A stretch of 64,000 bases of DNA from Flexilinea flocculi (GTDB taxonomy: Bacteria; Chloroflexota; Anaerolineae; Anaerolineales; Anaerolineaceae): positions 1-64,000 of the forward strand of contig NZ_DF968181.1 of assembly GCF_001192795.1 (NCBI RefSeq). The letters run 5' to 3'. Made by a program: the position numbers and the translations under genes. Positions within the stretch are counted from its first letter, which is position 1. Each line of letters starts with the position of its first letter. The notes beneath the pieces were generated by a model that was given only the letters and a program-made list of their open reading frames with translations, did no database searches and was not told the DNA's origin. Shown here piece after piece: positions 1 through 64,000 of this stretch.

Positions 1-102
1 GGCATTACTGATGGAGACCTGCGAAGAATGGCAGATCGGAAAACATTTTTGTACTGGCAAGTTTATGAATTCTTAAAGATCTATGGATATTTCAGACTCT
101 AA
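1..102 (+). CDS. C-terminal fragment of an unidentified protein
   Basis: The window opens inside an open frame that runs from base 1 to a TAA at 100-102. The visible 33 residues end in YEFLKIYGYFRL and are rich in aromatic and basic residues. I cannot assign a family from so little. There is no clear terminator after the stop; the next 150 bases look like one half of the hairpin repeat found elsewhere in the window. Confidence 0.4.
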   Translation, partial: GITDGDLRRMADRKTFLYWQVYEFLKIYGYFRL

Positions 103-289
103 TTTACAGAAAAAGGGTTGCATAATCATGAATTATGGAAAAATCCATGTTGATTATGATGCTTTATCGTTTGCTCAAAAACAACCCGATTATTTATTTT
201 CTCTCTTTTCTTATAAGGGCTTTTTGAATTTCGCATTACCGAGAAACAACTGTTGATAGATTTTTCACCTGGATTGAATCATATGAATA
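103..289. other. Intergenic DNA with a decayed hairpin-repeat half
   Basis: I see no gene here. The stretch around 170-235 (TTGCTCAAAAACAAC, then TTATTTTCTCTC and a TTTGAATTTCGCATTAC end) resembles the right half of the intergenic hairpin element described at 49826-49944, with the left half missing. Confidence 0.35.
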
Positions 290-1124
290 GATTGCCACGT
301 CGGGCTGACACCCTCCTCGCAATGACAGGTCGGTGTGTACCCCGCAGTCTTTGTCATTGTTATTACCATGTCATTTCGAATCCCCGCAGGGGTGAAGCAA
401 TCTCCTAGCCTGTTAGTAAAGATTGCCACGTCGGGCTGAGGCCCTCCTCGCAATGACAGGTCGGTGTGTACCCCGCAGTCTTTGTCATTGTAATTACTCT
501 GTCATTGCGAATCCCCGCAGGGGTGAAGCAATCTCCTAGCCTGTTAGTAAAGATTGCCACGTCGGGCTGACGCCCTCCTCGCAATGACAGGTCGGTGTGT
601 ACCCCGCAGTCTTTGTCATTGTTATTACCCTGTTGGGACGAACCCCCGCAGGGGTGAAGCAATCTCCTGGCCTGTTAGTAAAGATTGCCACGTCGGGCTG
701 ATGCCCTCCTCGCAATGACAGGTCGGTGTGTACCCCGCAGTCTTTGACATTGTTATTACCCTGTTGGGGCGAATCCCCGCAGGGGTGAAGCAATCTCCTT
801 GCCTGTTAGTAAAGATTGCCACGTCGGGCTGACACCCTCCTCGCAATGACAGGTCGGTGTGTACCCCGCAGTCTTTGTCATTGTTATTACCATGTCATTT
901 CGAATCCCCGCAGGGGTGAAGCAATCTCCTAGCCTGTTAGTAAAGATTGCCACGTTGGGCTGAGGCCCTCCTCGCAATGACAGGTCGGTGTGTACCCCGC
1001 AGTCTTTGTCATTGTAATTACCATGTCATTGCGAATCTCCGCAGGGGTGAAGCAATCTCCTAGCCTGTTAGTAAAGATTGCCACGTCGGGCTGACGCCCT
1101 CCTCGCAATGACAGGTCGGTTTGT
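290..1124. repeat. Tandem array, exact 131-bp period, 6.4 copies, made of palindromic units
   Basis: The motif GATTGCCACGTCGGGCTGA (or a close variant) starts at 290, 421, 552, 683, 814, 945 and 1076, a constant spacing of 131 bases. Each unit holds an imperfect palindrome of about 88 bases that begins TGTCATTGCGA, passes AAGCAATCTC and its complement GATTGCCAC, and ends TCGCAATGACA. A spacer of about 43 bases (GGTCGGTGTGTACCCCGCAG onward) joins the units. Copies 1 and 5 are identical, 2 and 6 share diagnostic bases, and 3 and 7 share others, so a four-unit block of 524 bases has been duplicated. Because 131 is not a multiple of three, the short open frames here are not credible genes. Confidence 0.93.
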
Positions 1125-1220
1125 GCCGGGCATTCCATTAACCATACTCTGTATATGTCTTCAGTTAAGGATTCTATTCTCCCTACGCTATGCAAGTGAG
1201 GGATTTCATTAATACCTAAA

Positions 1221-1257
1221 TAAAAACGCGATACGGCAGTTGCCATATCGCGCTTTT
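1221..1257 (-). terminator. Rho-independent terminator of the MPNTG-sortase surface protein gene
   Basis: A hairpin with arms CGCGATAcGGCA and TGCCaTATCGCG (1227-1252) lies just past the stop codon of the minus-strand gene at 1277. It is followed in the direction of transcription by a run of five T. Confidence 0.8.
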
Positions 1258-1276
1258 ATCATTAAGAATAATTATT

Positions 1277-4200
1277 TTACAGCGGTTTGGCAAACACGAC
1301 GCGCCGATTGAGATATCCGCCATCGGTCGATTCATTTTCACAGGTGATCAGAACTACCGAGTTCTCAAATTCGGATGCTTTCTGTTCAACGAGATCAAAA
1401 TCATCCGGCTCAAACAGTTCATTGGCATAAACCGTATACGTGAGCAGTTCATCACCGTTACGAACAAAGATACGATCGTTTTCTTTCAAATCCAAAAGGA
1501 AGAGGAACGGGCCGGCTTCGAGATTGTTCAGATGATTATGCGCGGCTATGTAACTGATACCCTGTCCGGGAAGGACACTGCCTTCCAGCAGACCGGCGCG
1601 GGCACCCAGCCAATCCACTGCCCAGCTTCCGCCTTCTTCCGGAACAGAGACCAACTCTGTTTGGACATCCAGCACTGGAATTTCAATCGCGATGTCAAGC
1701 GTACTGTAAGCCAGGGCTGCTGGTTGCGGGCGCAATAATGTCATATTCCTGGTCGAGAATCCGGTATTTGGCATGTGCGGCCGAAATGGATCTTGTTCTT
1801 CCTGCCTTCCCGGAATTCTTGGATTGCCAATAACATACCAGCCTTCCTGCCCCGGTTCTCCATCCGGACGCGGGAAATTCGCTTCCCAATGCGGATAGAG
1901 GACCAGATTGGTATCAAATGTGAATGGATACGTTCTTCCGATGAGGTAGTCGTCACCTGAATATCCATCCGGGCTGGTATTCCATTTCTGAAAATGATAA
2001 CCAGTACGGATCAGCGGATCGACAGAGTTATTGTTGAGAATTGTAAAAGATTCACCTGGATCGTACGGATTCTTGTTGTCGGTCGGAGCAGTACCGCTTT
2101 CTGTCAGTGTTCCCGGATCATAGACGATGCCATGTCCCCATTTTGCAAGCAGAGTGATATCGGAAGTAATCTCAAATGTTGGTATATATTCGGGACCGTA
2201 TATTGTGTCCGGATCGGTTTCGATATACCATCCGCCGAAGAAATACCCGCTGCGTCCAAGCAGACCAGTATTACCGGAAACGGTTACTGGTTGATCCAGC
2301 ACATATCCTGTTGTATCGACCGGTACGGTTCCAGAGTCTGCACCGTTTCCGTCATAGGTCACTGTAAAGAAGAATGTATTCTCACCCGGGACGAAAGATC
2401 CGTCTGAATCGCCGAAATTCGGGCTGGTTGAGGTGAATTTCGCGTAAAACGGATTGATGCCATCCGGAAGGTTTTCGAACACGACTGTCAGCGGAATCAA
2501 ACCGGAAACCTCCTGACAGGCAATTTGATTTTCCGGACTCATCGCAGCGTCACTGAATAGACAGACCGTGCCGGAAATCGGACTGCCAGAACCGGGGATC
2601 TGATTGTCGACGGTAATGGCGATTCGCAATACATTATCTTCAGGCCAGGTCGCCTTCAGTTCCGTTTCAGCCGGTGTGATCTCCAGCATGGCGCTTAATT
2701 CGGACAGATCACCGTTATGATTTTCATTTTCTGCGATTTCCGCAGTGACATAATAGGTACCGGCATCAACCGGGACGTTGCCGACTTTGCTGACAGCTTC
2801 TGCATCGAAATTGGCAGGGCTGCTCAATCCAGGATCCGTATAGTAATTGAAGGTAACGATGTCGGAATCCAGCAAGGTTACCAGATTGGCCGGAGTTGCC
2901 AGCGATGTCCTGTACAGGTAAAGATCCGATTCAAGCCAGGGTATCGGATTTCCGGTGTAGGGTTCGGTACGCGATAGTGTCGTAAAATCGATCGCCAGGT
3001 CAGAAATTGGTTCAATGGTCAGCAGTTTTGCCGGATTTGTAGTATCACCCAGGAAATTCCCGTTGGTATCATCTGGAATGGTGGCAGTCACGCAGTAGGA
3101 ACCGACCAGTATGGGGGCGCCGGAAAGCGGAGTTGTATCGCAGGAAGAATCACCTGCATAGTCATAGTATGAATAGGTCGGTGCGTCGTAGACCAGTCCG
3201 GTGATGGCAGGATTTCCGGCGACATTTAACGGATGCGATGTACTGTCCTCCAGCTCCGGATGCGGCAGTCCATTGTAAGGAACGATCAGTTCAGACGGAG
3301 ACGCCCATTCAACGGATAACTGATTGGGAGTGATAGTCAATAATCTTGCAGGATCTGTGACACCACCCAAATAGTTTTCATTGCCGGAGGGGTCATCCGG
3401 GATTTCCGCTATCACACAATATGTACCGGCATCCGTTGGAGCCGATCCAATCGGGGTTGTATCACAGACCGATCCATCATACGAATAATAAGAGTAACCG
3501 GGAGTTGCTGAGAAACCGGAAATTTCCGGAGTACTGGTGACTGTAATTGGATAGGTGACGCTGTCTTCCAGCTCGTCATGAGGTTCCCCGTCGTATACAA
3601 AACTTACTGCATCCGAAGATGCCCAATCAACAGTAATCTGATTGGGTGTGATGGTCAGGATAACCGGCTGATCGGTTGTATCGCCCAGATAATTGATCTG
3701 AGGTGAGGCGTCATCAGCAACCGATGCATGCACACAGTATGATCCCGTATTGACTGGAGCACCTGCCAGACTGATGGAACCGCAGGTCGTTCCATCATAG
3801 GGATAATAGGTATATTGTGGATCAAAATCGATATTATTCGTTATTACCGGGTCTGATGTAATCGACAACGAATCCAGAGTTTCCAATTCGTGGTGAGCCA
3901 ATCCGTTGTAGACGACTGAAATGTTGGATGGCGTTGCCCATTCCACAGTAAGCTGGTTGGGTGAAATTGTTAACCAATGCTCATAGGTGACTGCTGTATA
4001 ATTCGAGGGCGTCGCCAGATTCCATGGGCTTGCTGCAGGATCTGAACTTGGTGAATAGGAGGCTTGAACATTATAAGGACTTGCTACATCTCCATCCCGT
4101 AGAACATACTTTGGCGCCGTCCCTTCAGAATCTGATCCATTGTCGGCTGTTGTCGTTAAAGTAGGATAGGTCGAATAGTAGAACAAAAAATGATCAAAAT

Positions 4201-4795
4201 TTGCCTGAATTGTGGCAAGATCAGCAGATACAACGCTGTTGGAATCAACAGTTGCAGTTACTGGTTTTACTGTCCCGTCAAAAACAAAGTTTGCCGGCGA
4301 AGCCGCCCAGGTAACAGTCGGAGTTAACGGTTCAATTGTAAAGGGCCAATCGATAAATATGGCCTCTTCGTATCCGCCTTCAGCTCCGCCTGCTGTAAAA
4401 TCAGCCGGTGATGCCGGAAGTACCGCTCTCAGATAATAAGACCCTGCGTCGATCGCATTGGTGCAACCATTGACATAGGGATCGACTAATGAAGTAGAAC
4501 AGGAAAAAGTCAGGTCTGAAAGATTAAGATCGGGAGGTGTACTTATAGTGACATTAGCCGGAGTTGCATATTCATAAAATTCAGCTGTAAAATCAAAATA
4601 ATTCCCGATATTTCCTGGCGAAGCCCAATCATTTGTGCCGTCATATAATATTGGAACTGACGGCGACTTATTTGTGATCGTAAGGCTTGTTGTACATCCG
4701 CCAGGAAGGCTGCAATCGGCGTCAGCCATGACCGTTGATGTCAAAGCGAAATAAAACAAAAGCGTAAAAAGTACCAGGAACAGACGATTTTTCAT
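1277..4795 (-). CDS. Secreted surface protein with MBG and Flg_new repeats, MPNTG motif and C-terminal sortase domain
   Basis: 1172 residues. The ATG at 4795 has a good AGGAG site upstream and encodes a signal peptide (MKNRLFLVLFTLLFYFALTS, cleavage probably after VMA). The ectodomain contains at least three MBG-like Ig repeats of about 100 residues, near residues 280-590, each opening NQ(L/I)(T/S)V(E/D)WA with a later Y(N/D)G. Two Listeria-Bacteroides (Flg_new) repeats follow at about 805-965, with GYFFGGWY and GYHFQKWN. Near residue 1008 comes MPNTGF, a short linker ending QPAALAY, then a complete sortase domain: His near 1086 in IAAHNH, Cys near 1152 in LITCE, Arg near 1165 in RRVVFA. No transmembrane segment follows the motif, unlike a normal sorting signal. 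The likely role is cell-surface adhesion with sorting by its own sortase; that is inference. Its own terminator follows. Confidence 0.9.
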   Translation of the reverse strand: MKNRLFLVLFTLLFYFALTSTVMADADCSLPGGCTTSLTITNKSPSVPILYDGTNDWASPGNIGNYFDFTAEFYEYATPANVTISTPPDLNLSDLTFSCSTSLVDPYVNGCTNAIDAGSYYLRAVLPASPADFTAGGAEGGYEEAIFIDWPFTIEPLTPTVTWAASPANFVFDGTVKPVTATVDSNSVVSADLATIQANFDHFLFYYSTYPTLTTTADNGSDSEGTAPKYVLRDGDVASPYNVQASYSPSSDPAASPWNLATPSNYTAVTYEHWLTISPNQLTVEWATPSNISVVYNGLAHHELETLDSLSITSDPVITNNIDFDPQYTYYPYDGTTCGSISLAGAPVNTGSYCVHASVADDASPQINYLGDTTDQPVILTITPNQITVDWASSDAVSFVYDGEPHDELEDSVTYPITVTSTPEISGFSATPGYSYYSYDGSVCDTTPIGSAPTDAGTYCVIAEIPDDPSGNENYLGGVTDPARLLTITPNQLSVEWASPSELIVPYNGLPHPELEDSTSHPLNVAGNPAITGLVYDAPTYSYYDYAGDSSCDTTPLSGAPILVGSYCVTATIPDDTNGNFLGDTTNPAKLLTIEPISDLAIDFTTLSRTEPYTGNPIPWLESDLYLYRTSLATPANLVTLLDSDIVTFNYYTDPGLSSPANFDAEAVSKVGNVPVDAGTYYVTAEIAENENHNGDLSELSAMLEITPAETELKATWPEDNVLRIAITVDNQIPGSGSPISGTVCLFSDAAMSPENQIACQEVSGLIPLTVVFENLPDGINPFYAKFTSTSPNFGDSDGSFVPGENTFFFTVTYDGNGADSGTVPVDTTGYVLDQPVTVSGNTGLLGRSGYFFGGWYIETDPDTIYGPEYIPTFEITSDITLLAKWGHGIVYDPGTLTESGTAPTDNKNPYDPGESFTILNNNSVDPLIRTGYHFQKWNTSPDGYSGDDYLIGRTYPFTFDTNLVLYPHWEANFPRPDGEPGQEGWYVIGNPRIPGRQEEQDPFRPHMPNTGFSTRNMTLLRPQPAALAYSTLDIAIEIPVLDVQTELVSVPEEGGSWAVDWLGARAGLLEGSVLPGQGISYIAAHNHLNNLEAGPFLFLLDLKENDRIFVRNGDELLTYTVYANELFEPDDFDLVEQKASEFENSVVLITCENESTDGGYLNRRVVFAKPL

Positions 4796-5043
4796 GATGG
4801 AACTCCTAAGAAGATAAGCTAAATTTCACTCGTATTTATGTTGCGGTATTTTCTTTCCTCAGCTTGTCTATTAATACCAAACTCAATTACTAGGAATAGC
4901 GCAATTAATATGCCATAATTCAAGTTTTGTGCCAAAATATTAATAAGAATTTCTCCCTCTCAACCTATGAGAAAAGGGCTTTTGATTTTTATATCACTTG
5001 AACGTAAACGTTGTTATTCAAAATTTGAATTTATATCTGGAAT

Positions 5044-5168
5044 CAGCAATTTATAATATGTGGAGGATCCTTTGTTGTAGTGATGGCTTTGCGCTTTGCG
5101 CAAAAACATCACTGCAGCAAGTATTCCTCAATTGATCCGAATAACAAGTCTATATTTCGAACACCAGA
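5044..5168. repeat. Intergenic hairpin element (MITE-like)
   Basis: CAGCAATTTATAATATGTGG on the left and TCTATATTTCGAACACCAG on the right are degenerate copies of the CAGCAATTCGAAATATGG terminal inverted repeat seen elsewhere. Between them is a hairpin with arms TTGTTGTAGTGATGGCTTTGCGC and GCGCAAAAACATCACTGCAGCAA (about 5072-5120, a few mismatches). No coding potential is evident. Confidence 0.6.
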
Positions 5169-5530
5169 TGAAAAATATTACACATCCAATAATGAAAATA
5201 GGATTCTATTTTCATAGGAATTGCTAGATGAAACCTGTCATTGCGAGCCCCGTCGAGGCGTGGCAATCTCACCTGAACATGTAGGACAGAGCGCCATCCG
5301 GAAAGAGATTGCTTCGTCGGGCAATACCCTCCTCGCAATGACAGATTGTCGAGATGACGCCCTCATATCAATGACTGATTAATCCATGATTGATTCATTA
5401 TATAAATCTTTGGCACAAAGCGCAAAATCAACATATCAATATATTTTCTCTCGCTAATCGAAAAGCATGTCCATATTTCGAACACCAGATGAAGAATATC
5501 ACACATCCAATATTTAAGATTGGTCACAAA
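5155..5530. repeat. Composite repeat island: 70-bp AT-rich repeat plus TGTCATTGCGAG palindrome
   Basis: A segment of about 70 bases that starts TTTCGAACACCAGATGAAAA and runs through AATGAAAATAGGATTCTATT is followed by an imperfect palindrome at 5236-5343, which starts TGTCATTGCGAG and ends CTCGCAATGACA. Then comes a stretch containing CTTTGGCACAAAGCGCAAAA and a second, partial copy of the 70-base segment (from about 5470). The same assortment recurs at 53510-53760 and, partly inverted, at 60553-60715. Together with the hairpin element it fills the 1-kb gap between the genes at 1277 and 5869; I see no gene in that gap. Confidence 0.7.
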
Positions 5531-5868
5531 AGCTACACTATAATTACAACAAATTACGAAAAAAATTTCAATAAACCAGCAGTTCGAAATATGGATTGAC
5601 TTTTCAAATAAAGAAAGAAATAATGGTGTTCTTATGGTTTGAATTACAGTGAAACAGTAGTTCGAGCTGCGATTGGAAATATGAATAGAATTATTTGCCG
5701 TTGCCTTATTTTTACGCTCCATGCAGAAACAAATGAAAAGCAAATTTTTCCGACTGATCCGATGAATCACCTGATTCCGGATCACAGTCAATGTGCAGAG
5801 AAGTAATAAGTTCTTAATATGAAAAATGTTGAAATTTATCGATTCGTTAAATCATCGGAGTTAAGCGA

Positions 5869-7497
5869 ATGAAAAAAAAGCAATCGCATAGGGAAGAAAA
5901 AAATCAAACGAAACGAATGAAAAATAATTATTGGCTGTATCTGCCGAAATGGCTGACACGGATCTATATGCTGATCATGCTGGGATTATTCCCGGTTTAC
6001 TTTGATAATTTTGGATTCACTGCGATATTACAGGCAAAATACAACTTTTTTTTCAATTTGACTGTCGGTTATCTGATCCTTCTGCTGATGATTTGCATCC
6101 TTCTCGTTTTGAAGCGAGTCTGGGTGGTTCCCCCGTTTCGAAAGATTCCGGGAAAAATCTGGCGTAGTACTGACATCCCGCAAAAAGCAATTTTTTGCTT
6201 GATGATCGTTGCGAGTATCTCTGCTGCTCTTGCGCCTGACAAGTCCATGGTGTGGAATGGTTTTGTCCGTTTTGAAGGATTGCAAACAAAGCTGTTGTAC
6301 TGGTTGACATTTCTGGCAATATCCGTATTTGGAAGTTTCCATTGGACGCTGCTGTGCGCATTGTGGTGTTCCTCAACGTTCATGGGCGTAATATCAATCC
6401 TGCAATATACCGGAAAAAATCCTTTTACACTGTTTCCGGCAGGTACCTGTTATCTGGTCAGTGATTTAACCCGAATGTTTATCGGAACGGTCGGCAATAT
6501 CGATTCGACAGCCGGGATGAGCTGTATTATGCTGCCGATCTTTTTCTGTTCCTTTGTCCTTTATCGGAACAGGTCTCGTTTCTTTTTGCTCATCCCATTG
6601 CTGTTGAATATTTTTGTCTTGTTGTTTACCGGTGTGCAGCAAGGTGTGGTTGGTTTGGGCGCAGGACTCATCCTGATGTTGCCTTTTGTCAGTAATACGG
6701 TGCAGCGTATGCGTAACACCATGGTGGCGCTTGGTCTCATCTTTTTAACAGCAGCATTTCAACAAATGCTGGCACCTGCGGTTATGCTGGGATCGGAATA
6801 TGCGAACGGAGCTGTTGTTCATTTCAGTTTTTCCTTCGGGAAAACGAGTCTGCTTTTCATTCTGTTGGCATTGATTTGCGCAGTGAGCTGTTTTCTTCTG
6901 CGATACTTCGGACAAAAACTAACACTGCAAGCGTCAACGATTTCCAGGATAATTGGAACCTGTCTGGCTGTTGGTCTGATTGCAGGGCTTTTGTTTTTGT
7001 ATTTTTCCCCGGCTGGCAAAAATCCGCAGCATGGGTTGATATATGAAGGCACTCAGGTTCTGCATGGCAATATGGAAGAATCCTTCGGCAGTAACCGGTT
7101 TTTTGTCTGGAAACGCGTGCCGGCGCTTTTTCGGCAGTATCCTGTTCTTGGCAGCGGCCCGGATTCGTTCGGTCCGCGTTTCTCGGCAGCTTATCAACAG
7201 GATATGTTGATCCGATTTAAAAAAATGCTACTTTTTGATCACGCTGAAAATGAATATTTGTCACTGCTTGTAAATCTGGGACTGATCGGTTTGATTCTGT
7301 ATCTGACCCTATTGAGTTCACAGATCCTGCGCTTTTTGAAAATGAATAAGACCACGGAAAGAATCATCTTCCTGTCTCCGCTGATTTGTGCATCGGTCCA
7401 GCTTTTTTTTACATCCAGCACCATTATTGTATCGCCGGTATTTTGGATAGTATGGGGGCTGCTCAATCGATCGCTGAGAACTCCTGTAGTTGATTAA
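5869..7497 (+). CDS. O-antigen ligase-like (Wzy_C family) polytopic membrane protein
   Basis: 542 residues, with GGAG eight bases before the ATG. A basic N-terminus of about 35 residues precedes around ten to twelve hydrophobic segments. The diagnostic part lies at about residues 400-480: a periplasmic-type loop with NRFFVWKRVPALFRQYPVLG, then GSGPDSF and HAENEYLSLLVNLGLIGL, the pattern of O-antigen ligases and polymerases. Such proteins polymerise or transfer polyprenyl-linked glycans on the outer face of the membrane. The capsule-type cluster at 30-37 kb could supply substrate, but the two are 25 kb apart, so the link is inference. A 15-bp hairpin follows the stop. Confidence 0.85.
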   Translation: MKKKQSHREEKNQTKRMKNNYWLYLPKWLTRIYMLIMLGLFPVYFDNFGFTAILQAKYNFFFNLTVGYLILLLMICILLVLKRVWVVPPFRKIPGKIWRSTDIPQKAIFCLMIVASISAALAPDKSMVWNGFVRFEGLQTKLLYWLTFLAISVFGSFHWTLLCALWCSSTFMGVISILQYTGKNPFTLFPAGTCYLVSDLTRMFIGTVGNIDSTAGMSCIMLPIFFCSFVLYRNRSRFFLLIPLLLNIFVLLFTGVQQGVVGLGAGLILMLPFVSNTVQRMRNTMVALGLIFLTAAFQQMLAPAVMLGSEYANGAVVHFSFSFGKTSLLFILLALICAVSCFLLRYFGQKLTLQASTISRIIGTCLAVGLIAGLLFLYFSPAGKNPQHGLIYEGTQVLHGNMEESFGSNRFFVWKRVPALFRQYPVLGSGPDSFGPRFSAAYQQDMLIRFKKMLLFDHAENEYLSLLVNLGLIGLILYLTLLSSQILRFLKMNKTTERIIFLSPLICASVQLFFTSSTIIVSPVFWIVWGLLNRSLRTPVVD

Positions 7498-7543
7498 TGT
7501 ATGCCCAATCAGTCTCCGAAATTAAAGAAAAGAGAACAAATTT

Positions 7544-7587
7544 GATGTTATGTGTTTTATGCACGATGAACAAAAACACATAACATC
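7544..7587. terminator. Long perfect hairpin between convergent genes
   Basis: Arms GATGTTATGTGTTTT and AAAACACATAACATC pair perfectly over 15 bp around a 14-base loop. It lies between the plus-strand O-antigen ligase-like gene and the minus-strand portal gene, so it could terminate both. It resembles the core of the intergenic hairpin elements but lacks their terminal repeats. There is no strong T run. Confidence 0.5.
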
Positions 7588-7594
7588 GAACGTG

Positions 7595-8869
7595 CTATCC
7601 AATCGCTTTTATGGATTTGTTTTCACCCATAAAGCGGTAAATGATACGCAACGCTTCTTCGTCACTAATCATCTCACGGTCTGTTAGTTGCAGCATCAAT
7701 TCCCCGATTTTTGAGCCTGCTTCGCTTAAAACCAGATTGTCGGCAGCGCTGATGTCGTCTCCGGTAACCTGTATGCTGCAATCAGGATTAATCTGCGGAT
7801 CAATCTGTGCGCGGCGTGCCAGCGTATGCTGCAGCAGATCGCTGATCAACCAGAGAAAATATTTCTGCCTTTGTTCAAAATGACGATACGTTGATTCACC
7901 GGCGGACTCGGCGCTGGTTTTATTTTCAGATTCCGGTTCAGCCAGAAAATGCAGCGGAATGCCCGCTCCGGCAGCAATCATTTTTTTCATGGCGAGACCG
8001 TCAGTATTCGCATCAGCGCTTTCAAGTTGCGGTGACAGCACCGACCAATCTTCTTGTTCACCGGTTACCAGGATGGATCCAGGTGCGGGCGGAATTGCAT
8101 TAAGCTGCTGCTGTCGCTGTAAACGCTGTGCTTCATTGCCAAAACGTGCCTTAACGACGAACAGGAAACTGTTACGGTAGCGATTTAACCGCGCCCGATC
8201 CTCCAGCCAGTTGGAATACCGGCTGATCCAACGCAGCAAGGGTGACAGATCCGGTTCTCCCCACTGTGCTCCGACAGGTCGGTTGACCGTAAAATGCAGC
8301 ATTGCGGGCTCCAATGTCGGATCCAGACGGTCTGCTGCCGGAAAATGGCGGATCCCGTAACTGCATGAGTCCGGAACTTGATTGATGGAGAACGGTTGCA
8401 GGATACCGAAGCTGATCGGTTGTTCCAGATCGTTATCGCGGGATTTTATCTCCTGAATCTGACTGGCAGGAACTGCCCGGACATAACTCATTCCGGATGG
8501 ATCTGAGGATAAAAGAATGAACAGATTTCCGGAGCGGCATAATTCATCACTCCATTCATGAATACGGATATCCATGCGGTTTAATGGATGATTCCAAAAC
8601 TGATGCAGAAAGCGGTCATCAGACTCCTGCTCAGCTTTAAAATGGATGCCCTTACCGATCACATATTGCGTTGTGATGGAGACGATTCTGCGCGCAATTG
8701 GATTCTCCCGCCATGCAGTCAGTGAGTCTTCAATCGTCTCCTGCAGGTTATATCGGGGTCTGTCCCGGAATGCTTGTGGTGATGTTCCGACAAAAAATTC
8801 CGGATCTGCAGCATTATCGTGAATACCAAGCCATTCGCGGATGATTTTTTTTGGATTGATGACTGCCAT
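7595..8869 (-). CDS. Phage portal protein
   Basis: 424 residues from the ATG at 8869. AGGAGG sits six bases before this ATG and only three before the one at 8872, so I prefer 8869. The sequence has typical portal features: RENPIARRIVSITTQYVIGK near the N-terminus, a central segment with the SGNLFILL pattern, then KKMIAAGAGIPLHFLAEPES and STYRHFEQRQKYFLWLISDL, as in portal proteins of tailed phages. In a virion, a portal ring forms the DNA entry vertex and docks the terminase. It is intact, but no capsid, protease or scaffold gene lies beside it. Upstream is a promoter with a palindromic operator-like site shared with the small-terminase-like gene. Confidence 0.82.
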   Translation of the reverse strand: MAVINPKKIIREWLGIHDNAADPEFFVGTSPQAFRDRPRYNLQETIEDSLTAWRENPIARRIVSITTQYVIGKGIHFKAEQESDDRFLHQFWNHPLNRMDIRIHEWSDELCRSGNLFILLSSDPSGMSYVRAVPASQIQEIKSRDNDLEQPISFGILQPFSINQVPDSCSYGIRHFPAADRLDPTLEPAMLHFTVNRPVGAQWGEPDLSPLLRWISRYSNWLEDRARLNRYRNSFLFVVKARFGNEAQRLQRQQQLNAIPPAPGSILVTGEQEDWSVLSPQLESADANTDGLAMKKMIAAGAGIPLHFLAEPESENKTSAESAGESTYRHFEQRQKYFLWLISDLLQHTLARRAQIDPQINPDCSIQVTGDDISAADNLVLSEAGSKIGELMLQLTDREMISDEEALRIIYRFMGENKSIKAIG

Positions 8870-8887
8870 CATATTCCTCCTAAAAAA

Positions 8888-8937
8888 TAGAAATTTAGTT
8901 CTAATCGATTGTATGCAATTCTATCGATTGCTGACAA
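8888..8937 (-). promoter_or_regulatory. Promoter and palindromic operator of the portal gene
   Basis: On the minus strand, TTGTCA (8937-8932), an 18-base spacer and TACAAT (8913-8908) form a plausible sigma-70 promoter. Four bases downstream is the inverted repeat TAGAACTAAATTTCTA (8903-8888). Almost the same palindrome occurs ahead of the gene at 13361. Its position over the start of transcription fits a repressor site. The core AGAAC-N4-TTTCT is one base away from an AGAAC-N4-GTTCT palindrome, which resembles LexA-type sites; the regulator is inference. Confidence 0.55.
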
Positions 8938-9001
8938 CTACCAATTCTGGCAGCATAGAACGCGACCTGTTTCTTTTGGTATTTCGTATTGCTGTTAATC
9001 C

Positions 9002-9030
9002 TTGACATACTATGTATAATACAGTAATAT
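9002..9030 (+). promoter_or_regulatory. Promoter of the padR-HAAS operon with a probable PadR site
   Basis: TTGACA (9002-9007), a 17-base spacer and TAATAT (9025-9030) make a strong promoter. The spacer holds ATACT (9007-9011) and AGTAA (9023-9027), an imperfect inverted pair similar to the ATACT/AGTAT half-sites known for PadR proteins, so autorepression by the first gene is likely. The ribosome site AAAGGTGG precedes the ATG at 9048. Confidence 0.7.
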
Positions 9031-9047
9031 AAATAAAAAGGTGGTAT

Positions 9048-9377
9048 ATGGAAAATAATGATGCTGTACAAAGTATATTATCGGAATTGCGACGCGGTGT
9101 CATTGTAATCGCTGTTCTCAGTCAGTTGAAGGAAGAACAATATGGTTATTCACTTCTAAAACGACTAGCGGATCAGGGTTTTGAAATGGATCAGGGGACG
9201 CTGTATCCACTGCTTCGTCGTCTCGAATCTCAGGGATTGTTGCAGTCCATCTGGCGTATTGAAGATGATGCTCATCCTCGTCGTTATTATGTAATCAGTT
9301 CTGCCGGCACAGATGCCCTTGTACGTCTGATGAACGAATGGAATCAGATTGTCGGTACCGTGCAAAAAATGCTTTGA
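9048..9377 (+). CDS. PadR family transcriptional regulator
   Basis: 109 residues, the usual length for the short PadR subfamily. The winged-helix signature is clear: LRRGVIVIAVLSQLKEEQYG, YSLLKRLADQGFEMDQGTLY, PLLRRLESQGLL and RRYYVISSAG. It binds DNA as a dimer and normally represses its own operon; an imperfect ATACT/AGTAA pair sits in the promoter. The next gene starts 19 bases after its stop and encodes a HAAS-domain membrane protein, a common PadR partner. The pair interrupts a set of minus-strand phage-type genes but has no evident phage link. Confidence 0.93.
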   Translation: MENNDAVQSILSELRRGVIVIAVLSQLKEEQYGYSLLKRLADQGFEMDQGTLYPLLRRLESQGLLQSIWRIEDDAHPRRYYVISSAGTDALVRLMNEWNQIVGTVQKML

Positions 9378-9396
9378 TAAATTTGAAGGAGTTGGA

Positions 9397-10395
9397 ATGA
9401 TCATTTTGGATCGTTATATTGAAGAAGTTGGCAAACATCTGCCACGCAAAAATCGTTCAGATATTCAAAAAGAAATCCGTTCTACGATCGAGGATATGCT
9501 GGAAGATCGTGCAGCACAGAATGGCAGGCCTTTGGATGATTCACTCGTACAGGAGGTATTGAAAGAGTATGGAGCGCCTTCAAAAGTGGCTGCATCGTAT
9601 TTACCGGTACGTTATCTGATCGGACCGCGGATGTATCCATTTTTTACCCTGGTGCTGCGGATTGTTTTTTCTGTCTTGTTTGTGATCGCGTTGGTCCGTC
9701 TGGGGATCGCACTGTCTAAAGACACGCTTTCATGGACAACGTTTTTGAAAATTATCGGACAGAATACAATGAATTTCCTGACAGGGATTCTCTCGGCTTT
9801 TGGGAACATTGTTCTGATTTTTGCGATTCTGGAACGGACAATGCCAGCTTCGCAGTATGAGATGGAAGAAGAGAAATGGGATCCAAAGGAATTGAACTCG
9901 GTTTCCGATCCGGATAAAGTCAACCGTGTAGAACTGATTTTTGAAGTCCTTTTCACGGTATTGGGACTGATTCTGTTTAACTTTTATCCTGATTTTCCCA
10001 AGTTTGAATGGGTCAGCGGTGATAAATGGATTATTTGTCCTGGATTTTCAGAGGCTTTTTTCCAATATCTGCCCTGGATTAATATTTTGTTCCTCTTGCA
10101 AATCGTGATAGATCTGGTTTTAATCCGCGAAGGAATATGGAAAACTGTAACGCGAATACTCTATTGCATTATTGAAAGTGGTTTTATTGCGCTGGCTTGT
10201 GTAATGTTAGTCGGGCCTTCCCTGATCGATTTGGATATGCAGCACTTTCAGTCAATTTTTGGCGAAGCTTCAGAAACGATCATCGCTTTTTTCGATCGAT
10301 TGCCGCATTTCGTTCTGATCATTTTGATCATCGTCCAATCTATTGATGTCATGAAAATGATTTGGAAGGCGCTCAATCGTTCTAAAACGGTGTAG
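9397..10395 (+). CDS. HAAS (DUF1700-like) domain membrane protein, PadR partner
   Basis: 332 residues from the ATG at 9397, which follows a GAAGGAG site; the frame is open further upstream but that part overlaps padR. Residues 1-65 form a HAAS-type helical domain (IEEVGKHLPRKNRSDIQKEI, then a long acidic helix ending in EYGAPSKVAASYLP). Four to six hydrophobic segments follow. HAAS proteins paired with PadR are thought to respond to membrane or envelope conditions; the function here is unknown. It forms an operon with padR. A perfect 16-bp hairpin follows the stop. Confidence 0.83.
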   Translation: MIILDRYIEEVGKHLPRKNRSDIQKEIRSTIEDMLEDRAAQNGRPLDDSLVQEVLKEYGAPSKVAASYLPVRYLIGPRMYPFFTLVLRIVFSVLFVIALVRLGIALSKDTLSWTTFLKIIGQNTMNFLTGILSAFGNIVLIFAILERTMPASQYEMEEEKWDPKELNSVSDPDKVNRVELIFEVLFTVLGLILFNFYPDFPKFEWVSGDKWIICPGFSEAFFQYLPWINILFLLQIVIDLVLIREGIWKTVTRILYCIIESGFIALACVMLVGPSLIDLDMQHFQSIFGEASETIIAFFDRLPHFVLIILIIVQSIDVMKMIWKALNRSKTV

Positions 10396-10442
10396 GAATT
10401 GTGCTGCTCCATTCACTCGTAATACGATATATGGAAAGAATG

Positions 10443-10485
10443 ATTTACAGGTGGTTTTACACTTCGCGCAAAACCACCTGTAAAT
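10443..10485. repeat. Hairpin element, 16-bp perfect stem
   Basis: ATTTACAGGTGGTTTT and AAAACCACCTGTAAAT flank ACACTTCGCGC. Degenerate terminal repeats (ACGATATATGG on the left, TTCCAAATTTTGCATTGC on the right) suggest a member of the family at 49826. The arm sequence is entirely different from other copies, yet pairing is perfect. It lies between convergent genes and could act as a two-way terminator. Confidence 0.65.
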
Positions 10486-10531
10486 TTTCCTCCTTAAATT
10501 CGGTAAATATTTCCAAATTTTGCATTGCGGC

Positions 10532-11164
10532 TCATTCATTCAAAGGCAGCATCAAAATTCCATTATCATACTTCATTGCTACCCAACGCCCGCTGCAGAT
10601 TTGAATCCAGCAGGATTCCGATCGGTCCTCTTCAATAACTGCTGCACCTTCTGCTAATTGACCACAGATGGGAAAATGAATCCCGGGACCGCTACGGACA
10701 TTTAATACATCGCAAACAACTTGCCATTGAACCAATCCGGGCTTTTTCCCATCGGAAGCTGCCAGTTGCCCGGTTTCATTGGCTTGATCCAGATATGGCT
10801 GCGGATTAATTGGTGTTTTGTTATAACGCAGCTCAAAATGAAGATGCGGACCGGTGGAATTCCCAGTGTTGCCGCTGTACCCGATGACCTGATTCTGCGA
10901 TACTGGATCGCCTGTGGAGATAAGAATCCTTGAAAGGTGAGCGTACAGTGTCTGGAATCCCTCGGCATGGTTGAGAATGACATAATTCCCGTATGGAGTT
11001 GTACTATAAACAGCTAGTGCCACAGCGCCGGCTTCCGATGCATGAATGGGCGTGCCGGAACACAGCGCATAATCGATTCCAGTGTGTCCTTCGGGATTGG
11101 TGATTTTCTCTCCAAATTCTTGTGTGATCGGCGCGATACCTGAATACGGTTTTTTAAATTGCAT
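10532..11164 (-). CDS. M23 family endopeptidase with C-terminal SH3-like domain (probable endolysin)
   Basis: 210 residues from the ATG at 11164, which has a strong GGAGGAG site; the open frame further upstream lacks one. The M23 (LytM-like) domain spans about residues 10-115, with zinc ligands in GHTGID and GPHLHFEL. A bacterial SH3-type domain follows, with VCDVLNVRSGPGIHFPICGQ at about residues 140-160. There is no signal peptide, which suits a phage endolysin released by a holin better than a housekeeping wall hydrolase. It lies between the phage-type terminase and portal genes. A housekeeping origin cannot be excluded. Confidence 0.8.
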   Translation of the reverse strand: MQFKKPYSGIAPITQEFGEKITNPEGHTGIDYALCSGTPIHASEAGAVALAVYSTTPYGNYVILNHAEGFQTLYAHLSRILISTGDPVSQNQVIGYSGNTGNSTGPHLHFELRYNKTPINPQPYLDQANETGQLAASDGKKPGLVQWQVVCDVLNVRSGPGIHFPICGQLAEGAAVIEEDRSESCWIQICSGRWVAMKYDNGILMLPLNE

Positions 11165-11183
11165 TGCTCCTCCTTCCAGCGAT

Positions 11184-11291
11184 TCGAAATTTGAAAAAAT
11201 ACTGATTGTTGTCATGTTTTGCGTTTTGTGTAAAAAAAATACACCAACATTTTTCTATCCATCCAAAAATCTTGTCTATATTTCGAATTGC
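11184..11291. repeat. Intergenic hairpin element (decayed core)
   Basis: The ends CCAGCGATTCGAAATTTG and TATATTTCGAATTGCAG are good copies of the family's terminal inverted repeats. The central hairpin is degenerate (GTTTTGCGTTTTGTGTAAAA region). It fills the whole gap between the endopeptidase and large terminase genes, so it probably inserted into a former operon. Confidence 0.7.
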
Positions 11292-11294
11292 AGT

Positions 11295-12950
11295 CTAAAA
11301 ACCCTTGTCCATTTCCTCTAATGGATCTGAACCGGGAATAATCAACGTCTCGAAAGCATCGCTGGTCAAATCATGATCCAGACAGGCTGCCAATGCCGCA
11401 CTGAAAACCAGATCGTCATGAACAATATCTCCGTTGACTGGATCTCGAACACCCTCCGGTACTCCCCAGCGCAATATTCTGGCAGGTCCCGGATGAATTT
11501 CGGATCTGCAGGAGCGTAATTGTTGGAAAAAGAGCGTTTGCAGCGCGGATTGTTCCTTGTCGAAATCGTCCAGAGCGGTTAAATATTCATGCCATCGACC
11601 GGAATCAATCAAGGCAAGAAAATCCCAGCCAAGTTTGCTCTTGGAAGAAGCGGAGAATGTAAACGGAATCACACGCGAGGCACCCACAGTTCGTATCAGG
11701 AAACTGGAAAGGCCGGCGCCGATTCCAGTAGCATCGATGATGATCCTTTTAGGGTCCCAAATGCGGATCATCTCCGTCAAGCGTACATATTGTTCACTGA
11801 GCGGTAGATTTGTCCAGAGGACGCGTTGAAGAACTGACCAAACCGGCTGAACAGAATCTGAGCGTGCAAATTCGGACTTTGCATCCGGATAGGCGATACT
11901 GCATATTGTGATAGCTGTCGCATCACGGCGATCGACAGCCTCAGTTTCACCGAAGGTTTTTCCGGAAGTTTCATCCGCGCCTGCCACATCTGCCAGGATG
12001 ACAATCCAATCGGAAGCTTGAGGTGCCGTCCGCGGAGGATGGTCACTTTGCATGGACTTGATCCGATCTTCATGAAACAATTGGTTTTCTCCTCCAAATT
12101 CTTCGCAAAAATATTGTGTTCGAATCATCGGGTGCTGTCTCCCCAGTTTTCTGACTTGTTCCTGTACAAAGCGGCCATATGCGGGAACCTCAGCAGCGAC
12201 AATTTCCGCGTTGATGCAGAAGGCTCGGCGTGCCAGCAGGTTACCGGATTGACAAGACTCCTGCTCAAATTTTCGGGCTGCTGCAAGTTCACGCGCGAGC
12301 AATGTTTCGGCTGTCCAGGCAGTTCCCCAAAAAACTCGGGTGCTGTTGCGGGAGGATGCCATAGGTGCGATTTCACGCTCATATTTTGCTGCAAGCACAT
12401 CTTGCGCTTCATCTACCTCCAACAACAAACTGGCAGTGGCTCCGACGATGTTCGATTCAGGTGCTCCGCTGAGGAACAGAATGCGGGCTTCCCCGATCCG
12501 ATAGATATATCCGGATTCCTTTTGCCACAAATCCTTTGTGATGATGTTCCGCCGTAACGTGCTTTCAAGTCTGCGCATGGCATTCAAGCTTTGAGGTTTC
12601 CAGGTCGGGCTGATTTTTACAATCTCTCCTCCACTCTGAGAAAACAACATCAATAGATAGGTTTCTATTTGTGCCTGCAGCTCGTTCTTGCCGCTCTGGC
12701 GCGGAAACATCACCACAAACGATCCGCCTTCTTGATGAAGTACAGAAGATACGATCGCTTCTGCGACATCACGCTGGTAATTTCTCAACCGTATCCCTGA
12801 GAAAGAATTCGTGAAAACAGTGATGTTCGCAAACGCTTCTTTCAAGGATGAAACCAGATCTGCCTGACTTCCGATTTTCATGCAAAAAAGGATCGGATCA
12901 GAGCAGTAACGGATAAAAGTGCCGATCCGCTGTTGGAAAGCGTGCTCCAT
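11295..12950 (-). CDS. Phage terminase large subunit
   Basis: 551 residues. The ATPase domain has a Walker A of the terminase type, FPRQSGKNE, at about residues 82-90, and a Walker B, LLLEVDEAQD, at about 175-184. A nuclease-like domain follows, with WIVILADVAGAD near residue 320 and RIIIDATGIGAGL further on. It would be the packaging motor that docks on the portal and cuts concatemeric DNA. The start overlaps the preceding 88-residue gene by 73 bases; an in-frame ATG at 12881 is an alternative that shortens the overlap. No frameshift or stop is seen. In phages the portal usually follows directly, but here an endopeptidase, a host operon and repeats intervene. Confidence 0.85.
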   Translation of the reverse strand: MEHAFQQRIGTFIRYCSDPILFCMKIGSQADLVSSLKEAFANITVFTNSFSGIRLRNYQRDVAEAIVSSVLHQEGGSFVVMFPRQSGKNELQAQIETYLLMLFSQSGGEIVKISPTWKPQSLNAMRRLESTLRRNIITKDLWQKESGYIYRIGEARILFLSGAPESNIVGATASLLLEVDEAQDVLAAKYEREIAPMASSRNSTRVFWGTAWTAETLLARELAAARKFEQESCQSGNLLARRAFCINAEIVAAEVPAYGRFVQEQVRKLGRQHPMIRTQYFCEEFGGENQLFHEDRIKSMQSDHPPRTAPQASDWIVILADVAGADETSGKTFGETEAVDRRDATAITICSIAYPDAKSEFARSDSVQPVWSVLQRVLWTNLPLSEQYVRLTEMIRIWDPKRIIIDATGIGAGLSSFLIRTVGASRVIPFTFSASSKSKLGWDFLALIDSGRWHEYLTALDDFDKEQSALQTLFFQQLRSCRSEIHPGPARILRWGVPEGVRDPVNGDIVHDDLVFSAALAACLDHDLTSDAFETLIIPGSDPLEEMDKGF

Positions 12951-13144
12951 AGCCTGAATTGCGTCACACCGTTGGTAGCATCCCGCAATCTCGTTTCATG
13001 ATCCAGAGACTGCTTTTCGAGCGCTTCAACATGTTGCCCGATCATTTCGCGATGATGAATAATCTCTGTCCGTAATGCATTGATCTCATTTTGGATCAGA
13101 TCGAGCGTATGGGTCAATTGTTCATATAACAACTCATTCTCCAT
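12878..13144 (-). CDS. Small coiled-coil protein with hydrophobic C-terminus, possibly XhlA/holin-like
   Basis: 88 residues with an excellent AGGAGGAG site before the ATG. Residues 1-55 form a likely coiled coil (IQNEINALRTEIIHHREMIG, then VEALEKQSLDHETRL). The last 25 residues are mildly hydrophobic (SALLSVTALIRSFF). This layout recalls XhlA-type accessory lysis proteins, though the hydrophobic part is short and weak. It overlaps the start of the large terminase gene. Function is unproven. Confidence 0.6.
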   Translation of the reverse strand: MENELLYEQLTHTLDLIQNEINALRTEIIHHREMIGQHVEALEKQSLDHETRLRDATNGVTQFRLWSTLSNSGSALLSVTALIRSFFA

Positions 13145-13217
13145 GGCTTCTCCTCCTTTTTTTTCATCTATTTGAGCACAAAACCGATCTTTTCAATTCA
13201 ATAAGAATTTATTTTTG

Positions 13218-13331
13218 CAGTAATTCGAGAAACGGGGAGGATTAATTGTTGTTGCGTTATTTTGCGCTCTACCCAAAACAACACAATAATAAATTTTCTC
13301 TCTTTATTTAAAAGGTTTTCCGAATCTCAAA
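13218..13331. repeat. Intergenic hairpin element
   Basis: CAGTAATTCGAG marks the left end. The core hairpin at about 13244-13292 has arms ATTGTTGTTGCGTT and AACACAATAATAAAT around TTTTGCGCTCTACCCAAAA. TTTTCTCTC follows as in other copies. The right end (TTTTCCGAATCTCAAATG) is degenerate. It separates the two small phage-type genes. Confidence 0.6.
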
Positions 13332-13360
13332 TGAATACATCCGAATAAAACAGCCTCCGT

Positions 13361-13621
13361 TTATATGGATTGCTCTTTTCGAATTTCCCGCAGTACCTGA
13401 TTAAGAACGCTGCTCAATTGATTGTTATTGTCACCCTCCAGTTTTCTCTGCTGTTCGATCAGATTCGCAATCCGCGAACAGGTCTTTCCAAGCGTATCCA
13501 GGAGTTTTAATTGCTCATTCAATGGGCGCGATTCATCGGTCAGACGGTCAACAGCGTCCAGTTGCTTCCCCAGCATCTCAATCAGCGTTTCGATGTCATA
13601 ATTGTTCTTTGTGCGTGCCAT
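13361..13621 (-). CDS. Small helical protein, possible terminase small subunit
   Basis: 86 residues, highly charged and helical, with two heptad-like stretches (DIETLIEMLGKQLDAVDRLT and the LEGDNNNQLSSVLNQVLREI end). An AGGAGAG site lies rather far (about 13 bases) from the ATG. It is upstream of the terminase and portal genes and carries the same TAGAA-N6-TTCTA palindrome as the portal gene. The position suggests a small terminase or a regulator of packaging, but no helix-turn-helix is convincing. Confidence 0.6.
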   Translation of the reverse strand: MARTKNNYDIETLIEMLGKQLDAVDRLTDESRPLNEQLKLLDTLGKTCSRIANLIEQQRKLEGDNNNQLSSVLNQVLREIRKEQSI

Positions 13622-13648
13622 TGACTTTTTGCCTCTCTCCTTTCAAAA

Positions 13649-13664
13649 TAGAATATAAGTTCTA
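13649..13664 (-). promoter_or_regulatory. Palindromic operator-like site upstream of the small terminase-like gene
   Basis: On the minus strand the site reads TAGAACTTATATTCTA, an inverted repeat TAGAA-N6-TTCTA. It differs only inside the spacer from the site at 8888-8903 ahead of the portal gene. A -10-like TATAGA overlaps its upstream end. Two nearly identical palindromes in front of two phage-type genes 4.7 kb apart point to a shared repressor. Confidence 0.55.
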
Positions 13665-13878
13665 TAATTACGATACTTGATTGGAGCCAATCTTTCAACT
13701 ACAAAAAATGGTCAAGACCAGTGATTTGAAAGGATGGTTAAAATTTCGAATTACTGCAAACAGCCACATACGAAAAAAATGGCATGATAATTGCTTAATT
13801 AAAAAGAAATAAATCAATAAAAATGCTTTGCCAAAAATGCTGGGAAAATTTCCAATTTTTTTGAAAGTGAAACTCCTG

Positions 13879-16176
13879 ATGAAACGATTGATTCCACCAA
13901 AAGCAATTTTCCTGTTTGTACTCGTTCTAATCATATTGATATCGATCAGCGTTCTCGGACGCTCATTGAATCATACAGAAAAGACACCGGAAGCACCTGT
14001 CGTCGATTCTTTATTTGAGATGAAAAATCGTGTTCAAATCAGTGACCAGGAATTTGCTGCTGTGTTGGCTGATGATCAACCGCAACCGGCTGCTGTGATG
14101 GATACGACCATTTTTTCCGAATTGACTTCAACTGACCTTTCGAAAATTGAAGATGCGGCGTTTCTGTCTTATGTGACGCAGATCCGATCAGAAAAATCAG
14201 CCCCGGCTGAAGCAAAGGCTTTTAAAGTCTTTATTAAATATCAGGAGGGTGAGCGTGAAAATCTGAAACGGCTGCTTGGACAGTCCGACACGGAAGAAGT
14301 ATATTTTTACAACGCTCTCAATTTGGTTTCTGTACAAATCCGGGGAGATATTCTGGCGAATGTACTGAAAGAAGGCGAAGACACAGTGATCAGTGTCAAT
14401 ACAGACAGTGTGAACGAGATCAGTGATACGCTGACAGAGAACGAATTCAACACCTTTACATTGGGTGGAGGTACGGAAGAAATAACCGAAGTATCACGGC
14501 TCCATCAAGCCGGATATACTGGCAAAGGTACTGCAATCGCGATTTTGGACACCGGATTGGATGCGAGTCACGTGGAATTTGGTGATCGAGTCATTCTTGA
14601 AAAATGCTTTTCAACCAAATTTGGCGATGCCGGAAGCGATGATGCGTATTATCTTTCGCTCTGCAAAGACCAGAAACTGACAGCGGATTCTGCCTACCCT
14701 TATAGTGATTATCCGCAAACTGTGACTCATGGATCGCATGTGGCTGGTATTGCTGCTGGAAAAGGCGGAATGGCTCCGGAAGCGAATATCATTGCTGTAC
14801 AAGTTTTTTCTCAATATCTTTATAAAGATCAGAGTGGGACGCGCTGGGCAACTACCGCTGCGTTTGACAGCGATTATCTGAAAGGTCTGGACTATATTTA
14901 TGGTCTGGCGCAGGAGGGTGTGCCGATTGCGGCTGTCAATCTGAGCCTCGGAAGCGGAGAATATTATGACGTGTGTGATGACTCTGATCGACTGGGTATT
15001 TCCACACTTTTCCGCAAATTGAATGAACTGGGCATCACGGTTGTGACGGCTGCCGGCAATTCGGGTACTGAACAAGGGTATGATGGCTGGATCAGCGCAC
15101 CTGCGTGTTATTCCGGATCTTTTACTGTTGGTGCGCTGGATTATCATGGCGGAAAACCGAAGATTGCGGATTTTTCCAGTTACAACAATCTGGTCGATCT
15201 GCTCGCTCCCGGTACAAAAATCAACTCAGCCTGTCTGAGCGGTTATTGCGAAAAATCGGGTACGTCCATGGCGGCGCCGGCGGTATCAGGCGCGATTGCG
15301 CTGGTTAAGGGTAATTTCCAGGGAGCTTCCGGATTGGATGCGGCCGCTTTTTTACAGAAAATCAGCACTGTCTCTTATCAAAAATCAGGCGTTTCCAGGA
15401 AGAGTCTGAATTTTCACACAGTTTTTTCTGATAAAACGCTGGATCGACCATCTCAGATAATCCCCGTTACTCTTTCCGACGATGAAATAATATCTGAAAC
15501 TGATAATCCGTCTATTGCCGCGGTAATACCGGATGATCCGGTGATGGTCGATTCAATTCAAAAGAACCTTGAGCCCGGAACCATCGGTGGATCAGGGAAT
15601 ACAGAAATTTCTGCAGCATATAACGATTCTTTGCTATTCCCTCAGAAAGCCTGGCGCTGGGATTTTGATCATCTGCCTTCAACTGGTTTCCCTGCGGGAC
15701 GCTTGACAACGCTGACGGATATGCCTTCCGGCATTCAATATCAAAATCTCGGTCTGAGTATTGAAATTCCGGCTATTGACAGCAATTCGCAGATTGTATC
15801 TTTGCCGCTGACCGATACAGGGTTTGCGGCAGACTGGCTGGGGAAGGATGCCGGTTTGCTGCAAGGTTCGAATTTGCCCGGGGAGGGGATTTCGATTATC
15901 GCAGCGCATAACCATTTGAGTACCGGAGAAACTGGTCCGTTCCTGTTCTTGATGGATTTACAGCAAAAAGACCGAATTTTTATACGAAAAACTGGCGGCG
16001 ATATGCTGTCCTATGCGGTTTATGCAAATATTCGCATTACTCCGGATGAAGTAGAGAAGCTCGATGAACTGGCAAAAACAGATTGTCTGATTCTTGTGAC
16101 CTGCGAGGATCAATCCATCGATGGCGGTTATGCCTATCGAAGAGTGGTCTTTGCAGAACCGTTTGAAACAAAATAA
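13879..16176 (+). CDS. Subtilisin-like (S8) protease fused to LPSTG motif and sortase domain
   Basis: 765 residues from the ATG at 13879, chosen because it gives a clean signal peptide (MKRLIPPKAIFLFVLVLIIL). The frame stays open upstream to 13828, so a longer start is possible; no start has a strong ribosome site. A propeptide-like region (about residues 100-180) precedes the S8 domain, whose triad is Asp224 in ILDTGLD, His284 in THGSHVAG and Ser463 in GTSMAAP; VTAAGNSG carries the oxyanion Asn. A linker of about 100 residues leads to LPSTGF at 599. The sortase domain follows, with His677 in IAAHNH, Cys742 in LVTCE and RRVVFA. A protease and a transpeptidase in one secreted polypeptide is unusual. 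It may process or anchor surface proteins; this is inference. Confidence 0.9.
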   Translation: MKRLIPPKAIFLFVLVLIILISISVLGRSLNHTEKTPEAPVVDSLFEMKNRVQISDQEFAAVLADDQPQPAAVMDTTIFSELTSTDLSKIEDAAFLSYVTQIRSEKSAPAEAKAFKVFIKYQEGERENLKRLLGQSDTEEVYFYNALNLVSVQIRGDILANVLKEGEDTVISVNTDSVNEISDTLTENEFNTFTLGGGTEEITEVSRLHQAGYTGKGTAIAILDTGLDASHVEFGDRVILEKCFSTKFGDAGSDDAYYLSLCKDQKLTADSAYPYSDYPQTVTHGSHVAGIAAGKGGMAPEANIIAVQVFSQYLYKDQSGTRWATTAAFDSDYLKGLDYIYGLAQEGVPIAAVNLSLGSGEYYDVCDDSDRLGISTLFRKLNELGITVVTAAGNSGTEQGYDGWISAPACYSGSFTVGALDYHGGKPKIADFSSYNNLVDLLAPGTKINSACLSGYCEKSGTSMAAPAVSGAIALVKGNFQGASGLDAAAFLQKISTVSYQKSGVSRKSLNFHTVFSDKTLDRPSQIIPVTLSDDEIISETDNPSIAAVIPDDPVMVDSIQKNLEPGTIGGSGNTEISAAYNDSLLFPQKAWRWDFDHLPSTGFPAGRLTTLTDMPSGIQYQNLGLSIEIPAIDSNSQIVSLPLTDTGFAADWLGKDAGLLQGSNLPGEGISIIAAHNHLSTGETGPFLFLMDLQQKDRIFIRKTGGDMLSYAVYANIRITPDEVEKLDELAKTDCLILVTCEDQSIDGGYAYRRVVFAEPFETK

Positions 16177-16247
16177 TAACTTGTTGTAAATAAATGGCGC
16201 TAAATCGGCGCTGATCAGGTTGAAAGTACCTGAGGAAGGATATGAAG

Positions 16248-16787
16248 ATGGGTATTTATGACTTTTCCGTTTTAGATGTACAGAAAAATAAGATCTCTCT
16301 CTCTGAATATGCAGGGAAAGTCTTGTTGATTGTCAATACAGCCACGGGTTGCGGCTATACCCCGCAATACGAAGCCCTGGAATCTTTATATAAAAAATAT
16401 AAGGATCAGGGGTTTGAAATATTGGATTTTCCATGCAATCAATTTCTCCATCAGGCACCAGGAAGCGATGAGGAAATTCAGAGTTTCTGCCAGATGAAAT
16501 ATGGGACAACTTTTAAAACTTTTTCAAAAATTGAAGTAAACGGAGAAAAGGAGCATCCGCTCTATACCTGGCTGAAAGAAAATTCTCCCGATGAGACAGA
16601 AAATGAGGAAGCAGCCGGATTTAAAAAAGTCTTGATGGATCTGGCGCAGAGCTTTACCGGTAACGGTATCAAATGGAATTTCACTAAGTTCCTGATTGGC
16701 CGAAATGGAAATATTATCGCCAGATTTTCTCCGGCTTACAAACCGGAAGACATCGATTCCTATGTCGAAGCAGCTTTGAAAGCATAA
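16248..16787 (+). CDS. Glutathione peroxidase family (thiol peroxidase-type) protein
   Basis: 179 residues from the ATG at 16248, eight bases after GAGGAAGG; the ATG at 16242 is only two bases from it. Family motifs are present: VNTATGCGYTPQYEALESLY with the catalytic Cys encoded by TGC (not selenocysteine), LDFPCNQF, and WNFTKFLIGRNG. Bacterial Cys-type members reduce hydroperoxides using thioredoxin rather than glutathione. It would help an anaerobe survive oxygen. It stands alone, 72 bases after the protease-sortase gene, with a terminator-like structure downstream. Confidence 0.93.
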   Translation: MGIYDFSVLDVQKNKISLSEYAGKVLLIVNTATGCGYTPQYEALESLYKKYKDQGFEILDFPCNQFLHQAPGSDEEIQSFCQMKYGTTFKTFSKIEVNGEKEHPLYTWLKENSPDETENEEAAGFKKVLMDLAQSFTGNGIKWNFTKFLIGRNGNIIARFSPAYKPEDIDSYVEAALKA

Positions 16788-16812
16788 AGGATTTGTTTAT
16801 TCTATTTCCTCG

Positions 16813-16848
16813 AAAAAGCCCAGCAACTTCTACGCCGGGTTTTTTTTA
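16813..16848 (+). terminator. Probable rho-independent terminator of the peroxidase gene
   Basis: AAAAAGCCCAGC and GCCGGGTTTTTTTT can pair with a mismatch around ACTTCTAC, followed by an eight-T run. Confidence 0.65.
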
Positions 16849-16881
16849 TGTCAAAAACCCTTAAATTAAATTTTCAGAATA

Positions 16882-16987
16882 TGCAATTCGAAAGTTTGTC
16901 GTGTTAAAAATTATTGTTGTGTTGGTTTTCCGCTTCGCGCACAAACAACACAATTAAAATTATTTCTTTCCATATTTGAAATTGCTG
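16882..16987. repeat. Intergenic hairpin element
   Basis: The terminal repeats are TGCAATTCGAAAG on the left and TCCATATTTGAAATTGCTG on the right. The core hairpin (about 16912-16959) has arms ATTGTTGTGTTGGTTTTCCG and CGCACAAACAACACAATTAAAAT. It occupies most of the 360-base gap between the peroxidase and UroD-family genes; the rest holds no recognisable gene. Confidence 0.75.
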
Positions 16988-17150
16988 ATCAGAGTTTCTG
17001 GTTGGCTCAGTTCTTGAGAAAATGATTTACACTTAGGAAAAATTTGTCCATTTTTTAAATACGATAAATTTTACGGAGAATTGAAAAGAGATAAAAAATT
17101 GGTCAATAATGATTTTTCAAGATGAGACCAATAAGTAAGGATGATGAAAA

Positions 17151-18308
17151 ATGAACTCACGTGAACGACTGCAAATGGCATTGAACCATCAGGAACCGGA
17201 TTTAATCCCTTCTGACTTGGGCGCTACCGTACTGACCAGTATTAACCAATCAGCATATACCCGATTGCGTCGATATTTAGGACTTCCGGATACAAATGTG
17301 AGGATCCGTGATCAGGTACAGCAAATTGTCACTGTCGATGATGATGTGAGGGATCATTTCCGTGTGGATGTCAGCGCTGTGGTTCCGAATGATTCTGACA
17401 AATTTCACTTTGAAATTAAAACGGATATGGATCGATATACTTACTTTTATGACGAATGGGGCATCGGGTGGAAGATGCCGAAAATTGGAGGACTGTACTA
17501 TGATATGTTTGATCATCCTCTGAAAGGTGACTTTACAAAAGCGGATGTCGATCACTATCCCTGGCCGGATCCGGGGAATACCGGCCGTTTTAAGGGGATG
17601 CGGGAGCAAGCCTATACTGGCGCTTTTGAAAAAAAGCAGGGGGTCATCATCAGCAGTATGTCTGCCGGCATTTTGGAGCTTGCTGCCTGGATGCGCGGAT
17701 TCGAAAATTGTTATCGTGATTTTTGCGGCAATTCTGATTGTTTGGAGTATCTTCTTGATAAAATCGTTGAACTTAAAATGGCTTATTGGGAAAAAGCGCT
17801 GGCAGAGGCAGGAGAATTTGCTGATGCGGTTGTCGAAGCTGACGATATGGCGGGACAGAACAATATGCTGATTTCACCGAATACGTATCGGAAATTTGTT
17901 AAACCACGCCATAAGAAGTTATTCGATTTTATCAAGTCTCGAACCAATGCCAAAATCTTTTTCCATTCCTGCGGCTCAGTTCGGAAAGTGATTGGTGATC
18001 TGATTGATGTCGGGGTGGACATCCTGAATCCGGTGCAGGTCAGTGCAGTCGGGATGGATTCGGCAGAATTGAAAAAGGAATTTGGCGCGGATCTCACATT
18101 CTGGGGCGGCGCCGTCGATACGCAGCGGGTGCTGGGGACCGGTTCGGTGCAGGATGTAAAGGATGATGTCCGTCGCCGGATCGACGATTTGGCACCGGGC
18201 GGAGGTTTTGTCTTTGCCGCAGTGCATAATATTCAGGCGAATGTTCCTCCGGAAAATATTGTCGCAATGTGGGACACGCTGCACGAATATGGCATCTATT
18301 CGTCGTAG
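17151..18308 (+). CDS. Uroporphyrinogen decarboxylase family protein (methyltransferase-like)
   Basis: 385 residues. The sequence opens MNSRERLQMALNHQEPDLIP, typical of UroD-fold proteins of the MtaA/CmuA type rather than HemE. A His-x-Cys-Gly motif (FHSCGSV) and a later GGGFVFAAVHNIQANVPPEN supply the zinc and substrate site of corrinoid-dependent methyltransferases. DILNPVQVSAVGMD is also characteristic. Such proteins often move methyl groups from O- or N-methyl compounds to a corrinoid protein, but no corrinoid protein gene is adjacent, so the substrate is unknown. A REP palindrome follows directly. Confidence 0.88.
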   Translation: MNSRERLQMALNHQEPDLIPSDLGATVLTSINQSAYTRLRRYLGLPDTNVRIRDQVQQIVTVDDDVRDHFRVDVSAVVPNDSDKFHFEIKTDMDRYTYFYDEWGIGWKMPKIGGLYYDMFDHPLKGDFTKADVDHYPWPDPGNTGRFKGMREQAYTGAFEKKQGVIISSMSAGILELAAWMRGFENCYRDFCGNSDCLEYLLDKIVELKMAYWEKALAEAGEFADAVVEADDMAGQNNMLISPNTYRKFVKPRHKKLFDFIKSRTNAKIFFHSCGSVRKVIGDLIDVGVDILNPVQVSAVGMDSAELKKEFGADLTFWGGAVDTQRVLGTGSVQDVKDDVRRRIDDLAPGGGFVFAAVHNIQANVPPENIVAMWDTLHEYGIYSS

Positions 18309-18320
18309 AGGCAATGATGA

Positions 18321-18358
18321 TCAGGGTAGGGGCGACCGGCCGGTCGCCCCTACCCTGA
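18321..18358. repeat. REP palindrome, left of the RAYT gene
   Basis: TCAGGGTAGGGGCGACCGG is followed without a loop by its exact reverse complement, a 38-base perfect palindrome. Related copies lie inside and at the end of the transposase gene at 18580-19149. Confidence 0.9.
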
Positions 18359-18579
18359 CCCGTCCCAATCCTTATCCCCAATCCGTTATATTGCGGATTT
18401 ATTATAAAAACAGACTCGATTCCTTCTACAAGTATCTTACATTATTGTATTTATTTTAATATTGAATTATCATTTCATTTTGAAAGATAATCCAATATTC
18501 TATTTAAGATGCATTCCATATTACATTGAATGGAATAGTTATCACTCCTACAATAATCATCTCTGTAAGTGATCTAAAA

Positions 18580-19149
18580 ATGCCTTATTGGAGGATTCAA
18601 GATTTGACCTTTTCACACCCCAAAAATCGCCATTCCATCCGCCTGAAAGATTACGATTATACCCAGTCGGGCGCGTATTTCATCACGCTGGTAACATATC
18701 AGCGGGAAAACAGGTTTGGGAAAATTATTAATCGAGAAATGAAAATAAACGAATACGGGGAAATCGTAGTCAATGAATGGAAAAAATCGGCATTAATCCG
18801 GGCAGAAATTGAATTGGATGTTTATGTTGTCATGCCTAATCATTTTCATGCAATCGTATACATTACGGACAATTTTGACGTTCATCGTTGTAGGGGCGAC
18901 CGGCCGATCGCCCCTACAACAACCATCTCGGCGGGACCAACCCCAAAATCAATTGGCGCATTGGTTGCCGGATTCAAATCTGCCGTTACACATCAGATCA
19001 ATCAAAAATGTTTGACATCGGGTCTGCCTGTCTGGCAACGCAACTATTATGAACACATCATTCGGAACGAAAAATCATTCTTGAAAATTCGCCGTTATAT
19101 CCTTGAAAATCCAATGCAATGGGAACAGGATTCATTACATGTCGCGTAG
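18580..19149 (+). CDS. REP-associated tyrosine transposase (RAYT, Y1/IS200-like)
   Basis: 189 residues from the ATG at 18580 (MPYWRIQDLTF). The family signature is complete: the HUH motif in VVMPNHFHAIVYI and the catalytic Tyr in QRNYYEHIIRNEKS. RAYTs cut and join single-stranded REP hairpins. REPs of one family sit upstream (18321), inside the gene (18887-18920, read in frame as CRGDRPIAP) and at its end (19144-19173), where the TAG stop is part of the REP itself. The gene is intact, so it may still be active. No strong ribosome site is visible, which is usual for this family. Confidence 0.93.
   Translation: MPYWRIQDLTFSHPKNRHSIRLKDYDYTQSGAYFITLVTYQRENRFGKIINREMKINEYGEIVVNEWKKSALIRAEIELDVYVVMPNHFHAIVYITDNFDVHRCRGDRPIAPTTTISAGPTPKSIGALVAGFKSAVTHQINQKCLTSGLPVWQRNYYEHIIRNEKSFLKIRRYILENPMQWEQDSLHVA
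18887..18920. repeat. REP palindrome inside the RAYT coding region
   Basis: GTTGTAGGGGCGACCGG and its near-complement CCGATCGCCCCTACAAC form a 34-base palindrome with one mismatch. It adds codons in frame between the HUH motif and the catalytic Tyr region. Confidence 0.88.
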
Positions 19150-19173
19150 GGGCGACCGGCCGGTCGCCCCTGC
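19144..19173. repeat. REP palindrome overlapping the RAYT stop codon
   Basis: GCGTAGGGGCGACCGG followed by CCGGTCGCCCCTGC. The TAG at 19147-19149 ends the transposase frame. The palindrome lies between the convergent transposase and kinase genes. Confidence 0.88.
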
Positions 19174-19183
19174 AAACGATCGA

Positions 19184-20698
19184 TCAACCTGCAGCTTTTT
19201 TAAAAGTTGGTTTCAGATCCTGATAGAGCTCCAGGAACAACGGATACTGTTTTTCGTAGATCTCAGATCCGTCCGGGTAGGCGACTGTCCGGTCTGTTTT
19301 CACCAACTGCTGAATGGTTTCCGCATACGAAGTATATAAACCGATTGCTTTTCCGCATAAGATGATGTTTCCAAGATTGGCAGTGTCATGACCGGAGATC
19401 GTGGTAATCGGTTTGCGGATGATTTTACCGAGAATATCCAGCCAAACCTGGCTCTTTAAACCCCCGCCGACAGCTCGAACATCCTGGATTTGGATGCCCA
19501 GCGACTCAACCGTCTCAATGTTGTTGCGCAAGCCAAAGGAAACGCCTTCCATGATCGCCTTGATGAAATGCGATTTTTCAGTTTTCAGATTAATGCCAAA
19601 AAACACTCCGCGCGCATTGGAATCCCAATATGGCGTGCGTTCCCCGTTCAGATAGGGCAGAAAGATCAGTCCGTCGCTGCCATCCGGTACATTCCGGATC
19701 GATTCATTATAACGGTTGAAAATATCACCTGATTCCGTTCCTGTTTCATCTGGTGGATCAAAGCTGTTTTTAAACCATTGCAGCGATTCTCCCGCAGTTT
19801 GCATGATTCCCAGTGTCACCCAATGCTTTGGCAGACAATAATGCCAGCATAGCGTGCGGTCCAGATGATCGATCAATGGTTTATCGGAGCAAACGGTGAT
19901 CACGCCGGCGGTGCCAATAATTAGCGTTACCTGGCTGGATGAGATCATGCCCGCGCCGAAGGCAGATGCGGAATTGTCTGTACTGCCGTTTGCCACCGGG
20001 ATTCCGGCACGCAGTCCGGTGATCTTTGCCGCTTCAGCGGAAACAGTGCCGATGATGACATCCGATGCCGAGACTTCCGGAATCAGTTGTGAAGGAATCT
20101 CGAATAGATCGAACATTTCCTGAGACCATTTTTCTCTTTGATTGTCAAAAAGCAGTGTGCCGCTGGCTTCGGAATAGTCGGTGGCCTTTTGACCGGTCAA
20201 TCGAAATTTCAGATAATCTTTGGCAATCAGAATGCTTTCCGTTTTCTCCCAAATCTCCGGCTGGTTTTCTTTCACCCAGCGGATATGCATGGCGGAATAG
20301 GTCGTCGATGCCGTGTTCGATGTATTTTCAAAAATCAAATCCTTGATGGAAGCATCCCGATTATAACGCTCAGCAATGGAGGCGGTTCGCTGATCCATCC
20401 AGGAGATAGCGGGGCGCAAAATCTGATCATGCTGATCAAGATACACTTGCGAATGCATCTGACCGCAGATTCCGATTCCTGCGATTTGCTCAAATGCTTC
20501 CGGATAATCCGCTTTTAATTGCTGACAACAATTGATAAAGGCATTCCACCAGTCCAGCGGATCCTGTTCTGCAAATCCGGGCTGGGGTACCTGGATGGGA
20601 TATTCCCGGGATTGCGAACCGATTCTTAATCCTGTTTCTGAATACAGGCTTACTTTCAGGCTGGTGGTTCCCAGGTCGATACCTAAAAGAACATTCAT
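19184..20698 (-). CDS. FGGY family carbohydrate kinase (xylulokinase-like)
   Basis: 504 residues from the ATG at 20698, nine bases after AGAGGG; a TTG at 20704 would overlap the permease gene. ATP- and sugar-binding motifs are typical: LLGIDLGTTSLKVSLY at the start, GIGICGQMHSQVYLD, LRPAISWMDQRTAS, and VGGGLKSQVWLDIL in the second domain. The closest family by pattern is xylulokinase. It is last in a six-gene minus-strand cluster with a sugar ABC importer and a class II aldolase, so it may phosphorylate a ketose that the aldolase then splits. The substrate is not readable from sequence. Confidence 0.9.
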   Translation of the reverse strand: MNVLLGIDLGTTSLKVSLYSETGLRIGSQSREYPIQVPQPGFAEQDPLDWWNAFINCCQQLKADYPEAFEQIAGIGICGQMHSQVYLDQHDQILRPAISWMDQRTASIAERYNRDASIKDLIFENTSNTASTTYSAMHIRWVKENQPEIWEKTESILIAKDYLKFRLTGQKATDYSEASGTLLFDNQREKWSQEMFDLFEIPSQLIPEVSASDVIIGTVSAEAAKITGLRAGIPVANGSTDNSASAFGAGMISSSQVTLIIGTAGVITVCSDKPLIDHLDRTLCWHYCLPKHWVTLGIMQTAGESLQWFKNSFDPPDETGTESGDIFNRYNESIRNVPDGSDGLIFLPYLNGERTPYWDSNARGVFFGINLKTEKSHFIKAIMEGVSFGLRNNIETVESLGIQIQDVRAVGGGLKSQVWLDILGKIIRKPITTISGHDTANLGNIILCGKAIGLYTSYAETIQQLVKTDRTVAYPDGSEIYEKQYPLFLELYQDLKPTFKKAAG

Positions 20699-20700
20699 AT

Positions 20701-21678
20701 TCAAACCCTCTTCTGTTGGAATTTTTCAATCAGGAATTTTAAAATCATCACGAGCAGCAGAATAATGCCCCATAAAGCCAGCGTCAGGAAATTGCTGATT
20801 CCCATCAAATTCAAACCGCTGGAAACCATTTGCAGAATGATCAGAGAAACCAATACTCCAGCGACTTTTCCAAATCCGCCGGATGCGCTGACGCCTCCCA
20901 AAACCGATGCCAGAACGGTCAGCAGCAGATACGATTCTCCATAATCTGCTTTGGCAGAATTGAAGCGGGAAGTCATCACGACGGCTGCTACTCCGGAAAG
21001 GATACCGGAAAGGATGTAGGTTCGCAACAACACGGTTTTATTGTTTACACCGGAGTAAAAACAGGCGACCGGATTGGACCCGATCATATAAATTCTGGTA
21101 CCAGTCGGTGTTCGATTCAGCACCAATGAAACAATTCCGGCACAGATCAGGAGCAGCAGAAATGGGACTGGAATTCCGAGAATATCTGCGCTGCCGATTT
21201 CCAGCATCGCTTCCGGAAATCCGGATATGACATATCCTTGCGTGATGACGATGGATATGCCATTCAGCATGACCATCATGCCCAATGTCGCAAGGATCGG
21301 CGGCAGATCCAGATAAGCGATGAAAAATCCGTTAATGGCTCCGATCAGCGCAGCAATGAGAAATCCGACCAGGATGGCTCCTGCCACGATTAAAATACTT
21401 TGCCAGCCTGTAGCCTGCAGTGAGGTTTCGGACGTCAGGATCAATGCCATAACGATTCCGGATAAATTGGCAGTGGCGATGATGGAAAGATTGATGCCGG
21501 CGGTCAGCATGGGGATCATCATCGCCAATGTGAGAATTCCAAGCTCAGGCATCTGATATGCCATTGATTGGAAGTTGCCTGGATTCAAGAAATCAGATCC
21601 GGTGAGAGTCCACATGGTGAGGATGACAATTACCATCACAATGAGTAAAACATGGATTTGAGAAAATTTTTTGGTCAT
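20701..21678 (-). CDS. Sugar ABC transporter permease (RbsC family), second copy
   Basis: 325 residues, with about eight to ten hydrophobic segments. The branched-chain/ribose permease signature is present: GINLSIIATANLSGIVMAL, then IGAINGFFIAYLDLPPILAT and LGGVSASGGFGKVAGVLVSL. It pairs with the neighbouring permease to form the membrane channel of the importer. Its stop lies two bases before the start of the kinase gene, so translation is probably coupled. Confidence 0.93.
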   Translation of the reverse strand: MTKKFSQIHVLLIVMVIVILTMWTLTGSDFLNPGNFQSMAYQMPELGILTLAMMIPMLTAGINLSIIATANLSGIVMALILTSETSLQATGWQSILIVAGAILVGFLIAALIGAINGFFIAYLDLPPILATLGMMVMLNGISIVITQGYVISGFPEAMLEIGSADILGIPVPFLLLLICAGIVSLVLNRTPTGTRIYMIGSNPVACFYSGVNNKTVLLRTYILSGILSGVAAVVMTSRFNSAKADYGESYLLLTVLASVLGGVSASGGFGKVAGVLVSLIILQMVSSGLNLMGISNFLTLALWGIILLLVMILKFLIEKFQQKRV

Positions 21679-21702
21679 ATGGAAAAAGCCTCCGGATCCG
21701 TT

Positions 21703-22698
21703 TTATTCGGTAATAACGCGTTTTCGTATCGATTGTTTTCGGCGGTATGCCGTAAAGCTGACACTCACCAGGATCACGACACCAATGATGACTTTATACC
21801 AGAGCGAGGGTACGTGCATCAGCGTCATCCCGTTTCCCAAAATGCCAAGCAGTGTCACACCGAGCAGCGCACCGAGAACGGTACCTGTTCCGCCGGTCAG
21901 GCTTGCGCCTCCCAGCACAACAGCTGCGATGACATCCATCTCTTTTCCAACCAGCGAATTCGGCGCCACGGTCTGAACCAGCAATGCCTGGATGACGCTG
22001 CCGAAGCCCGCCATCAAGCCCATAAACCCATAAACAAAAAGATGCAGCCGCCGTAAATTAAAACCGGCGCGCTGAGCGGAAACCGGATTGCTCCCCATCG
22101 CATAGATACTGCGCCCCAGTACGGTAAATTTCAGGATAAACCAGGCAGCCAACAGCAGCACAATCCAGATTAACGTGATGATGGAAAGGCCATATGGCCA
22201 GCCTTCGGCAGTTCGAAGGGTGATAATCCGAATCTGAGCAAAGTCGCCAAACCAGGTCGGGAATCCGTACAGCCACTTACCTTTTGTGATGACTGTCAGC
22301 AATCCATAGAAGATGTTGGATGTGGCAATCGTAGTGATCATGCTGGGAATCTTGAACATATCGATAATAGCGCCATTCAGGATTCCTAATAATACTCCGA
22401 TCACACCGGCAATCAGGAAAATTAGCAAGATATTCAGCCGATCGCCCATATTCAGCAGCAGCACTGCGATCGTGTACCCTGACACAGTCGCAATGGCGGT
22501 GAATGACAGATCAATTCCGCCGGATATCAGGACAAACAACATCCCGATTGCAAAGGTGCCGGTCAGACTGAAACTCTTTAACAGATCAAAGAAGTTTTCC
22601 AGTGTGAAGAAGCTTGGATTGATCAGTGTAATGATGATCGAAAAGAGGATGATGGCAAATGCCAGAAAAGATTCGTGTCGAAAAAGTATTTTTTTCAT
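21703..22698 (-). CDS. Sugar ABC transporter permease (RbsC family), first copy
   Basis: 331 residues from the ATG at 22698; a TTG seven codons upstream is less likely. The family motifs are SGGIDLSFTAIATVSGYTIA, LNGAIIDMFKIPSMITTIAT, AMGSNPVSAQRAGFNLRRLH and VLGGASLTGGTGTVLGALLG. It sits 24 bases before the second permease gene. Two different permeases suggest a heterodimeric channel, as in the rhamnose or AI-2 type importers of this family. Confidence 0.93.
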   Translation of the reverse strand: MKKILFRHESFLAFAIILFSIIITLINPSFFTLENFFDLLKSFSLTGTFAIGMLFVLISGGIDLSFTAIATVSGYTIAVLLLNMGDRLNILLIFLIAGVIGVLLGILNGAIIDMFKIPSMITTIATSNIFYGLLTVITKGKWLYGFPTWFGDFAQIRIITLRTAEGWPYGLSIITLIWIVLLLAAWFILKFTVLGRSIYAMGSNPVSAQRAGFNLRRLHLFVYGFMGLMAGFGSVIQALLVQTVAPNSLVGKEMDVIAAVVLGGASLTGGTGTVLGALLGVTLLGILGNGMTLMHVPSLWYKVIIGVVILVSVSFTAYRRKQSIRKRVITE

Positions 22699-22716
22699 AG
22701 GGAGACCATAAAACAG

Positions 22717-22815
22717 CAATTGGAAATATGGAGAGGATTCTCTGATATTCTTCGATTTTTACATGCAGCGCAAAAATAGAAAAACTTCATATTTTCTCGA
22801 TTGATTCGAAATGTC
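22717..22815. repeat. Degenerate intergenic hairpin element within the sugar operon
   Basis: GCAATTGGAAATATGGAGAG on the left and TTTTCTCGATTGATTCGAAATG on the right resemble family ends. The core (TTCGATTTTTACATGCAGCGCAAAAATAGAA) pairs only partly. Confidence 0.45.
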
Positions 22816-22840
22816 GGTCGATATTTTAAATGGTTAATCA

Positions 22841-24337
22841 TTAGACCGTACCGTTGACATAATTCTGGATTTCATCAATCGATGTATTCTGGGTAATAAA
22901 TGTCTTCATCAGGCTACCTTTGTGCATAACGAGGATCCGGCTGCAGTTATGATAAACTTCTGGAATTTCTTCAGAAATCATGATGACCGAAATTCCTCTT
23001 TTTGCAAGACTGCGAATGATTTCATGGATGGAACGTTTTGCAGCCACGTCAATGCCGATGGTTGGACCGTCCAGAATAAGAATTTTCGGATCAGCAGCAA
23101 TCCACTTGGCGAGGACGACCCGCTGTTGATTTCCTCCGGAAAGCGTCTGAACCGGCGATTGTACCGATGGTACTTTAATCGAGAGGTCTTTGACCCAGTG
23201 TTCAATGCTATTACGAATTTTTACCGCGTCCAAAAAGTGGCGGCGAGTGGTCATTTGATCCAGTGTCGTTAAAATGATGTTCTGTCCGACAGATTGCGTA
23301 GTCACCAGTCCTTGAATCAATCGATCTTCCGGAACATAGGCGATCCCGTATCGGAGGGCGTCCTGAATAGAGTTGATTTTTACCGGCTGTCCATTAATGA
23401 GGATTTCTCCCTGATCCGGTTTCGTTTTGCCAAAAATTGACAACGCCAGTTCTGTACGCCCGGAACCCAGCAGTCCGGTCAATCCTAAAATTTCTCCTGG
23501 AAAAAGTTCGAATGAGACATCTTTATACTCTCCTTTTTTGGAGACATGATTCAATTCTAAGATGGGATGATCGAATTTTCCGGCAAATTGAAATGGTTCA
23601 TATTCAACCTTCATCCCGGTCATCAGGAATGTCAGGCTGTCATTGTCCAGTTCTTTGGCAGGATAAGTGCCGATCATTTTCCCGTCCCGCAGCACACTGA
23701 CGCGGTCGGCAATCTCAAGAACTTCATTCAATTTATGACTGACAAAAATGGTGGATATCCCCTTTTTTTTCATCTCCAGCACAACAGCGAGCAGTGAATC
23801 GACTTCACGTTTGGTCAGGGAAGATGTGGGTTCGTCCATAATTAATAGCTTAACATCGCGCGTTAACGCTCGGCAGATAGCTGCCAGTTGCTGATCGGCG
23901 ATGGAAATTTCGTTTACATTGGCATCCAGCGGCAGATGTACGCCGATTCTGGATTGCGCTCTTTCTGCAATCTGGTTGAGTTCTTTCCAATTGACGACTT
24001 TTCGATGATTGGCGACATAATAATCCAGTGCGATATTTTCTGCAACGGTCAGGTTAGGAAAGGAGGAAAGGTCCTGATAGATGACCTGGATACCGCGGTT
24101 GATGGCGTCCATCGCGTTCATGGATTGAATCGGAGCGCCATTGATTTCAATCACAGATCCTGAGTCTGCTTTGACAGTTCCGGAGATGATCTTGATCATG
24201 GTGGATTTGCCGGATCCATTTTCACCGGCCAGACAATGAATCTCCCCGGGGTTGATTTCGAAGTTAATCTTATCCAGCGCTGTCACACCGGCATAATGTT
24301 TGCTGACCTGCTTTAATGAAAGAAAAGGTTCTGCCAT
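22841..24337 (-). CDS. Sugar ABC transporter ATP-binding protein (RbsA-like, two ABC domains)
   Basis: 498 residues. The first ABC domain has Walker A GENGSGKSTMIKI (about 38-50), a degenerate signature ISIADQQLAAICRAL and Walker B LLIMDEPTS. The second has a weak P-loop GLLGSGRTELALSIFG, a good signature LSGGNQQRVVLAKW and LILDGPTIGID, where Gly replaces the catalytic Glu. A single competent ATP site is common in this family of sugar importers. It powers the two permeases encoded downstream. A hairpin element separates it from the first permease gene. Confidence 0.94.
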   Translation of the reverse strand: MAEPFLSLKQVSKHYAGVTALDKINFEINPGEIHCLAGENGSGKSTMIKIISGTVKADSGSVIEINGAPIQSMNAMDAINRGIQVIYQDLSSFPNLTVAENIALDYYVANHRKVVNWKELNQIAERAQSRIGVHLPLDANVNEISIADQQLAAICRALTRDVKLLIMDEPTSSLTKREVDSLLAVVLEMKKKGISTIFVSHKLNEVLEIADRVSVLRDGKMIGTYPAKELDNDSLTFLMTGMKVEYEPFQFAGKFDHPILELNHVSKKGEYKDVSFELFPGEILGLTGLLGSGRTELALSIFGKTKPDQGEILINGQPVKINSIQDALRYGIAYVPEDRLIQGLVTTQSVGQNIILTTLDQMTTRRHFLDAVKIRNSIEHWVKDLSIKVPSVQSPVQTLSGGNQQRVVLAKWIAADPKILILDGPTIGIDVAAKRSIHEIIRSLAKRGISVIMISEEIPEVYHNCSRILVMHKGSLMKTFITQNTSIDEIQNYVNGTV

Positions 24338-24514
24338 TCAAAAACCTCATGATGAAATTATCGGAGAACAATACGAAAAAACGTCTGCAATAGGACGACC
24401 GCCGAAACAGCGATCTGAAATACGAGAAAAATCACTGGTTTTTTTCAGAAATGCAGAACAACACATCAACAATTATTTTTCGAAAAGCTTTTCCAAATTG
24501 CGAAAAACTGCTGT

Positions 24515-24575
24515 TGAAAAAAAAAGAAAAAACCTTTGATACAGTCTTCCCTTCATCGGGTTGAAAGGAAGACTG
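24515..24575 (-). terminator. Second terminator downstream of the binding-protein gene
   Basis: CAGTCTTCC and GGAAGACTG (24542-24575) with inner CTTCA/TGAAG pairing form a strong hairpin. On the minus strand it is followed by TTTTTTCTTTTTTTTT. It lies directly after the terminator at 24594-24632. Confidence 0.75.
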
Positions 24576-24593
24576 AACGCAGACGTCTGGACG

Positions 24594-24632
24594 AAAAAAT
24601 GGAGCCCCATTCCGATTCGGAATGAAGCTCCG
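24594..24632 (-). terminator. First terminator downstream of the binding-protein gene
   Basis: GGAGC, a mismatch, ATTCCGA and their complement CGGAAT, GCTCC form a hairpin at 24601-24631, followed on the minus strand by ATTTTTTCG. It would let only part of the transcription reach the ATPase and permease genes, the normal way to make more binding protein than transporter. Upstream of rbsA, the rest of this 300-base gap (24338-24514) holds a decayed hairpin element and no gene. Confidence 0.85.
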
Positions 24633-24642
24633 TACAAACAAA

Positions 24643-25638
24643 TTAGAATCCCAGTGATTCCGCATTCTCGGCAGTGATGGACAGGATCGCATCTGCCTTG
24701 ACCAATGTTCCTTCAACTGTGATTTTGCCGATTCCGGGGATTTCGGTTCCGGTTTCAACTTTATTGCCGTCCAGCATGTATTTTGCCAGCCAGACCATGC
24801 CGAAGCCGGCATCAGATGGATTCCACAGGATTCCCTGTTTCAGCGAACCCTCTTTCAAATACGGGGCTGCCTGAGAAGGAATCACAGTACCGACAACGCC
24901 AATTTTATCCGCCAGACCTTTTTCTTTCAGTGCCTGGGCAGCGCCAATCGGGCCGAGACTGCCAAAACCAACGATACCCTTCAGATTCGGATAGGCTTTA
25001 ATCAGTTCCAGTGTCTTCTGGCGGGCAAGTTCCTGATCTTCACCGCAAGGAATGCGATCGGTGACCAGTTTCAGATTCGGATATTTTTCTTTCGCATATT
25101 CAATTCCGGTGTCAGCCCAGAAGTTGTGGAGCGGTACGGTTAATCCGCCGACAAAAATGGCATATTCGCCGGAATCACCCATGGCGGCAACGAGCTGATC
25201 GAAAGCCTGCTGTCCGAATTTGACGTTGTCAATCAGTTCAAAGTCATAATCGATTCCAACCTGATCCGGTGATTCATGGGTTAAAACCAGAATTCCTTTT
25301 TCCTTGGCTTTCTTAAAGACCGGTTCGAGTGCTTTTGCATCATTCGGGACGACAGCAATTGCATCGACACCCTTGGCGACCAGATCTTCAACAATCTTAA
25401 CCTGCGCAGCCGGATCCGCTTGTGCCGGACCGGTCTGATAGGCGTTGACGCCCAATTCTTTAGCTGCCCTGTCAACGCCTGTTTCCACGACATTGAACCA
25501 AGGAATACCGGTGATTTTTACAACTACGGCGATTTCGTATGGTTCATCCGCAGCGGATACACTCATAACGACACCTGCTGTCAGCACACAAAGCGCAGCG
25601 AAAACAACCAATAATTTTGACAAAAACCTCTTATTCAT
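24643..25638 (-). CDS. Sugar ABC transporter substrate-binding protein (RbsB-like)
   Basis: 331 residues with an AAGGAGAG site before the ATG. A signal peptide (MNKRFLSKLLVVFAALCVLT, cleaved near VSAADEP) precedes a periplasmic-binding fold of the RbsB/AI-2 type: YEIAVVVKITGIPWFNVVET, GVDAIAVVPNDAKALEPVFK and GIVGFGSLGPIGAAQALKEK. No lipobox cysteine follows the signal peptide, so the protein appears soluble rather than lipid-anchored. It delivers the sugar to the importer encoded downstream and is likely the most expressed gene of the cluster because of the tandem terminators after it. Confidence 0.94.
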   Translation of the reverse strand: MNKRFLSKLLVVFAALCVLTAGVVMSVSAADEPYEIAVVVKITGIPWFNVVETGVDRAAKELGVNAYQTGPAQADPAAQVKIVEDLVAKGVDAIAVVPNDAKALEPVFKKAKEKGILVLTHESPDQVGIDYDFELIDNVKFGQQAFDQLVAAMGDSGEYAIFVGGLTVPLHNFWADTGIEYAKEKYPNLKLVTDRIPCGEDQELARQKTLELIKAYPNLKGIVGFGSLGPIGAAQALKEKGLADKIGVVGTVIPSQAAPYLKEGSLKQGILWNPSDAGFGMVWLAKYMLDGNKVETGTEIPGIGKITVEGTLVKADAILSITAENAESLGF

Positions 25639-25721
25639 AAAACTCTCCTTTTATCTATTGTTGCTACTATGATAGAGTCCAAATGACTCGATCTGCCGAA
25701 AAAATCGAAACACACATTAAT

Positions 25722-25807
25722 AATTTGGAATATCATAAGGTTCTGTTGTTTTTGCACTCAGCGCAAAAATCACCAATAAAGCGTTCTCTCGATGAATTCA
25801 AAATTTC
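25722..25807. repeat. Intergenic hairpin element, degenerate
   Basis: TTTGGAATATCATAAGG and GATGAATTCAAAATTTCTTATG are the ends. The core GTTGTTTTTGCACTCAGCGCAAAAATCACC pairs partly. It lies between the aldolase and binding-protein genes. Confidence 0.5.
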
Positions 25808-25860
25808 TTATGTAGATTTCGTAATGCTGGATACACAAGGATCAGGGGGACAGTCCTGAT

Positions 25861-26505
25861 TTATCTGCGTTGTCCGTAGGTTTTAAATTTTTCTCCGACT
25901 ACGACCATTTCTTCTTTTGACAGGATGACCGGTTCGCCCATGCTCTTGCACTGCACATAGAGCCTTGCGACCAGTTCGATCTCTTCGGCGACGGCAAAGG
26001 CTGAAAGGATACTGGCTCCGACTGTGACTATACCGTGATTAGCCATCAGACAGGCGTTGTAATTCCCGATGGCTTCCAGAATGTTATCCGAAAGCTCCTG
26101 TGAACCGTAGGTGGCATACTTTGCCAGCGGAACCTTATTACCGGAAAAACCGACCAGATAATGCACTGCCGGCAGTTCCCAGTTCATACAGGCTATGGTT
26201 GTGGCATAAACCTGATGCGTATGCACCACGGCATTAATGTCGGTGCGGCGGTTCAATAATGCCAGATGGAATTTTGTCTCGCTGGAGGGTTGACGGCTGC
26301 CTTCAACAATGCTTCCATCCGGAGAGAGAACCACCACATCTTCCGGCTGCATCAGCAGGTAATCCATGCCGGAGGGTTTGATGGCGATCAGGTTCTCTTT
26401 CCGGTTGAAAATGCTGAGATTTCCGCCGGATCCGGTCGTTAATTGGGAGGCTATCAATTTCTTACCGTACTCTACAATCAGATTTCGTTCTTCTTCTAAC
26501 TTCAT
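25861..26505 (-). CDS. Class II aldolase (L-fuculose-1-phosphate aldolase-like)
   Basis: 214 residues from the ATG at 26505, preceded by CAGGAG; this matches the family's usual 215 residues, and the longer open frame is not needed. Motifs include TGSGGNLSIFNRKENLIAIK, the zinc ligands in AVVHTHQVYAT, and a third His in CLMANHGIVTVG. The family splits ketose-1-phosphates to dihydroxyacetone phosphate and an aldehyde, or epimerises ribulose-5-phosphate. It is the first gene of the sugar cluster, so with the downstream kinase it could form a two-step pathway for a ketose. No isomerase gene is present, which suggests the imported sugar is already a ketose or the isomerase lies elsewhere. Confidence 0.9.
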   Translation of the reverse strand: MKLEEERNLIVEYGKKLIASQLTTGSGGNLSIFNRKENLIAIKPSGMDYLLMQPEDVVVLSPDGSIVEGSRQPSSETKFHLALLNRRTDINAVVHTHQVYATTIACMNWELPAVHYLVGFSGNKVPLAKYATYGSQELSDNILEAIGNYNACLMANHGIVTVGASILSAFAVAEEIELVARLYVQCKSMGEPVILSKEEMVVVGEKFKTYGQRR

Positions 26506-26706
26506 GAAATACTCCTGTTTGTCGAAAGGTGTTTTTATACGTTGGATATATTGATTATATTGTAAAGAATGGGAATCAAGTGTGACAATCATCATGCGCT
26601 TCTGCCAAAGTCGCCGGAGTTGATGATTGAATGACTGAAAATATTATAACGATATTGACATCGAAAATGTGCAAATTGGTAAAAAATTGGATTGAAATCG
26701 CAGAGT

Positions 26707-26772
26707 GGGGCGAAGCATCCGCCAATCATTGCTATGCTTTTCCAGGATTTCTCGAGGCGGATGCTTCGGCCC
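26707..26772. repeat. REP-like palindrome of a second family
   Basis: GGGGCGAAGCATCCGCC and GGCGGATGCTTCGGCCC are near-complementary arms around a 33-base centre. It is unlike the CGACCGG family near the RAYT. It occupies the gap between the aldolase gene and tRNA-Leu; nothing else is recognisable there. Confidence 0.82.
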
Positions 26773-26856
26773 TATTGATGGCAATAATATGAATGTGTTT
26801 CAATACATCCATCCACTGCGAAAATTTGCAGAGGTACATTAAGGGTAACATACGAA

Positions 26857-26889
26857 TACAAAAACGATCTCATGTTTCAGAGATCGTTT
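26857..26889 (-). terminator. Terminator downstream of tRNA-Leu
   Basis: AAACGATCTC and GAGATCGTTT flank ATGTTTCA. Read on the minus strand the hairpin ends in a run of T and lies four bases beyond the tRNA 3' end. Confidence 0.85.
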
Positions 26890-26893
26890 CTTG

Positions 26894-26977
26894 TAGCGCG
26901 AGTGGGGGTCGAACCCACATGATGTTACCACCGACAGATTTTAAGTCTGTTGCGTCTGCCTATTCCGCCATCGCGCC
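26894..26977 (-). tRNA. tRNA-Leu (anticodon TAA)
   Basis: The minus strand folds as a type II tRNA: acceptor GGCGCGA/TCGCGCT (first pair G-U), a D arm with GGCGGAATAGGCAGACGC, anticodon stem-loop CAGACTTAAAATCTG with TAA, a long variable arm, and T arm GTGGG TTCGACC CCCAC. The variable arm and anticodon both indicate leucine. CCA is not encoded. Confidence 0.95.
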
Positions 26978-27002
26978 AACATCTCCTTGATGGAGTCACT
27001 TT

Positions 27003-27030
27003 ATTTTAATCCACCCTAACATTAAGTCAA
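27003..27030 (-). promoter_or_regulatory. Promoter of tRNA-Leu
   Basis: On the minus strand TTGACT (27030-27025), a 16-base spacer and TAAAAT (27008-27003) precede the tRNA by about 26 bases. Confidence 0.7.
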
Positions 27031-27210
27031 GGTATTTCCCGAAATCTCAGTAATTGGTTATATTTAATTGCTATTCGACTTAATCAATAAAAAAATTCTC
27101 TCCATATTTCGAATGTTTGTTCATATTACGACCCCATCTGTCCTTAATGGCAAAATATCTGTGCTGTCATATTCAGAACATTTCAGATCATCATCCGTTG
27201 ATGAAAAGCG

Positions 27211-28131
27211 TCAGCCGATTCTGCAGGAGCGGACGCTGCGATCCGTGATGATGTCCTGTGCGGACACCTCTCCAAACAAAAGCGGCGCATTCGAATCATG
27301 CGTTTGATCTGTCAGGAATCTCCTGTTGCCGGGATGAACCGCATAGCAATAGCGGCAGCCGATCCGGCAGGTGTTATAGGTTCCGATATCGATCGAAGCT
27401 GCACAGTCGCATTCCTTGCGTTGATTTTTATCTTTCTCAGCCAAAACCGGATATCCAGCCAGTTTACTCAGCAATTGACTGTCGATGCAGTGGGAAGGCT
27501 GAATCTGGAACGCTGATAGATCCATGTTTTCAGCACAGGCGCAGAGCTCCAGACGGTTGCTTCTGGCTATTTTCCCGAGATTGTTTGCCAAAATGCGCTG
27601 ACTTTCATCCGAAAATGGATGCAAATGGAAAGCAGCCAGATTTTTTCCCGTATCACGGTAAAAATCAAGAAAACTGATGATGCATTGATGCGTGTATCCG
27701 CTCAGTTCATGAGCGATCCGCTCAAAATTCTCCAGATGATACGCAATGGAATACGATTCACTGATGATGATCGGATCATAACGCCAGATTACCCGATCCG
27801 GTCCGATTTGATCGGACAATCTCTTAAATGCAGAGATCAGGACTTCTTTTTTTGGAGGTATTCCGGGTTCCAGAGATCGGTCATAGGAATTAAGCGTAAA
27901 CAAAAAATAGTACGCATATTCCTGAAAAGCATCCAATTTTGGTATCAATGGCAGTGGATTTTTTGTCCAGAAAACAACGCCATCCACGACTTCCGGCGAA
28001 AGGCTGATGCGGCTGATCTGATGGAAACGAAACGGATTCCTGACCAGGACAAAACCTTCTTGAAAACGTTTGACGAGCCAATCTGAATAGCATGCCGGAA
28101 GATCGGTTCGGCGGCTGGCGCTGATTATCAT
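27211..28131 (-). CDS. DUF1848 family protein (radical-SAM-like, Fe-S)
   Basis: 306 residues. The opening MIISASRRTDLPACYSDWLV and VVFWTKNPLPLIPKL are characteristic of DUF1848. The C-terminal part carries a cysteine cluster, CDCAAS then CRIGCRYCYAV, consistent with an iron-sulfur cluster and possible SAM radical chemistry. The biochemical role of the family is not established. Its start lies one base from the stop of the PHP gene, so the three minus-strand genes from 29982 down to 27211 may be cotranscribed. Confidence 0.9.
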   Translation of the reverse strand: MIISASRRTDLPACYSDWLVKRFQEGFVLVRNPFRFHQISRISLSPEVVDGVVFWTKNPLPLIPKLDAFQEYAYYFLFTLNSYDRSLEPGIPPKKEVLISAFKRLSDQIGPDRVIWRYDPIIISESYSIAYHLENFERIAHELSGYTHQCIISFLDFYRDTGKNLAAFHLHPFSDESQRILANNLGKIARSNRLELCACAENMDLSAFQIQPSHCIDSQLLSKLAGYPVLAEKDKNQRKECDCAASIDIGTYNTCRIGCRYCYAVHPGNRRFLTDQTHDSNAPLLFGEVSAQDIITDRSVRSCRIG

Positions 28132-28132
28132 A

Positions 28133-28786
28133 TTATTTAAGATGCAATTTTTTTAATAGCACGGCTTTCCGGGAATAAAATCGAACCAGTAGCGACGATT
28201 CGTCACCGAAAACAGTCGCTTCCCGGACCGCCAGCCGCATTTCATCCGCTGTATGAAAATCCGGTAATTCTAATCCCATTCTGCCCAATTCGTGTACTGC
28301 ATGGCCGTCTGATCCGGCTGTAGCTGCCAAGCCATGCGCATTTGCGAAATCGGCGGCTTTTTGATTCAATCTTGGGGTGTTTCTCCCATTGGCGGTTTCG
28401 ATGGCATCCAGATAGGGCTGATATCGCAGCATTTCTGGCTCTGTCCAGCCCATGCGAGAAAAAGCATACGGATGAGAGAGCGAAATGAACGCATTCTGAG
28501 CAGTCAGTCGTTGAAAAGCCTCTTCCGGTTCCAACCATGGCGGGATTTCTTCTTCCACAAAATATGCCAGGATTTCTCCGCAAGTGGTTTGTATTTCCTC
28601 TCCAACAATCACAAAATCCGGATAACGCTTTTTCAGGATCATAGCGCCGGCAATCGTATTATGGTCGGTGATGATCAGCTTATCCAGCCCGATTCTTCGA
28701 GCCTGATCTGCCAGATCTTCTATCGGCGAGATTGAGTCCGGAGAATATTCGGTATGGAGGTGGCAATCGATTCGGATCGTTTTCAT
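28133..28786 (-). CDS. PHP domain phosphoesterase
   Basis: 217 residues from the ATG at 28786, whose ATGA overlaps the stop of the preceding gene. PHP metal motifs are visible: DCHLHTEYSPDS, LIITDHNTIAG, ISLSHPYAFSR and GSDGHAVHELG. Such proteins hydrolyse phosphoesters, often small nucleotides, RNA or sugar phosphates. The frame stays open for 450 bases upstream only because the neighbouring Thr-rich repeats are open in several frames. Translation is probably coupled to the mucin-like protein, an odd pairing of a cytoplasmic enzyme with a membrane protein. Confidence 0.9.
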   Translation of the reverse strand: MKTIRIDCHLHTEYSPDSISPIEDLADQARRIGLDKLIITDHNTIAGAMILKKRYPDFVIVGEEIQTTCGEILAYFVEEEIPPWLEPEEAFQRLTAQNAFISLSHPYAFSRMGWTEPEMLRYQPYLDAIETANGRNTPRLNQKAADFANAHGLAATAGSDGHAVHELGRMGLELPDFHTADEMRLAVREATVFGDESSLLVRFYSRKAVLLKKLHLK

Positions 28787-29982
28787 GGTTCTTTCGTCAA
28801 TGTCGGGCGGGATGTGTCGGTCGGCCGCAGTGTCTTGGTCGGCCATAATGTGGCAGTATGGGTTAAGGTGAGCGTCGGTATGCGTGTATCTGTCGGCCGC
28901 AGCGTACGGGTAGCCGTTTTTGTCGGTGTCATTGTAATTGTAGAAGTTATCGTTGGCGTTTTGGATGGTGTCCATGTCGGCGTGGGTGTTCGCGTGTTTG
29001 TTGGTGATACTGTTCTGGATGGAGTCCAGGTCAGACTGGGTGTCCGTGTAATGGTCGGCGTGCGTGTGACTGTCGGTGTTCTGGTGATCGTAGCTGTTGC
29101 TGTAGCAGTTGCCGTAAAAGTCGCAGAAGCCGTATGCGTATAAGTTCGTGTCGGTGAAGGACTGATCGTGGATGTTGGTGTAATCGTTGGCGTTTTCGTC
29201 AACGGCATTCCGCTGATTTGAAATCGTCCGGATGTATACCACTGATTACCGGCGAAAATTTGGAGTTCATATTCTCCGGGAAGCCAAATGTCCGAATCGT
29301 CGGGTGCGCAGATCGCCGATGCGTAACCGCCCGTACTGATTCCTTCTGTTGTCGCGGAACTGCATACGACCATTCTGTCATCCACACGATACCAGACAAA
29401 AAAGAACTGTCCGCCGGCGATCATTTTGTCAAAGCTGAAAAAACCGATGATCTGTCGGATCGGATTTTCAAAGATTTCCAGCGATTCGATCGGCATCCCG
29501 TCATCACCCAATTCACGCGTGAATTGAATCGGGCTGAAAATCAGAGCTTCACCAGGCGATGTTTCAGATGTGCTCAGTGGTTTCAGGAACTCTGGAAATG
29601 CAGGTGTATCGGTGATGGAAGGTGTATTGGTAATCGTTGGGGTTAATGAGACAGTCGGTGAAAGTGTGATTGTCGGGGTTAAAGTAACTGTCGGTGTATT
29701 TGTAATGGTGGGTGAAGGTGGAAAAATACTATATATCGCGGATTCGCCAAAATTGTTCAAGACAAATGCGGCTCCGACAAGCAGCATCGAGACCAGAATC
29801 AAACGCCATCCTCTTGAGACCATAGCCTGACGTTTTCGGAAGTAGACAATACGGTTCCCTTTTTTGATGGCATTCACACCTAATAAAAATGCCAGCACAG
29901 CTCCGCCTAAGGCGAGCAGAAAAGCAGTTCCGATTCCTGCTGTTATGTCGAGATTCAGTTTGAACCGGTTGAAGATATTCAT
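28783..29982 (-). CDS. Membrane protein with mucin-like Thr/Pro-rich repeats
   Basis: 399 residues from the ATG at 29982; the frame is open further upstream but that part overlaps a repeat remnant. Two hydrophobic segments (ITAGIGTAFLLALGGAVLAF and GWRLILVSMLLVGAAFVLNN) are followed by a short TPT-rich linker, a globular region of about 120 residues (FPEFLKPLSTSETSPGEALI to WYTSGRFQISGM) and a C-terminal Thr/Ser/Pro tail of about 130 residues built on TPTxTxTPT. Such tails are extracellular, probably glycosylated stalks, and are frequent in Chloroflexota. The globular part may be an Ig-like fold. The low-complexity DNA (28790-29200) is prone to length change. An extended -10 promoter sits seven bases before the ATG. 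Confidence 0.82.
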   Translation of the reverse strand: MNIFNRFKLNLDITAGIGTAFLLALGGAVLAFLLGVNAIKKGNRIVYFRKRQAMVSRGWRLILVSMLLVGAAFVLNNFGESAIYSIFPPSPTITNTPTVTLTPTITLSPTVSLTPTITNTPSITDTPAFPEFLKPLSTSETSPGEALIFSPIQFTRELGDDGMPIESLEIFENPIRQIIGFFSFDKMIAGGQFFFVWYRVDDRMVVCSSATTEGISTGGYASAICAPDDSDIWLPGEYELQIFAGNQWYTSGRFQISGMPLTKTPTITPTSTISPSPTRTYTHTASATFTATATATATITRTPTVTRTPTITRTPSLTWTPSRTVSPTNTRTPTPTWTPSKTPTITSTITMTPTKTATRTLRPTDTRIPTLTLTHTATLWPTKTLRPTDTSRPTLTKEP

Positions 29983-29989
29983 GATTGGG

Positions 29990-29998
29990 ATTATATCA
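29990..29998 (-). promoter_or_regulatory. Extended -10 promoter, probably giving a leaderless transcript
   Basis: On the minus strand TGATATAAT ends seven bases before the ATG at 29982, so transcription would begin at or beside the start codon. No ribosome site is present. The -35 region is poor and overlaps a fragment of the TTGCGA-type repeat (about 30010-30037). Confidence 0.5.
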
Positions 29999-30173
29999 CG
30001 CAGAAAATGGATTGCTTCTTTAAGATCGCAATGACAGATCGACATGGTAGTACTCCCGGGTATCTCGATTTTGTGCCCAGAAATCTCCAAATTTGAGTGT
30101 CAAAGGGATTTTGTTTCAAAAAGTGAGAAACTCATGTTCTAATTGCGGAAAATTATCTGAAAAACTGGAAGAA

Positions 30174-31244
30174 TCAGTTTACAGAAGTATTACGATTTTT
30201 CTTCTTCAAATATGTTAAAAATTTTGGCAGCGTTTTAACAAACAATCGGTAAATGGGCTTGTTTAACGGATAATCCCAGGCGCCCGGCGTGATCACTTCG
30301 TATCCTCCAAGCCCTTTCTTAAATTGATAGACGCCCCACATGCGATCGTTCTCATCAAAATGGTCTGGCGCACCCCAGAGGTCGTAGACTGCAGCTCCGG
30401 CTGCTTTGGCGGTTCGGATAGCTTCCCATTGCAACAGATAATTGGGCATTTTTTCGCGATGGAGATCGCGAGACATTCCATAGATATACCAGGCTTTTTG
30501 CGCATAGATAAAAAGCATCAGTCCTGCAACAGCTTCGCCATCCACTTCTGCGATCAACGGTTTTAAAATCCCGGCGGAGAAAAACCGATTCCACACATCC
30601 AGATAATAGCTCTTTTCACGGATGATAAACTGGTCACGAGAAGAAGTCTCCGCATACATAGCATAAATTTCTTCAAAATCTGACGGAGTTCCAATACGGA
30701 CAATGACGCCTTTTTTCTCAGCCAATCTGATCTTGTATCGAGTGCGCTGTTTCATGGCAGTCAGCAACTCTTCTTCAGACCGATGCAGGTCAATCCAGAC
30801 ACTGTTGGCAAACTGGATTTGCTGATCCGAAAAATGCCAGCTTTTCTTTTTGTACATTCCCAATAGTGTGTTTCCGGCATAAATCGGCTGATATGAATCC
30901 GAGTTCGGAATGCCAAAACCAACCGGTACATCCGGATCGATTTTCAGAAATATGGCATGCTCTTCTTTTGCTTTCCGGAGAATATCATCGATGACACGAT
31001 CGCGTAGCGCCAGATTGTTCCAGTCCAGCAGCGGACCACGTGGAATATACCAGAACGATTTACCTAATCCCAGCGGTTTTTTCAGGATCATTGCTGCTGC
31101 TTCAATTTTTCCGTCTTTGTCTTTCCATTGTTGAAATGCTGGTTCCCATCCAACATTTCTTTTAATTTCCGCCCATTCGGAAGTTTGCAGAATGGATGCT
31201 CCCGGCAGATCAGCGATCAGTTGATTCCATGAAACAGTATTCAT
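30174..31244 (-). CDS. FemAB family aminoacyltransferase-like protein, second of a tandem pair
   Basis: 356 residues with a FemABX/GNAT double-fold pattern: ASILQTSEWAEIKRNVGWEP near the start, WHFSDQQIQFANSVWIDLHR, RTRYKIRLAEKKGV in the middle, and YDLWGAPDHFDENDRMWGVY with FKKGLGGYEVITPG near the end. Members add amino acids to peptidoglycan stem peptides using aminoacyl-tRNA. Its ATG shares one base with the stop of the upstream paralogue (TAATG), so the two are translationally coupled. The exact residue transferred cannot be inferred. Confidence 0.9.
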   Translation of the reverse strand: MNTVSWNQLIADLPGASILQTSEWAEIKRNVGWEPAFQQWKDKDGKIEAAAMILKKPLGLGKSFWYIPRGPLLDWNNLALRDRVIDDILRKAKEEHAIFLKIDPDVPVGFGIPNSDSYQPIYAGNTLLGMYKKKSWHFSDQQIQFANSVWIDLHRSEEELLTAMKQRTRYKIRLAEKKGVIVRIGTPSDFEEIYAMYAETSSRDQFIIREKSYYLDVWNRFFSAGILKPLIAEVDGEAVAGLMLFIYAQKAWYIYGMSRDLHREKMPNYLLQWEAIRTAKAAGAAVYDLWGAPDHFDENDRMWGVYQFKKGLGGYEVITPGAWDYPLNKPIYRLFVKTLPKFLTYLKKKNRNTSVN

Positions 31245-32260
31245 TATCGCTTTTTCCTTTTGGATACAGCAGCAATAAACCGGTAAAACAACGGTATATA
31301 AGAAAAATCCAGTGTTCCAACGGTTCGGCGAATTTCTCCGCCAAATCCGCGTTTAAAGCGATAGACGCTCCAAAGTCCGTCCTGGCGATTCTGAAACTGC
31401 GATTCCAGTGTTTCCTCGGATTCGTCTGGAATTCCCCATAAGTCATACTCTGTGCAGCCATATTGTGCGCACATTTTCATGGCAGTCCACTGCAGCAAAT
31501 GATTTGGCATCCGATTACGTTCCTCGTTCGAAGAAGCTCCATATAAATAATAGCCGCGCTTCCCGCGGATGAACAGCATCAGCGCTGAAAGCGGTTTCCC
31601 TTCAAAGGAAACCATCAGAAGGTGCACTGTGTTTCCAGGTTTAAAACTGTCATAACATTTTTGATAATAAGTCGGGGTATGTACGCCGAAATTGTCACGA
31701 TCGCCGGTTTGTTCCATGAGATGGGAGAAAGCGGCGATCTGATCCGATTCTTCGACAACAAGGTCTTTCTTTTGGGAAAGCCGGATATTATAGCGTGTTT
31801 TTTGGTTCATCCGGTTGAGCCAGTCTTCTTCTGTGCCTGCCAGCGAAATAACCATAGTATTCGGAGGCTGAATCGTCGCGAAACCGGGTTGGAATCCATT
31901 CATGCTTTGTAACAAGATTTCTGCTTGAGGAGAATTTTGCCATTCATCCGGTTCGACACGCAAAAAAATTGCATGCCGTTTTCGGCATATTTGATGGATT
32001 TCGAGCCAGAGATTCTGATAATCCGGTGATTCTTGGGAGAATGAGACGGGTCCGCGCGGGATATAAGCGATCGTGAACCAGGGAATGTGATGCGGCAATT
32101 TACGGAAAAGGACCATTGCGCCTGCAGTTTCATTAGCGACATAAATCGGTTCCCAACCGAATGCGGTTTTTAATTTCCCCCATTCCGCGGTCTGTAGTAT
32201 GGAAGCATTCGTATTCTTTGCAAGCAAAGCTTGCCATTGTTGAGCGTTTATTTGTGTCAT
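31244..32260 (-). CDS. FemAB family aminoacyltransferase-like protein, first of a tandem pair
   Basis: 338 residues, a paralogue of the next gene: ASILQTAEWGKLKTAFGWEP, RTRYNIRLSQKKDLVVEESD, YDLWGIPDESEETLESQFQN and YRFKRGFGGEIRRTVGTLDF align closely. Two successive Fem proteins suggest a cross-bridge of more than one residue or two alternative substrates. The gene stands at the downstream end of an envelope polysaccharide cluster and follows the CapD-type gene by 18 bases. A cross-bridge would provide an amino nucleophile of the kind sortases use; the connection with the sortase-fusion proteins is inference. Confidence 0.9.
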   Translation of the reverse strand: MTQINAQQWQALLAKNTNASILQTAEWGKLKTAFGWEPIYVANETAGAMVLFRKLPHHIPWFTIAYIPRGPVSFSQESPDYQNLWLEIHQICRKRHAIFLRVEPDEWQNSPQAEILLQSMNGFQPGFATIQPPNTMVISLAGTEEDWLNRMNQKTRYNIRLSQKKDLVVEESDQIAAFSHLMEQTGDRDNFGVHTPTYYQKCYDSFKPGNTVHLLMVSFEGKPLSALMLFIRGKRGYYLYGASSNEERNRMPNHLLQWTAMKMCAQYGCTEYDLWGIPDESEETLESQFQNRQDGLWSVYRFKRGFGGEIRRTVGTLDFSYIPLFYRFIAAVSKRKKR

Positions 32261-32278
32261 AAGGATGACTAAGTCTTT

Positions 32279-34171
32279 TTATACAGTGAACATGTCCGTT
32301 GTCTGCATGCTGACCAGATTTGAGTCCGGTATTACTTCGTTCAGATATTGCCGGATTTCGCTGTCTCTTCCTTCTTTTGCAAAAGTTGTCAATTTTTCGA
32401 TAACTTCTGTAAGCTCTCGATCGCTTAGGAGGTCATCCCTGTTTAATTTAAAAATATCCGGATGAGCAGTCGGTTCAAGCGATTGCCCTTCGTTCCACAG
32501 ATCTTCACTCAGTTTTTCACCTGCGCGGATTCCGGTGAACTTAATTTCAATATCGCGTCCTGGCTCCAATCCGGAAAGCCGGATTAAATCTTCTGCCAGA
32601 TCCAGAATGCGAATTTGTTTGCCCATATTCAAGACGAATGTTTCATCATTCGAGCCAAGTCCTGCCGCTTCCAGCACCAGATAGACTGCTTCGGGGATCG
32701 TCATGAAATAACGCTGCATTTCAGGATGCGTTATGGTGACAGGACCGCCCTTTTTGATCTGATTTTTAAAGATGGGAACGACACTGCCGCGGCTGCCCAA
32801 AACATTTCCAAAACGCACAACGGTAAACTTTGTCTCCGATTTTTTGGATTCATTCAGCACAACATTTTCTGCAAGGCGTTTGGATGCCCCCATTATATTA
32901 ACTGGCCGCACTGCCTTGTCTGTGGAAATCATGACGAATCGTTCTGTGTGATTTTTACTGGCAGTGATTGCCATGTTCCAGGTTCCCTGAATGTTGTTGG
33001 TGATAGCTTCTTCCGCGTTGACTTCCATCAAAGGAACGTGTTTGTGCGCTGCTGCATGAAAAACGATATTTGGCCGTCGTTTTTCGAAAATTTCTTCCAG
33101 TCTGGTCAAATTCCGAATATCAGCGATCTCCGGACTGATCGGCAAATCCGGATAATTCTCGCGCATTTCAATCAGCGTTTCAAAAATACTGTTTTCACCA
33201 TGTCCCAGAAGAATAATCTCCACTGGATTCCAGCGTGCAATTTGACGGCATAATTCTCTGCCGATGGAACCGCCTGCACCGCTGACGAGGACGATCTTGC
33301 CGGTCAAAATTGTCCCGATGTTGTCCTGATTCAGCTTAACCGGATCACGCCGCAGCAGATCGGTAATTTCGACTTCACGCAGTTTGCTGAAGGATATTTT
33401 CCCGCCTAATAATTCATAAATACCGGGCATTGTCTGGAAAGAAATCCCTTTTTCGCGGCAGGCATCGGATGCCAGGCGAACTGTACGCCCCGGTGCACTT
33501 GGGATTGCGAAGAAACAGGTTGTAACATGATGGCGGTCAATTTGACGGCTCAAATCATTCAGATTGCCAAGAACACGGATACCATAGATTTCCTGATTCA
33601 ACTTCTTGGGGTCATCATCAATGAATCCGACCGGATTCACATTCAATTGCGGATTTTTCTGGATCTCACGGCAAACTAAGGCGCCGGCGTCACCGGCACC
33701 GATGATAAAAGCCCTTTTTACGTCGTTGCGAGCTTTACTGACTGTATTATTCTCCATCTCAGCCAGATAGCGCAAAGAGAAACGGACACCGCCGACTGCA
33801 AACAGTGACAACATCCAATCAATGATCAGAACCAGCCTTGGAAATCCGATAAAGACTCTGAACGCAGCCAGAATGATCAAGACCGCCGAAACAACCGCAG
33901 ACGCGCACGTTACGGCGATGATGATGCCTTTTAATTCGTTAATACTGGCGTAGTTCCATAAACGGCGATACATCCCGAAAAGGAAATATACAACCGGTTT
34001 GATTAAAACAGAGACAGCAACCATCCAAAGAGTGGATGGAAGATATTTCTGGAATGCAGCTCCAAGTTCGAAACGCAGGAAGTAGCTCCCAAAAACACAA
34101 ATTACGATGAACATCACATCAATCAGAAAGATATAACGATTCCGCAGATTTTTCCTCAAATGGAGCGCCAT
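32279..34171 (-). CDS. CapD/WbpM-type nucleotide-sugar 4,6-dehydratase
   Basis: 630 residues. Four N-terminal membrane segments (about 10-130) are followed by a CoA/NAD-binding-like domain with FIIGAGDAGALVCREIQ and an SDR domain with VSGAGGSIGRELCRQI. The active site reads MISTDKAVRPVNIMGASKR, where Met replaces the usual Tyr, exactly as in the WbpM/PglF/CapD group. These enzymes convert UDP-GlcNAc to a 4-keto-6-deoxy sugar, the first step to bacillosamine- or FucNAc-type sugars for capsule, O-antigen or glycoprotein. It lies between the glycosylphosphotransferase and FemAB genes on the same strand. Confidence 0.94.
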   Translation of the reverse strand: MALHLRKNLRNRYIFLIDVMFIVICVFGSYFLRFELGAAFQKYLPSTLWMVAVSVLIKPVVYFLFGMYRRLWNYASINELKGIIIAVTCASAVVSAVLIILAAFRVFIGFPRLVLIIDWMLSLFAVGGVRFSLRYLAEMENNTVSKARNDVKRAFIIGAGDAGALVCREIQKNPQLNVNPVGFIDDDPKKLNQEIYGIRVLGNLNDLSRQIDRHHVTTCFFAIPSAPGRTVRLASDACREKGISFQTMPGIYELLGGKISFSKLREVEITDLLRRDPVKLNQDNIGTILTGKIVLVSGAGGSIGRELCRQIARWNPVEIILLGHGENSIFETLIEMRENYPDLPISPEIADIRNLTRLEEIFEKRRPNIVFHAAAHKHVPLMEVNAEEAITNNIQGTWNMAITASKNHTERFVMISTDKAVRPVNIMGASKRLAENVVLNESKKSETKFTVVRFGNVLGSRGSVVPIFKNQIKKGGPVTITHPEMQRYFMTIPEAVYLVLEAAGLGSNDETFVLNMGKQIRILDLAEDLIRLSGLEPGRDIEIKFTGIRAGEKLSEDLWNEGQSLEPTAHPDIFKLNRDDLLSDRELTEVIEKLTTFAKEGRDSEIRQYLNEVIPDSNLVSMQTTDMFTV

Positions 34172-34180
34172 AAAAAAATT

Positions 34181-35605
34181 CTATCTCCCTTTCAATCCAA
34201 AAATCGTGCTGAAGGTTCGTAAAAGAATCGAAAAATCTAAAATCAGGTTCCGATGTTTAATATAGTAAAGGTCATATTCCAGTTTGATAGCGTTTTGTTC
34301 AGCTCCGGAGGCATATCCGTAATTGATCTGAGCCCAGCCTGTGATTCCCGGTCGAACGAGCAATCTGCCTCGATAAAACGGAATTTCTTTTTGAAGATCA
34401 ACAATAATGTCCGGCCGCTCAGCACGAGGACCTACAAGGCTAAGATCACCCCGCAATACATTAATAAACTGCGGCGTTTCATCCAGATGACTTTTTCGTA
34501 AAAATTTTCCGATGCGTGTTATTCGGTTGTCGTGAGCGGATGCCGGCCTTGCAATTCCATCTGCTTCGGCATTCTGAATCATAGTTCTAAATTTCAGGAT
34601 CCGAAAAGGTGTTCCGCGCAGACCCAGACGTTCCTGTGTGTAAAAGATCGGCCTGCCGGAATCGATCAGGATCAGTAAAGAGATTAATGGGAAAAGAACG
34701 ATGAAAAAAAGTGTCCCGAAAAATCCAAAAATGATATCCAGCAGCCTTTTTGCAAGTTCCTGCAGCGCGCTGGAATGTGCCTGATCGTAGAAACTGCGAA
34801 CCATCCAGTCGGTTCCAAGCAAATATACCGGCAATCGTTTCAGAATTTCTTCATATACAGTTGGCATGGTCGTGACAATCAGTCCTTTTTCTTCTGCCAT
34901 CGTTAGCGCTTCAAACAGATTAGGATTCATGCGGTTACTGATTGCCATGATCACCTGTGAGATCTGATATTTTTCGACTATTTCAAAAAAGGCGCTTGAA
35001 TCCCCTAAAACCGGATAGGATGAGATTATTTTACCGATTTTATTCGGGTCATCATCCAGAAATCCGATAACCTTAAAAGGAGTTGGTTTTGTGGTGTAGA
35101 TAATTTCCGCAATTCTGGACCCGGCTTTCCCTGCTCCGACAATCAAGGTGTTTAATAAATTTTCAGGCAAAGTAAAAATGCGGATATAAAGAAGTCTCCA
35201 CAGGATTGACAGGATAGGTGCAAAAATTAGAAAAACTGCGACACCGCGACGGGGAAGCGCTTTCGGGGGAGAAACGAAGAAAAGGATTAAATAAGAACCA
35301 AACGCGATTAAACTGGCAATAAAAATAAAACTAAGCGTGTAAGATATGGAGCCGGATCGGTTGGAATCGTATAACGGAGCCATAAAAAGGAGCCAAATAA
35401 ACGGTAGGATATAAAACCAGTTTTCTGGTCGTTCTGCAAAAAACTGTGGCGATAATCCGAGCCAATCATCACCATGAGCCCAGGTGACCAATGCGATCAA
35501 TAACGCAAGGATGGTCACAAAAAAATCTCCAAAGAACAGAATAATTTTGCGTTCTCGTAAATTGAAGCGTGATTGTATGGGGCTTCGAAAAGAATATTCA
35601 GCCAT
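34181..35605 (-). CDS. Exopolysaccharide polyprenyl glycosylphosphotransferase (WcaJ/WbaP type)
   Basis: 474 residues. Four to five N-terminal membrane helices, a central NAD-like domain (LIVGAGKAGSRIAEII) and a C-terminal bacterial sugar transferase domain: RLGLRGTPFRILKFRTM, LDETPQFINVLRGDLSLVGP and RPGITGWAQINYGYASG. It starts repeat-unit synthesis by moving a sugar phosphate to undecaprenyl phosphate. Its gene is nine bases upstream of the CapD-type gene, so the product of the dehydratase pathway may be the sugar it transfers. Confidence 0.94.
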   Translation of the reverse strand: MAEYSFRSPIQSRFNLRERKIILFFGDFFVTILALLIALVTWAHGDDWLGLSPQFFAERPENWFYILPFIWLLFMAPLYDSNRSGSISYTLSFIFIASLIAFGSYLILFFVSPPKALPRRGVAVFLIFAPILSILWRLLYIRIFTLPENLLNTLIVGAGKAGSRIAEIIYTTKPTPFKVIGFLDDDPNKIGKIISSYPVLGDSSAFFEIVEKYQISQVIMAISNRMNPNLFEALTMAEEKGLIVTTMPTVYEEILKRLPVYLLGTDWMVRSFYDQAHSSALQELAKRLLDIIFGFFGTLFFIVLFPLISLLILIDSGRPIFYTQERLGLRGTPFRILKFRTMIQNAEADGIARPASAHDNRITRIGKFLRKSHLDETPQFINVLRGDLSLVGPRAERPDIIVDLQKEIPFYRGRLLVRPGITGWAQINYGYASGAEQNAIKLEYDLYYIKHRNLILDFSILLRTFSTIFGLKGR

Positions 35606-35749
35606 CTTTTTTCTTATTAATCAGTTTCGTTTCTTTAAAATTTGAATAGATTGTATTGAAAAATGGAATTTTTTACAATTGGTGTCAATACAATTATTTT
35701 GAAGGTTTATTGTTTTGATTTTCAGTATCAAACAAAACCAGCCTTTTAT

Positions 35750-36751
35750 TCAGGATTTACGTTTCCTGCTGAGCGTCAGCAAACTCCAAAGAAATCCGCT
35801 TCCCCAACAGAAATGCATGACTGAAATCGCAACCGGCATCCCCCAAAACAGCGCGAGGTCGTTTTCATCTCCGGCAGCTCGAATCGCGATCAATGTCAAT
35901 CCCATGATATACGCAATTAATTCCAATGATATCACAGTTGCAAAAAATGAAAAAAATAGCTGCCCGATCAAGAGCATTGGAATACTGAAGACAAATAAAG
36001 GGGGAATCAATTGGCGCAAGCGTAAACTCCGCGGATCTTTTCGCAGCATCCGCATTTTCCAGTACCCGTATCGCCAATATTGTTTTGCCAGTGCTGTCAA
36101 CGATGATCGAGCAAAATAAGTGCAGCGTATTTTCGGATCAAACCAGATTTTTTTACCGTTCCTTCGAAGGCGGACATTCAAATCATAATCTTCATTGGTC
36201 AGCAGCGATTCATCAAATCCTCCCAGTTCCAGGAGTGTGGATTTTCGATAAGCTCCAAAAGGAACCGTATCAACATACGATGCTTCTTCGCTGTATCGAT
36301 ACTTTGCATCCCCAACACCGAACGGTGAGCTGGCCGCTTTTGCGATTGCGCGGGCAATTCCTTTCTTGCTGCCGGGCTGAATATCCCAGCGTCCGCCTAC
36401 ATTGGATCCTTTATCTGCCTGCAGGGCATCAATGCAAAGTTCAACATAATTTTCTGCGGGAATGCAATGAGCATCCAGGCGAATAATAAATTCGCCCGAT
36501 GCATGCTGAATCGCAAGGTTCAATCCTGACGGGATAATCCGTTTTGGATTCTCAACAATTTTAATTTGCAGGGCAGGATGCTCTTTTTGCCATTGAAGGA
36601 TTTTTTCCACAGAATGATCACTGGAATTGCCGTTTGCCAGGACGATTTCCATTTTTGATGCGGGGTATGTCTGTCCATAAACAGCATCCAGCAATAATTC
36701 AATGGTTTTCTCTTCGTTATAAAATGGAACGATAACCGAGACAGTCGGCAT
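35750..36751 (-). CDS. Glycosyltransferase family 2
   Basis: 333 residues from the ATG at 36751, four bases after the stop of the RidA gene; a TTG seven codons earlier would overlap it. GT-A motifs are clear: VSVIVPFYNEEKTIELLLDA, VLANGNSSDHSVEKI, IRLDAHCIP and LTNEDYDLNVRLRR. Three C-terminal hydrophobic segments tether it to the membrane (SIPMLLIGQLFFSFFATVIS and following). It probably extends the polyprenyl-linked oligosaccharide started by the adjacent enzyme; donor and acceptor are unknown. Confidence 0.92.
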   Translation of the reverse strand: MPTVSVIVPFYNEEKTIELLLDAVYGQTYPASKMEIVLANGNSSDHSVEKILQWQKEHPALQIKIVENPKRIIPSGLNLAIQHASGEFIIRLDAHCIPAENYVELCIDALQADKGSNVGGRWDIQPGSKKGIARAIAKAASSPFGVGDAKYRYSEEASYVDTVPFGAYRKSTLLELGGFDESLLTNEDYDLNVRLRRNGKKIWFDPKIRCTYFARSSLTALAKQYWRYGYWKMRMLRKDPRSLRLRQLIPPLFVFSIPMLLIGQLFFSFFATVISLELIAYIMGLTLIAIRAAGDENDLALFWGMPVAISVMHFCWGSGFLWSLLTLSRKRKS

Positions 36752-36755
36752 AGGT

Positions 36756-37142
36756 TTATGGAACCAGAGCAATCACTTCAATTTCGACGGCCATTCCTTT
36801 CGGAAGTTTTGCAACCTGGACAGCAGATCGAGCCGGACAATCGGAGGTGAAAAATTCAGCATAAATTTCGTTCATCGCTGCGAAATCATTCATGTCCCGC
36901 AAAAAAACAGTGGTTTTGACAACATTTTTTAATTCTGTACCTGCAGCTTCCAAAATGGCTGATATGTTCAAGAGCGATTGACGGGTCTGTCCTTTAATTT
37001 CGTCAGAAGCCGGTTCACCCGTTTCCGGAACAATGCCCAATTGTCCTGCCGTAAAAATGAGATTACCTGCGGCTACGCCTGCAGAATATGGACCCAGCGC
37101 TTTGGGAGCTTTATCTGTGATGATAATTCTCTTTTGCATCAT
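36756..37142 (-). CDS. ridA: RidA family reactive intermediate deaminase
   Basis: 128 residues from the ATG at 37142, eight bases after AAGGAG; the longer frame adds 19 residues without support. The family pattern is complete: KAPKALGPYSAGVAAGNLIF, TAGQLGIVPETGEPA, VVKTTVFLRDMNDFAAMNEI, and CPARSAVQVAKLPKGMAVEI with the substrate-binding Arg. It hydrolyses enamines and imines released by PLP enzymes. It is translationally coupled to the glycosyltransferase gene, probably by chance of operon assembly. Confidence 0.93.
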   Translation of the reverse strand: MMQKRIIITDKAPKALGPYSAGVAAGNLIFTAGQLGIVPETGEPASDEIKGQTRQSLLNISAILEAAGTELKNVVKTTVFLRDMNDFAAMNEIYAEFFTSDCPARSAVQVAKLPKGMAVEIEVIALVP

Positions 37143-37221
37143 TTCATTTTCTCCTTTTTTATCGTTTTCAAATATTCCGTTGTTCATCAGGATTTTCATC
37201 TTAATCCAGTAATGCGAGCTA

Positions 37222-37470
37222 TCAACTTGTTATTCGAATTAATCGGGGAAAACATCTCAATAACAAAGAATTTTCCCCATTTTTCGAATTGCTGATCATC
37301 ATCTGCAATTGCTGTTCATATCGAGAAATAAATTTTACTTCAAAAAACGATCCCTTTGAAGAATCAGCTGTTTGATATATATGAAGGATAGCTTGTTGTT
37401 GTGTTGTTTTTGCATTCCGCGCAAAATCAAAAAAACAATAAATAATTCTTCTCACATTTCGAATCGCTGC
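37222..37470. repeat. Two intergenic hairpin elements, one short and one with a decayed core
   Basis: A short form at about 37222-37296 runs from TTATTCGAATTAATCGGGG to CCCCATTTTTCGAATTGCTG. A second at about 37392-37470 contains TTGTTGTTGTGTTGTTTTTGC facing an imperfect GCAAAATCAAAAAAACAATA, and ends CACATTTCGAATCGCTG. They fill most of the 420-base gap between the divergent ridA and HAD genes. Confidence 0.65.
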
Positions 37471-37478
37471 TGGTCACT

Positions 37479-37507
37479 TTGCGGTTCACTGACAGAATGG
37501 TTATAAT
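37479..37507 (+). promoter_or_regulatory. Promoter of the HAD hydrolase gene
   Basis: TTGCGG (37479-37484), a 17-base spacer and TATAAT (37502-37507), 56 bases before the ATG at 37564, which has an AAGGAG site. Confidence 0.6.
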
Positions 37508-37563
37508 GAATTCTCGATTCATGAACAAAAGAATGCCGATTGAGGTACAAGGAGACATATTGA

Positions 37564-38349
37564 ATGATTAAAGCAATATTTTTTGACATCGACGGAACGC
37601 TGATCAGTTTGAAGACGCAACAGATTCCGGAATCTGCAAAAAAAGCTTTACTGTCATTGCATCAAAAAGGTATTCTGCTCTTTTTGGCATCCGGACGCCC
37701 GCCGAAAAATATCCGATATGTACAGGATATGATGGATTTTGAATTCGACGGATTCATTACAATGAACGGGCAATACTGTTATCACAGCGGCGGATTGGTC
37801 TATGAAAATTGGATTTCTCAGGAAGACCTTCGTCTTTTAACACCTTTTCTTGAAAAAGAACAAATTGCGTGTACTTTTATGGAGCTGGATTACAGTTACA
37901 ACAATTTTATCAATGATCGGATCATAAATTTGTATCAGACGATCGGTCAAACCCAAAAAATGGATCCGGTCGATGATGTCAGACGCATTGAGACACATAA
38001 AGTATATCAATTAAACATCTTTGTTCAGGAATCTGAAGAATTTCGGCTGAAAAATTTCCTCCCTGCATGCAAATTCCTGCGCTGGTTTCCAAATTATGTG
38101 GATGTGATTTCTGCAGATGGCGGTAAACCAGTCGGTATTGATAAAATGTTGGAGGCTTATCATATCCGTCTGGATGAGACGGCTGCATTTGGTGATGGCG
38201 GCAATGATATCGATATGCTCAAACATGTCGGGACAGGCATTGCTATGGGGAATGCGGATAACAAAGTGAAGGCCATTGCGGATTTCGTTACATTGGATGC
38301 CGATCAGGATGGGATTCTCTATGCGCTTCGCAAGCTTGACCTTTTATGA
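37564..38349 (+). CDS. Cof-type HAD-IIB family hydrolase
   Basis: 261 residues. The four HAD motifs are visible: FFDIDGTLIS with the nucleophile Asp, LASGRPPKNI, a Lys in GGKPVGIDKML, and GDGGNDIDMLKHVGTGIAMG. The cap between motifs I and III marks the Cof/IIB group, which dephosphorylates sugar phosphates and small cofactors. It is monocistronic and is followed by a long hairpin element. Confidence 0.93.
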   Translation: MIKAIFFDIDGTLISLKTQQIPESAKKALLSLHQKGILLFLASGRPPKNIRYVQDMMDFEFDGFITMNGQYCYHSGGLVYENWISQEDLRLLTPFLEKEQIACTFMELDYSYNNFINDRIINLYQTIGQTQKMDPVDDVRRIETHKVYQLNIFVQESEEFRLKNFLPACKFLRWFPNYVDVISADGGKPVGIDKMLEAYHIRLDETAAFGDGGNDIDMLKHVGTGIAMGNADNKVKAIADFVTLDADQDGILYALRKLDLL

Positions 38350-38381
38350 TAAAACGCATCCAATTCTTTTGAACGAACTCT

Positions 38382-38500
38382 CTGAATAGCAATTCGAAAT
38401 ATTAACTTGTTTTTCGAACCAATCGGGAAAACTTGTTGTTGTGTTGTTTCTGCATTTTGTGCAGAAACAACACAACAACAATAAATCCTTCCCATCTTTT
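38382..38500. repeat. Intergenic hairpin element with a 22-bp perfect stem
   Basis: The left end is AGCAATTCGAAATATT. The core at 38433-38481 pairs TTGTTGTTGTGTTGTTTCTGCA with its complement over 22 bp around a five-base loop. The inner arm TTTCTGCA/TGCAGAAA differs from TTTTTGCG in sister copies, with matching change on the other side. It lies between the convergent HAD and giant surface protein genes. Confidence 0.85.
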
Positions 38501-38526
38501 ACCCCGCTGCTTAATCTGATAAAGCT

Positions 38527-39137
38527 TTGTTCCATTGATGAAAAGACCGATATGAATCGTTTGTCTTGAATCTCGCACCGGTCTTATTCATTATCAGAAA
38601 ATCACCGAATATGATTGCCAAATTTACAGAAGCGGCTTTGCATAGACAATTCTTCTGTACTGGTATCCGCCTTCCAGAAGCTCCTGCTCGCAGGTAATCA
38701 GAACAAGCGAACCGGGGATTGTATTTTGAAAAACGGCGTCGACATCATCTGGTTGTACAAGTTGATTGGCATAAACACTGTATACAAGAAATTTATCCTT
38801 TGCCGTATTAACAAAGATGCGGTCATTTTCTTTCAAATTCAGCAAAAAAGCAAAAGGTCCTGCAGTTCCGAGATCGATATGATTATGTCCTGCGATAATT
38901 GAAGTACCTTCTCCAGGTAGAGCTGTTCCTTCGAGAAGACCGGCGCGGTTTCCCAGCCATTCCACTGAAAATTTGGTTTTATCATCTTGCGGTACAACGA
39001 CCAGTTCGGCAAAACTGTCGATGATTGGAATTTCAATGGTGAATCCGCTCAGATTGCGATAGGCAAGGGCGGCAGGTTGTGCCGGCAGCACGGTGCGCTT
39101 GCCTGCCGGAAATCCAGTTTCAGGCAACACTTCAGGT
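38527..39137. repeat. Duplicated sortase module and terminator (copy 1)
   Basis: This segment matches 50185-50795 at a constant offset of 11,658 bases. It covers the sortase domain, the LPxTG motif, the stop codon and about 95 bases downstream including the terminator. Similarity ends abruptly just upstream of the motif (CAGGCAACACTTCAGGT), where the ectodomains diverge completely. Confidence 0.9.
38541..38586 (-). terminator. Probable terminator of the giant DUF11-sortase gene
   Basis: AAGACCG (38543-38549) and CGGTCTT (38579-38585) form a stem; on the minus strand it ends in TCTTTTC. The same structure is conserved at 50199-50244 after the paralogous gene. Confidence 0.55.
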
Positions 39138-42100
39138 ATCGGTGGAATTGTTTTCCAATTTGCGTCAGCGGAAGCGACATCTGTTTCGCCAGAATCAATC
39201 GTATCACCATCCCCATTTCGATCAGAATCGATGGTGGCTCTATTTTCTACGCCAGTGATGCCGTCGTTAACCTTCACAAAGAAATTGATTTGCAAATCGT
39301 TTACAGCCACAATCGGATCAAACCCTCCCAGATCGGGTCCAAGTATTCCTTTCCAGATGATCTGCCCGCGCGGATTCGCAGGTGTCGGACCTTCGTAATA
39401 ACAAAGTTCGGTGGTGGTTATCGTTGAAGAATCCGTACATGCGACTCCGATATTTGTTGACCCGGGAGGGTATGAGGCGGGCAAACCATATCCACTGGAT
39501 ATACCAGCGGCGCTATAACTGGCGCCTACCGGGATCGGATCATGTATCTCAGCATTGATCGCAATGATATTCGTATTATTGATCCATTCCATCGTCCATT
39601 CCAATAATGGAAGACCTGTTGCATCAAAAGTTTTAACGCCATGAGGTGGGTCGAAAATATATGCGTTAAAAGTTATTGGAGTAGGCGTCCAATTGTCTCC
39701 TGGCATATTATTGCCGTCCGGGTCAGGATTCGTCCCATTCTCAGATGCATCACCAACCGTTTTTCCATCAGGATCAATCCCGCTTACCTGAGCAGTATTA
39801 AAATATGAGCTTGAAGCTGGGATCAGCCGCACTACAAGTGTAATAGTCGCATCTGCGTTGCCTGCAAGGATATCTTCACCAGTTAATAGGTTTTGATCTG
39901 AAATCCCATTAAAACCGTTGTTTACATGAAGTGTGGGGCTAGTTAATTCTTGAATACTCAGGATTTCTGCAGGAACAGGGAATGTCGATTCAAGATCATC
40001 AACAACATGCAACCCAGTGATCAATTTGGCATCATAATTACGAATCAGAAAACCAAATTCAACATCCCAGGTTCCAGCAGAACCAGTTACTGGTTTAATA
40101 GAAACCAGATTCTTAGCAAGGCCAATCATAGGAGCAGCATAGATAATCAGGTCAGAATTTGGAGTAAGAGCTGTACCGTCAGGAGGAGTGCCGCTGGCGC
40201 TTGAAGCGTTTGAATAAAAACCAGCGTCCAGATCTGCTTGAACTACGATATGGGTACCCCTGCAAACCAGAGATTCATTTGGTAGAAGTATGGCAGGTAT
40301 GTCGAGGTCGCAATCCAAACCGGTAATTTTCGGATCACTAATTTCTACGGCTGTCAGAGTTACATTTCCTGAGTTATGGGCAGTAATAGAAAAATGGAGA
40401 ATATCTCCAACTTGATTGTAAGTATATTCCTCAGCAGTTTTTTCTAAGGTCAACCCTGCATTTTGTACGATATTGATCTCCAACGTGTCGGTATATGGCG
40501 TCGATTCATTGGAGTCGACTGTGACGGTATTCGAAAGGGTTCCACCAGCATCAATTTCAGACTGGGTAACTGTGTGATTGCAATGATAAATCCAGTTTTC
40601 ATCGACTTGCAATTTACCATCTAAATTTGTATCTCCTGTCGGAAGGCTGATACTGCCTGTGCAATTAGGATCAACCACCGTAACCCCTGTCAAGGGCATT
40701 TCTCCCTGATTGGTCACAGTAAACGTGTAAGGCACAACATCACCGGCTGATGAAATCTCATTTGTGGTTGATGATTTTACGACGAGAATAGAGGGAATTT
40801 CACCGATAATGATTGTTTCATCGACTGGATCTGAGTTAATCGGATTTGAGCCAAAAAAGCCACTTGCAAAAGCTGAGTTCGTGACAATACCCGTTATAAG
40901 ATCAGCCTGGGTAATAGCATAGGTCGCTGAGCAGATCATCTCTTCATTCGGAGAAAGAGTGCCATCTTCTGGTGCGGAACAGGTTACACTGGCCTTATCA
41001 TCTGAGACGGAGAAAATGCCAGTCAGGTTGACGTTGCCGGTATTTTTGATGGTATATGTGTAGTTGATGATCTGACCCACTTGATAGTATTCCGATGGAT
41101 TGGCAGCTTTTGATAATTCCAGCCTGGCTGTTTGCGTGGCTGTGAGCGTAACACTACTGTAAGGAGCCGTGGCTTCGTCACTCGAAGCGCTAGCCGTATC
41201 AATCAAGTAGCCGTTATCCAGGTCAGTCTGGTTAATGGTGTGTGTACCATTGCAGACCATCGAAGCGAATGGTTCAAGGTCAGACCCGTTAACAGGATCA
41301 CAACTGAAATCATCCAGCATGGGCGAGTCATTGACGGTAACATTATGCAATGTGATATTACCGTTGTTTGTAGCAGTCAGTGTATAAGTAACAACCTGAC
41401 CGAGTGTATCGAAATTCGCAGGGCTGAGATCATCCGTCTTGGTCAAACTGAGCAGTCCATTCTGATTGGCATTGATCACATTCGTTGCATTCGATGCAGT
41501 GATCTCAGTGCTTGAGGCGCTCGCCATGTCATTAAAGAAGCCATTGTCCAAATCGTCCTGGTTGATCGTATGCTTGCCACTGCAGGTCAACTTCTCATCT
41601 GGAGCCAGGACAGATCCGTTGAGCGGATCGCAGGTAAAATCATCCAGTGTGGGCGAGTCACTGACGGTAACATTGTGCAATGTGATATTACCGTTGTTTG
41701 TAGCAGTCAGCGTATAAGTAACAACCTGACCGAGTGTATTAAAATTCGCAGGGTTGCGATCATCCGTCTTGGTCACCGACAATTCCGGAGATTGGATTGC
41801 ATTCACCGTAAAAACATCTGGCTCTGAAATAACCGGAACATCATTAAACTTGGCATGACCTTGAGCGGTATTTGTTACACTGCCGCTATCCAAATCAGCC
41901 TGGGTAATAGCATAGGTCGCTGTGCAGCTTGTCGTCTCTCCTACAGGCAGACTGGTAAGAGAACCACAATCAAACGGAGTATTGGTAGGGTTGCCGATAT
42001 GATCATCCGTAATATTGAAAGGGCTTGAAAGAGTCACGTTGCCAGTATTTGTGAGGGTATAGCTGTAGGTGATTTCATCATCCACCGCGGAATAAGTCAA

Positions 42101-45100
42101 GGGTTCTGCGGTCTTGGTCAACGATATAGATGGAGATTGGGTTGCATTCACCGTAAAATCATCTGAATTTGAATCAACAGCAACACCTTTAAAGTTGGCA
42201 TGACCTGTAGCGTTATTTGTTACAATGCCGCTATCCAAATCGCCCAGGGTAATTTTGTAGACAGCGGCACAGGTCATCTCTTCATCGAGAGAGAGTAAAC
42301 CATCTTCAGGTTGCGTACAGGCCACGGTAGTCTTGTCATCCGTGATGGAAAACGGACCTGATAAGGTGACATTACCGTTGTTCTTGATCGTATAGGTGTA
42401 TTGGATGGTCTGACCCACCGCGGAATAAATCGAGGGTTCTGCGGTCTTGGTCAGTAATAAAGATGGGGATTGGGAACCGCTGACCGTGACTTCATCTACA
42501 TTTGAGTCTACATTATCACCGTTGAAGCTGGCATGCCCTGTTGCAATGTTCTTTACATTTCCTGCATCCAAATCGGCCTGTGTAACAGTATAAGTTTGCG
42601 TACAACTTGTGGTGGCTTCAGGGTTCAAAGGACCGGTGCCGCAATTGAATTCACCGATATGGTCATCACGAATCGTGGGAGCAGTCAATGTTACATTGCC
42701 ATTGTTCGTCAAAGTGAAATTGTAGCTAATCGTATCACCGACCATGGTGTATCCGGACGTACTAGTCGTCTTCTCCAGGATCAATCCGGGCAAAAGGTTG
42801 ATACCAGCTCCACTTTGACCTGCATAAGTTCCTGTAAGAGTGGAGTTTTTATATGCCACGTTGGCTGTGTTGGCCAAAATCTGATTTCCAATAGGCAGCA
42901 CGTTAATCGTAACCTGATCAGTGCCTGTGCAACCATATTGAGCACGTGCTGTCACTTGAGCGACATAAACACCAGGAGCATCGTATACGTGTGTTATTGT
43001 GGTCGAGGCCTGGTATGGCGCTGAACTGCCATCACCAAAATCAACCGAATAATCGTAGGGAGTACGTCCACCGAGAGCATTCTCATCAATCGTAAAGGTA
43101 GCAGCCTGCCCAGTCATGATCATGGTTGGCGCGGAAGCAAAGGGACGCAAACTTCCATAATTGGCCTGCAGATTAAAGAGCAGACCGCTGTGGTCTCCTC
43201 CTGAATATACTTTATGTCCATTATGAATATTGTTTTCGAGCTCAACTGCGAGGATGTTGATACCAGACTGAATACTGTTTGCGCCTGAGTAAGTTCCGTA
43301 GGCGCCTGCTCCTGTGTGCTGACCCAGATAGATGCCATTGATATAAATGGATGAGGTATCATCACTGGAAATGTTCAAGGTGCCGTTCAGATTGCTGGCG
43401 TTGAGCGGAAGGCAGAAAGCCTGGCGGAAGAAGGAGTAATTGGGATCTACAATACCTTCAGTGTAATAAGATAATCCACTATTCGTATCACCAGCATAGG
43501 GAGCGGTAAGTGTCAAATGAAAATCATCAGTTATTGAAGCAACTTTGTAGTCATTATTATCAATGGATATGGAATCTCCCACAGTTAATTCGCTTGTGAA
43601 TAATGTGCCTGTTCCAGTTACAGAATCACTTCCCTGCGTGACAGCTATCGTGCCGGTCAGTTGATAATCAGTTTGAGCCGCAGTCCATTCTGCATTTAAG
43701 ACTGAAGAATTCATCCAGTAAAATGTTTCTACATCTGCAGCGGTGGGCTGTATCCAGGGAGAACTGGCAAAAGCGTCTGCGTCGCTTGCAGCAACAGCAC
43801 GCGGATTATCATTCCAGCCTATTGGACCGACACTGTTGGCATTTCCTGTCCCCTGGTATATTGTCTTATAACCAAGGCACCTGGAGGAATCGCACCATGG
43901 CAGCGTAGTGTAAGCGCTGGTTTTACTGACCACGGTGACGCTGCCAGAACCGGTTTCGGTACTAAGGCTTGGTGTCGTGCTGACATCTCCACCCGCACCT
44001 TCCGCTGCCGACACCTGAAATGAAACTGTCCCACTCGAACCTGGTGGCTGTGTACCCAGGTTCCAGGTGATAGTTCCGCCCGATTCTGAACCGGAAGCGG
44101 TGATACTTCCAGGAACAAGTGTTGTATGGGATGGGATAGCATCTGTGATGACCACCTCCGCAGCATCGGCTGTGCTGTTATTTTGCCAATGGATGGAATA
44201 GGTCAAAATACCACCAATAGAGGCATCGCCGGACACACTCTTCTCGATCACCACATAAGGCGCCACCACCACATCGCTATCTGTAGAGCTGTTATCCATC
44301 AGGTTGTAATCAGTTTCAGTGCCATGAATGTTCACCCGGTTTAGCACCGCCGCGCCTGATAACAGTGAATCATTTACTTGAATGGTAACAGTTCTTGTAC
44401 CTGTTTCATTAGCAGCCAAATTACCAATCGTCCAGGTCACAGTGGAACCGACGTTAACGCCACTATCACTGGAAGAAATATAAGAAGCGTTGGATGGGAT
44501 TGTGTCCGTTAATACGACACCTGTGGCATCCGCTGTCAAAGAGGCATTCGTGTATGAGATGGTATATGTGATCGTATCTCCAGATAAAACGGACGTTTGA
44601 CCATCTGTCTTGGTCACTCTCAAATCTGGCGCATCCGTTGATTGGACAATATTAATATCTGCAACTTCATTATTGGTCAGATTTGGCTCTGTAGATGTTG
44701 TGGAGATGTGAGCGTAATTACTAATCCGTGTGCCATCACTTAACCCGGCAGCGACTGAGCAAGTCACAGTACAACTGTAAGACGCATTGGCAGCAATATC
44801 TGCCAATGCCCATGTATAAATTGAGCCTTCAATTGCAGGTGTTCCACAAGTGCTGCTTACAAAGTTAAGATTTGCTGGAATCGTGTCCTTCAGCTCCACA
44901 CCTGCGGCTGTGATGGTACCCGTGTTCACAACCGTTAGTGTATAAGTGACAGGAGTAAGAGGAGAATCTACGGATTTAACAGTCAAAACTCCATCGGTCT
45001 TTGTGATACCCAGGTCTGCAACTGCGATTACTGTCAACACATCAGAAGACGCCCCGCCAGGATCAGAGTTGACCGCAGTCACTTCACTGCTGGTATTGGT

Positions 45101-48100
45101 TAATGAGCCAGAAGAAGTCGCTTTAACAACCACAGAAACGCTGCAAGTGCCATTGGCGGGGATAGATCCACCCGTATAAGAGAGTGTGTTTCCGCCTTCA
45201 CTGGCCACCAGTGTTCCGCCGCAGGTATTGATCGTACTTAGCGGTGAATTATTGATCAGACCTGCTGGATATGTATCTGAAAAGGCTACCCCGCTCAAAG
45301 CAGTATCGGTGTTGGGGTTAGTGATATTGAGCGTCAATGTTGTTAGACCGCCAACCGGGATGGAATTTGGAGAAAAAACTTTCGTGATAACAGGTGCCAG
45401 CGCTGGATTAATAGTTACACTTTCGGTCGCGCTGTTATTCTCAGAAGTTGGATCAGTTTGACCAGAGCCAGCATTTACTTGCACGGTGTTTTCCAGGTTC
45501 CCTCTTGCGGACGCAGACACCGTTCCGTTGACTGTAATCGTAAGGTAATTCTCTGCTCCGGCACTGATACTCATTCCGGTAAATAAAATGTCGTTGCCTG
45601 ATGATCCATTAGCTCCACAACTTGCTGTTCCACTTGCGACACAGTTTTCTGTGACCCCGGTGATCCAGTCTGGAACAGTATCTGAAATACTTGCTCCGCT
45701 TGCATCCGACGGACCGTTGTTGCTGACCTTAATGATGTAGCTGATCGGATTTCCTGCCGTATAAGAGCCACTTCCAGCAGTTTTCGTAATTATGAGATCT
45801 GTTTGAGGATTCGCTAAATTTGCATCCGGTGCACTATTGTTCCCTGAGATTGGATCGGTTTGACCTGTTCCAGGTTCAACGATTGCGGTGTTTACCAGAG
45901 TTCCACTGGCCCCCGCAGAAACCGTGCCATTGACCGTGATTGTCAGGTAGTTAGCAGCCCCGGCATTGATACTTATTCCGGTGAATAAAATGTCGTTGCC
46001 TGATGAACCATTAGATCCACAACTTGCTGTTCCACTTGCTACACAGTTTTCTGTGACCCCGGTGATCGAGACTGGAACAGTATCTGAAATACTTACTCCG
46101 CTTGCATTCGATGGACCATTATTTTTCACAATAATCGTATAGCTGATCGGGCTTCCTGCCGTATAGGTACCACGATCATCACTCTTAAAAATTAATAGTT
46201 CAGTCTGCGGTTGTGATGTGTCCGTATCTGTAGCTGTGTTATTGTCTGAAATTGGATCGACTTGTCCGGTACCAACAACCACTGTGGCAGTATTAACCAG
46301 AGGTTCAGTCATGGTTGCAGAGATTATTCCGTTTACGGTGATGGTTAAGTAATTTGCTGCTCCTGCATTGATGTTCACTCCAGAGAAGGAAATATCGTTA
46401 CCGGATGACGCATCGATTCCGCAGCTTGCGATTCCACTCGCCACACAATTCTGTGTGATACCGGTAATTGTTGCTGGAACTGCGTCAGAGATACTTACTC
46501 CATTCGCATTCGATGGACCATTGTTACTCACAATAATCGTATAACTAATCGGATTACCCGCTGTATAGGTCGCTGAGCCGTCATTTTTACTAATAGAGAG
46601 ATCGCTCTCAAGAACCGACACTGTGGCCGAAGCGACGGCTGATGTAATACCATTGCCTGACACACTGGCGAAATTGGTAACTTTTCTGGCAGTCAAGTCA
46701 GTTTCTGTAGTTGTATAAGATGAAGTGCAGCTCGTAGTGGCGTCTGGAGTCAGCGGGCCTGAACCGCAGGTAAAAGGAGTTCCCAGGGGGCTGCCCAGGT
46801 GATCGTCGCTGACCCAAAATGGGCCATTCAGAGTCACGTTGCCAGTGTTTCTGATCGTATATGTGTAAGCGATCGTTTGACCGGCAGCTGTAAAGTTTTC
46901 GAGGCTTGGATTTTTTGTCAGTGAAAGCGCTGGAGTTTGATCGGCGTATATTGTTTTACTGTCAGTAGGTGATGTCACCCCAACACCTGAAGCCGAGGCG
47001 GTGTTCGTCACTGAGCCTTTATCAAGATCAGTTTGATTGACGAGATAAATTGCATTGCAACTGATAGATCCACCTACAGCAAGATTGTTATTGCTGCAAG
47101 TGAAGGAACTGCCGCCATTGATCATGTTGTCTGAGATGGTGATCGGTCCAGTAACTGAGACATTGCCGGTATTCTTTACCGTATACGCATAATGGATGAC
47201 CGTGCCAACATTCGAGTAGGAAGTCTCGGTTACGTTTTTTGACATAGTAAGCGCTGGTGCAGCCTTGTTAGCCGTCACGCTAACAGGATCAGAATTTACC
47301 ACGATCTGGTTTCCTCCGGAGCCTGAGATGCTTGACGCTGTGGCAGTGTTCTTTACAGAACCAGAAGCGATGTCTGCAGCCGTAACAGTGTAGCTTACAC
47401 TACAGGTTCGGGTTGCCCCTGCTGCCAGCGTACCGGACCCGCATGCAAAAGCGGTGCCTGCCGGGCTGCCGATATGATCATCACTAATGGTGATGCTGCT
47501 CAAGGTTGTATTACCGGTATTTGTTACCGTGTACGTATAAGTTAGGGTGTTACCGGCAGTCGTAAAAGCAGTGGGTAATACACTCTTGGCAACAGTTACT
47601 CCGGGAGTTTGAGCCTGGATTACATTTGCCTGGGTCTGATTCGTGGTAATTCCGTTTCCTGTGGCGGAAGCTGTATTAAGAACAAATCCAGCGGTGGCAT
47701 CAGCAGAAGTAATGGTGTAAGCCGCTGTGCAGCTTGTCGTCCCTCCTATAGCCAGAGGTCCAGAACCACAAATAAACGGAGTACCGAGCGGGCTGCCGAT
47801 ATGATCATCTGTAACCGTGAAAGGGCCTGAAAGCACCACATTGCCGGTATTTTTAATTACATAAGTATAAGTAATAATGTTCCCAGCAGTTTGAAAAGTC
47901 GGGAGCGACGGTGTTTTTGTAAGGGAAAGGCCGGGACCAGCGTAGATTGTCATAGCTTTGGCTGAATCAGAGGTCAACCCGCTTCCGGCAGCGATAGCCG
48001 TGTTTGTTATCGTTCCAGAAATGACGTCAGCGGCAGTGACAGTGTAAGTCGCGATGCAGCTCGTCGTCATGCCTGCTGCCAACGGTCCGTTTCCACATGG

Positions 48101-49408
48101 AAATGGGTCTCCTGCCGGGTAGTCTATTCCTAAAACCGTGAGCGGTTTGTCATCTGTCACTGTGAATGGACCGTCCACTGACCCGCTTGTTCCTGTGTTT
48201 TTGATGATGTAAGTATATGTAAGAATTTGTCCAACAGCGTTAAAGGATAAAGTTGATATGTTTTTCGTCAAACCCAAAGCGGTGGGTAAACCGATGTTAA
48301 CCGTTGCTGTAGCTGGTCCAACAGTGGTTGAACCCTGAAGACCAGTTGCCGAATTTGAGTAGTTAAATCCATTGGGACAGCCAGTAATTGCAGTCGTATA
48401 AATCAACTTAAGAGATGAATTTGCAGCAATAGGATAGCCGAGTCCACTGCCTATCCAGTTAACAGTTCCATTTGCACCTACCGATGGGAGGCTGGACGAA
48501 TTTGCAGCGGTTACATCACTGCCAGAGGCAGCCGGGTTTGCGACGGTCATACAAGTGGGTAAAACGTCCGTGATCGAGTCAAGAGTAATTGCGACAGGTG
48601 TACTATTACTGAAAACCACTGTCCAGGTGATTGGCCCTGCTGTATTACTTGCCAGCGTAGATGGAGATGCCGTCTTGGCCATGGTGAGTGTAGGTAACGC
48701 AGCTGATAGAATTGTCGAGGAAGCAAAACCCGTGTATTTATACTGCGAGCCACTCCTTGCGGCTGACCAAGGATGCACCATCACTTGCGAATTGCGGCAG
48801 TTAATCTCCCAGGAGTAAGTAATGGTGATCGTTCCACCTCCGCCCGGAATGCTGGCTGTTGGGAACGCAAGATAATTTTGTTGCCCAACTGTGACTCCCG
48901 TCACACCTCCAGAAATGGCAGTGACAGTTGAAGCAACCAGTCTCACACAACTATCTGGGAAGCCAGCCTCGCCTGCCGGTTGGAAGAACAAATCGGTGTT
49001 ATTTCCAAATGAATAGACCACTTTTTGAGTCAACAATTGGCCGAGAAATACTCCAGGACCAAGCACGGAACTCTGGGCAATTCCGCCTGCATTCGCACTT
49101 AGCAAGGTACTGGTTGTCACCGTTCCCGCACGGTTCACCGCGGTATATCCTGTTGCAGTCGCTGAAATTGTATAGTTGGCAGTGTATCCCCCGAATGGAT
49201 CTCCTCCCCCCTTGGAATGGTTGCAGACTTCCGAATAGTCTACATAGAAATAAGTCCCCACACTTGCGCCTGCAGCCAGTGACACGATCGTTCTCGTTTG
49301 ATCGCTCGGGGTCTTAAAATAAGAAGCATTCGTACCTGTGAAACTCGAGAAATTAACCACAACATTGGATAACGCAGCAGCGCTGGTATTTGTGATCTGA
49401 AATGACAA
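38624..49408 (-). CDS. Giant DUF11-repeat surface protein with PKD domain, LPETG motif and C-terminal sortase
   Basis: 3594 residues in this open segment. It continues in frame, across one TGA at 49409-49411, from the signal-peptide segment at 49409-49621. About 22 DUF11-type Ig-like repeats of 80-110 residues follow each other; typical wording is TYTIKNTGNVTLSGPF, VTDDHIGSPLGTPF, CGSGPL and a closing GxVTNTAxAxG. A non-DUF11 insert occupies about residues 1830-2080 (TGTGTLFTSELTVGDSISID, then SDDTSSIYINGIYLGQHTG), with a PKD domain after it (VYDAPGVYVAQVTARAQYGC). LPETGFPAGKRT starts at 3428. The sortase domain has His3508 in IAGHNH, Cys3573 in LITCE and RRIVYAKP. It is probably a long fibrous adhesin. 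Cys pairs at fixed places in many repeats suggest disulfides. Confidence 0.88.
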   Translation of the reverse strand: MSFQITNTSAAALSNVVVNFSSFTGTNASYFKTPSDQTRTIVSLAAGASVGTYFYVDYSEVCNHSKGGGDPFGGYTANYTISATATGYTAVNRAGTVTTSTLLSANAGGIAQSSVLGPGVFLGQLLTQKVVYSFGNNTDLFFQPAGEAGFPDSCVRLVASTVTAISGGVTGVTVGQQNYLAFPTASIPGGGGTITITYSWEINCRNSQVMVHPWSAARSGSQYKYTGFASSTILSAALPTLTMAKTASPSTLASNTAGPITWTVVFSNSTPVAITLDSITDVLPTCMTVANPAASGSDVTAANSSSLPSVGANGTVNWIGSGLGYPIAANSSLKLIYTTAITGCPNGFNYSNSATGLQGSTTVGPATATVNIGLPTALGLTKNISTLSFNAVGQILTYTYIIKNTGTSGSVDGPFTVTDDKPLTVLGIDYPAGDPFPCGNGPLAAGMTTSCIATYTVTAADVISGTITNTAIAAGSGLTSDSAKAMTIYAGPGLSLTKTPSLPTFQTAGNIITYTYVIKNTGNVVLSGPFTVTDDHIGSPLGTPFICGSGPLAIGGTTSCTAAYTITSADATAGFVLNTASATGNGITTNQTQANVIQAQTPGVTVAKSVLPTAFTTAGNTLTYTYTVTNTGNTTLSSITISDDHIGSPAGTAFACGSGTLAAGATRTCSVSYTVTAADIASGSVKNTATASSISGSGGNQIVVNSDPVSVTANKAAPALTMSKNVTETSYSNVGTVIHYAYTVKNTGNVSVTGPITISDNMINGGSSFTCSNNNLAVGGSISCNAIYLVNQTDLDKGSVTNTASASGVGVTSPTDSKTIYADQTPALSLTKNPSLENFTAAGQTIAYTYTIRNTGNVTLNGPFWVSDDHLGSPLGTPFTCGSGPLTPDATTSCTSSYTTTETDLTARKVTNFASVSGNGITSAVASATVSVLESDLSISKNDGSATYTAGNPISYTIIVSNNGPSNANGVSISDAVPATITGITQNCVASGIASCGIDASSGNDISFSGVNINAGAANYLTITVNGIISATMTEPLVNTATVVVGTGQVDPISDNNTATDTDTSQPQTELLIFKSDDRGTYTAGSPISYTIIVKNNGPSNASGVSISDTVPVSITGVTENCVASGTASCGSNGSSGNDILFTGISINAGAANYLTITVNGTVSAGASGTLVNTAIVEPGTGQTDPISGNNSAPDANLANPQTDLIITKTAGSGSYTAGNPISYIIKVSNNGPSDASGASISDTVPDWITGVTENCVASGTASCGANGSSGNDILFTGMSISAGAENYLTITVNGTVSASARGNLENTVQVNAGSGQTDPTSENNSATESVTINPALAPVITKVFSPNSIPVGGLTTLTLNITNPNTDTALSGVAFSDTYPAGLINNSPLSTINTCGGTLVASEGGNTLSYTGGSIPANGTCSVSVVVKATSSGSLTNTSSEVTAVNSDPGGASSDVLTVIAVADLGITKTDGVLTVKSVDSPLTPVTYTLTVVNTGTITAAGVELKDTIPANLNFVSSTCGTPAIEGSIYTWALADIAANASYSCTVTCSVAAGLSDGTRISNYAHISTTSTEPNLTNNEVADINIVQSTDAPDLRVTKTDGQTSVLSGDTITYTISYTNASLTADATGVVLTDTIPSNASYISSSDSGVNVGSTVTWTIGNLAANETGTRTVTIQVNDSLLSGAAVLNRVNIHGTETDYNLMDNSSTDSDVVVAPYVVIEKSVSGDASIGGILTYSIHWQNNSTADAAEVVITDAIPSHTTLVPGSITASGSESGGTITWNLGTQPPGSSGTVSFQVSAAEGAGGDVSTTPSLSTETGSGSVTVVSKTSAYTTLPWCDSSRCLGYKTIYQGTGNANSVGPIGWNDNPRAVAASDADAFASSPWIQPTAADVETFYWMNSSVLNAEWTAAQTDYQLTGTIAVTQGSDSVTGTGTLFTSELTVGDSISIDNNDYKVASITDDFHLTLTAPYAGDTNSGLSYYTEGIVDPNYSFFRQAFCLPLNASNLNGTLNISSDDTSSIYINGIYLGQHTGAGAYGTYSGANSIQSGINILAVELENNIHNGHKVYSGGDHSGLLFNLQANYGSLRPFASAPTMIMTGQAATFTIDENALGGRTPYDYSVDFGDGSSAPYQASTTITHVYDAPGVYVAQVTARAQYGCTGTDQVTINVLPIGNQILANTANVAYKNSTLTGTYAGQSGAGINLLPGLILEKTTSTSGYTMVGDTISYNFTLTNNGNVTLTAPTIRDDHIGEFNCGTGPLNPEATTSCTQTYTVTQADLDAGNVKNIATGHASFNGDNVDSNVDEVTVSGSQSPSLLLTKTAEPSIYSAVGQTIQYTYTIKNNGNVTLSGPFSITDDKTTVACTQPEDGLLSLDEEMTCAAVYKITLGDLDSGIVTNNATGHANFKGVAVDSNSDDFTVNATQSPSISLTKTAEPLTYSAVDDEITYSYTLTNTGNVTLSSPFNITDDHIGNPTNTPFDCGSLTSLPVGETTSCTATYAITQADLDSGSVTNTAQGHAKFNDVPVISEPDVFTVNAIQSPELSVTKTDDRNPANFNTLGQVVTYTLTATNNGNITLHNVTVSDSPTLDDFTCDPLNGSVLAPDEKLTCSGKHTINQDDLDNGFFNDMASASSTEITASNATNVINANQNGLLSLTKTDDLSPANFDTLGQVVTYTLTATNNGNITLHNVTVNDSPMLDDFSCDPVNGSDLEPFASMVCNGTHTINQTDLDNGYLIDTASASSDEATAPYSSVTLTATQTARLELSKAANPSEYYQVGQIINYTYTIKNTGNVNLTGIFSVSDDKASVTCSAPEDGTLSPNEEMICSATYAITQADLITGIVTNSAFASGFFGSNPINSDPVDETIIIGEIPSILVVKSSTTNEISSAGDVVPYTFTVTNQGEMPLTGVTVVDPNCTGSISLPTGDTNLDGKLQVDENWIYHCNHTVTQSEIDAGGTLSNTVTVDSNESTPYTDTLEINIVQNAGLTLEKTAEEYTYNQVGDILHFSITAHNSGNVTLTAVEISDPKITGLDCDLDIPAILLPNESLVCRGTHIVVQADLDAGFYSNASSASGTPPDGTALTPNSDLIIYAAPMIGLAKNLVSIKPVTGSAGTWDVEFGFLIRNYDAKLITGLHVVDDLESTFPVPAEILSIQELTSPTLHVNNGFNGISDQNLLTGEDILAGNADATITLVVRLIPASSSYFNTAQVSGIDPDGKTVGDASENGTNPDPDGNNMPGDNWTPTPITFNAYIFDPPHGVKTFDATGLPLLEWTMEWINNTNIIAINAEIHDPIPVGASYSAAGISSGYGLPASYPPGSTNIGVACTDSSTITTTELCYYEGPTPANPRGQIIWKGILGPDLGGFDPIVAVNDLQINFFVKVNDGITGVENRATIDSDRNGDGDTIDSGETDVASADANWKTIPPIPEVLPETGFPAGKRTVLPAQPAALAYRNLSGFTIEIPIIDSFAELVVVPQDDKTKFSVEWLGNRAGLLEGTALPGEGTSIIAGHNHIDLGTAGPFAFLLNLKENDRIFVNTAKDKFLVYSVYANQLVQPDDVDAVFQNTIPGSLVLITCEQELLEGGYQYRRIVYAKPLL

Positions 49409-49621
49409 TCAGGCACCGCGAGGCCCCTGAGCATTGCATCGGTTGGCATCGAGCCACAATTTTTCTTGTGATGTGAGCGTAATTGTCAACGGTGCAGATG
49501 CGGCATTAACCGACCATCGGGGCTGAACGAAAACTGCAATCAACAATATTGCAAAAAGAAAAAGAATTCGTTTTCTTTTTAATAACGAGATATTCTGCTG
49601 ACTCAAAAAGAATTGTTTCAA
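49409..49621 (-). CDS. Signal-peptide segment of the giant DUF11 protein, cut off by an in-frame TGA
   Basis: 70 residues starting at a TTG (49621) with a GAGGAG site five to six bases upstream; no ATG is available. A basic stretch KRKR and RILFLFAILLIAVFVQPRW make a signal peptide, followed by SAPLTITLTSQEKLWLDANR and CNAQGPRGA. The next codon is TGA, and the frame then reads LSFQITNTSAAALSNVV without a break through the giant protein. The two segments are clearly one gene of 3,665 codons. Whether the TGA is a sequencing or assembly error, a fresh mutation or a recoded codon cannot be told from here. Confidence 0.85.
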   Translation of the reverse strand: MKQFFLSQQNISLLKRKRILFLFAILLIAVFVQPRWSVNAASAPLTITLTSQEKLWLDANRCNAQGPRGA

Positions 49622-49825
49622 TTTCGCTCCTCAACACTGCTAATAAAATCTCGTAACAATAATAAATTACTCAATTCATTGGGGAAAAAGGCAAAGAAAA
49701 AACCTGCTGAAATAGTCTTTGTATTTATCGATTAAAGCAATTCTACAGTTAAGATCATCAACGATCTAATTAAATCCGACATTAGGACTAAATTATTTTA
49801 TCGACGATTATCCTGATAATCCAGC

Positions 49826-49944
49826 GATTCGAAATTTGGAAAAGCCTTTTGAGAAAAGAGAGAAAACTTGTTGTTGTATTGTTTTTGCGCTCCGCTCAAA
49901 AACAATACAACAACAAATACTCCCGCTCATAATTCGAATTGCTG
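49826..49944. repeat. Intergenic hairpin element, well-preserved copy
   Basis: The ends CAGCGATTCGAAATTTGG and CATAATTCGAATTGCTG flank a core (49868-49916) in which TTGTTGTTGTATTGTTTTTG pairs with its full complement over 20 bp. The arm has TATTG where the neighbour at 50070 has TGTTG, with the matching change on the opposite arm. Along with the next copy it fills the 660-base gap between the giant gene and the 959-residue paralogue; I see no gene there. Confidence 0.85.
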
Positions 49945-50029
49945 CTTATAATCCGTTTCTTGTAATAGGTAATAATTATATATATAAAGTATATTCTTTT
50001 TTACCAACGAATTTATTAAATGTTAGCAA

Positions 50030-50148
50030 TTCGAAATACGGAAAAGCCTTTTGAGAAAAAAGAAAAAAATTGTTGTTGTGTTGTTTTTGCGCTCCGTGCA
50101 AAAACAACACAACAACAACTAATCCCTCTCATAATTCGAATTGCTGGA
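50030..50148. repeat. Intergenic hairpin element, well-preserved copy
   Basis: The ends AGCAATTCGAAATACGG and CATAATTCGAATTGCTG flank a core at 50070-50118 with a 21-bp perfect stem (TTGTTGTTGTGTTGTTTTTG and complement). GGAAAAGCCTTTTGAGAAAA on its left is shared with the copy at 49826. Confidence 0.85.
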
Positions 50149-50184
50149 ACAATCATGAATTCTTTTCATATTTCTATTTACTGT

Positions 50185-50795
50185 TTGTTCCATCGATGAA
50201 AAGACCGATATGAATCGCTTATCTTGAATCTCGCACCGGTCTTATTCATTATCAGAAAATCACCGAATATGATCGCCAAATTTACAGAAGCGGCTTTGCA
50301 TAGACAATTCTTCTGTACTGGTATCCGCCTTCCAGAAGCTCCTGCTCGCAGGTAATCAGAACAAGCGAACCGGGGATTGTATTTTGAAAAACGGCGTCGA
50401 CATCATCTGGTTGTACAAGTTGATTGGCATAAACGCTGTATCCAAGGATTTTATCCTCTGCCGTATGAACAAAGATGCGGTCATTTTCTTTCAAATTCAG
50501 CAAAAAAGCAAAAGGCCCAGCACTTCCGAGATCAATATGATTATGTCCTGCAATGATTGAAGTACCATCTCCAGGCAGGGCTGTTCCTTCGAGGAGACCG
50601 GCGCGGTCTCCCAGCCATTCCACTGAAAATTTGGTTTCATCGTCTTGCGGAACAACGACCAGATCGGCAAAACTGTCGATGATCGGAATTTCAATGGAGA
50701 ATCCGCTCAGATTGCGATAGGCAAGGGCGGCAGGTTGTGCCGGCAGCACGGTGCGCTTGCCTGCCGGGAATCCGGTTCCAGGCAACACTTCAGGT
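50185..50795. repeat. Duplicated sortase module and terminator (copy 2)
   Basis: Partner of 38527-39137. Over the 167 residues from LPGTG to the C-terminus I count about a dozen substitutions relative to the giant protein. The terminator (50199-50244) is included. Confidence 0.9.
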
Positions 50796-53161
50796 TTTCT
50801 CCCATGTCCACCCCAGTAATAATCCGGCAAATCCCCATTTTGTCCTGGCGTATTGGTTACCAGTGTGCCGGTTACATTTTGAGAACCTGTTCCGGTAAGA
50901 AAGGCCCAGGATATCTGACCATTGGTTAATACTTCAGCGGTTTGAAGCGTCGCGGTGATGACACCTTCTTCACCCGGGGTTAGCAGATATCGTTGCCCTT
51001 GGACCAGCGCTGCAACTGCCTTTGCGGATGGGCCGATGGATACTTGCCCTGTATAAGCGGCTGATGTTTCGTGGAACAGAATATTTTCCGGAACAAACCA
51101 GGCGTCCGATTCGCCGTCATTGAGGATGGTTAAAGAAATTGTGGCACCCGTTCCCTGGGATTGATAGGTTCCTGAAATGATGCTGAAATTTAACGCTGCA
51201 TCACAGTAATTATGGCTTTGTGTTGCTGTGAGCGTTGGAATAGATAAATTCGGATCAATCGAAGAACTGCCTGCAAACGCAAAAGTTTCAGACAGAATTC
51301 GCGTTGCGGTATCCAATTCGGAAGTGATTGTGACCGATTCCCCTGCCGGAATGATGACAGACTCCGGATTACATAGATTGGTGTTTGAAAGAGAACAAGT
51401 AAGGTTTGTTACTTCCTCACCGTAGGAATAGGTAACCGATTCTTTGTAATAATATATTTTTGTCAGGTCGATTGTGATCGCTCCCGTTCCGCGGTTCGTC
51501 AATGTGTAATTCACATGGACAATTCCGTCATCCGTGTCACAAGTATCATATTCGCTGGAATTGGCAGTCAGTTCCAGATCCGAAGCTGAATAACATGCAT
51601 CGGATATCCATCCCAGGCTCATCGCTGGTGAAGCTGCGGTGAGTTCACTGCCTGAGGTGTATCGGAAGGATGTCTTAACCTGCATCTGGTTTTCAGCCAG
51701 CGGAGTCGCAGCTGTCGCTGATGCTGATAAATCAATCGTTTCATCTTGTGCAAGGTAGATACATTGATAAATGCCACAATTTTGGATTCTTGTGAGGCAG
51801 TCTGACCTTTCCCCATCGGTACAGCTTGTATAGGATAAGGCGGGATTACTTCCAGTCTGGTTAAGAACCTGAATTGTACCGGGTAATTCAATCAGAACCC
51901 GTCCCTGATCATAGTGGTTGGTTAATGAAAAATGCAGGGACAGGTTGGTGCTGCCAATCGAGGTTTCTAAACATTGTTCATCACTGGTGATATAGCCTCC
52001 TGCAACGGCAGTACCTTCAACAGGCAGATTGTTAATCATTAGCGAGATTGGAAGGGAGTCGTTCGCAGCAGCGGTTTCATCAACAGTGAATAAACCATAT
52101 GCGATTAATCGTTCTCCTGAACCAAGTGAAACGGGCGAATCAGGAGAAGTCCATGTGATTTGAGACTGTTTTGCGTATCCGCTGTCATAATTCAAAACTG
52201 TCGGAAGGTCGATCGAAAGCGTTTCAGTACCATAATTATAGAGTTCCAATTGAAGAGCTCCATCCAGACCGGTCATATCATAAACAGCGTAGCGGATTGT
52301 ACCCAACTGACAATTTTCTGTATTGGATGCATCAAAGTGGAGCTGTCCTTCAATCAGAATCGGTGTGGTTCCCAACACAAATGACAGATCAACTTCCGGA
52401 TCTGGCTGATTTCCTGCGAATTGGCTGAAGTCGGATGCAATAACGCGGAACACATAACATCCTGCTGTGGCGCTTTCAAACCCCTCAGCAGGAATTTGTG
52501 TCCAGTTTGCTCCCGTCACTGCAGCGAGAAATGTCTCATCGGTTGCAAGCGCTGCCTGATCAATCTCAGCATAATGGATTGGACCGATGGACACAGCATC
52601 ATAAGAATCGTTGATTCGAATTCCGGTTTGGGAAAAATCAAGGATGGATGTACCCTCATTGTAGTAGACAAAATAGAATTCAGCTTTAGCAAGACATTGC
52701 GGAAAAATCCCAAATACATATCGGCCGTCATCTCCAATAGCGGAAAATTCCCCTGTTCGATATGCAATTCCGTTGGCAATTACGGAATTCACGTTCAGCG
52801 ATACATCCAGTGACGCATTGTCAGCAGCCAATAACTCGTCGATTTCAAATGAGCCATGGATATAGGGAATATCCGGAGGAGAACTCAATGCCGGCAGGTT
52901 ATAAGGTGATCCTATTTCTGACAAATCCCAATTGACAGGTACCGTCACTGAAGGATCTATTGTAAAAAATTCCGGGAGTGATAACAAAACAGGATCTGGA
53001 TTGGGGTTTGAAATTCCCAGCGTGATCTTTCCATCCATACCGGTAATATAATAGGATGCAGAAGAAATCTCGGTTTCAATATCAGCAGCGAAAACCGGAA
53101 TTGTGAACAGACACAACATGAAAAAGGTCATGACCAGTTTGGCGAGGTTTGACTTCTTCAT
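50282..53161 (-). CDS. Secreted surface protein with two long repeats, LPGTG motif and C-terminal sortase
   Basis: 959 residues from the ATG at 53161, which has GGAGGAACGA before it; the ATG six codons upstream lies inside that site. The signal peptide is KLVMTFFMLCLFTIPVFA. The ectodomain is of a type I do not recognise: two related halves of about 280 residues, the first opening YYITGMDGKITLGISNPNPD and the second YDMTGLDGALQLELYNYGTE, followed by further beta-rich, Cys-containing segments. LPGTGFPAGKRT begins at residue 793, then the sortase domain with IAGHNH, LITCE and RRIVYAKP. There is no membrane anchor after the motif. Its sortase module is nearly identical to that of the giant gene 11.7 kb away. 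Confidence 0.9.
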   Translation of the reverse strand: MKKSNLAKLVMTFFMLCLFTIPVFAADIETEISSASYYITGMDGKITLGISNPNPDPVLLSLPEFFTIDPSVTVPVNWDLSEIGSPYNLPALSSPPDIPYIHGSFEIDELLAADNASLDVSLNVNSVIANGIAYRTGEFSAIGDDGRYVFGIFPQCLAKAEFYFVYYNEGTSILDFSQTGIRINDSYDAVSIGPIHYAEIDQAALATDETFLAAVTGANWTQIPAEGFESATAGCYVFRVIASDFSQFAGNQPDPEVDLSFVLGTTPILIEGQLHFDASNTENCQLGTIRYAVYDMTGLDGALQLELYNYGTETLSIDLPTVLNYDSGYAKQSQITWTSPDSPVSLGSGERLIAYGLFTVDETAAANDSLPISLMINNLPVEGTAVAGGYITSDEQCLETSIGSTNLSLHFSLTNHYDQGRVLIELPGTIQVLNQTGSNPALSYTSCTDGERSDCLTRIQNCGIYQCIYLAQDETIDLSASATAATPLAENQMQVKTSFRYTSGSELTAASPAMSLGWISDACYSASDLELTANSSEYDTCDTDDGIVHVNYTLTNRGTGAITIDLTKIYYYKESVTYSYGEEVTNLTCSLSNTNLCNPESVIIPAGESVTITSELDTATRILSETFAFAGSSSIDPNLSIPTLTATQSHNYCDAALNFSIISGTYQSQGTGATISLTILNDGESDAWFVPENILFHETSAAYTGQVSIGPSAKAVAALVQGQRYLLTPGEEGVITATLQTAEVLTNGQISWAFLTGTGSQNVTGTLVTNTPGQNGDLPDYYWGGHGRKPEVLPGTGFPAGKRTVLPAQPAALAYRNLSGFSIEIPIIDSFADLVVVPQDDETKFSVEWLGDRAGLLEGTALPGDGTSIIAGHNHIDLGSAGPFAFLLNLKENDRIFVHTAEDKILGYSVYANQLVQPDDVDAVFQNTIPGSLVLITCEQELLEGGYQYRRIVYAKPLL

Positions 53162-53509
53162 TCGTTCCTCCATATTCAATTATTCTATTTATCCAACCGT
53201 TGCAATTGTATTTATCTGACGTATCCATTGAGAATGCCATCAGAAGTTATATTTACCGGGATGTGTGCTGTGTTCTTATGAATAAATCTTGGCTTTTCAT
53301 CAACAAGATTATGGTTCCATGACTTCCGTGTAGTTTGTCTATAAAAATTATACTACTTCAAGTGTTGCGAAATGAATTGAGAATCGGCGATTTGAAATTG
53401 GGAAATTCGGGGAAAAGAATCAAATATGTCTTTGAAGATTTACGAGTTTTACTCTGATTATTGATAAATGAAATTATTGGATAACAAATCAGATGGAATG
53501 GATGAAACC

Positions 53510-53760
53510 TGTCGTTGTTATTTATCCCGTCGAGGCGTAGCAATCTATCCTTAAGTGCTAAAAGATTGTTCCGTCGGGTTGACGCTCTCCTCGCAATGAC
53601 TGATCAATCTATGAATCATTCATCATATATGTCTTTGACACAAAGCGCAAAACCGCAAGAACGCCGAAGCGTTCGTTTTATATTTCGAACAGCAGGTGAA
53701 AGATATTACTCATCCGATAATGAAAATTGAATTCTATTTTTGTAGGATTTGCTGTTCGAA
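53510..53760. repeat. Composite repeat island, second copy
   Basis: A degenerate TGTCGTTG...CGCAATGAC palindrome (53510-53601) is followed by GTCTTTGACACAAAGCGCAAAA and a copy of the 70-base AT-rich segment (TTTCGAACAGCAGGTGAAAG through AATGAAAATTGAATTCTATT). Order and content match 5155-5530. The rest of the 650-base gap (53162-53509) holds no recognisable gene. Confidence 0.75.
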
Positions 53761-53817
53761 TTACTGCTTCCGAATTCGACATGATATAATCAGTTAAAAT
53801 GTGGAAAGGATAAAAAG

Positions 53818-54108
53818 ATGTGCTTCTTTCATAAATCTTATCCATCTCAGTATAAAAGTGAGGTCGCAGCATTAACAAGCGAATTAATCCAGATTGGATT
53901 GAAGGAAGATTATCTGTCGGAAAGATCTGGCGGTCTGTTTGATCGGAACTGTCGCCATGCTCGTGCACGAGAAATTGGAGAACGTCTCTATAGTATCGGC
54001 GGAATCCCTTTGATGGAAGAAATCTTAAAAAAAGTCTCAAAGAAATGCGGAAAAGACAGTGCATCCCATTTAGAGGCTTGCTGGCGTGCTGTAGGCGGTG
54101 TCTTCTGA
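53818..54108 (+). CDS. Small conserved-looking hypothetical protein
   Basis: 96 residues with an AAAGGA site before the ATG and an extended -10 (TGATATAAT, ending at 53789) upstream. The central part, RNCRHARAREIGERLYSIGG, then IPLMEEILKKVSKKCG and LEACWRAVGGVF, reads like a helical family with an Arg-Glu-Ile-Gly and terminal Trp pattern. I believe I have seen similar short proteins in Chloroflexota but cannot name a family. It has no hydrophobic segment. It is monocistronic, 140 bases before tRNA-Phe. Confidence 0.7.
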   Translation: MCFFHKSYPSQYKSEVAALTSELIQIGLKEDYLSERSGGLFDRNCRHARAREIGERLYSIGGIPLMEEILKKVSKKCGKDSASHLEACWRAVGGVF

Positions 54109-54191
54109 GTTGTTTTGGATATCGCAAACGACAGAAGTTCTATTCCAAAAAAAATTTAGAATTACGGAATTTTACAAAAAATATTGTTTCC

Positions 54192-54220
54192 TTGACAGGG
54201 TAGCGTAAAACAGCTAAAAT
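54192..54220 (+). promoter_or_regulatory. Promoter of tRNA-Phe
   Basis: TTGACA (54192-54197), 17 bases, TAAAAT (54215-54220), 28 bases before the tRNA. Confidence 0.85.
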
Positions 54221-54248
54221 AGGGGACGTCATTAATTAATGATGGTTT

Positions 54249-54321
54249 GCCGAGATAGCTCAGTTGGTAGAGCATACGACTGAAAATTGTAGTGTCCACA
54301 GTTCGATTCTGTGTCTCGGCA
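54249..54321 (+). tRNA. tRNA-Phe (anticodon GAA)
   Basis: Acceptor GCCGAGA/TCTCGGC, D arm GCTCAGTTGGTAGAGC, anticodon stem-loop TACGA CTGAAAA TTGTA with GAA, T arm CACAG TTCGATT CTGTG, discriminator A. 73 bases; CCA is not encoded. Confidence 0.96.
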
Positions 54322-54323
54322 CT

Positions 54324-54354
54324 GAAGACCCGGATATTTGGGTCTTTTTTTTTA
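54324..54354 (+). terminator. Terminator of tRNA-Phe
   Basis: AAGACCC and GGGTCTT around GGATATTT, followed by a run of T. Confidence 0.9.
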
Positions 54355-54388
54355 TTCTTTTTCTCTGATTTGACGGTAAAATTTCTCT

Positions 54389-55777
54389 ATGAAGAAACGA
54401 ATCTGGTTTGTTTTTCTGGGTTTCTGTCTGATTTTTACCGGAAGCATGCTTTACCTGACGAATTCTCCACGCCGAATTCAGCTTTTAGTGGACGGTGTGC
54501 CGATGAAAATCAAGACACGGAAGATTCGAACGGATGCAATTTTAAAGGAAACCGGGATCCCTTTTTCCGATATTGACAGAATCTTTCCGCGCTTAAACTA
54601 TTGGATGACCGAGAATTATTTATTGCGCGTAGACCATCCATCGACTGTTGAACTGATGCGGCAGGATGAACAGATTTCTTTTATTAGTTATGAAAATATC
54701 GCTGGAAATATTTTACTTTCAGGAGGAGTCAAATTATTCCCCGGAGACAAAATTCTCTGGAATCAGACAGAAATTCAAGCCGATTCGCTGATCGGAATGG
54801 AATCCAATATTCAACTATCCATAACGTCTCAGAATTTTTTCAAATTGGTTCGCGATTCATGGGATAGTCCGCAAATACGCTATACGCAGGCGTTGACTGT
54901 CGGGGAGGCGCTGCAACAGCTTGATGTGAGCATTCCGCAGGGTGCATTGATATTCCCTGAAAGGGAAACCGTTTTTCAAAATGGAATGACAATTGAGATT
55001 TGTGAGCCAAAGATACTGACCATCTCTTCCAACGGTATTGAATCTCAAATCTCAGCCTGTGGAAAAACTGTCGGAGAAGCGCTGTCCAGAGCAGGTGTTC
55101 CGCTGGAGAATTTGGATTATAGTATCCCTTCAGAAGGCAGTCCGCTTCCATCAGATGGCAAAATTTCAGTTTTTCGAGTGCATGAAGATATGTTGCTTAC
55201 TGCCTCTGCTCTACCAAATGAAATCGAATGGATTCCGGATAATACCAAACCATTAGACTCCACAGGAGTGATTAAGGAAGGACATGCCGGGGTAAAAGGC
55301 GTATTAACGAAAATCCGCTATCAGGATGATGTTGAAATCTCCAATGTATCAGAACCGGAAACTGTCCTGATTGAGCCTGAGAAAGCTGTCCATTCATATG
55401 GGACGCAGATTCAAACTCAGACCATCACAACTGCAGATGGAACATTCGAATATTGGCGTTCTATTCCCGTATATGCCACTTCATATTCGCCTTGCAGGAG
55501 TGGAGTTGACGCCTGCCTCAACGGCACATCTTCTGGCGCCAGAGTCGAAAAAGGTATCATTGCGGTCAGTTATGACTGGTATTTAAAATTCGGCGGTCAG
55601 CGTGTCTATATTCCCGGATATGGAACAGGAGTGATCGGAGATGTGGGAAAATCTCCCACGAATGATAATCGCTGGGTTGATTTAGCTTATTCTGATAATG
55701 ACTTTGTTGGCTGGAGTGATCATACGACGCTGTATTTTTTGACTCCGGTTCCGACAGAAATACAATGGGTTTTATAA
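54389..55777 (+). CDS. YabE-like cell-wall protein (DUF348 repeats, G5 and 3D domains)
   Basis: 462 residues. An N-terminal hydrophobic segment (IWFVFLGFCLIFTGSMLYLT) anchors or exports it. Three DUF348-type ubiquitin-like repeats are visible (RRIQLLVDGVPMKIKTRKIR; the segment with TVGEALQQLDVSIPQ; the segment with TVGEALSRAGVPLEN). A G5 domain follows (GVKGVLTKIRYQDDVEISNV and later EPETVLIEPEKAVHSYGTQI), then a C-terminal 3D domain (ATSYSPCRSG, GIIAVSYDWYLKFGGQ, IPGYGTGVIGDVG). This layout belongs to Rpf/YabE-type wall-remodelling factors. It overlaps rsmA by one base, a neighbour relation also known in Firmicutes (yabE near ksgA), though the rnmV gene is absent here. Confidence 0.88.
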   Translation: MKKRIWFVFLGFCLIFTGSMLYLTNSPRRIQLLVDGVPMKIKTRKIRTDAILKETGIPFSDIDRIFPRLNYWMTENYLLRVDHPSTVELMRQDEQISFISYENIAGNILLSGGVKLFPGDKILWNQTEIQADSLIGMESNIQLSITSQNFFKLVRDSWDSPQIRYTQALTVGEALQQLDVSIPQGALIFPERETVFQNGMTIEICEPKILTISSNGIESQISACGKTVGEALSRAGVPLENLDYSIPSEGSPLPSDGKISVFRVHEDMLLTASALPNEIEWIPDNTKPLDSTGVIKEGHAGVKGVLTKIRYQDDVEISNVSEPETVLIEPEKAVHSYGTQIQTQTITTADGTFEYWRSIPVYATSYSPCRSGVDACLNGTSSGARVEKGIIAVSYDWYLKFGGQRVYIPGYGTGVIGDVGKSPTNDNRWVDLAYSDNDFVGWSDHTTLYFLTPVPTEIQWVL

Positions 55778-56607
55778 TGGATGGATCCGAATCTTTTTCG
55801 ATACAAAAAATATTGAAACAATATGGTTTAAAACCACATAAAGGTCTGGGGCAAAACTTCCTGTCTGATGATGGTATTCTGGAAAAAATTATTGATACTG
55901 CGGAAATATCCTCAGATTCAGCCGTATTGGAGATAGGACCCGGATTAGGCAGTCTGACCCGTCACCTTGCACGGCGATTTAATAAAGTGGTTGCAGTGGA
56001 ATTGGATAAAAGTCTAATTCCTGTCTTGAAAACATTATTATCTTCTTTTCAGAATGTCTCTGTAATCCAGGGTGATATTTTGGATTTCCAACCGGCAGAT
56101 GCCTTTCAGGAATCGTATTCTGTTATTGCCAATATCCCATATTACATTACTTCCGCTGTAATTCGTCATCTGTTGGAATCCACAGTGAAACCGGAAAAAA
56201 TGATTCTGACTGTACAGAAAGAAGTTGCTGAAAGAATTTGTGCGAAGCCTGGGAAACTCAGTTTATTGGCTTTAAGCGTTCAGATTTATGGGGAGACCGA
56301 TATGCCGCTTTTAATCCCTGCCGCATCGTTTTACCCTGAACCCAATGTTGATTCCGCAGTGGTACGGATCCGCCTTTATGAAGAACCGCGAATTGCGCCG
56401 GAACTTATTCCTATGTTTTTCAGGTTGGCAAAAGCAGGATATGGACAAAAAAGAAAAACGCTGCGCAATTCAATCTCCGCAAATTTTCCGCTTGGAATTG
56501 CGGATGTGACTGAAAAACTGCAAAAATCCGGAATTGATCCGATGCGCAGAGCGGAAACGCTGTCAATTGAGGAATGGAATTCGCTTTTACGGGAATTTGC
56601 TTGCTAA
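55777..56607 (+). CDS. rsmA: 16S rRNA (adenine-N6,N6) dimethyltransferase RsmA/KsgA
   Basis: 276 residues from the ATG at 55777, which shares its A with the TAA of the upstream gene; an ATG at 55765 gives four more residues. All signature motifs are present: GLKPHKGLGQNFL, the SAM-binding VLEIGPGLGSLTRHLA, and the catalytic IANIPYYITSAVI. The enzyme dimethylates two adjacent adenines in the 3' hairpin of 16S rRNA. Translation is coupled to the YabE-like protein. A strong terminator follows. Confidence 0.96.
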   Translation: MDGSESFSIQKILKQYGLKPHKGLGQNFLSDDGILEKIIDTAEISSDSAVLEIGPGLGSLTRHLARRFNKVVAVELDKSLIPVLKTLLSSFQNVSVIQGDILDFQPADAFQESYSVIANIPYYITSAVIRHLLESTVKPEKMILTVQKEVAERICAKPGKLSLLALSVQIYGETDMPLLIPAASFYPEPNVDSAVVRIRLYEEPRIAPELIPMFFRLAKAGYGQKRKTLRNSISANFPLGIADVTEKLQKSGIDPMRRAETLSIEEWNSLLREFAC

Positions 56608-56625
56608 GCTCATTTTAAGGAAAAT

Positions 56626-56664
56626 AAAAAGCGGTTGAATTATTCAACCGCTTTCGTTTTTTTT
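56626..56664 (+). terminator. Terminator after rsmA
   Basis: AAAGCGGTTGAAT and ATTCAACCGCTTT pair perfectly (56628-56654), followed by CG and eight T. An A run on the other side could let it also serve the convergent cold-shock gene. Confidence 0.92.
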
Positions 56665-56727
56665 ATTAGATACCTTGGTACAGATTTGAAATTGATAACT
56701 TCATTTCCCTAAGGTTTTTTCTCTGAA

Positions 56728-56937
56728 TTAGAGAAGAACGACGTTGCTGGCCTGAAGACCTTTGGGACCGTGTTCAATCACAAATTCAACTTCTGCGCCC
56801 TCTTTCAAAGTGCGGAAACCGTTGCCCTGAATGGCGGTATAATGAACGAAAATATCTTCACCTTCCGGCTGAGAAAGAAAACCATAACCTTTTGATTCAT
56901 TGAACCACTTAACTGTACCTTTTACTGTGTCACTCAT
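56728..56937 (-). CDS. Cold-shock domain protein (Csp family)
   Basis: 69 residues with an AGGAGAG site. RNA-binding motifs RNP1 KGYGFLSQ and RNP2 IFVHYTAI are intact ([20 protein letters not shown]). It is an RNA chaperone that binds single-stranded RNA. Its mRNA leader is unusually long (about 170 bases from the predicted promoter) and contains a terminator-like hairpin. Confidence 0.96.
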
Positions 56938-57043
56938 TATGAAACTCTCCTAAAAACTTTCCCTCGGGATTACCGAGCTTACAAAAAATTTCGATTTGGC
57001 TTCGCAGCCATATCGTTTCGAACTGATGAAGAAGAAATTATTT

Positions 57044-57143
57044 ATAAAAAAACCACCTTCCCTGATAATTGAGGAAAGCGGTTCTGCTACACAATCTCCT
57101 TAACCACAGATATATTTATATCATTCTTTCAAAAAAAAAGCAA
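57044..57143 (-). promoter_or_regulatory. Promoter and attenuator-like leader hairpin upstream of the cold-shock gene
   Basis: On the minus strand TTGCTT (57143-57138), 17 bases and TATAAA (57120-57115) form a promoter. About 30 bases downstream, AACCGCTTTCC and GGAAGGTGGTT (57083-57051) pair over 11 bp including two G-U pairs and are followed by seven T. This is a terminator-like structure inside the leader. The region 56938-57043 holds a further AT-rich leader and no gene. Confidence 0.6.
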
Positions 57144-57161
57144 GATATGTGACAAAATCGC

Positions 57162-57236
57162 AGCGATTCGAAATATAGACATACTTCCTGAATACGAACA
57201 ATAATGAATTTTTTTCATATTTCAAATTACTGAAGC
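57162..57236. repeat. Short intergenic element with the hairpin-family ends
   Basis: CAGCGATTCGAAATATAG and TCATATTTCAAATTACTG are the terminal repeats. The long central hairpin is missing, leaving a short remnant. Confidence 0.6.
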
Positions 57237-57272
57237 ATTATACCGACTGGCGAAGATGCTACAATAAGAGAT

Positions 57273-57878
57273 ATGACGAATACTATTGAAAATTATCTCA
57301 CAGATCGGGAAATTGAGGCAAAATTTCCGATTCAAGATGCCGGTGAATGGATTGCCAGGCTGGAAGCTATGGATCTTGTTTGTGAACAAAGAAAGTGTCA
57401 TGAGATGAACTACCGCTTTGACACGGCTGAACGGAAATTGTCTGCAGCTCATCAGGTGCTGCGCCTGCGAACAGAAAACGGCGCAGTGACATTGACTTTT
57501 AAATGTGCGGAAAAGGCACAAGATGGGATTGCTTACCGTGAAGAAATTGAGACGCATGTTTCCGATGAAAAACAGATGCAAGCGATTCTCGAAAAACTTG
57601 GTTTTGAAGTGTATTTTATGTATGAAAAATTTCGCAGCGTTTTTCGATTTGATGATGTTCTATTGATGGTGGATCATACTCCAATCGGCGATTATCTGGA
57701 AATCGAAGGGACGGATGAGAAAACGATCCGTGACCATGCGGGTAAACTTGGCCTGGACTGGAATACAAGCACAACGAAAAGTTATCAACGCTTATTTAAA
57801 GAATGGGCTGCCAACGTTCATTTTTCCGGGAGAGATATGCTGTTCAAAGAAATTCAGAAATTTCAACAAATTTATTGA
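57273..57878 (+). CDS. CYTH domain protein (class IV adenylate cyclase/thiamine triphosphatase fold)
   Basis: 201 residues. The EXEXK motif reads REIEAKF (residues 12-18). Further CYTH strands are YRFDTAERKLSAAHQVLRLR, VTLTFKCAE, YREEIETHV and DYLEIEGTDEKTIRDHAGKL. The tunnel fold binds triphosphates; bacterial members act as triphosphatases or as CyaB-type adenylate cyclases, and I cannot tell which. Its end overlaps the convergent MATE gene by seven bases. Confidence 0.92.
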   Translation: MTNTIENYLTDREIEAKFPIQDAGEWIARLEAMDLVCEQRKCHEMNYRFDTAERKLSAAHQVLRLRTENGAVTLTFKCAEKAQDGIAYREEIETHVSDEKQMQAILEKLGFEVYFMYEKFRSVFRFDDVLLMVDHTPIGDYLEIEGTDEKTIRDHAGKLGLDWNTSTTKSYQRLFKEWAANVHFSGRDMLFKEIQKFQQIY

Positions 57879-59248
57879 TAGACAATATCCTCCATGGCGA
57901 GGTTGTTCATCCATTTTTTGGAAATGAACCGTGAAAAGACGATCACACTTTTGAAGATTTCTTCCATCATAACGCCAAAATATACGATTGAAATTGGCTG
58001 ATGAAAAACATTCGCCAATATGAAAGCAATCGGAATTCCGATAAACCAGGAGCAGCCGGAGTCAACAATCAGGCAAAATCGCACATCGCCTCCGGCACGC
58101 AAAACGCCGATAATCAAGGTATACGATGTTGTTCTTGCCCAGAGACAGGCTGCCATGATCGCCAGAATATGAGCCGCATAGTCGGTAGCTTCCGGTGACA
58201 GGGAATAGATGCCCAATATTTTCTTGCGAGCCAGAAAAACTGCTGAACCAATGGTTAATGACAGCAGAATGGATAATGTAACCGAACGTTTACTGTATGT
58301 ATATGCTTTTTCCTTCTCATTGGACCCCAATAAATTGCCTGTCATAATACCGCAGGCATCTCCGACACCCAGAAAAATCGTAAACATAAGACTGTCAATT
58401 GGACTCACAGCGCCGACAGCGGCAATGGAGGCGGTTGAAATATTTGCATAGATTGAAGAGTAAACATTCGTTCCCAGCCCCCAGATTCCTTCGTTGATCA
58501 TCACTGGCAGAATATTCTTTATGGCGGCTCTCGTTACCCGTTTTTGAAAATCGAACATATTTCGGAAGGTAGCTGCCACAGGATACTTTTTTAAATAGGT
58601 GAGCGATATCAGCAGAACAAATTCACCGGACCGGGCGATCAGCGTTCCGATGGCTGCTCCTTTGACTCCCATAGCCGGAAAACCAAAATGACCAAAAATA
58701 AAAATCCAACTGAGTATGACTTTTAATATCAGAGAAATTCCTGTGGTGAACATCGGCACTCTGGTATTGCCCGTACAGCGATGCGCGCTGGCAAACATAT
58801 TGGTGATCGGGAATAGAAGGTAGCTGATGGACAAGGTCGAGAGATACATTGCGCCGGTACGGATTACTTCAGGATCGTCGGAATAAAGGGAAAGGATCTG
58901 GTTCGGCAGGATCGCAGTTAAAGTAAAAAAGATAATTCCTACACTGGCACAACCGATCAGTTGGATTCCCATGATGCGATGGATGTTCTGTGTGTCTCTT
59001 GCACCCCAGTATTGGGCATTGAGAATGGCGCCACCTCCAACCAAACCAAAAATAATCGTGTTGAACAGATAAAAATAGAATTGATTGCAGATATTGACCG
59101 ATCCAAGCGCAACATCTCCCAAGGATCCGATCATCAGACTGTCAATCAGATTTATGGAGGAATTAATGGCGTTTTGGAGAATCAATGGAATTGCAAGATT
59201 CCAGATTTTTCGGTAATACTCTTTATCAGAAAACAAAAAATGAAACAT
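57872..59248 (-). CDS. MATE family efflux transporter
   Basis: 458 residues in about twelve hydrophobic segments. Family patterns: NLAIPLILQNAINSSINLID, DSLMIGSLGDVALGSVNICN, VGGGAILNAQYWGARDTQNI in the first half and MINEGIWGLGTNVYSSIYAN, GVGDACGIMTGNLLGSNEKE in the second. It exports drugs or metabolites using a Na+ or H+ gradient. The gene stands alone; the substrate is unknown. Confidence 0.94.
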   Translation of the reverse strand: MFHFLFSDKEYYRKIWNLAIPLILQNAINSSINLIDSLMIGSLGDVALGSVNICNQFYFYLFNTIIFGLVGGGAILNAQYWGARDTQNIHRIMGIQLIGCASVGIIFFTLTAILPNQILSLYSDDPEVIRTGAMYLSTLSISYLLFPITNMFASAHRCTGNTRVPMFTTGISLILKVILSWIFIFGHFGFPAMGVKGAAIGTLIARSGEFVLLISLTYLKKYPVAATFRNMFDFQKRVTRAAIKNILPVMINEGIWGLGTNVYSSIYANISTASIAAVGAVSPIDSLMFTIFLGVGDACGIMTGNLLGSNEKEKAYTYSKRSVTLSILLSLTIGSAVFLARKKILGIYSLSPEATDYAAHILAIMAACLWARTTSYTLIIGVLRAGGDVRFCLIVDSGCSWFIGIPIAFILANVFHQPISIVYFGVMMEEIFKSVIVFSRFISKKWMNNLAMEDIVYQ

Positions 59249-59303
59249 ATAGAGACCTCAACGGCTCAACTTTACCACAAAAAATCAATTTCTTTCATAT
59301 TTC

Positions 59304-59430
59304 GCAGTAATTCGAAATATGAAACAGCAAATCCAAACAGGGAAAGAATTCCTTGTAGTTGTATTGTTTTTTAGCGAAGCTAAAAAACAATACAACTACA
59401 AAAGAATCCTCCCCATATCTCGAATTGCCG
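59304..59430. repeat. Intergenic hairpin element with a 23-bp perfect stem and 3-base loop
   Basis: The ends CAGTAATTCGAAATATG and CATATCTCGAATTGCCG flank a core (59353-59401) in which TTGTAGTTGTATTGTTTTTTAG plus C pairs perfectly with its complement around GAA. The arm differs at several places from other copies with full compensation. It lies in the gap between the MATE and SprT-like genes; nothing else is seen there. Confidence 0.88.
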
Positions 59431-59542
59431 GGACCTTATCAGAATTTTCCGCAATTCGTAACTTTAGCCAGTCCCCTGAATACAGAAAGCGTATCTGTTA
59501 TTGGTGCCGCAAATCTGGTAAAAAGTGTAAAACAGCAAATAA

Positions 59543-60493
59543 TCAAGCAGCCGGCATGCTCAGATGATTGATATAAGCTTCTGCCTTTTCATAATCGGGG
59601 AATGATTTTTCCAGTTTTCGGAATTTTGTTGTATGAGCAATTCGGCGGTTCCCTTTTTGGTCAAAACCCAGCGCTTTGTGCAGCATCTCATGATACATGA
59701 CAAATTCGATTACATAGTCGGGTGTCTGTTTTTGATCCAGCGCTTTATTGATCATAATGGTGTCGGTTTGATAATTGTAAGTCCCCATTCTGCATTTATT
59801 AGGCTGGGCTGACCACTTAATGATTGGTTGCTTCATCGTATTGTTGAAAAAAGTCTTGTTAACTTTCGAGAAGACTTCTACCAAATTGAAGTATCTCCCA
59901 TTGGTTTTTATCATCTCTTTTCTGACAGGTAGATTTTCTTGAAAATAATCCCTGATCTTTCCAATTTGCGGTTCTTGTTGAATGGCTTTGAAGATCTGAT
60001 TCAAATGTTCTTTTTTGCGGGAGGAAATTGCATGAGCGAGATCTTTGATCTGAGAATCTGCCAGTCCGATGACTGCCTCCTGCATTTGGATTGAAATCAC
60101 ATCTCTTGTTTCCTGATACGATAAAAAAACGGAAAATGGGTAAATCTGTATATTGATCAAAGGATGAAAAGTTTTACGGTTTTCACTCAACGATTTAAGA
60201 AATTTCTGCAGAAAGAATATATGCAGGCGGTATTGTTTTTCCCAATACAGAAAATTTATCCAACGGTTATAAATCGCATAGCTGCGGCTGGTTTCAACAA
60301 TCCCTTTGGCAGCTAATATTCCGATATTCATTTTTGCTGACTCCATCAGGCTCCAAATTTGTTCGTCATCGGATTTGGTAAAAACCGGTTTTTGTGCAGA
60401 ATTCTGAAATGTTTTCTGCAGATATTTCATCTGAGCAGTAATGGAAAGTTCTGAAAAGCTGTTCCGTTTCTTCAAAAAGGCCTCAATTTTCAT
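59543..60493 (-). CDS. SprT-like zinc metallopeptidase domain protein
   Basis: 316 residues. The C-terminal third holds HExxH in EFVMYHEMLHKALGFD and a third possible ligand His in HTTKFRKLEKSFPDY, the layout of SprT/M48-like domains. Before it, IIKWSAQPNKCRMGTYNYQT and DTIMINKALDQ are typical of SprT-like proteins. The N-terminal 200 residues are helical and unrecognised. Function in bacteria is unclear. No strong ribosome site precedes the ATG. Confidence 0.8.
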   Translation of the reverse strand: MKIEAFLKKRNSFSELSITAQMKYLQKTFQNSAQKPVFTKSDDEQIWSLMESAKMNIGILAAKGIVETSRSYAIYNRWINFLYWEKQYRLHIFFLQKFLKSLSENRKTFHPLINIQIYPFSVFLSYQETRDVISIQMQEAVIGLADSQIKDLAHAISSRKKEHLNQIFKAIQQEPQIGKIRDYFQENLPVRKEMIKTNGRYFNLVEVFSKVNKTFFNNTMKQPIIKWSAQPNKCRMGTYNYQTDTIMINKALDQKQTPDYVIEFVMYHEMLHKALGFDQKGNRRIAHTTKFRKLEKSFPDYEKAEAYINHLSMPAA

Positions 60494-60552
60494 TTTTGTA
60501 TCAGTGTGTCAATAAAAAAAAACTTTACTCTGTTTTGAAATATTTATTGATC

Positions 60553-60715
60553 TGTCATTGCGATCAAAGAGAAGCAATCTCTTTCCGGATGGTGCTCTGC
60601 CAAACATGTGGCGGGGAGATTGCCACGCAATGATAGGCTCCTTATTGCGATTCCTGTGAAAATTGAATTCTATTTTCATTATCGGATGTGTAATTTCTTT
60701 CATACTTCATAAAGC
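60553..60715. repeat. Composite repeat island, third copy (inverted order)
   Basis: A TGTCATTGCGA...CGCAATGATA palindrome (60553-60634) whose centre (CTTTCCGGATGGTGCTCTGC) is the reverse complement of the centre of the 5236-5343 copy. Next to it is an inverted copy of the 70-base segment (AAATTGAATTCTATTTTCAT then CGGATGTGTAATTTCTTTCA). It fills the gap between the SprT-like and GyrI-like genes. Confidence 0.75.
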
Positions 60716-60764
60716 TTTCCCAAATGTCGAATTCCAGATAAGAAACGGGCTGATATTCGGATCC

Positions 60765-61397
60765 TTAATGAATTTGACAGCGCAATACGGTGCGCAGTTT
60801 CTCCGGTGCGGTTTTACGTGGATCAGAAAGGTAGATTTCGCGATGTGTGTGGGAAATCCTTGACAATCCCTGTTCAATAAGAAATTGTTCTATCTTTTGG
60901 AAACTTCTGGATTCGCTGTCAAATGAACCGATGTGCATCATTTGGACGCACAAACCTTCCTGGAAGGTTTCAAATCTTGCTTCATCCAGTTTTGGATTTG
61001 GTTTTTTCTTCTTGACGATTCCGAGAATATCCTCAGCAAAGGACTCGCTGACAAAATCCGGCTGCCGAATCATTAAAGTATAAATAAATCGATTTTTATC
61101 TAATCTCGAAAAGTCACTGCTCTCATCGGCCTGTTCCAAATCCCAGACACCTTCCAGTGGATAAATCGTGTATTCCTGATACTGCTCTGGTGCGTTTCCG
61201 GATTTGGGTGACATTTTTATGGAATAGGAAATAGAATAAAGAGCCTGAACCGCATCCGAAAAGGATTCGCTGGTGTTCGGATCTCCCTTACCCGAAATCA
61301 TAAAAAATTTCATTTCAGGAATGGTGATTAAAACCGGATGTTCTGCCGGAAGGTAATACATTTTTTCATCTTTTTTATAATCAAGTTTTCCAGTCAT
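60765..61397 (-). CDS. GyrI-like (SOUL/AraC effector-binding fold) small-molecule-binding protein
   Basis: 210 residues from the ATG at 61397, preceded by GGAGGAATA; the open frame upstream runs into a repeat. The pattern ITIPEMKFFMISGKGDPNTS, YTIYPLEGVWDLEQ, LCVQMMHIGSFDSESRSFQK and IYLSDPRKTAPEKLRTVLR matches stand-alone GyrI-like proteins, which resemble the ligand-binding domain of BmrR/Rob regulators. It probably binds or hydrolyses a hydrophobic compound. It has no DNA-binding domain. Confidence 0.88.
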   Translation of the reverse strand: MTGKLDYKKDEKMYYLPAEHPVLITIPEMKFFMISGKGDPNTSESFSDAVQALYSISYSIKMSPKSGNAPEQYQEYTIYPLEGVWDLEQADESSDFSRLDKNRFIYTLMIRQPDFVSESFAEDILGIVKKKKPNPKLDEARFETFQEGLCVQMMHIGSFDSESRSFQKIEQFLIEQGLSRISHTHREIYLSDPRKTAPEKLRTVLRCQIH

Positions 61398-61416
61398 TAT
61401 TCCTCCAATTATCCAA

Positions 61417-61535
61417 AAATTCGAAATGTAGGAAGAAATATTCATTGTTGTGTTATTTTGTACTTCGGGGAAAAATAACACAACAATAAATATTTTCTCT
61501 CTATTTGGAAAGTATGTCGAAATTTCGAATTGCTG
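61417..61535. repeat. Intergenic hairpin element with a 16-bp perfect stem
   Basis: The ends AAAATTCGAAATGTAGG and TCGAAATTTCGAATTGCTG flank a core at 61444-61487 that pairs ATTGTTGTGTTATTTT with its complement. AAATATTTTCTCTC follows as in other copies. Confidence 0.8.
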
Positions 61536-61593
61536 TCCGTATGCACAATTTAAAACTTCAGCTATGCTGAAGGTGCTTGTTGCAGAGGATTCA

Positions 61594-63822
61594 CTATTCT
61601 GAAAATTCTATCTCGATATCAAACCTGCGGCGCCAGTCTGCAATTGCCTTCATTAATAATACCGAATTTTTAACCGCAGGCAGCGAACTGCGATTGAGAA
61701 AATCATCGAGCTCTTTTGCGGATGGTATTTCGAGGATGGAATACGTTTTTGTAAACCAGTGGAACAGTGTCAGATCCCATTCCGTAATTTCACTGTTCAT
61801 TCTTGCAAGAAAGAAAGTGGAACAGTCGCTGCTGATTTGCATCGCAGTAATCGCTCCGACATTTTCCTGGTTGTATATCTCTGCCATTTTGCTACCAGAA
61901 CAAAGATTGAAAACAGAGCATGTACCGGATTGTGTTCCCAGGGCGCAGATTTCCCCTGGCAGAATATCCAGAATCGAGAGAATCCGGTCATCAATTTCCG
62001 GAGATGTATCTTCGATGATCGCCTTTTGACTCATCAGGTTCCAGCACGATATACGATTGCTGCTTGATCCGCAGGTTACCAGCCCTCTCTGATGATTCTG
62101 TCCGAGGATAAAGTTGTCCGGCGCTGTCATAAACGATGATACGGTTTGACTTTTGTTGGGATCAAAGCAGGTCAGTTTTCCATTTTGACTTAATATAATG
62201 ATGCGGCTGTTCTCTGAATCGAAAGAAACTCGCAGGAGATCGGATGTCTGACAATTGAACTCCCGGATTAAAGTACCGTGCGGAAATCCCCAAATCGCGC
62301 CAAAACCGGCTTGATCGACCGTATAAAACCGTTTATTGTCCCGGTCGACAAATAATCCGATCAGCGGCATTTTTTGCGATGGAATGGATTTAATCATTCT
62401 TCCGGATGGAATTTGAAAGATCTGAATACGATTATCGCGGGTGGCAGTAAGCAAATGAGATCCATCCATGGAAAAGCTCATGGCTCGGAAGCTGCTGCAA
62501 CTGTTTAGAGAGATGGGAGGAATACGACGATCACGGATATTCCAGATCTGGATCTCATCGTTCAGAAATGATGCAGCCAGATGCTCAGAATCAGGGCTAA
62601 TGCAGAGCTGAATTGGGTTCTTTTTTTGTGAAAAATAGCGGTGTACCAACGGGACAGGAATGGTTTGTGGCAGTGTATTCATCATATTCCCGATCCGGGT
62701 AAAAAAGTTTATCTCCTCAGAATTTTGCGGGAAAAAAGATGCTGATTCCAGTATCTGATAAAGCATCGGTGTGAAACAGAAAGGAACAATCGGAAGCAGT
62801 TCCCAAAGTTTTTGCATCTTCCCGCTATCCTGCAGCGATTGAATCAATTCGAACCATTGGGAAAGGGAAAGCGTTTTACGCTCTGTTTGAAATTGCACTG
62901 AAGCATCAAGATCTCTGAGCCATGCGACATGGCCGGTTTTGCGGCTGATTAAAATCAGTCTGCGTTTAAAAACATCATCGGCCGCAATAAACGTTTTGCG
63001 AATCTTTCGATATTCAAAATCCGACTGATTGTATAAATCCCATTGTTCTGTCAGGAAAAAAAAGACCGCATGCTGGTCTGGATCCTGTGGGCGAAGCTGA
63101 TATTTCATGCAGGCTTGATAACTGATCGGATCACCATATTGTAGAAAAAAATCTGCAATGATGGATCTCTGGGCTATGAATGATTCAGACATTGTTTCAA
63201 CAAACAGCAGTTTTTCTTGATCTGAGAAAGATCCATAATTTTTAGTGATTCGTTGCGTGTCTGGCTGACCGCTTGATATCGATTGAAAATAAGCTGCGAT
63301 GATCATCCAATTGGGCTGAATGGCTTTTTCTGTATGTAGCAGCCTGTTTTGGATCCCGATAGATGACTGCAGAAAGTATTTGGTCAGAAAACGCAGCTCC
63401 GGATCGATTTTCTTTAATCCCTCTCTATTGTTCAGGATCCAGTATTTCGCGCTGTTTTGTTCGGAAACGGGAAGTTGGAAATCGTATTGTCGCATTGCTT
63501 CCAGCGCCAATTCATTCCGATCCTGAATCGCCAGATCGAAAACTGCCTGAATGGCGTCTGCATCATTCTTTTTGCCGAAAAATATCAGTACTGCAAACGC
63601 TCTCTTTTGCAATTCTTCTGAAACGGCACTTTTTACCGCAGTTCTTAAAGTTTGAATGATCTCCTGTTTATTTTCCTGTGGGGATTTTTCAACCGCTTCT
63701 GAAAGCATCGCAATTGCGCCGATACTGGCAGTCTGGTACAGCAAATCCAAAGGGATATTTTGCGGGATCACAGGGGTGGTTAATAGTGCGAGTAAGAGTT
63801 TTAGATCCGGATTTTGCGTCAT
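61594..63822 (-). CDS. WD40-repeat protein with helical N-terminal region
   Basis: 742 residues. Residues 1-390 are helical, possibly HEAT/ARM-like at the start (IGAIAMLSEAVEKSPQENKQ, FAVLIFFGKKNDADAIQAVF). About residues 395-690 form WD40-type blades: LCISPDSEHLAASF with IQIWNIRDRRI, MSFSMDGSHLLTATRDNRIQ, and a last EITEWDLTLFHWF. No enzymatic motif is seen; it is likely a scaffold. Its ATG overlaps the stop of the upstream partial gene (ATGA), so the two are coupled and may act together. Confidence 0.82.
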   Translation of the reverse strand: MTQNPDLKLLLALLTTPVIPQNIPLDLLYQTASIGAIAMLSEAVEKSPQENKQEIIQTLRTAVKSAVSEELQKRAFAVLIFFGKKNDADAIQAVFDLAIQDRNELALEAMRQYDFQLPVSEQNSAKYWILNNREGLKKIDPELRFLTKYFLQSSIGIQNRLLHTEKAIQPNWMIIAAYFQSISSGQPDTQRITKNYGSFSDQEKLLFVETMSESFIAQRSIIADFFLQYGDPISYQACMKYQLRPQDPDQHAVFFFLTEQWDLYNQSDFEYRKIRKTFIAADDVFKRRLILISRKTGHVAWLRDLDASVQFQTERKTLSLSQWFELIQSLQDSGKMQKLWELLPIVPFCFTPMLYQILESASFFPQNSEEINFFTRIGNMMNTLPQTIPVPLVHRYFSQKKNPIQLCISPDSEHLAASFLNDEIQIWNIRDRRIPPISLNSCSSFRAMSFSMDGSHLLTATRDNRIQIFQIPSGRMIKSIPSQKMPLIGLFVDRDNKRFYTVDQAGFGAIWGFPHGTLIREFNCQTSDLLRVSFDSENSRIIILSQNGKLTCFDPNKSQTVSSFMTAPDNFILGQNHQRGLVTCGSSSNRISCWNLMSQKAIIEDTSPEIDDRILSILDILPGEICALGTQSGTCSVFNLCSGSKMAEIYNQENVGAITAMQISSDCSTFFLARMNSEITEWDLTLFHWFTKTYSILEIPSAKELDDFLNRSSLPAVKNSVLLMKAIADWRRRFDIEIEFSE

Positions 63823-64000
63823 GACTCATTCATTCTTCTCAATACCAGATGAATCTGATTTTTTTCATCTTTTTCTTCCTGCGCAATTTGAAATCCCTGT
63901 TCAGAAAGTGTTTTTAGCACAGAGAGATACGCATATTGTTGCAGAACCTGATTTTTGAATTTTTTCGGATCGAGCTGAATTTGGAACCAGTCCGCTGCAA
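63819..64000 (-). CDS. C-terminal fragment of an unidentified protein coupled to the WD40 gene
   Basis: The frame is open from the window edge to a TGA at 63819-63821 that overlaps the ATG of the WD40 protein. The visible 60 residues include WFQIQLDPKKFKNQVLQQYA and end NQIHLVLRRMNES. They are hydrophilic and helical. The family cannot be assigned from this part. Confidence 0.6.
   Translation of the reverse strand, partial: AADWFQIQLDPKKFKNQVLQQYAYLSVLKTLSEQGFQIAQEEKDEKNQIHLVLRRMNES

Follow-up and report, generated by a model that had tools for sequence, protein, structure and literature searches.

A subtilase gene in the 64,000-nucleotide stretch of Flexilinea flocculi DNA analysed here (the window) encodes, at the C-terminus of its 765-residue product (P0001), an LPxTGF sorting motif followed by a complete sortase domain, and the same tail, formed by the last ~166 residues, is found on very different secreted proteins. 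On the comparisons set out below, there is about an even chance that the C-terminus of P0001, a secreted and probably self-maturing subtilase, is a self-contained anchoring module, in which the sortase that follows the motif would cut its own chain. We would stop just short of even chances for the broader proposal, that the tail is a natural C-terminal autoprocessing domain, so that Anaerolineales surface proteins would each bring a single-use sortase, cut themselves between the Thr and Gly of LPxTG, and become bonded covalently to the envelope. Anchoring would then proceed in cis without a shared pairing of sortase and substrate, and the tail would be a portable cassette between genes.

In sortase anchoring, one enzyme serves many substrates in trans. 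If sortase chemistry as textbooks describe it applies to P0001, the protein would be exported by Sec and lose its pro-domain, after which Cys742 would attack the Thr602-Gly603 bond of its own chain, so that a thioester would link the protease to the sortase. A surface amine, either in the stem of a peptidoglycan precursor or on a lysine of another surface protein, would accept the protease, leaving free a sortase fragment (603-765) with a calculated mass of 17.7 kDa. The basis for this scheme is the architecture, the intact catalytic residues, the conservation of the unit in many proteins, its mobility and the absence, by profile, of an ordinary LPxTG anchor; from these we infer an active sortase that takes its own motif as substrate, an acceptor, and the release of the sortase. 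Self-anchoring of a surface protease, which the sequence-only reading had floated as one role, is the best-supported reading, through the conserved motif-sortase unit and the lack of a PF00746 anchor, and it remains an inference.

The arrangement has man-made parallels. STEPL, attributed to Warden-Rothman in 2013, reportedly has the engineered layout target-LPXTG-sortase. Like STEPL and BISOP, which self-cleave, the tail, known from its sequence, places a sorting motif and a sortase in one polypeptide; unlike them it is natural, and it is C-terminal on secreted surface proteins, whereas the BISOP sortase is N-terminal, according to PMC2901362. The same paper gives 20-40% self-cleavage of engineered SrtA-LPETG-target fusions during cell-free synthesis, and the chemistry is therefore plausible within one chain. 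None of the titles and abstract openings covered, a scope outside which most subscription papers lie, describes an LPxTG-sortase tail of natural origin, and the portions consulted of PMC12617251, PMC2901362, PMC9126251, PMC11561820, PMC9082167, PMC6403190 and PMC7203096 make no mention of one; this silence is weak evidence of novelty. If the proposal is true, many surface proteins of one lineage each bring a sortase of their own, and anchoring there follows another logic: it takes place in cis, by an enzyme that probably works once, and it can be carried from gene to gene. The means by which these filamentous Chloroflexota could coat their envelope, although no Gram_pos_anchor proteins are detected in them, would then be explained, and the tails would be natural one-chain protein-ligation modules.

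The fusion itself is well established. The gene (13879-16176, forward strand) is a single frame without an internal stop, in which Pfam places Peptidase_S8 at residues 215-492 (E 1.2e-35, over the curated cut-off) and Sortase at residues 628-761 (E 1.2e-16, 61 bits against a cut-off of 26.6). Together with the alignments, these matches confirm what had been read from the letters: one chain of 765 residues holds a subtilase with Asp224, His284 and Ser463 and a sortase, whose residues are His677, Cys742 and Arg754, both of them complete and joined through LPSTGF (599-604). An equivalent fusion fills a single 991-aa ORF of another genome of the genus (G010), which is 83% identical to P0001 over residues 1-534 and 64% over residues 511-764. 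The search for S8 and sortase in one chain, as the sequence-only reading had suggested, returned 18 distinct ORFs from seven of the 14 genomes that represent Flexilinea, a genus of the Anaerolineaceae: one each in G000, G005 and G010, two in G007, three in G006, and five each in G012 and G013. Between P0001 and the G010 ORF, dN/dS is 0.04 in the S8 domain, 0.17 in the sortase, 0.13 over residues 1-198 and 0.32 over the linker (513-595); both domains are under purifying selection, the sortase being less constrained than the S8 domain. For the 25 codons around the motif the value is 0.47 in this single pair, a stretch too short to weigh. A join of two separate genes at about 15,560-15,690, by frameshift or assembly error, had been named as the finding that would overturn the fusion, and its probability is now negligible: the fusion is repeated in G010 and in 16 further ORFs from five other genomes, each time in one ORF, and the undisturbed frame and the purifying selection across both domains argue against such a join. 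The gene sits in contig 3 of the assembly, and the genome size is 3.51 Mb.

Table 1. Features of the window, with positions counted from its first letter
Feature	Position	Strand	Basis
Subtilase-LPSTGF-sortase gene, 765 aa	13879..16176	+	One frame, Pfam matches; matching architecture in G010 and 16 further genus ORFs
Hydrophobic N-terminus (residues 1-33), either a signal anchor or a signal peptide	13879..13977	+	Hydropathy scan; model helix 7-30
Likely S8 pro-domain, residues ~112-181, beta-alpha-beta-beta-alpha-beta	14212..14421	+	Model secondary structure
Peptidase_S8 domain	14521..15354	+	Pfam, alignment; codons Asp224 14548-14550, His284 14728-14730, Ser463 15265-15267
Linker, residues 525-598	15451..15672	+	Low pLDDT (~25); relaxed selection, dN/dS 0.32 over 513-595
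LPSTGF sorting motif, residues 599-604	15673..15690	+	P, T and G invariant in 85/85 tails
C-terminal sortase domain	15760..16161	+	Pfam, alignment, AF2; codons His677 15907-15909, Cys742 16102-16104, Arg754 16138-16140
Surface-type protein with tail (tail 1280-1783), 1172 aa	1277..4795	-	Sortase profile, tail match
DUF7507/DUF11/PKD repeat protein with tail (tail 38630-39133), 3594 aa	38624..49408	-	Pfam, tail match
Protein with tail (tail 50288-50794), 965 aa	50282..53179	-	Pfam, tail match
Shared DNA module	50024..50795	-	88% over 772 nt vs 38387-39137

The protease half of P0001 has the residues and the fold of an S8 peptidase. The catalytic triad and the oxyanion residue Asn394 are invariant in all 17 aligned S8 homologues (15 tailed and two tail-less), and membership of the family is supported by the Pfam match, by these residues and by the resemblance of the fold to pro-subtilisin E. 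The best fold match of the full-length model is unautoprocessed pro-subtilisin E (3whi); no pro-domain family in Pfam matches P0001, and the structural match is consistent with a self-maturing zymogen. With 26.9 bits against a cut-off of 1400, P0001 falls below the family of SGO_0316/0317 LPXTG-anchored serine peptidases (NF040553). At the N-terminus, the hydropathy scan finds one hydrophobic segment (residues 1-33), and the earlier description of P0001 as secreted holds to the extent of this segment, its sole basis; since no clear signal-peptidase site is seen there, a signal anchor is possible, and P0001 may remain membrane-bound via its N-terminus, making anchoring less needed. P0001 would work like the streptococcal cell-envelope S8 proteases ScpA and SpyCEP, which according to PMC9082167 are LPXTG-anchored. 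These are like P0001 in that a secreted subtilase with a pro-sequence ends in an LPxTG site for covalent surface anchoring. They differ in relying on a separate sortase, whereas the P0001 chain runs on from its motif into a complete sortase of its own and has no membrane tail.

That the motif matters to the tail is indicated by its conservation. The 97 tail ORFs comprise 85 distinct full tails, which are the ones counted here, 10 duplicates and two partial tails, L010 (a broken gene that keeps the motif) and L065 (without an in-frame motif). P600, T602, G603, H677, T741, C742 and Y751 are invariant in all 85, R754 is present in 84 with a gap in the remaining one, and F604 is present in 78. The motif lies at the beginning of the tail match in 85/85 tails, a figure to be read with the tail profile in mind: it spans the motif as well, and only rows whose match began in its first 12 positions were taken, so motif-less tails are under-sampled. 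In all seven tails of the own genome, ~165 residues separate the motif from the C-terminus. Across the columns just ahead of it (590-598), the most frequent residue occurs in at most 20 of the 85 tails. Conserved at the end of an unconserved linker, and always directly before the sortase, the motif is therefore argued to be in use.

The same point emerges when tails are set against 41 distinct other sortase ORFs from the phylum, a sample that holds three stand-alone sortases of the genus, L146, the partial tail-like L139 and L140, four long ORFs and, for the rest, mostly stand-alone sortases. The pattern [LIVMF]PxTG stands no more than 60 residues ahead of the domain in 82/85 tails and in 1/41 other ORFs, the single case being L146 (IPDTG), itself a divergent tailed protein of the genus. 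When any first residue is admitted, P-x-T-G is found in 85/85 tails and in 6/41 other ORFs, namely L146 and five others with APATG, APETG, SPMTG, YPNTG and GPITG. The APETG protein belongs to a group in which three relatives (L159, L160 and L161) are without the motif, indicating that a scattered P-x-T-G arises in Pro/Thr-rich linkers yet is not kept. L139, found in the same place as L065, and L140 are tail-like ORFs outside the genus that have no in-frame motif. Three long ORFs of other Chloroflexota (L147, L148 and L150) are like the tailed proteins in that a sortase ends a chain of 816-1040 aa, and unlike them in having no P-x-T-G in the 60 residues before it.

An ordinary anchor signal is missing from these proteins. 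Gram_pos_anchor (PF00746) matches none of the 14 genus genomes, and B. subtilis and L. lactis are positive in the identical search. The motif that defines LPXTG proteins is present (LPSTG at 599-603 in P0001, P-x-T-G in 85/85 tails); the hydrophobic segment and positive tail that should directly follow it are absent from the 51 proteins scanned, just as the profile is absent from the 14 genomes. Over the 45 residues that follow the motif, the hydropathy scan gave no membrane segment for any of the 51 full tailed proteins, and it showed a weakly hydrophobic stretch of 19 residues within the tail in two. An N-terminal hydrophobic segment is present in 46/51, and three have one in mid-protein.

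The tail is a mobile C-terminal module that moves as one unit. Two proteins of the window (38624-49408 and 50282-53179) are 89% identical over their last 180 residues, and BLASTP finds no similarity between them outside this part. At the DNA level, the shared module of 772 nt starts ~10 bp ahead of the codon for the Leu of the motif and ends ~258 bp beyond the stop. On a tree of the 85 tails, the S8 cargo label needs seven changes, at least three of which are forced by starred branches, against a mean of 15.6 for shuffled labels, with the 'other' cargo label unsure outside the genus, where loci have only ~1.5 kb upstream; tails and cargo have therefore been recombined, although S8 cargo is clustered. 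An S8 domain is the cargo in 17 of 51 full-length tailed proteins, a share inflated because the loci were partly gathered by similarity to P0001. The other cargo includes DUF11/DUF7507, leucine-rich repeats, PKD, SpaA, ice-binding-like and further domains. This set contains 51 of the 55 full tailed ORFs (L010, L013, L022 and L026 were omitted, and the window copy of P0001 replaced L018). A fusion peculiar to P0001 can thus be rejected, as the tail is general across many proteins. The sequence-only reading had seen the oddity in the joining of protease and sortase; the fusion is real, but the core of the matter is the sortase tail as a general C-terminal module, with the protease as one cargo among many.

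If each tail is both substrate and enzyme, tails may also act between molecules, linking each tailed protein to its neighbours or to the wall in a covalent surface network. This is unlikely: it agrees with the 2 to 46 sortase model matches per genome among the 14 genus genomes (E 1e-6), with the one motif type that the tails share, with cargo that is often a repeat or Ig-like surface protein, and with best profile and fold matches to the pilus-type class C sortases, but an enzyme adjoining its own motif in each protein would be needless in a trans system. Because all tails share one motif type, cutting in cis and in trans look alike in sequence.

In terms of family, the tail of P0001 is a member of the sortase (C60) superfamily both by its Pfam score and by the general model TIGR01076 (41.3 against 39.35 bits), the only one of the NCBIfam sortase models listed for P0001 that it passes, all the subfamilies lying under their cut-offs. 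Class C sortases are membrane-bound, and P0001 scores 38.5 bits against the cut-off of 160 for their model NF033745; for class F (NF033748) it scores 23.7 against 166. The AF2 model of the tail, built on 85 sequences, has a mean pLDDT of 92.5, with values of 66, 88 and 84 for the ten-residue blocks from residue 1 (the motif being at 16-21). By fold it is closest to the class C pilin sortases, and classes A and E lie not far off (VIA-align, Z up to 16.4, rmsd 2.7, 139 aligned). Several class C alignments begin at model residue 5-12, a range that thus covers the motif segment, and residues 6..182 of the model align to 72..242 of the C. diphtheriae SrtA chain 5k9a, taking first and last residues only. 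By ungapped counting from these ranges, the motif would lie near D81 and W83 of 5k9a, which is suggestive.

According to PMC9126251, an N-terminal lid with D81 and W83 masks the active site in C. diphtheriae SrtA. The LPxTGF might by analogy be a pseudo-substrate lid that holds the C-terminal sortase inactive until needed, the enzyme then serving other substrates and staying attached to its protein. This is a rather improbable reading: the lid over the active site (PMC9126251) and the roughly equivalent place of the motif by structural alignment range lend it some weight, but the known lid has other residues, whereas here a sortase recognition sequence stands with P, T and G invariant in 85/85, and PF00746 detects no ordinary LPxTG substrates in the 14 genus genomes. 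The likeness to class C sortases, which the tail matches best in both fold and profile, extends to a segment before the domain, and the difference is that those are separate enzymes with another lid sequence, P0001 remaining far below their cut-off. In the full-length model, built on 17 sequences, the sortase is poorly modelled, the motif region has a pLDDT of ~25, and the segment 525-619, which holds LPSTGF, is under 50 throughout; this model speaks neither for nor against docking of the motif in the sortase active site.

Self-anchoring by the tail also has to be distinguished from a use of the protease on others. The sequence-only reading had offered the maturation of other tailed surface proteins by the P0001 protease before transpeptidation, which finds no direct support and now seems very improbable. 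In eight places in relatives, a tailed gene is immediately preceded on its own strand by a tail-less S8 gene, an indirect hint of such a role; against this, the 39 S8 matches of the genus (E 1e-10) are spread over nine of 14 genomes, the other five (G001, G002, G008, G009 and G011) all having tails.

Strong matches to the tail, motif included, lie within the order Anaerolineales. Among the matches listed from 400 Chloroflexota genomes, the 85-row profile gave motif-including matches (E <1e-48) in 27 genomes, all of this order; many of these had supplied rows for the profile, and their presence is by construction. The informative part of the search is the gap to the rest: outside the order, the matches listed mostly start at the sortase domain. 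A tail profile made from the genus only matches 28/400 genomes at 1e-15, of which 27 belong to the order and the remaining one, G311 with a partial match, to the class. Of 59 S8 matches in 25 further tail-bearing genomes, not one falls in a tail ORF (E 1e-15), so the combination of S8 and tail is limited to the genus in this sample and is not seen as a unit of the whole order. Mobility of the tail via plasmids has no support, as tblastn gives no match in the plasmid collection at E 1e-3.

All but one of the 14 genus genomes encode a stand-alone sortase of 246-335 aa, an enzyme that could act on the tail motif in trans. It is improbable that such a housekeeping enzyme does all the work and that the attached sortase is a leftover or a recognition handle only: its presence in nearly every genome, including the own genome (C1:207938, 295 aa, membrane-type), would allow this, but His and Cys invariant in 85/85 tails, together with purifying selection, argue against a relic. 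The 11 sortase matches of the own genome include, beside this one stand-alone enzyme, seven long ORFs with the same tail, an ORF whose divergent tail has IPDTGY, and the two pieces of a single broken gene.

Subtilases (S8) lacking the C-terminal LPxTGF-sortase tail are found directly before a tailed gene of about 920-1050 aa, on the same strand, in eight places among the relatives, where the stop-to-stop frames of the two genes abut or overlap by 13-116 bases (in one of the two pairs at L103, the S8 frame is truncated by the edge of the locus). We offer the reading that these neighbours form a split pair, consisting of a protease and a tailed partner. A tail-less S8 paralogue (42% identical) is also encoded in the Flexilinea flocculi genome itself, and its C-terminal end corresponds approximately to the start of the linker in the tailed protease-sortase protein.

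The tail itself occurs in more than one form. In two genus genomes, IPDTGYSLR is kept before the sortase (L013 and L146), and these tails constitute a second, divergent subtype. Elsewhere in the phylum, a 936-aa ORF (L149) carries YPNTG about 50 residues N-terminal of a C-terminal sortase, a layout that may reflect either a separate origin of a similar arrangement or chance. A further tailed gene, L017, is broken within the sortase, leaving a single domain in two pieces about 3.2 kb apart.

Three palindromes flank tailed genes in the window. Their arms are alike (TTGTTGTTGT..), 21-34 nt long and 82-100% complementary, and the first and third each lie within one copy of the DNA block common to the tail genes. 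Just 5' of the 3594-aa tailed ORF, and in the same frame, is a signal-peptide-like stretch. It is separated from the body of this ORF by a single in-frame stop codon, representing either an interruption of the gene or an erroneous codon.

A phage-like portal protein gene, a gene for a peptidase/endolysin-type protein and a weak terminase match lie immediately 5' of the protease-sortase gene, and are possibly a prophage remnant. A nearby ORF, which by its sequence we take to resemble a REP-associated transposase, had no match in a PHROGs search at 1e-5. Stretches coding for RGDRPVAPT are repeated in frames near this ORF.

Locations of the features discussed
Feature	Location	Strand
Palindromes flanking tailed genes	window 38433-38481, 49857-49927, 50070-50118	
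Signal-peptide-like stretch	window 49405-49650	-
Phage-like portal protein, peptidase/endolysin-type protein, weak terminase match	window 7595-8872, 10532-11215, 11295-12950	-
Transposase-like ORF	window 18526-19149	+
Broken tailed gene L017	own genome C2:594786-599870	
Divergent tail gene L013	own genome C1:415633-418368	
Divergent tail gene L146	genus genome G004	
Tail-less S8 paralogue L080 (529-aa ORF)	own genome C2:629911-631284	
Tail-less S8 and tailed gene pairs	L093, L095, L097, L098, L103 (two), L104, L106
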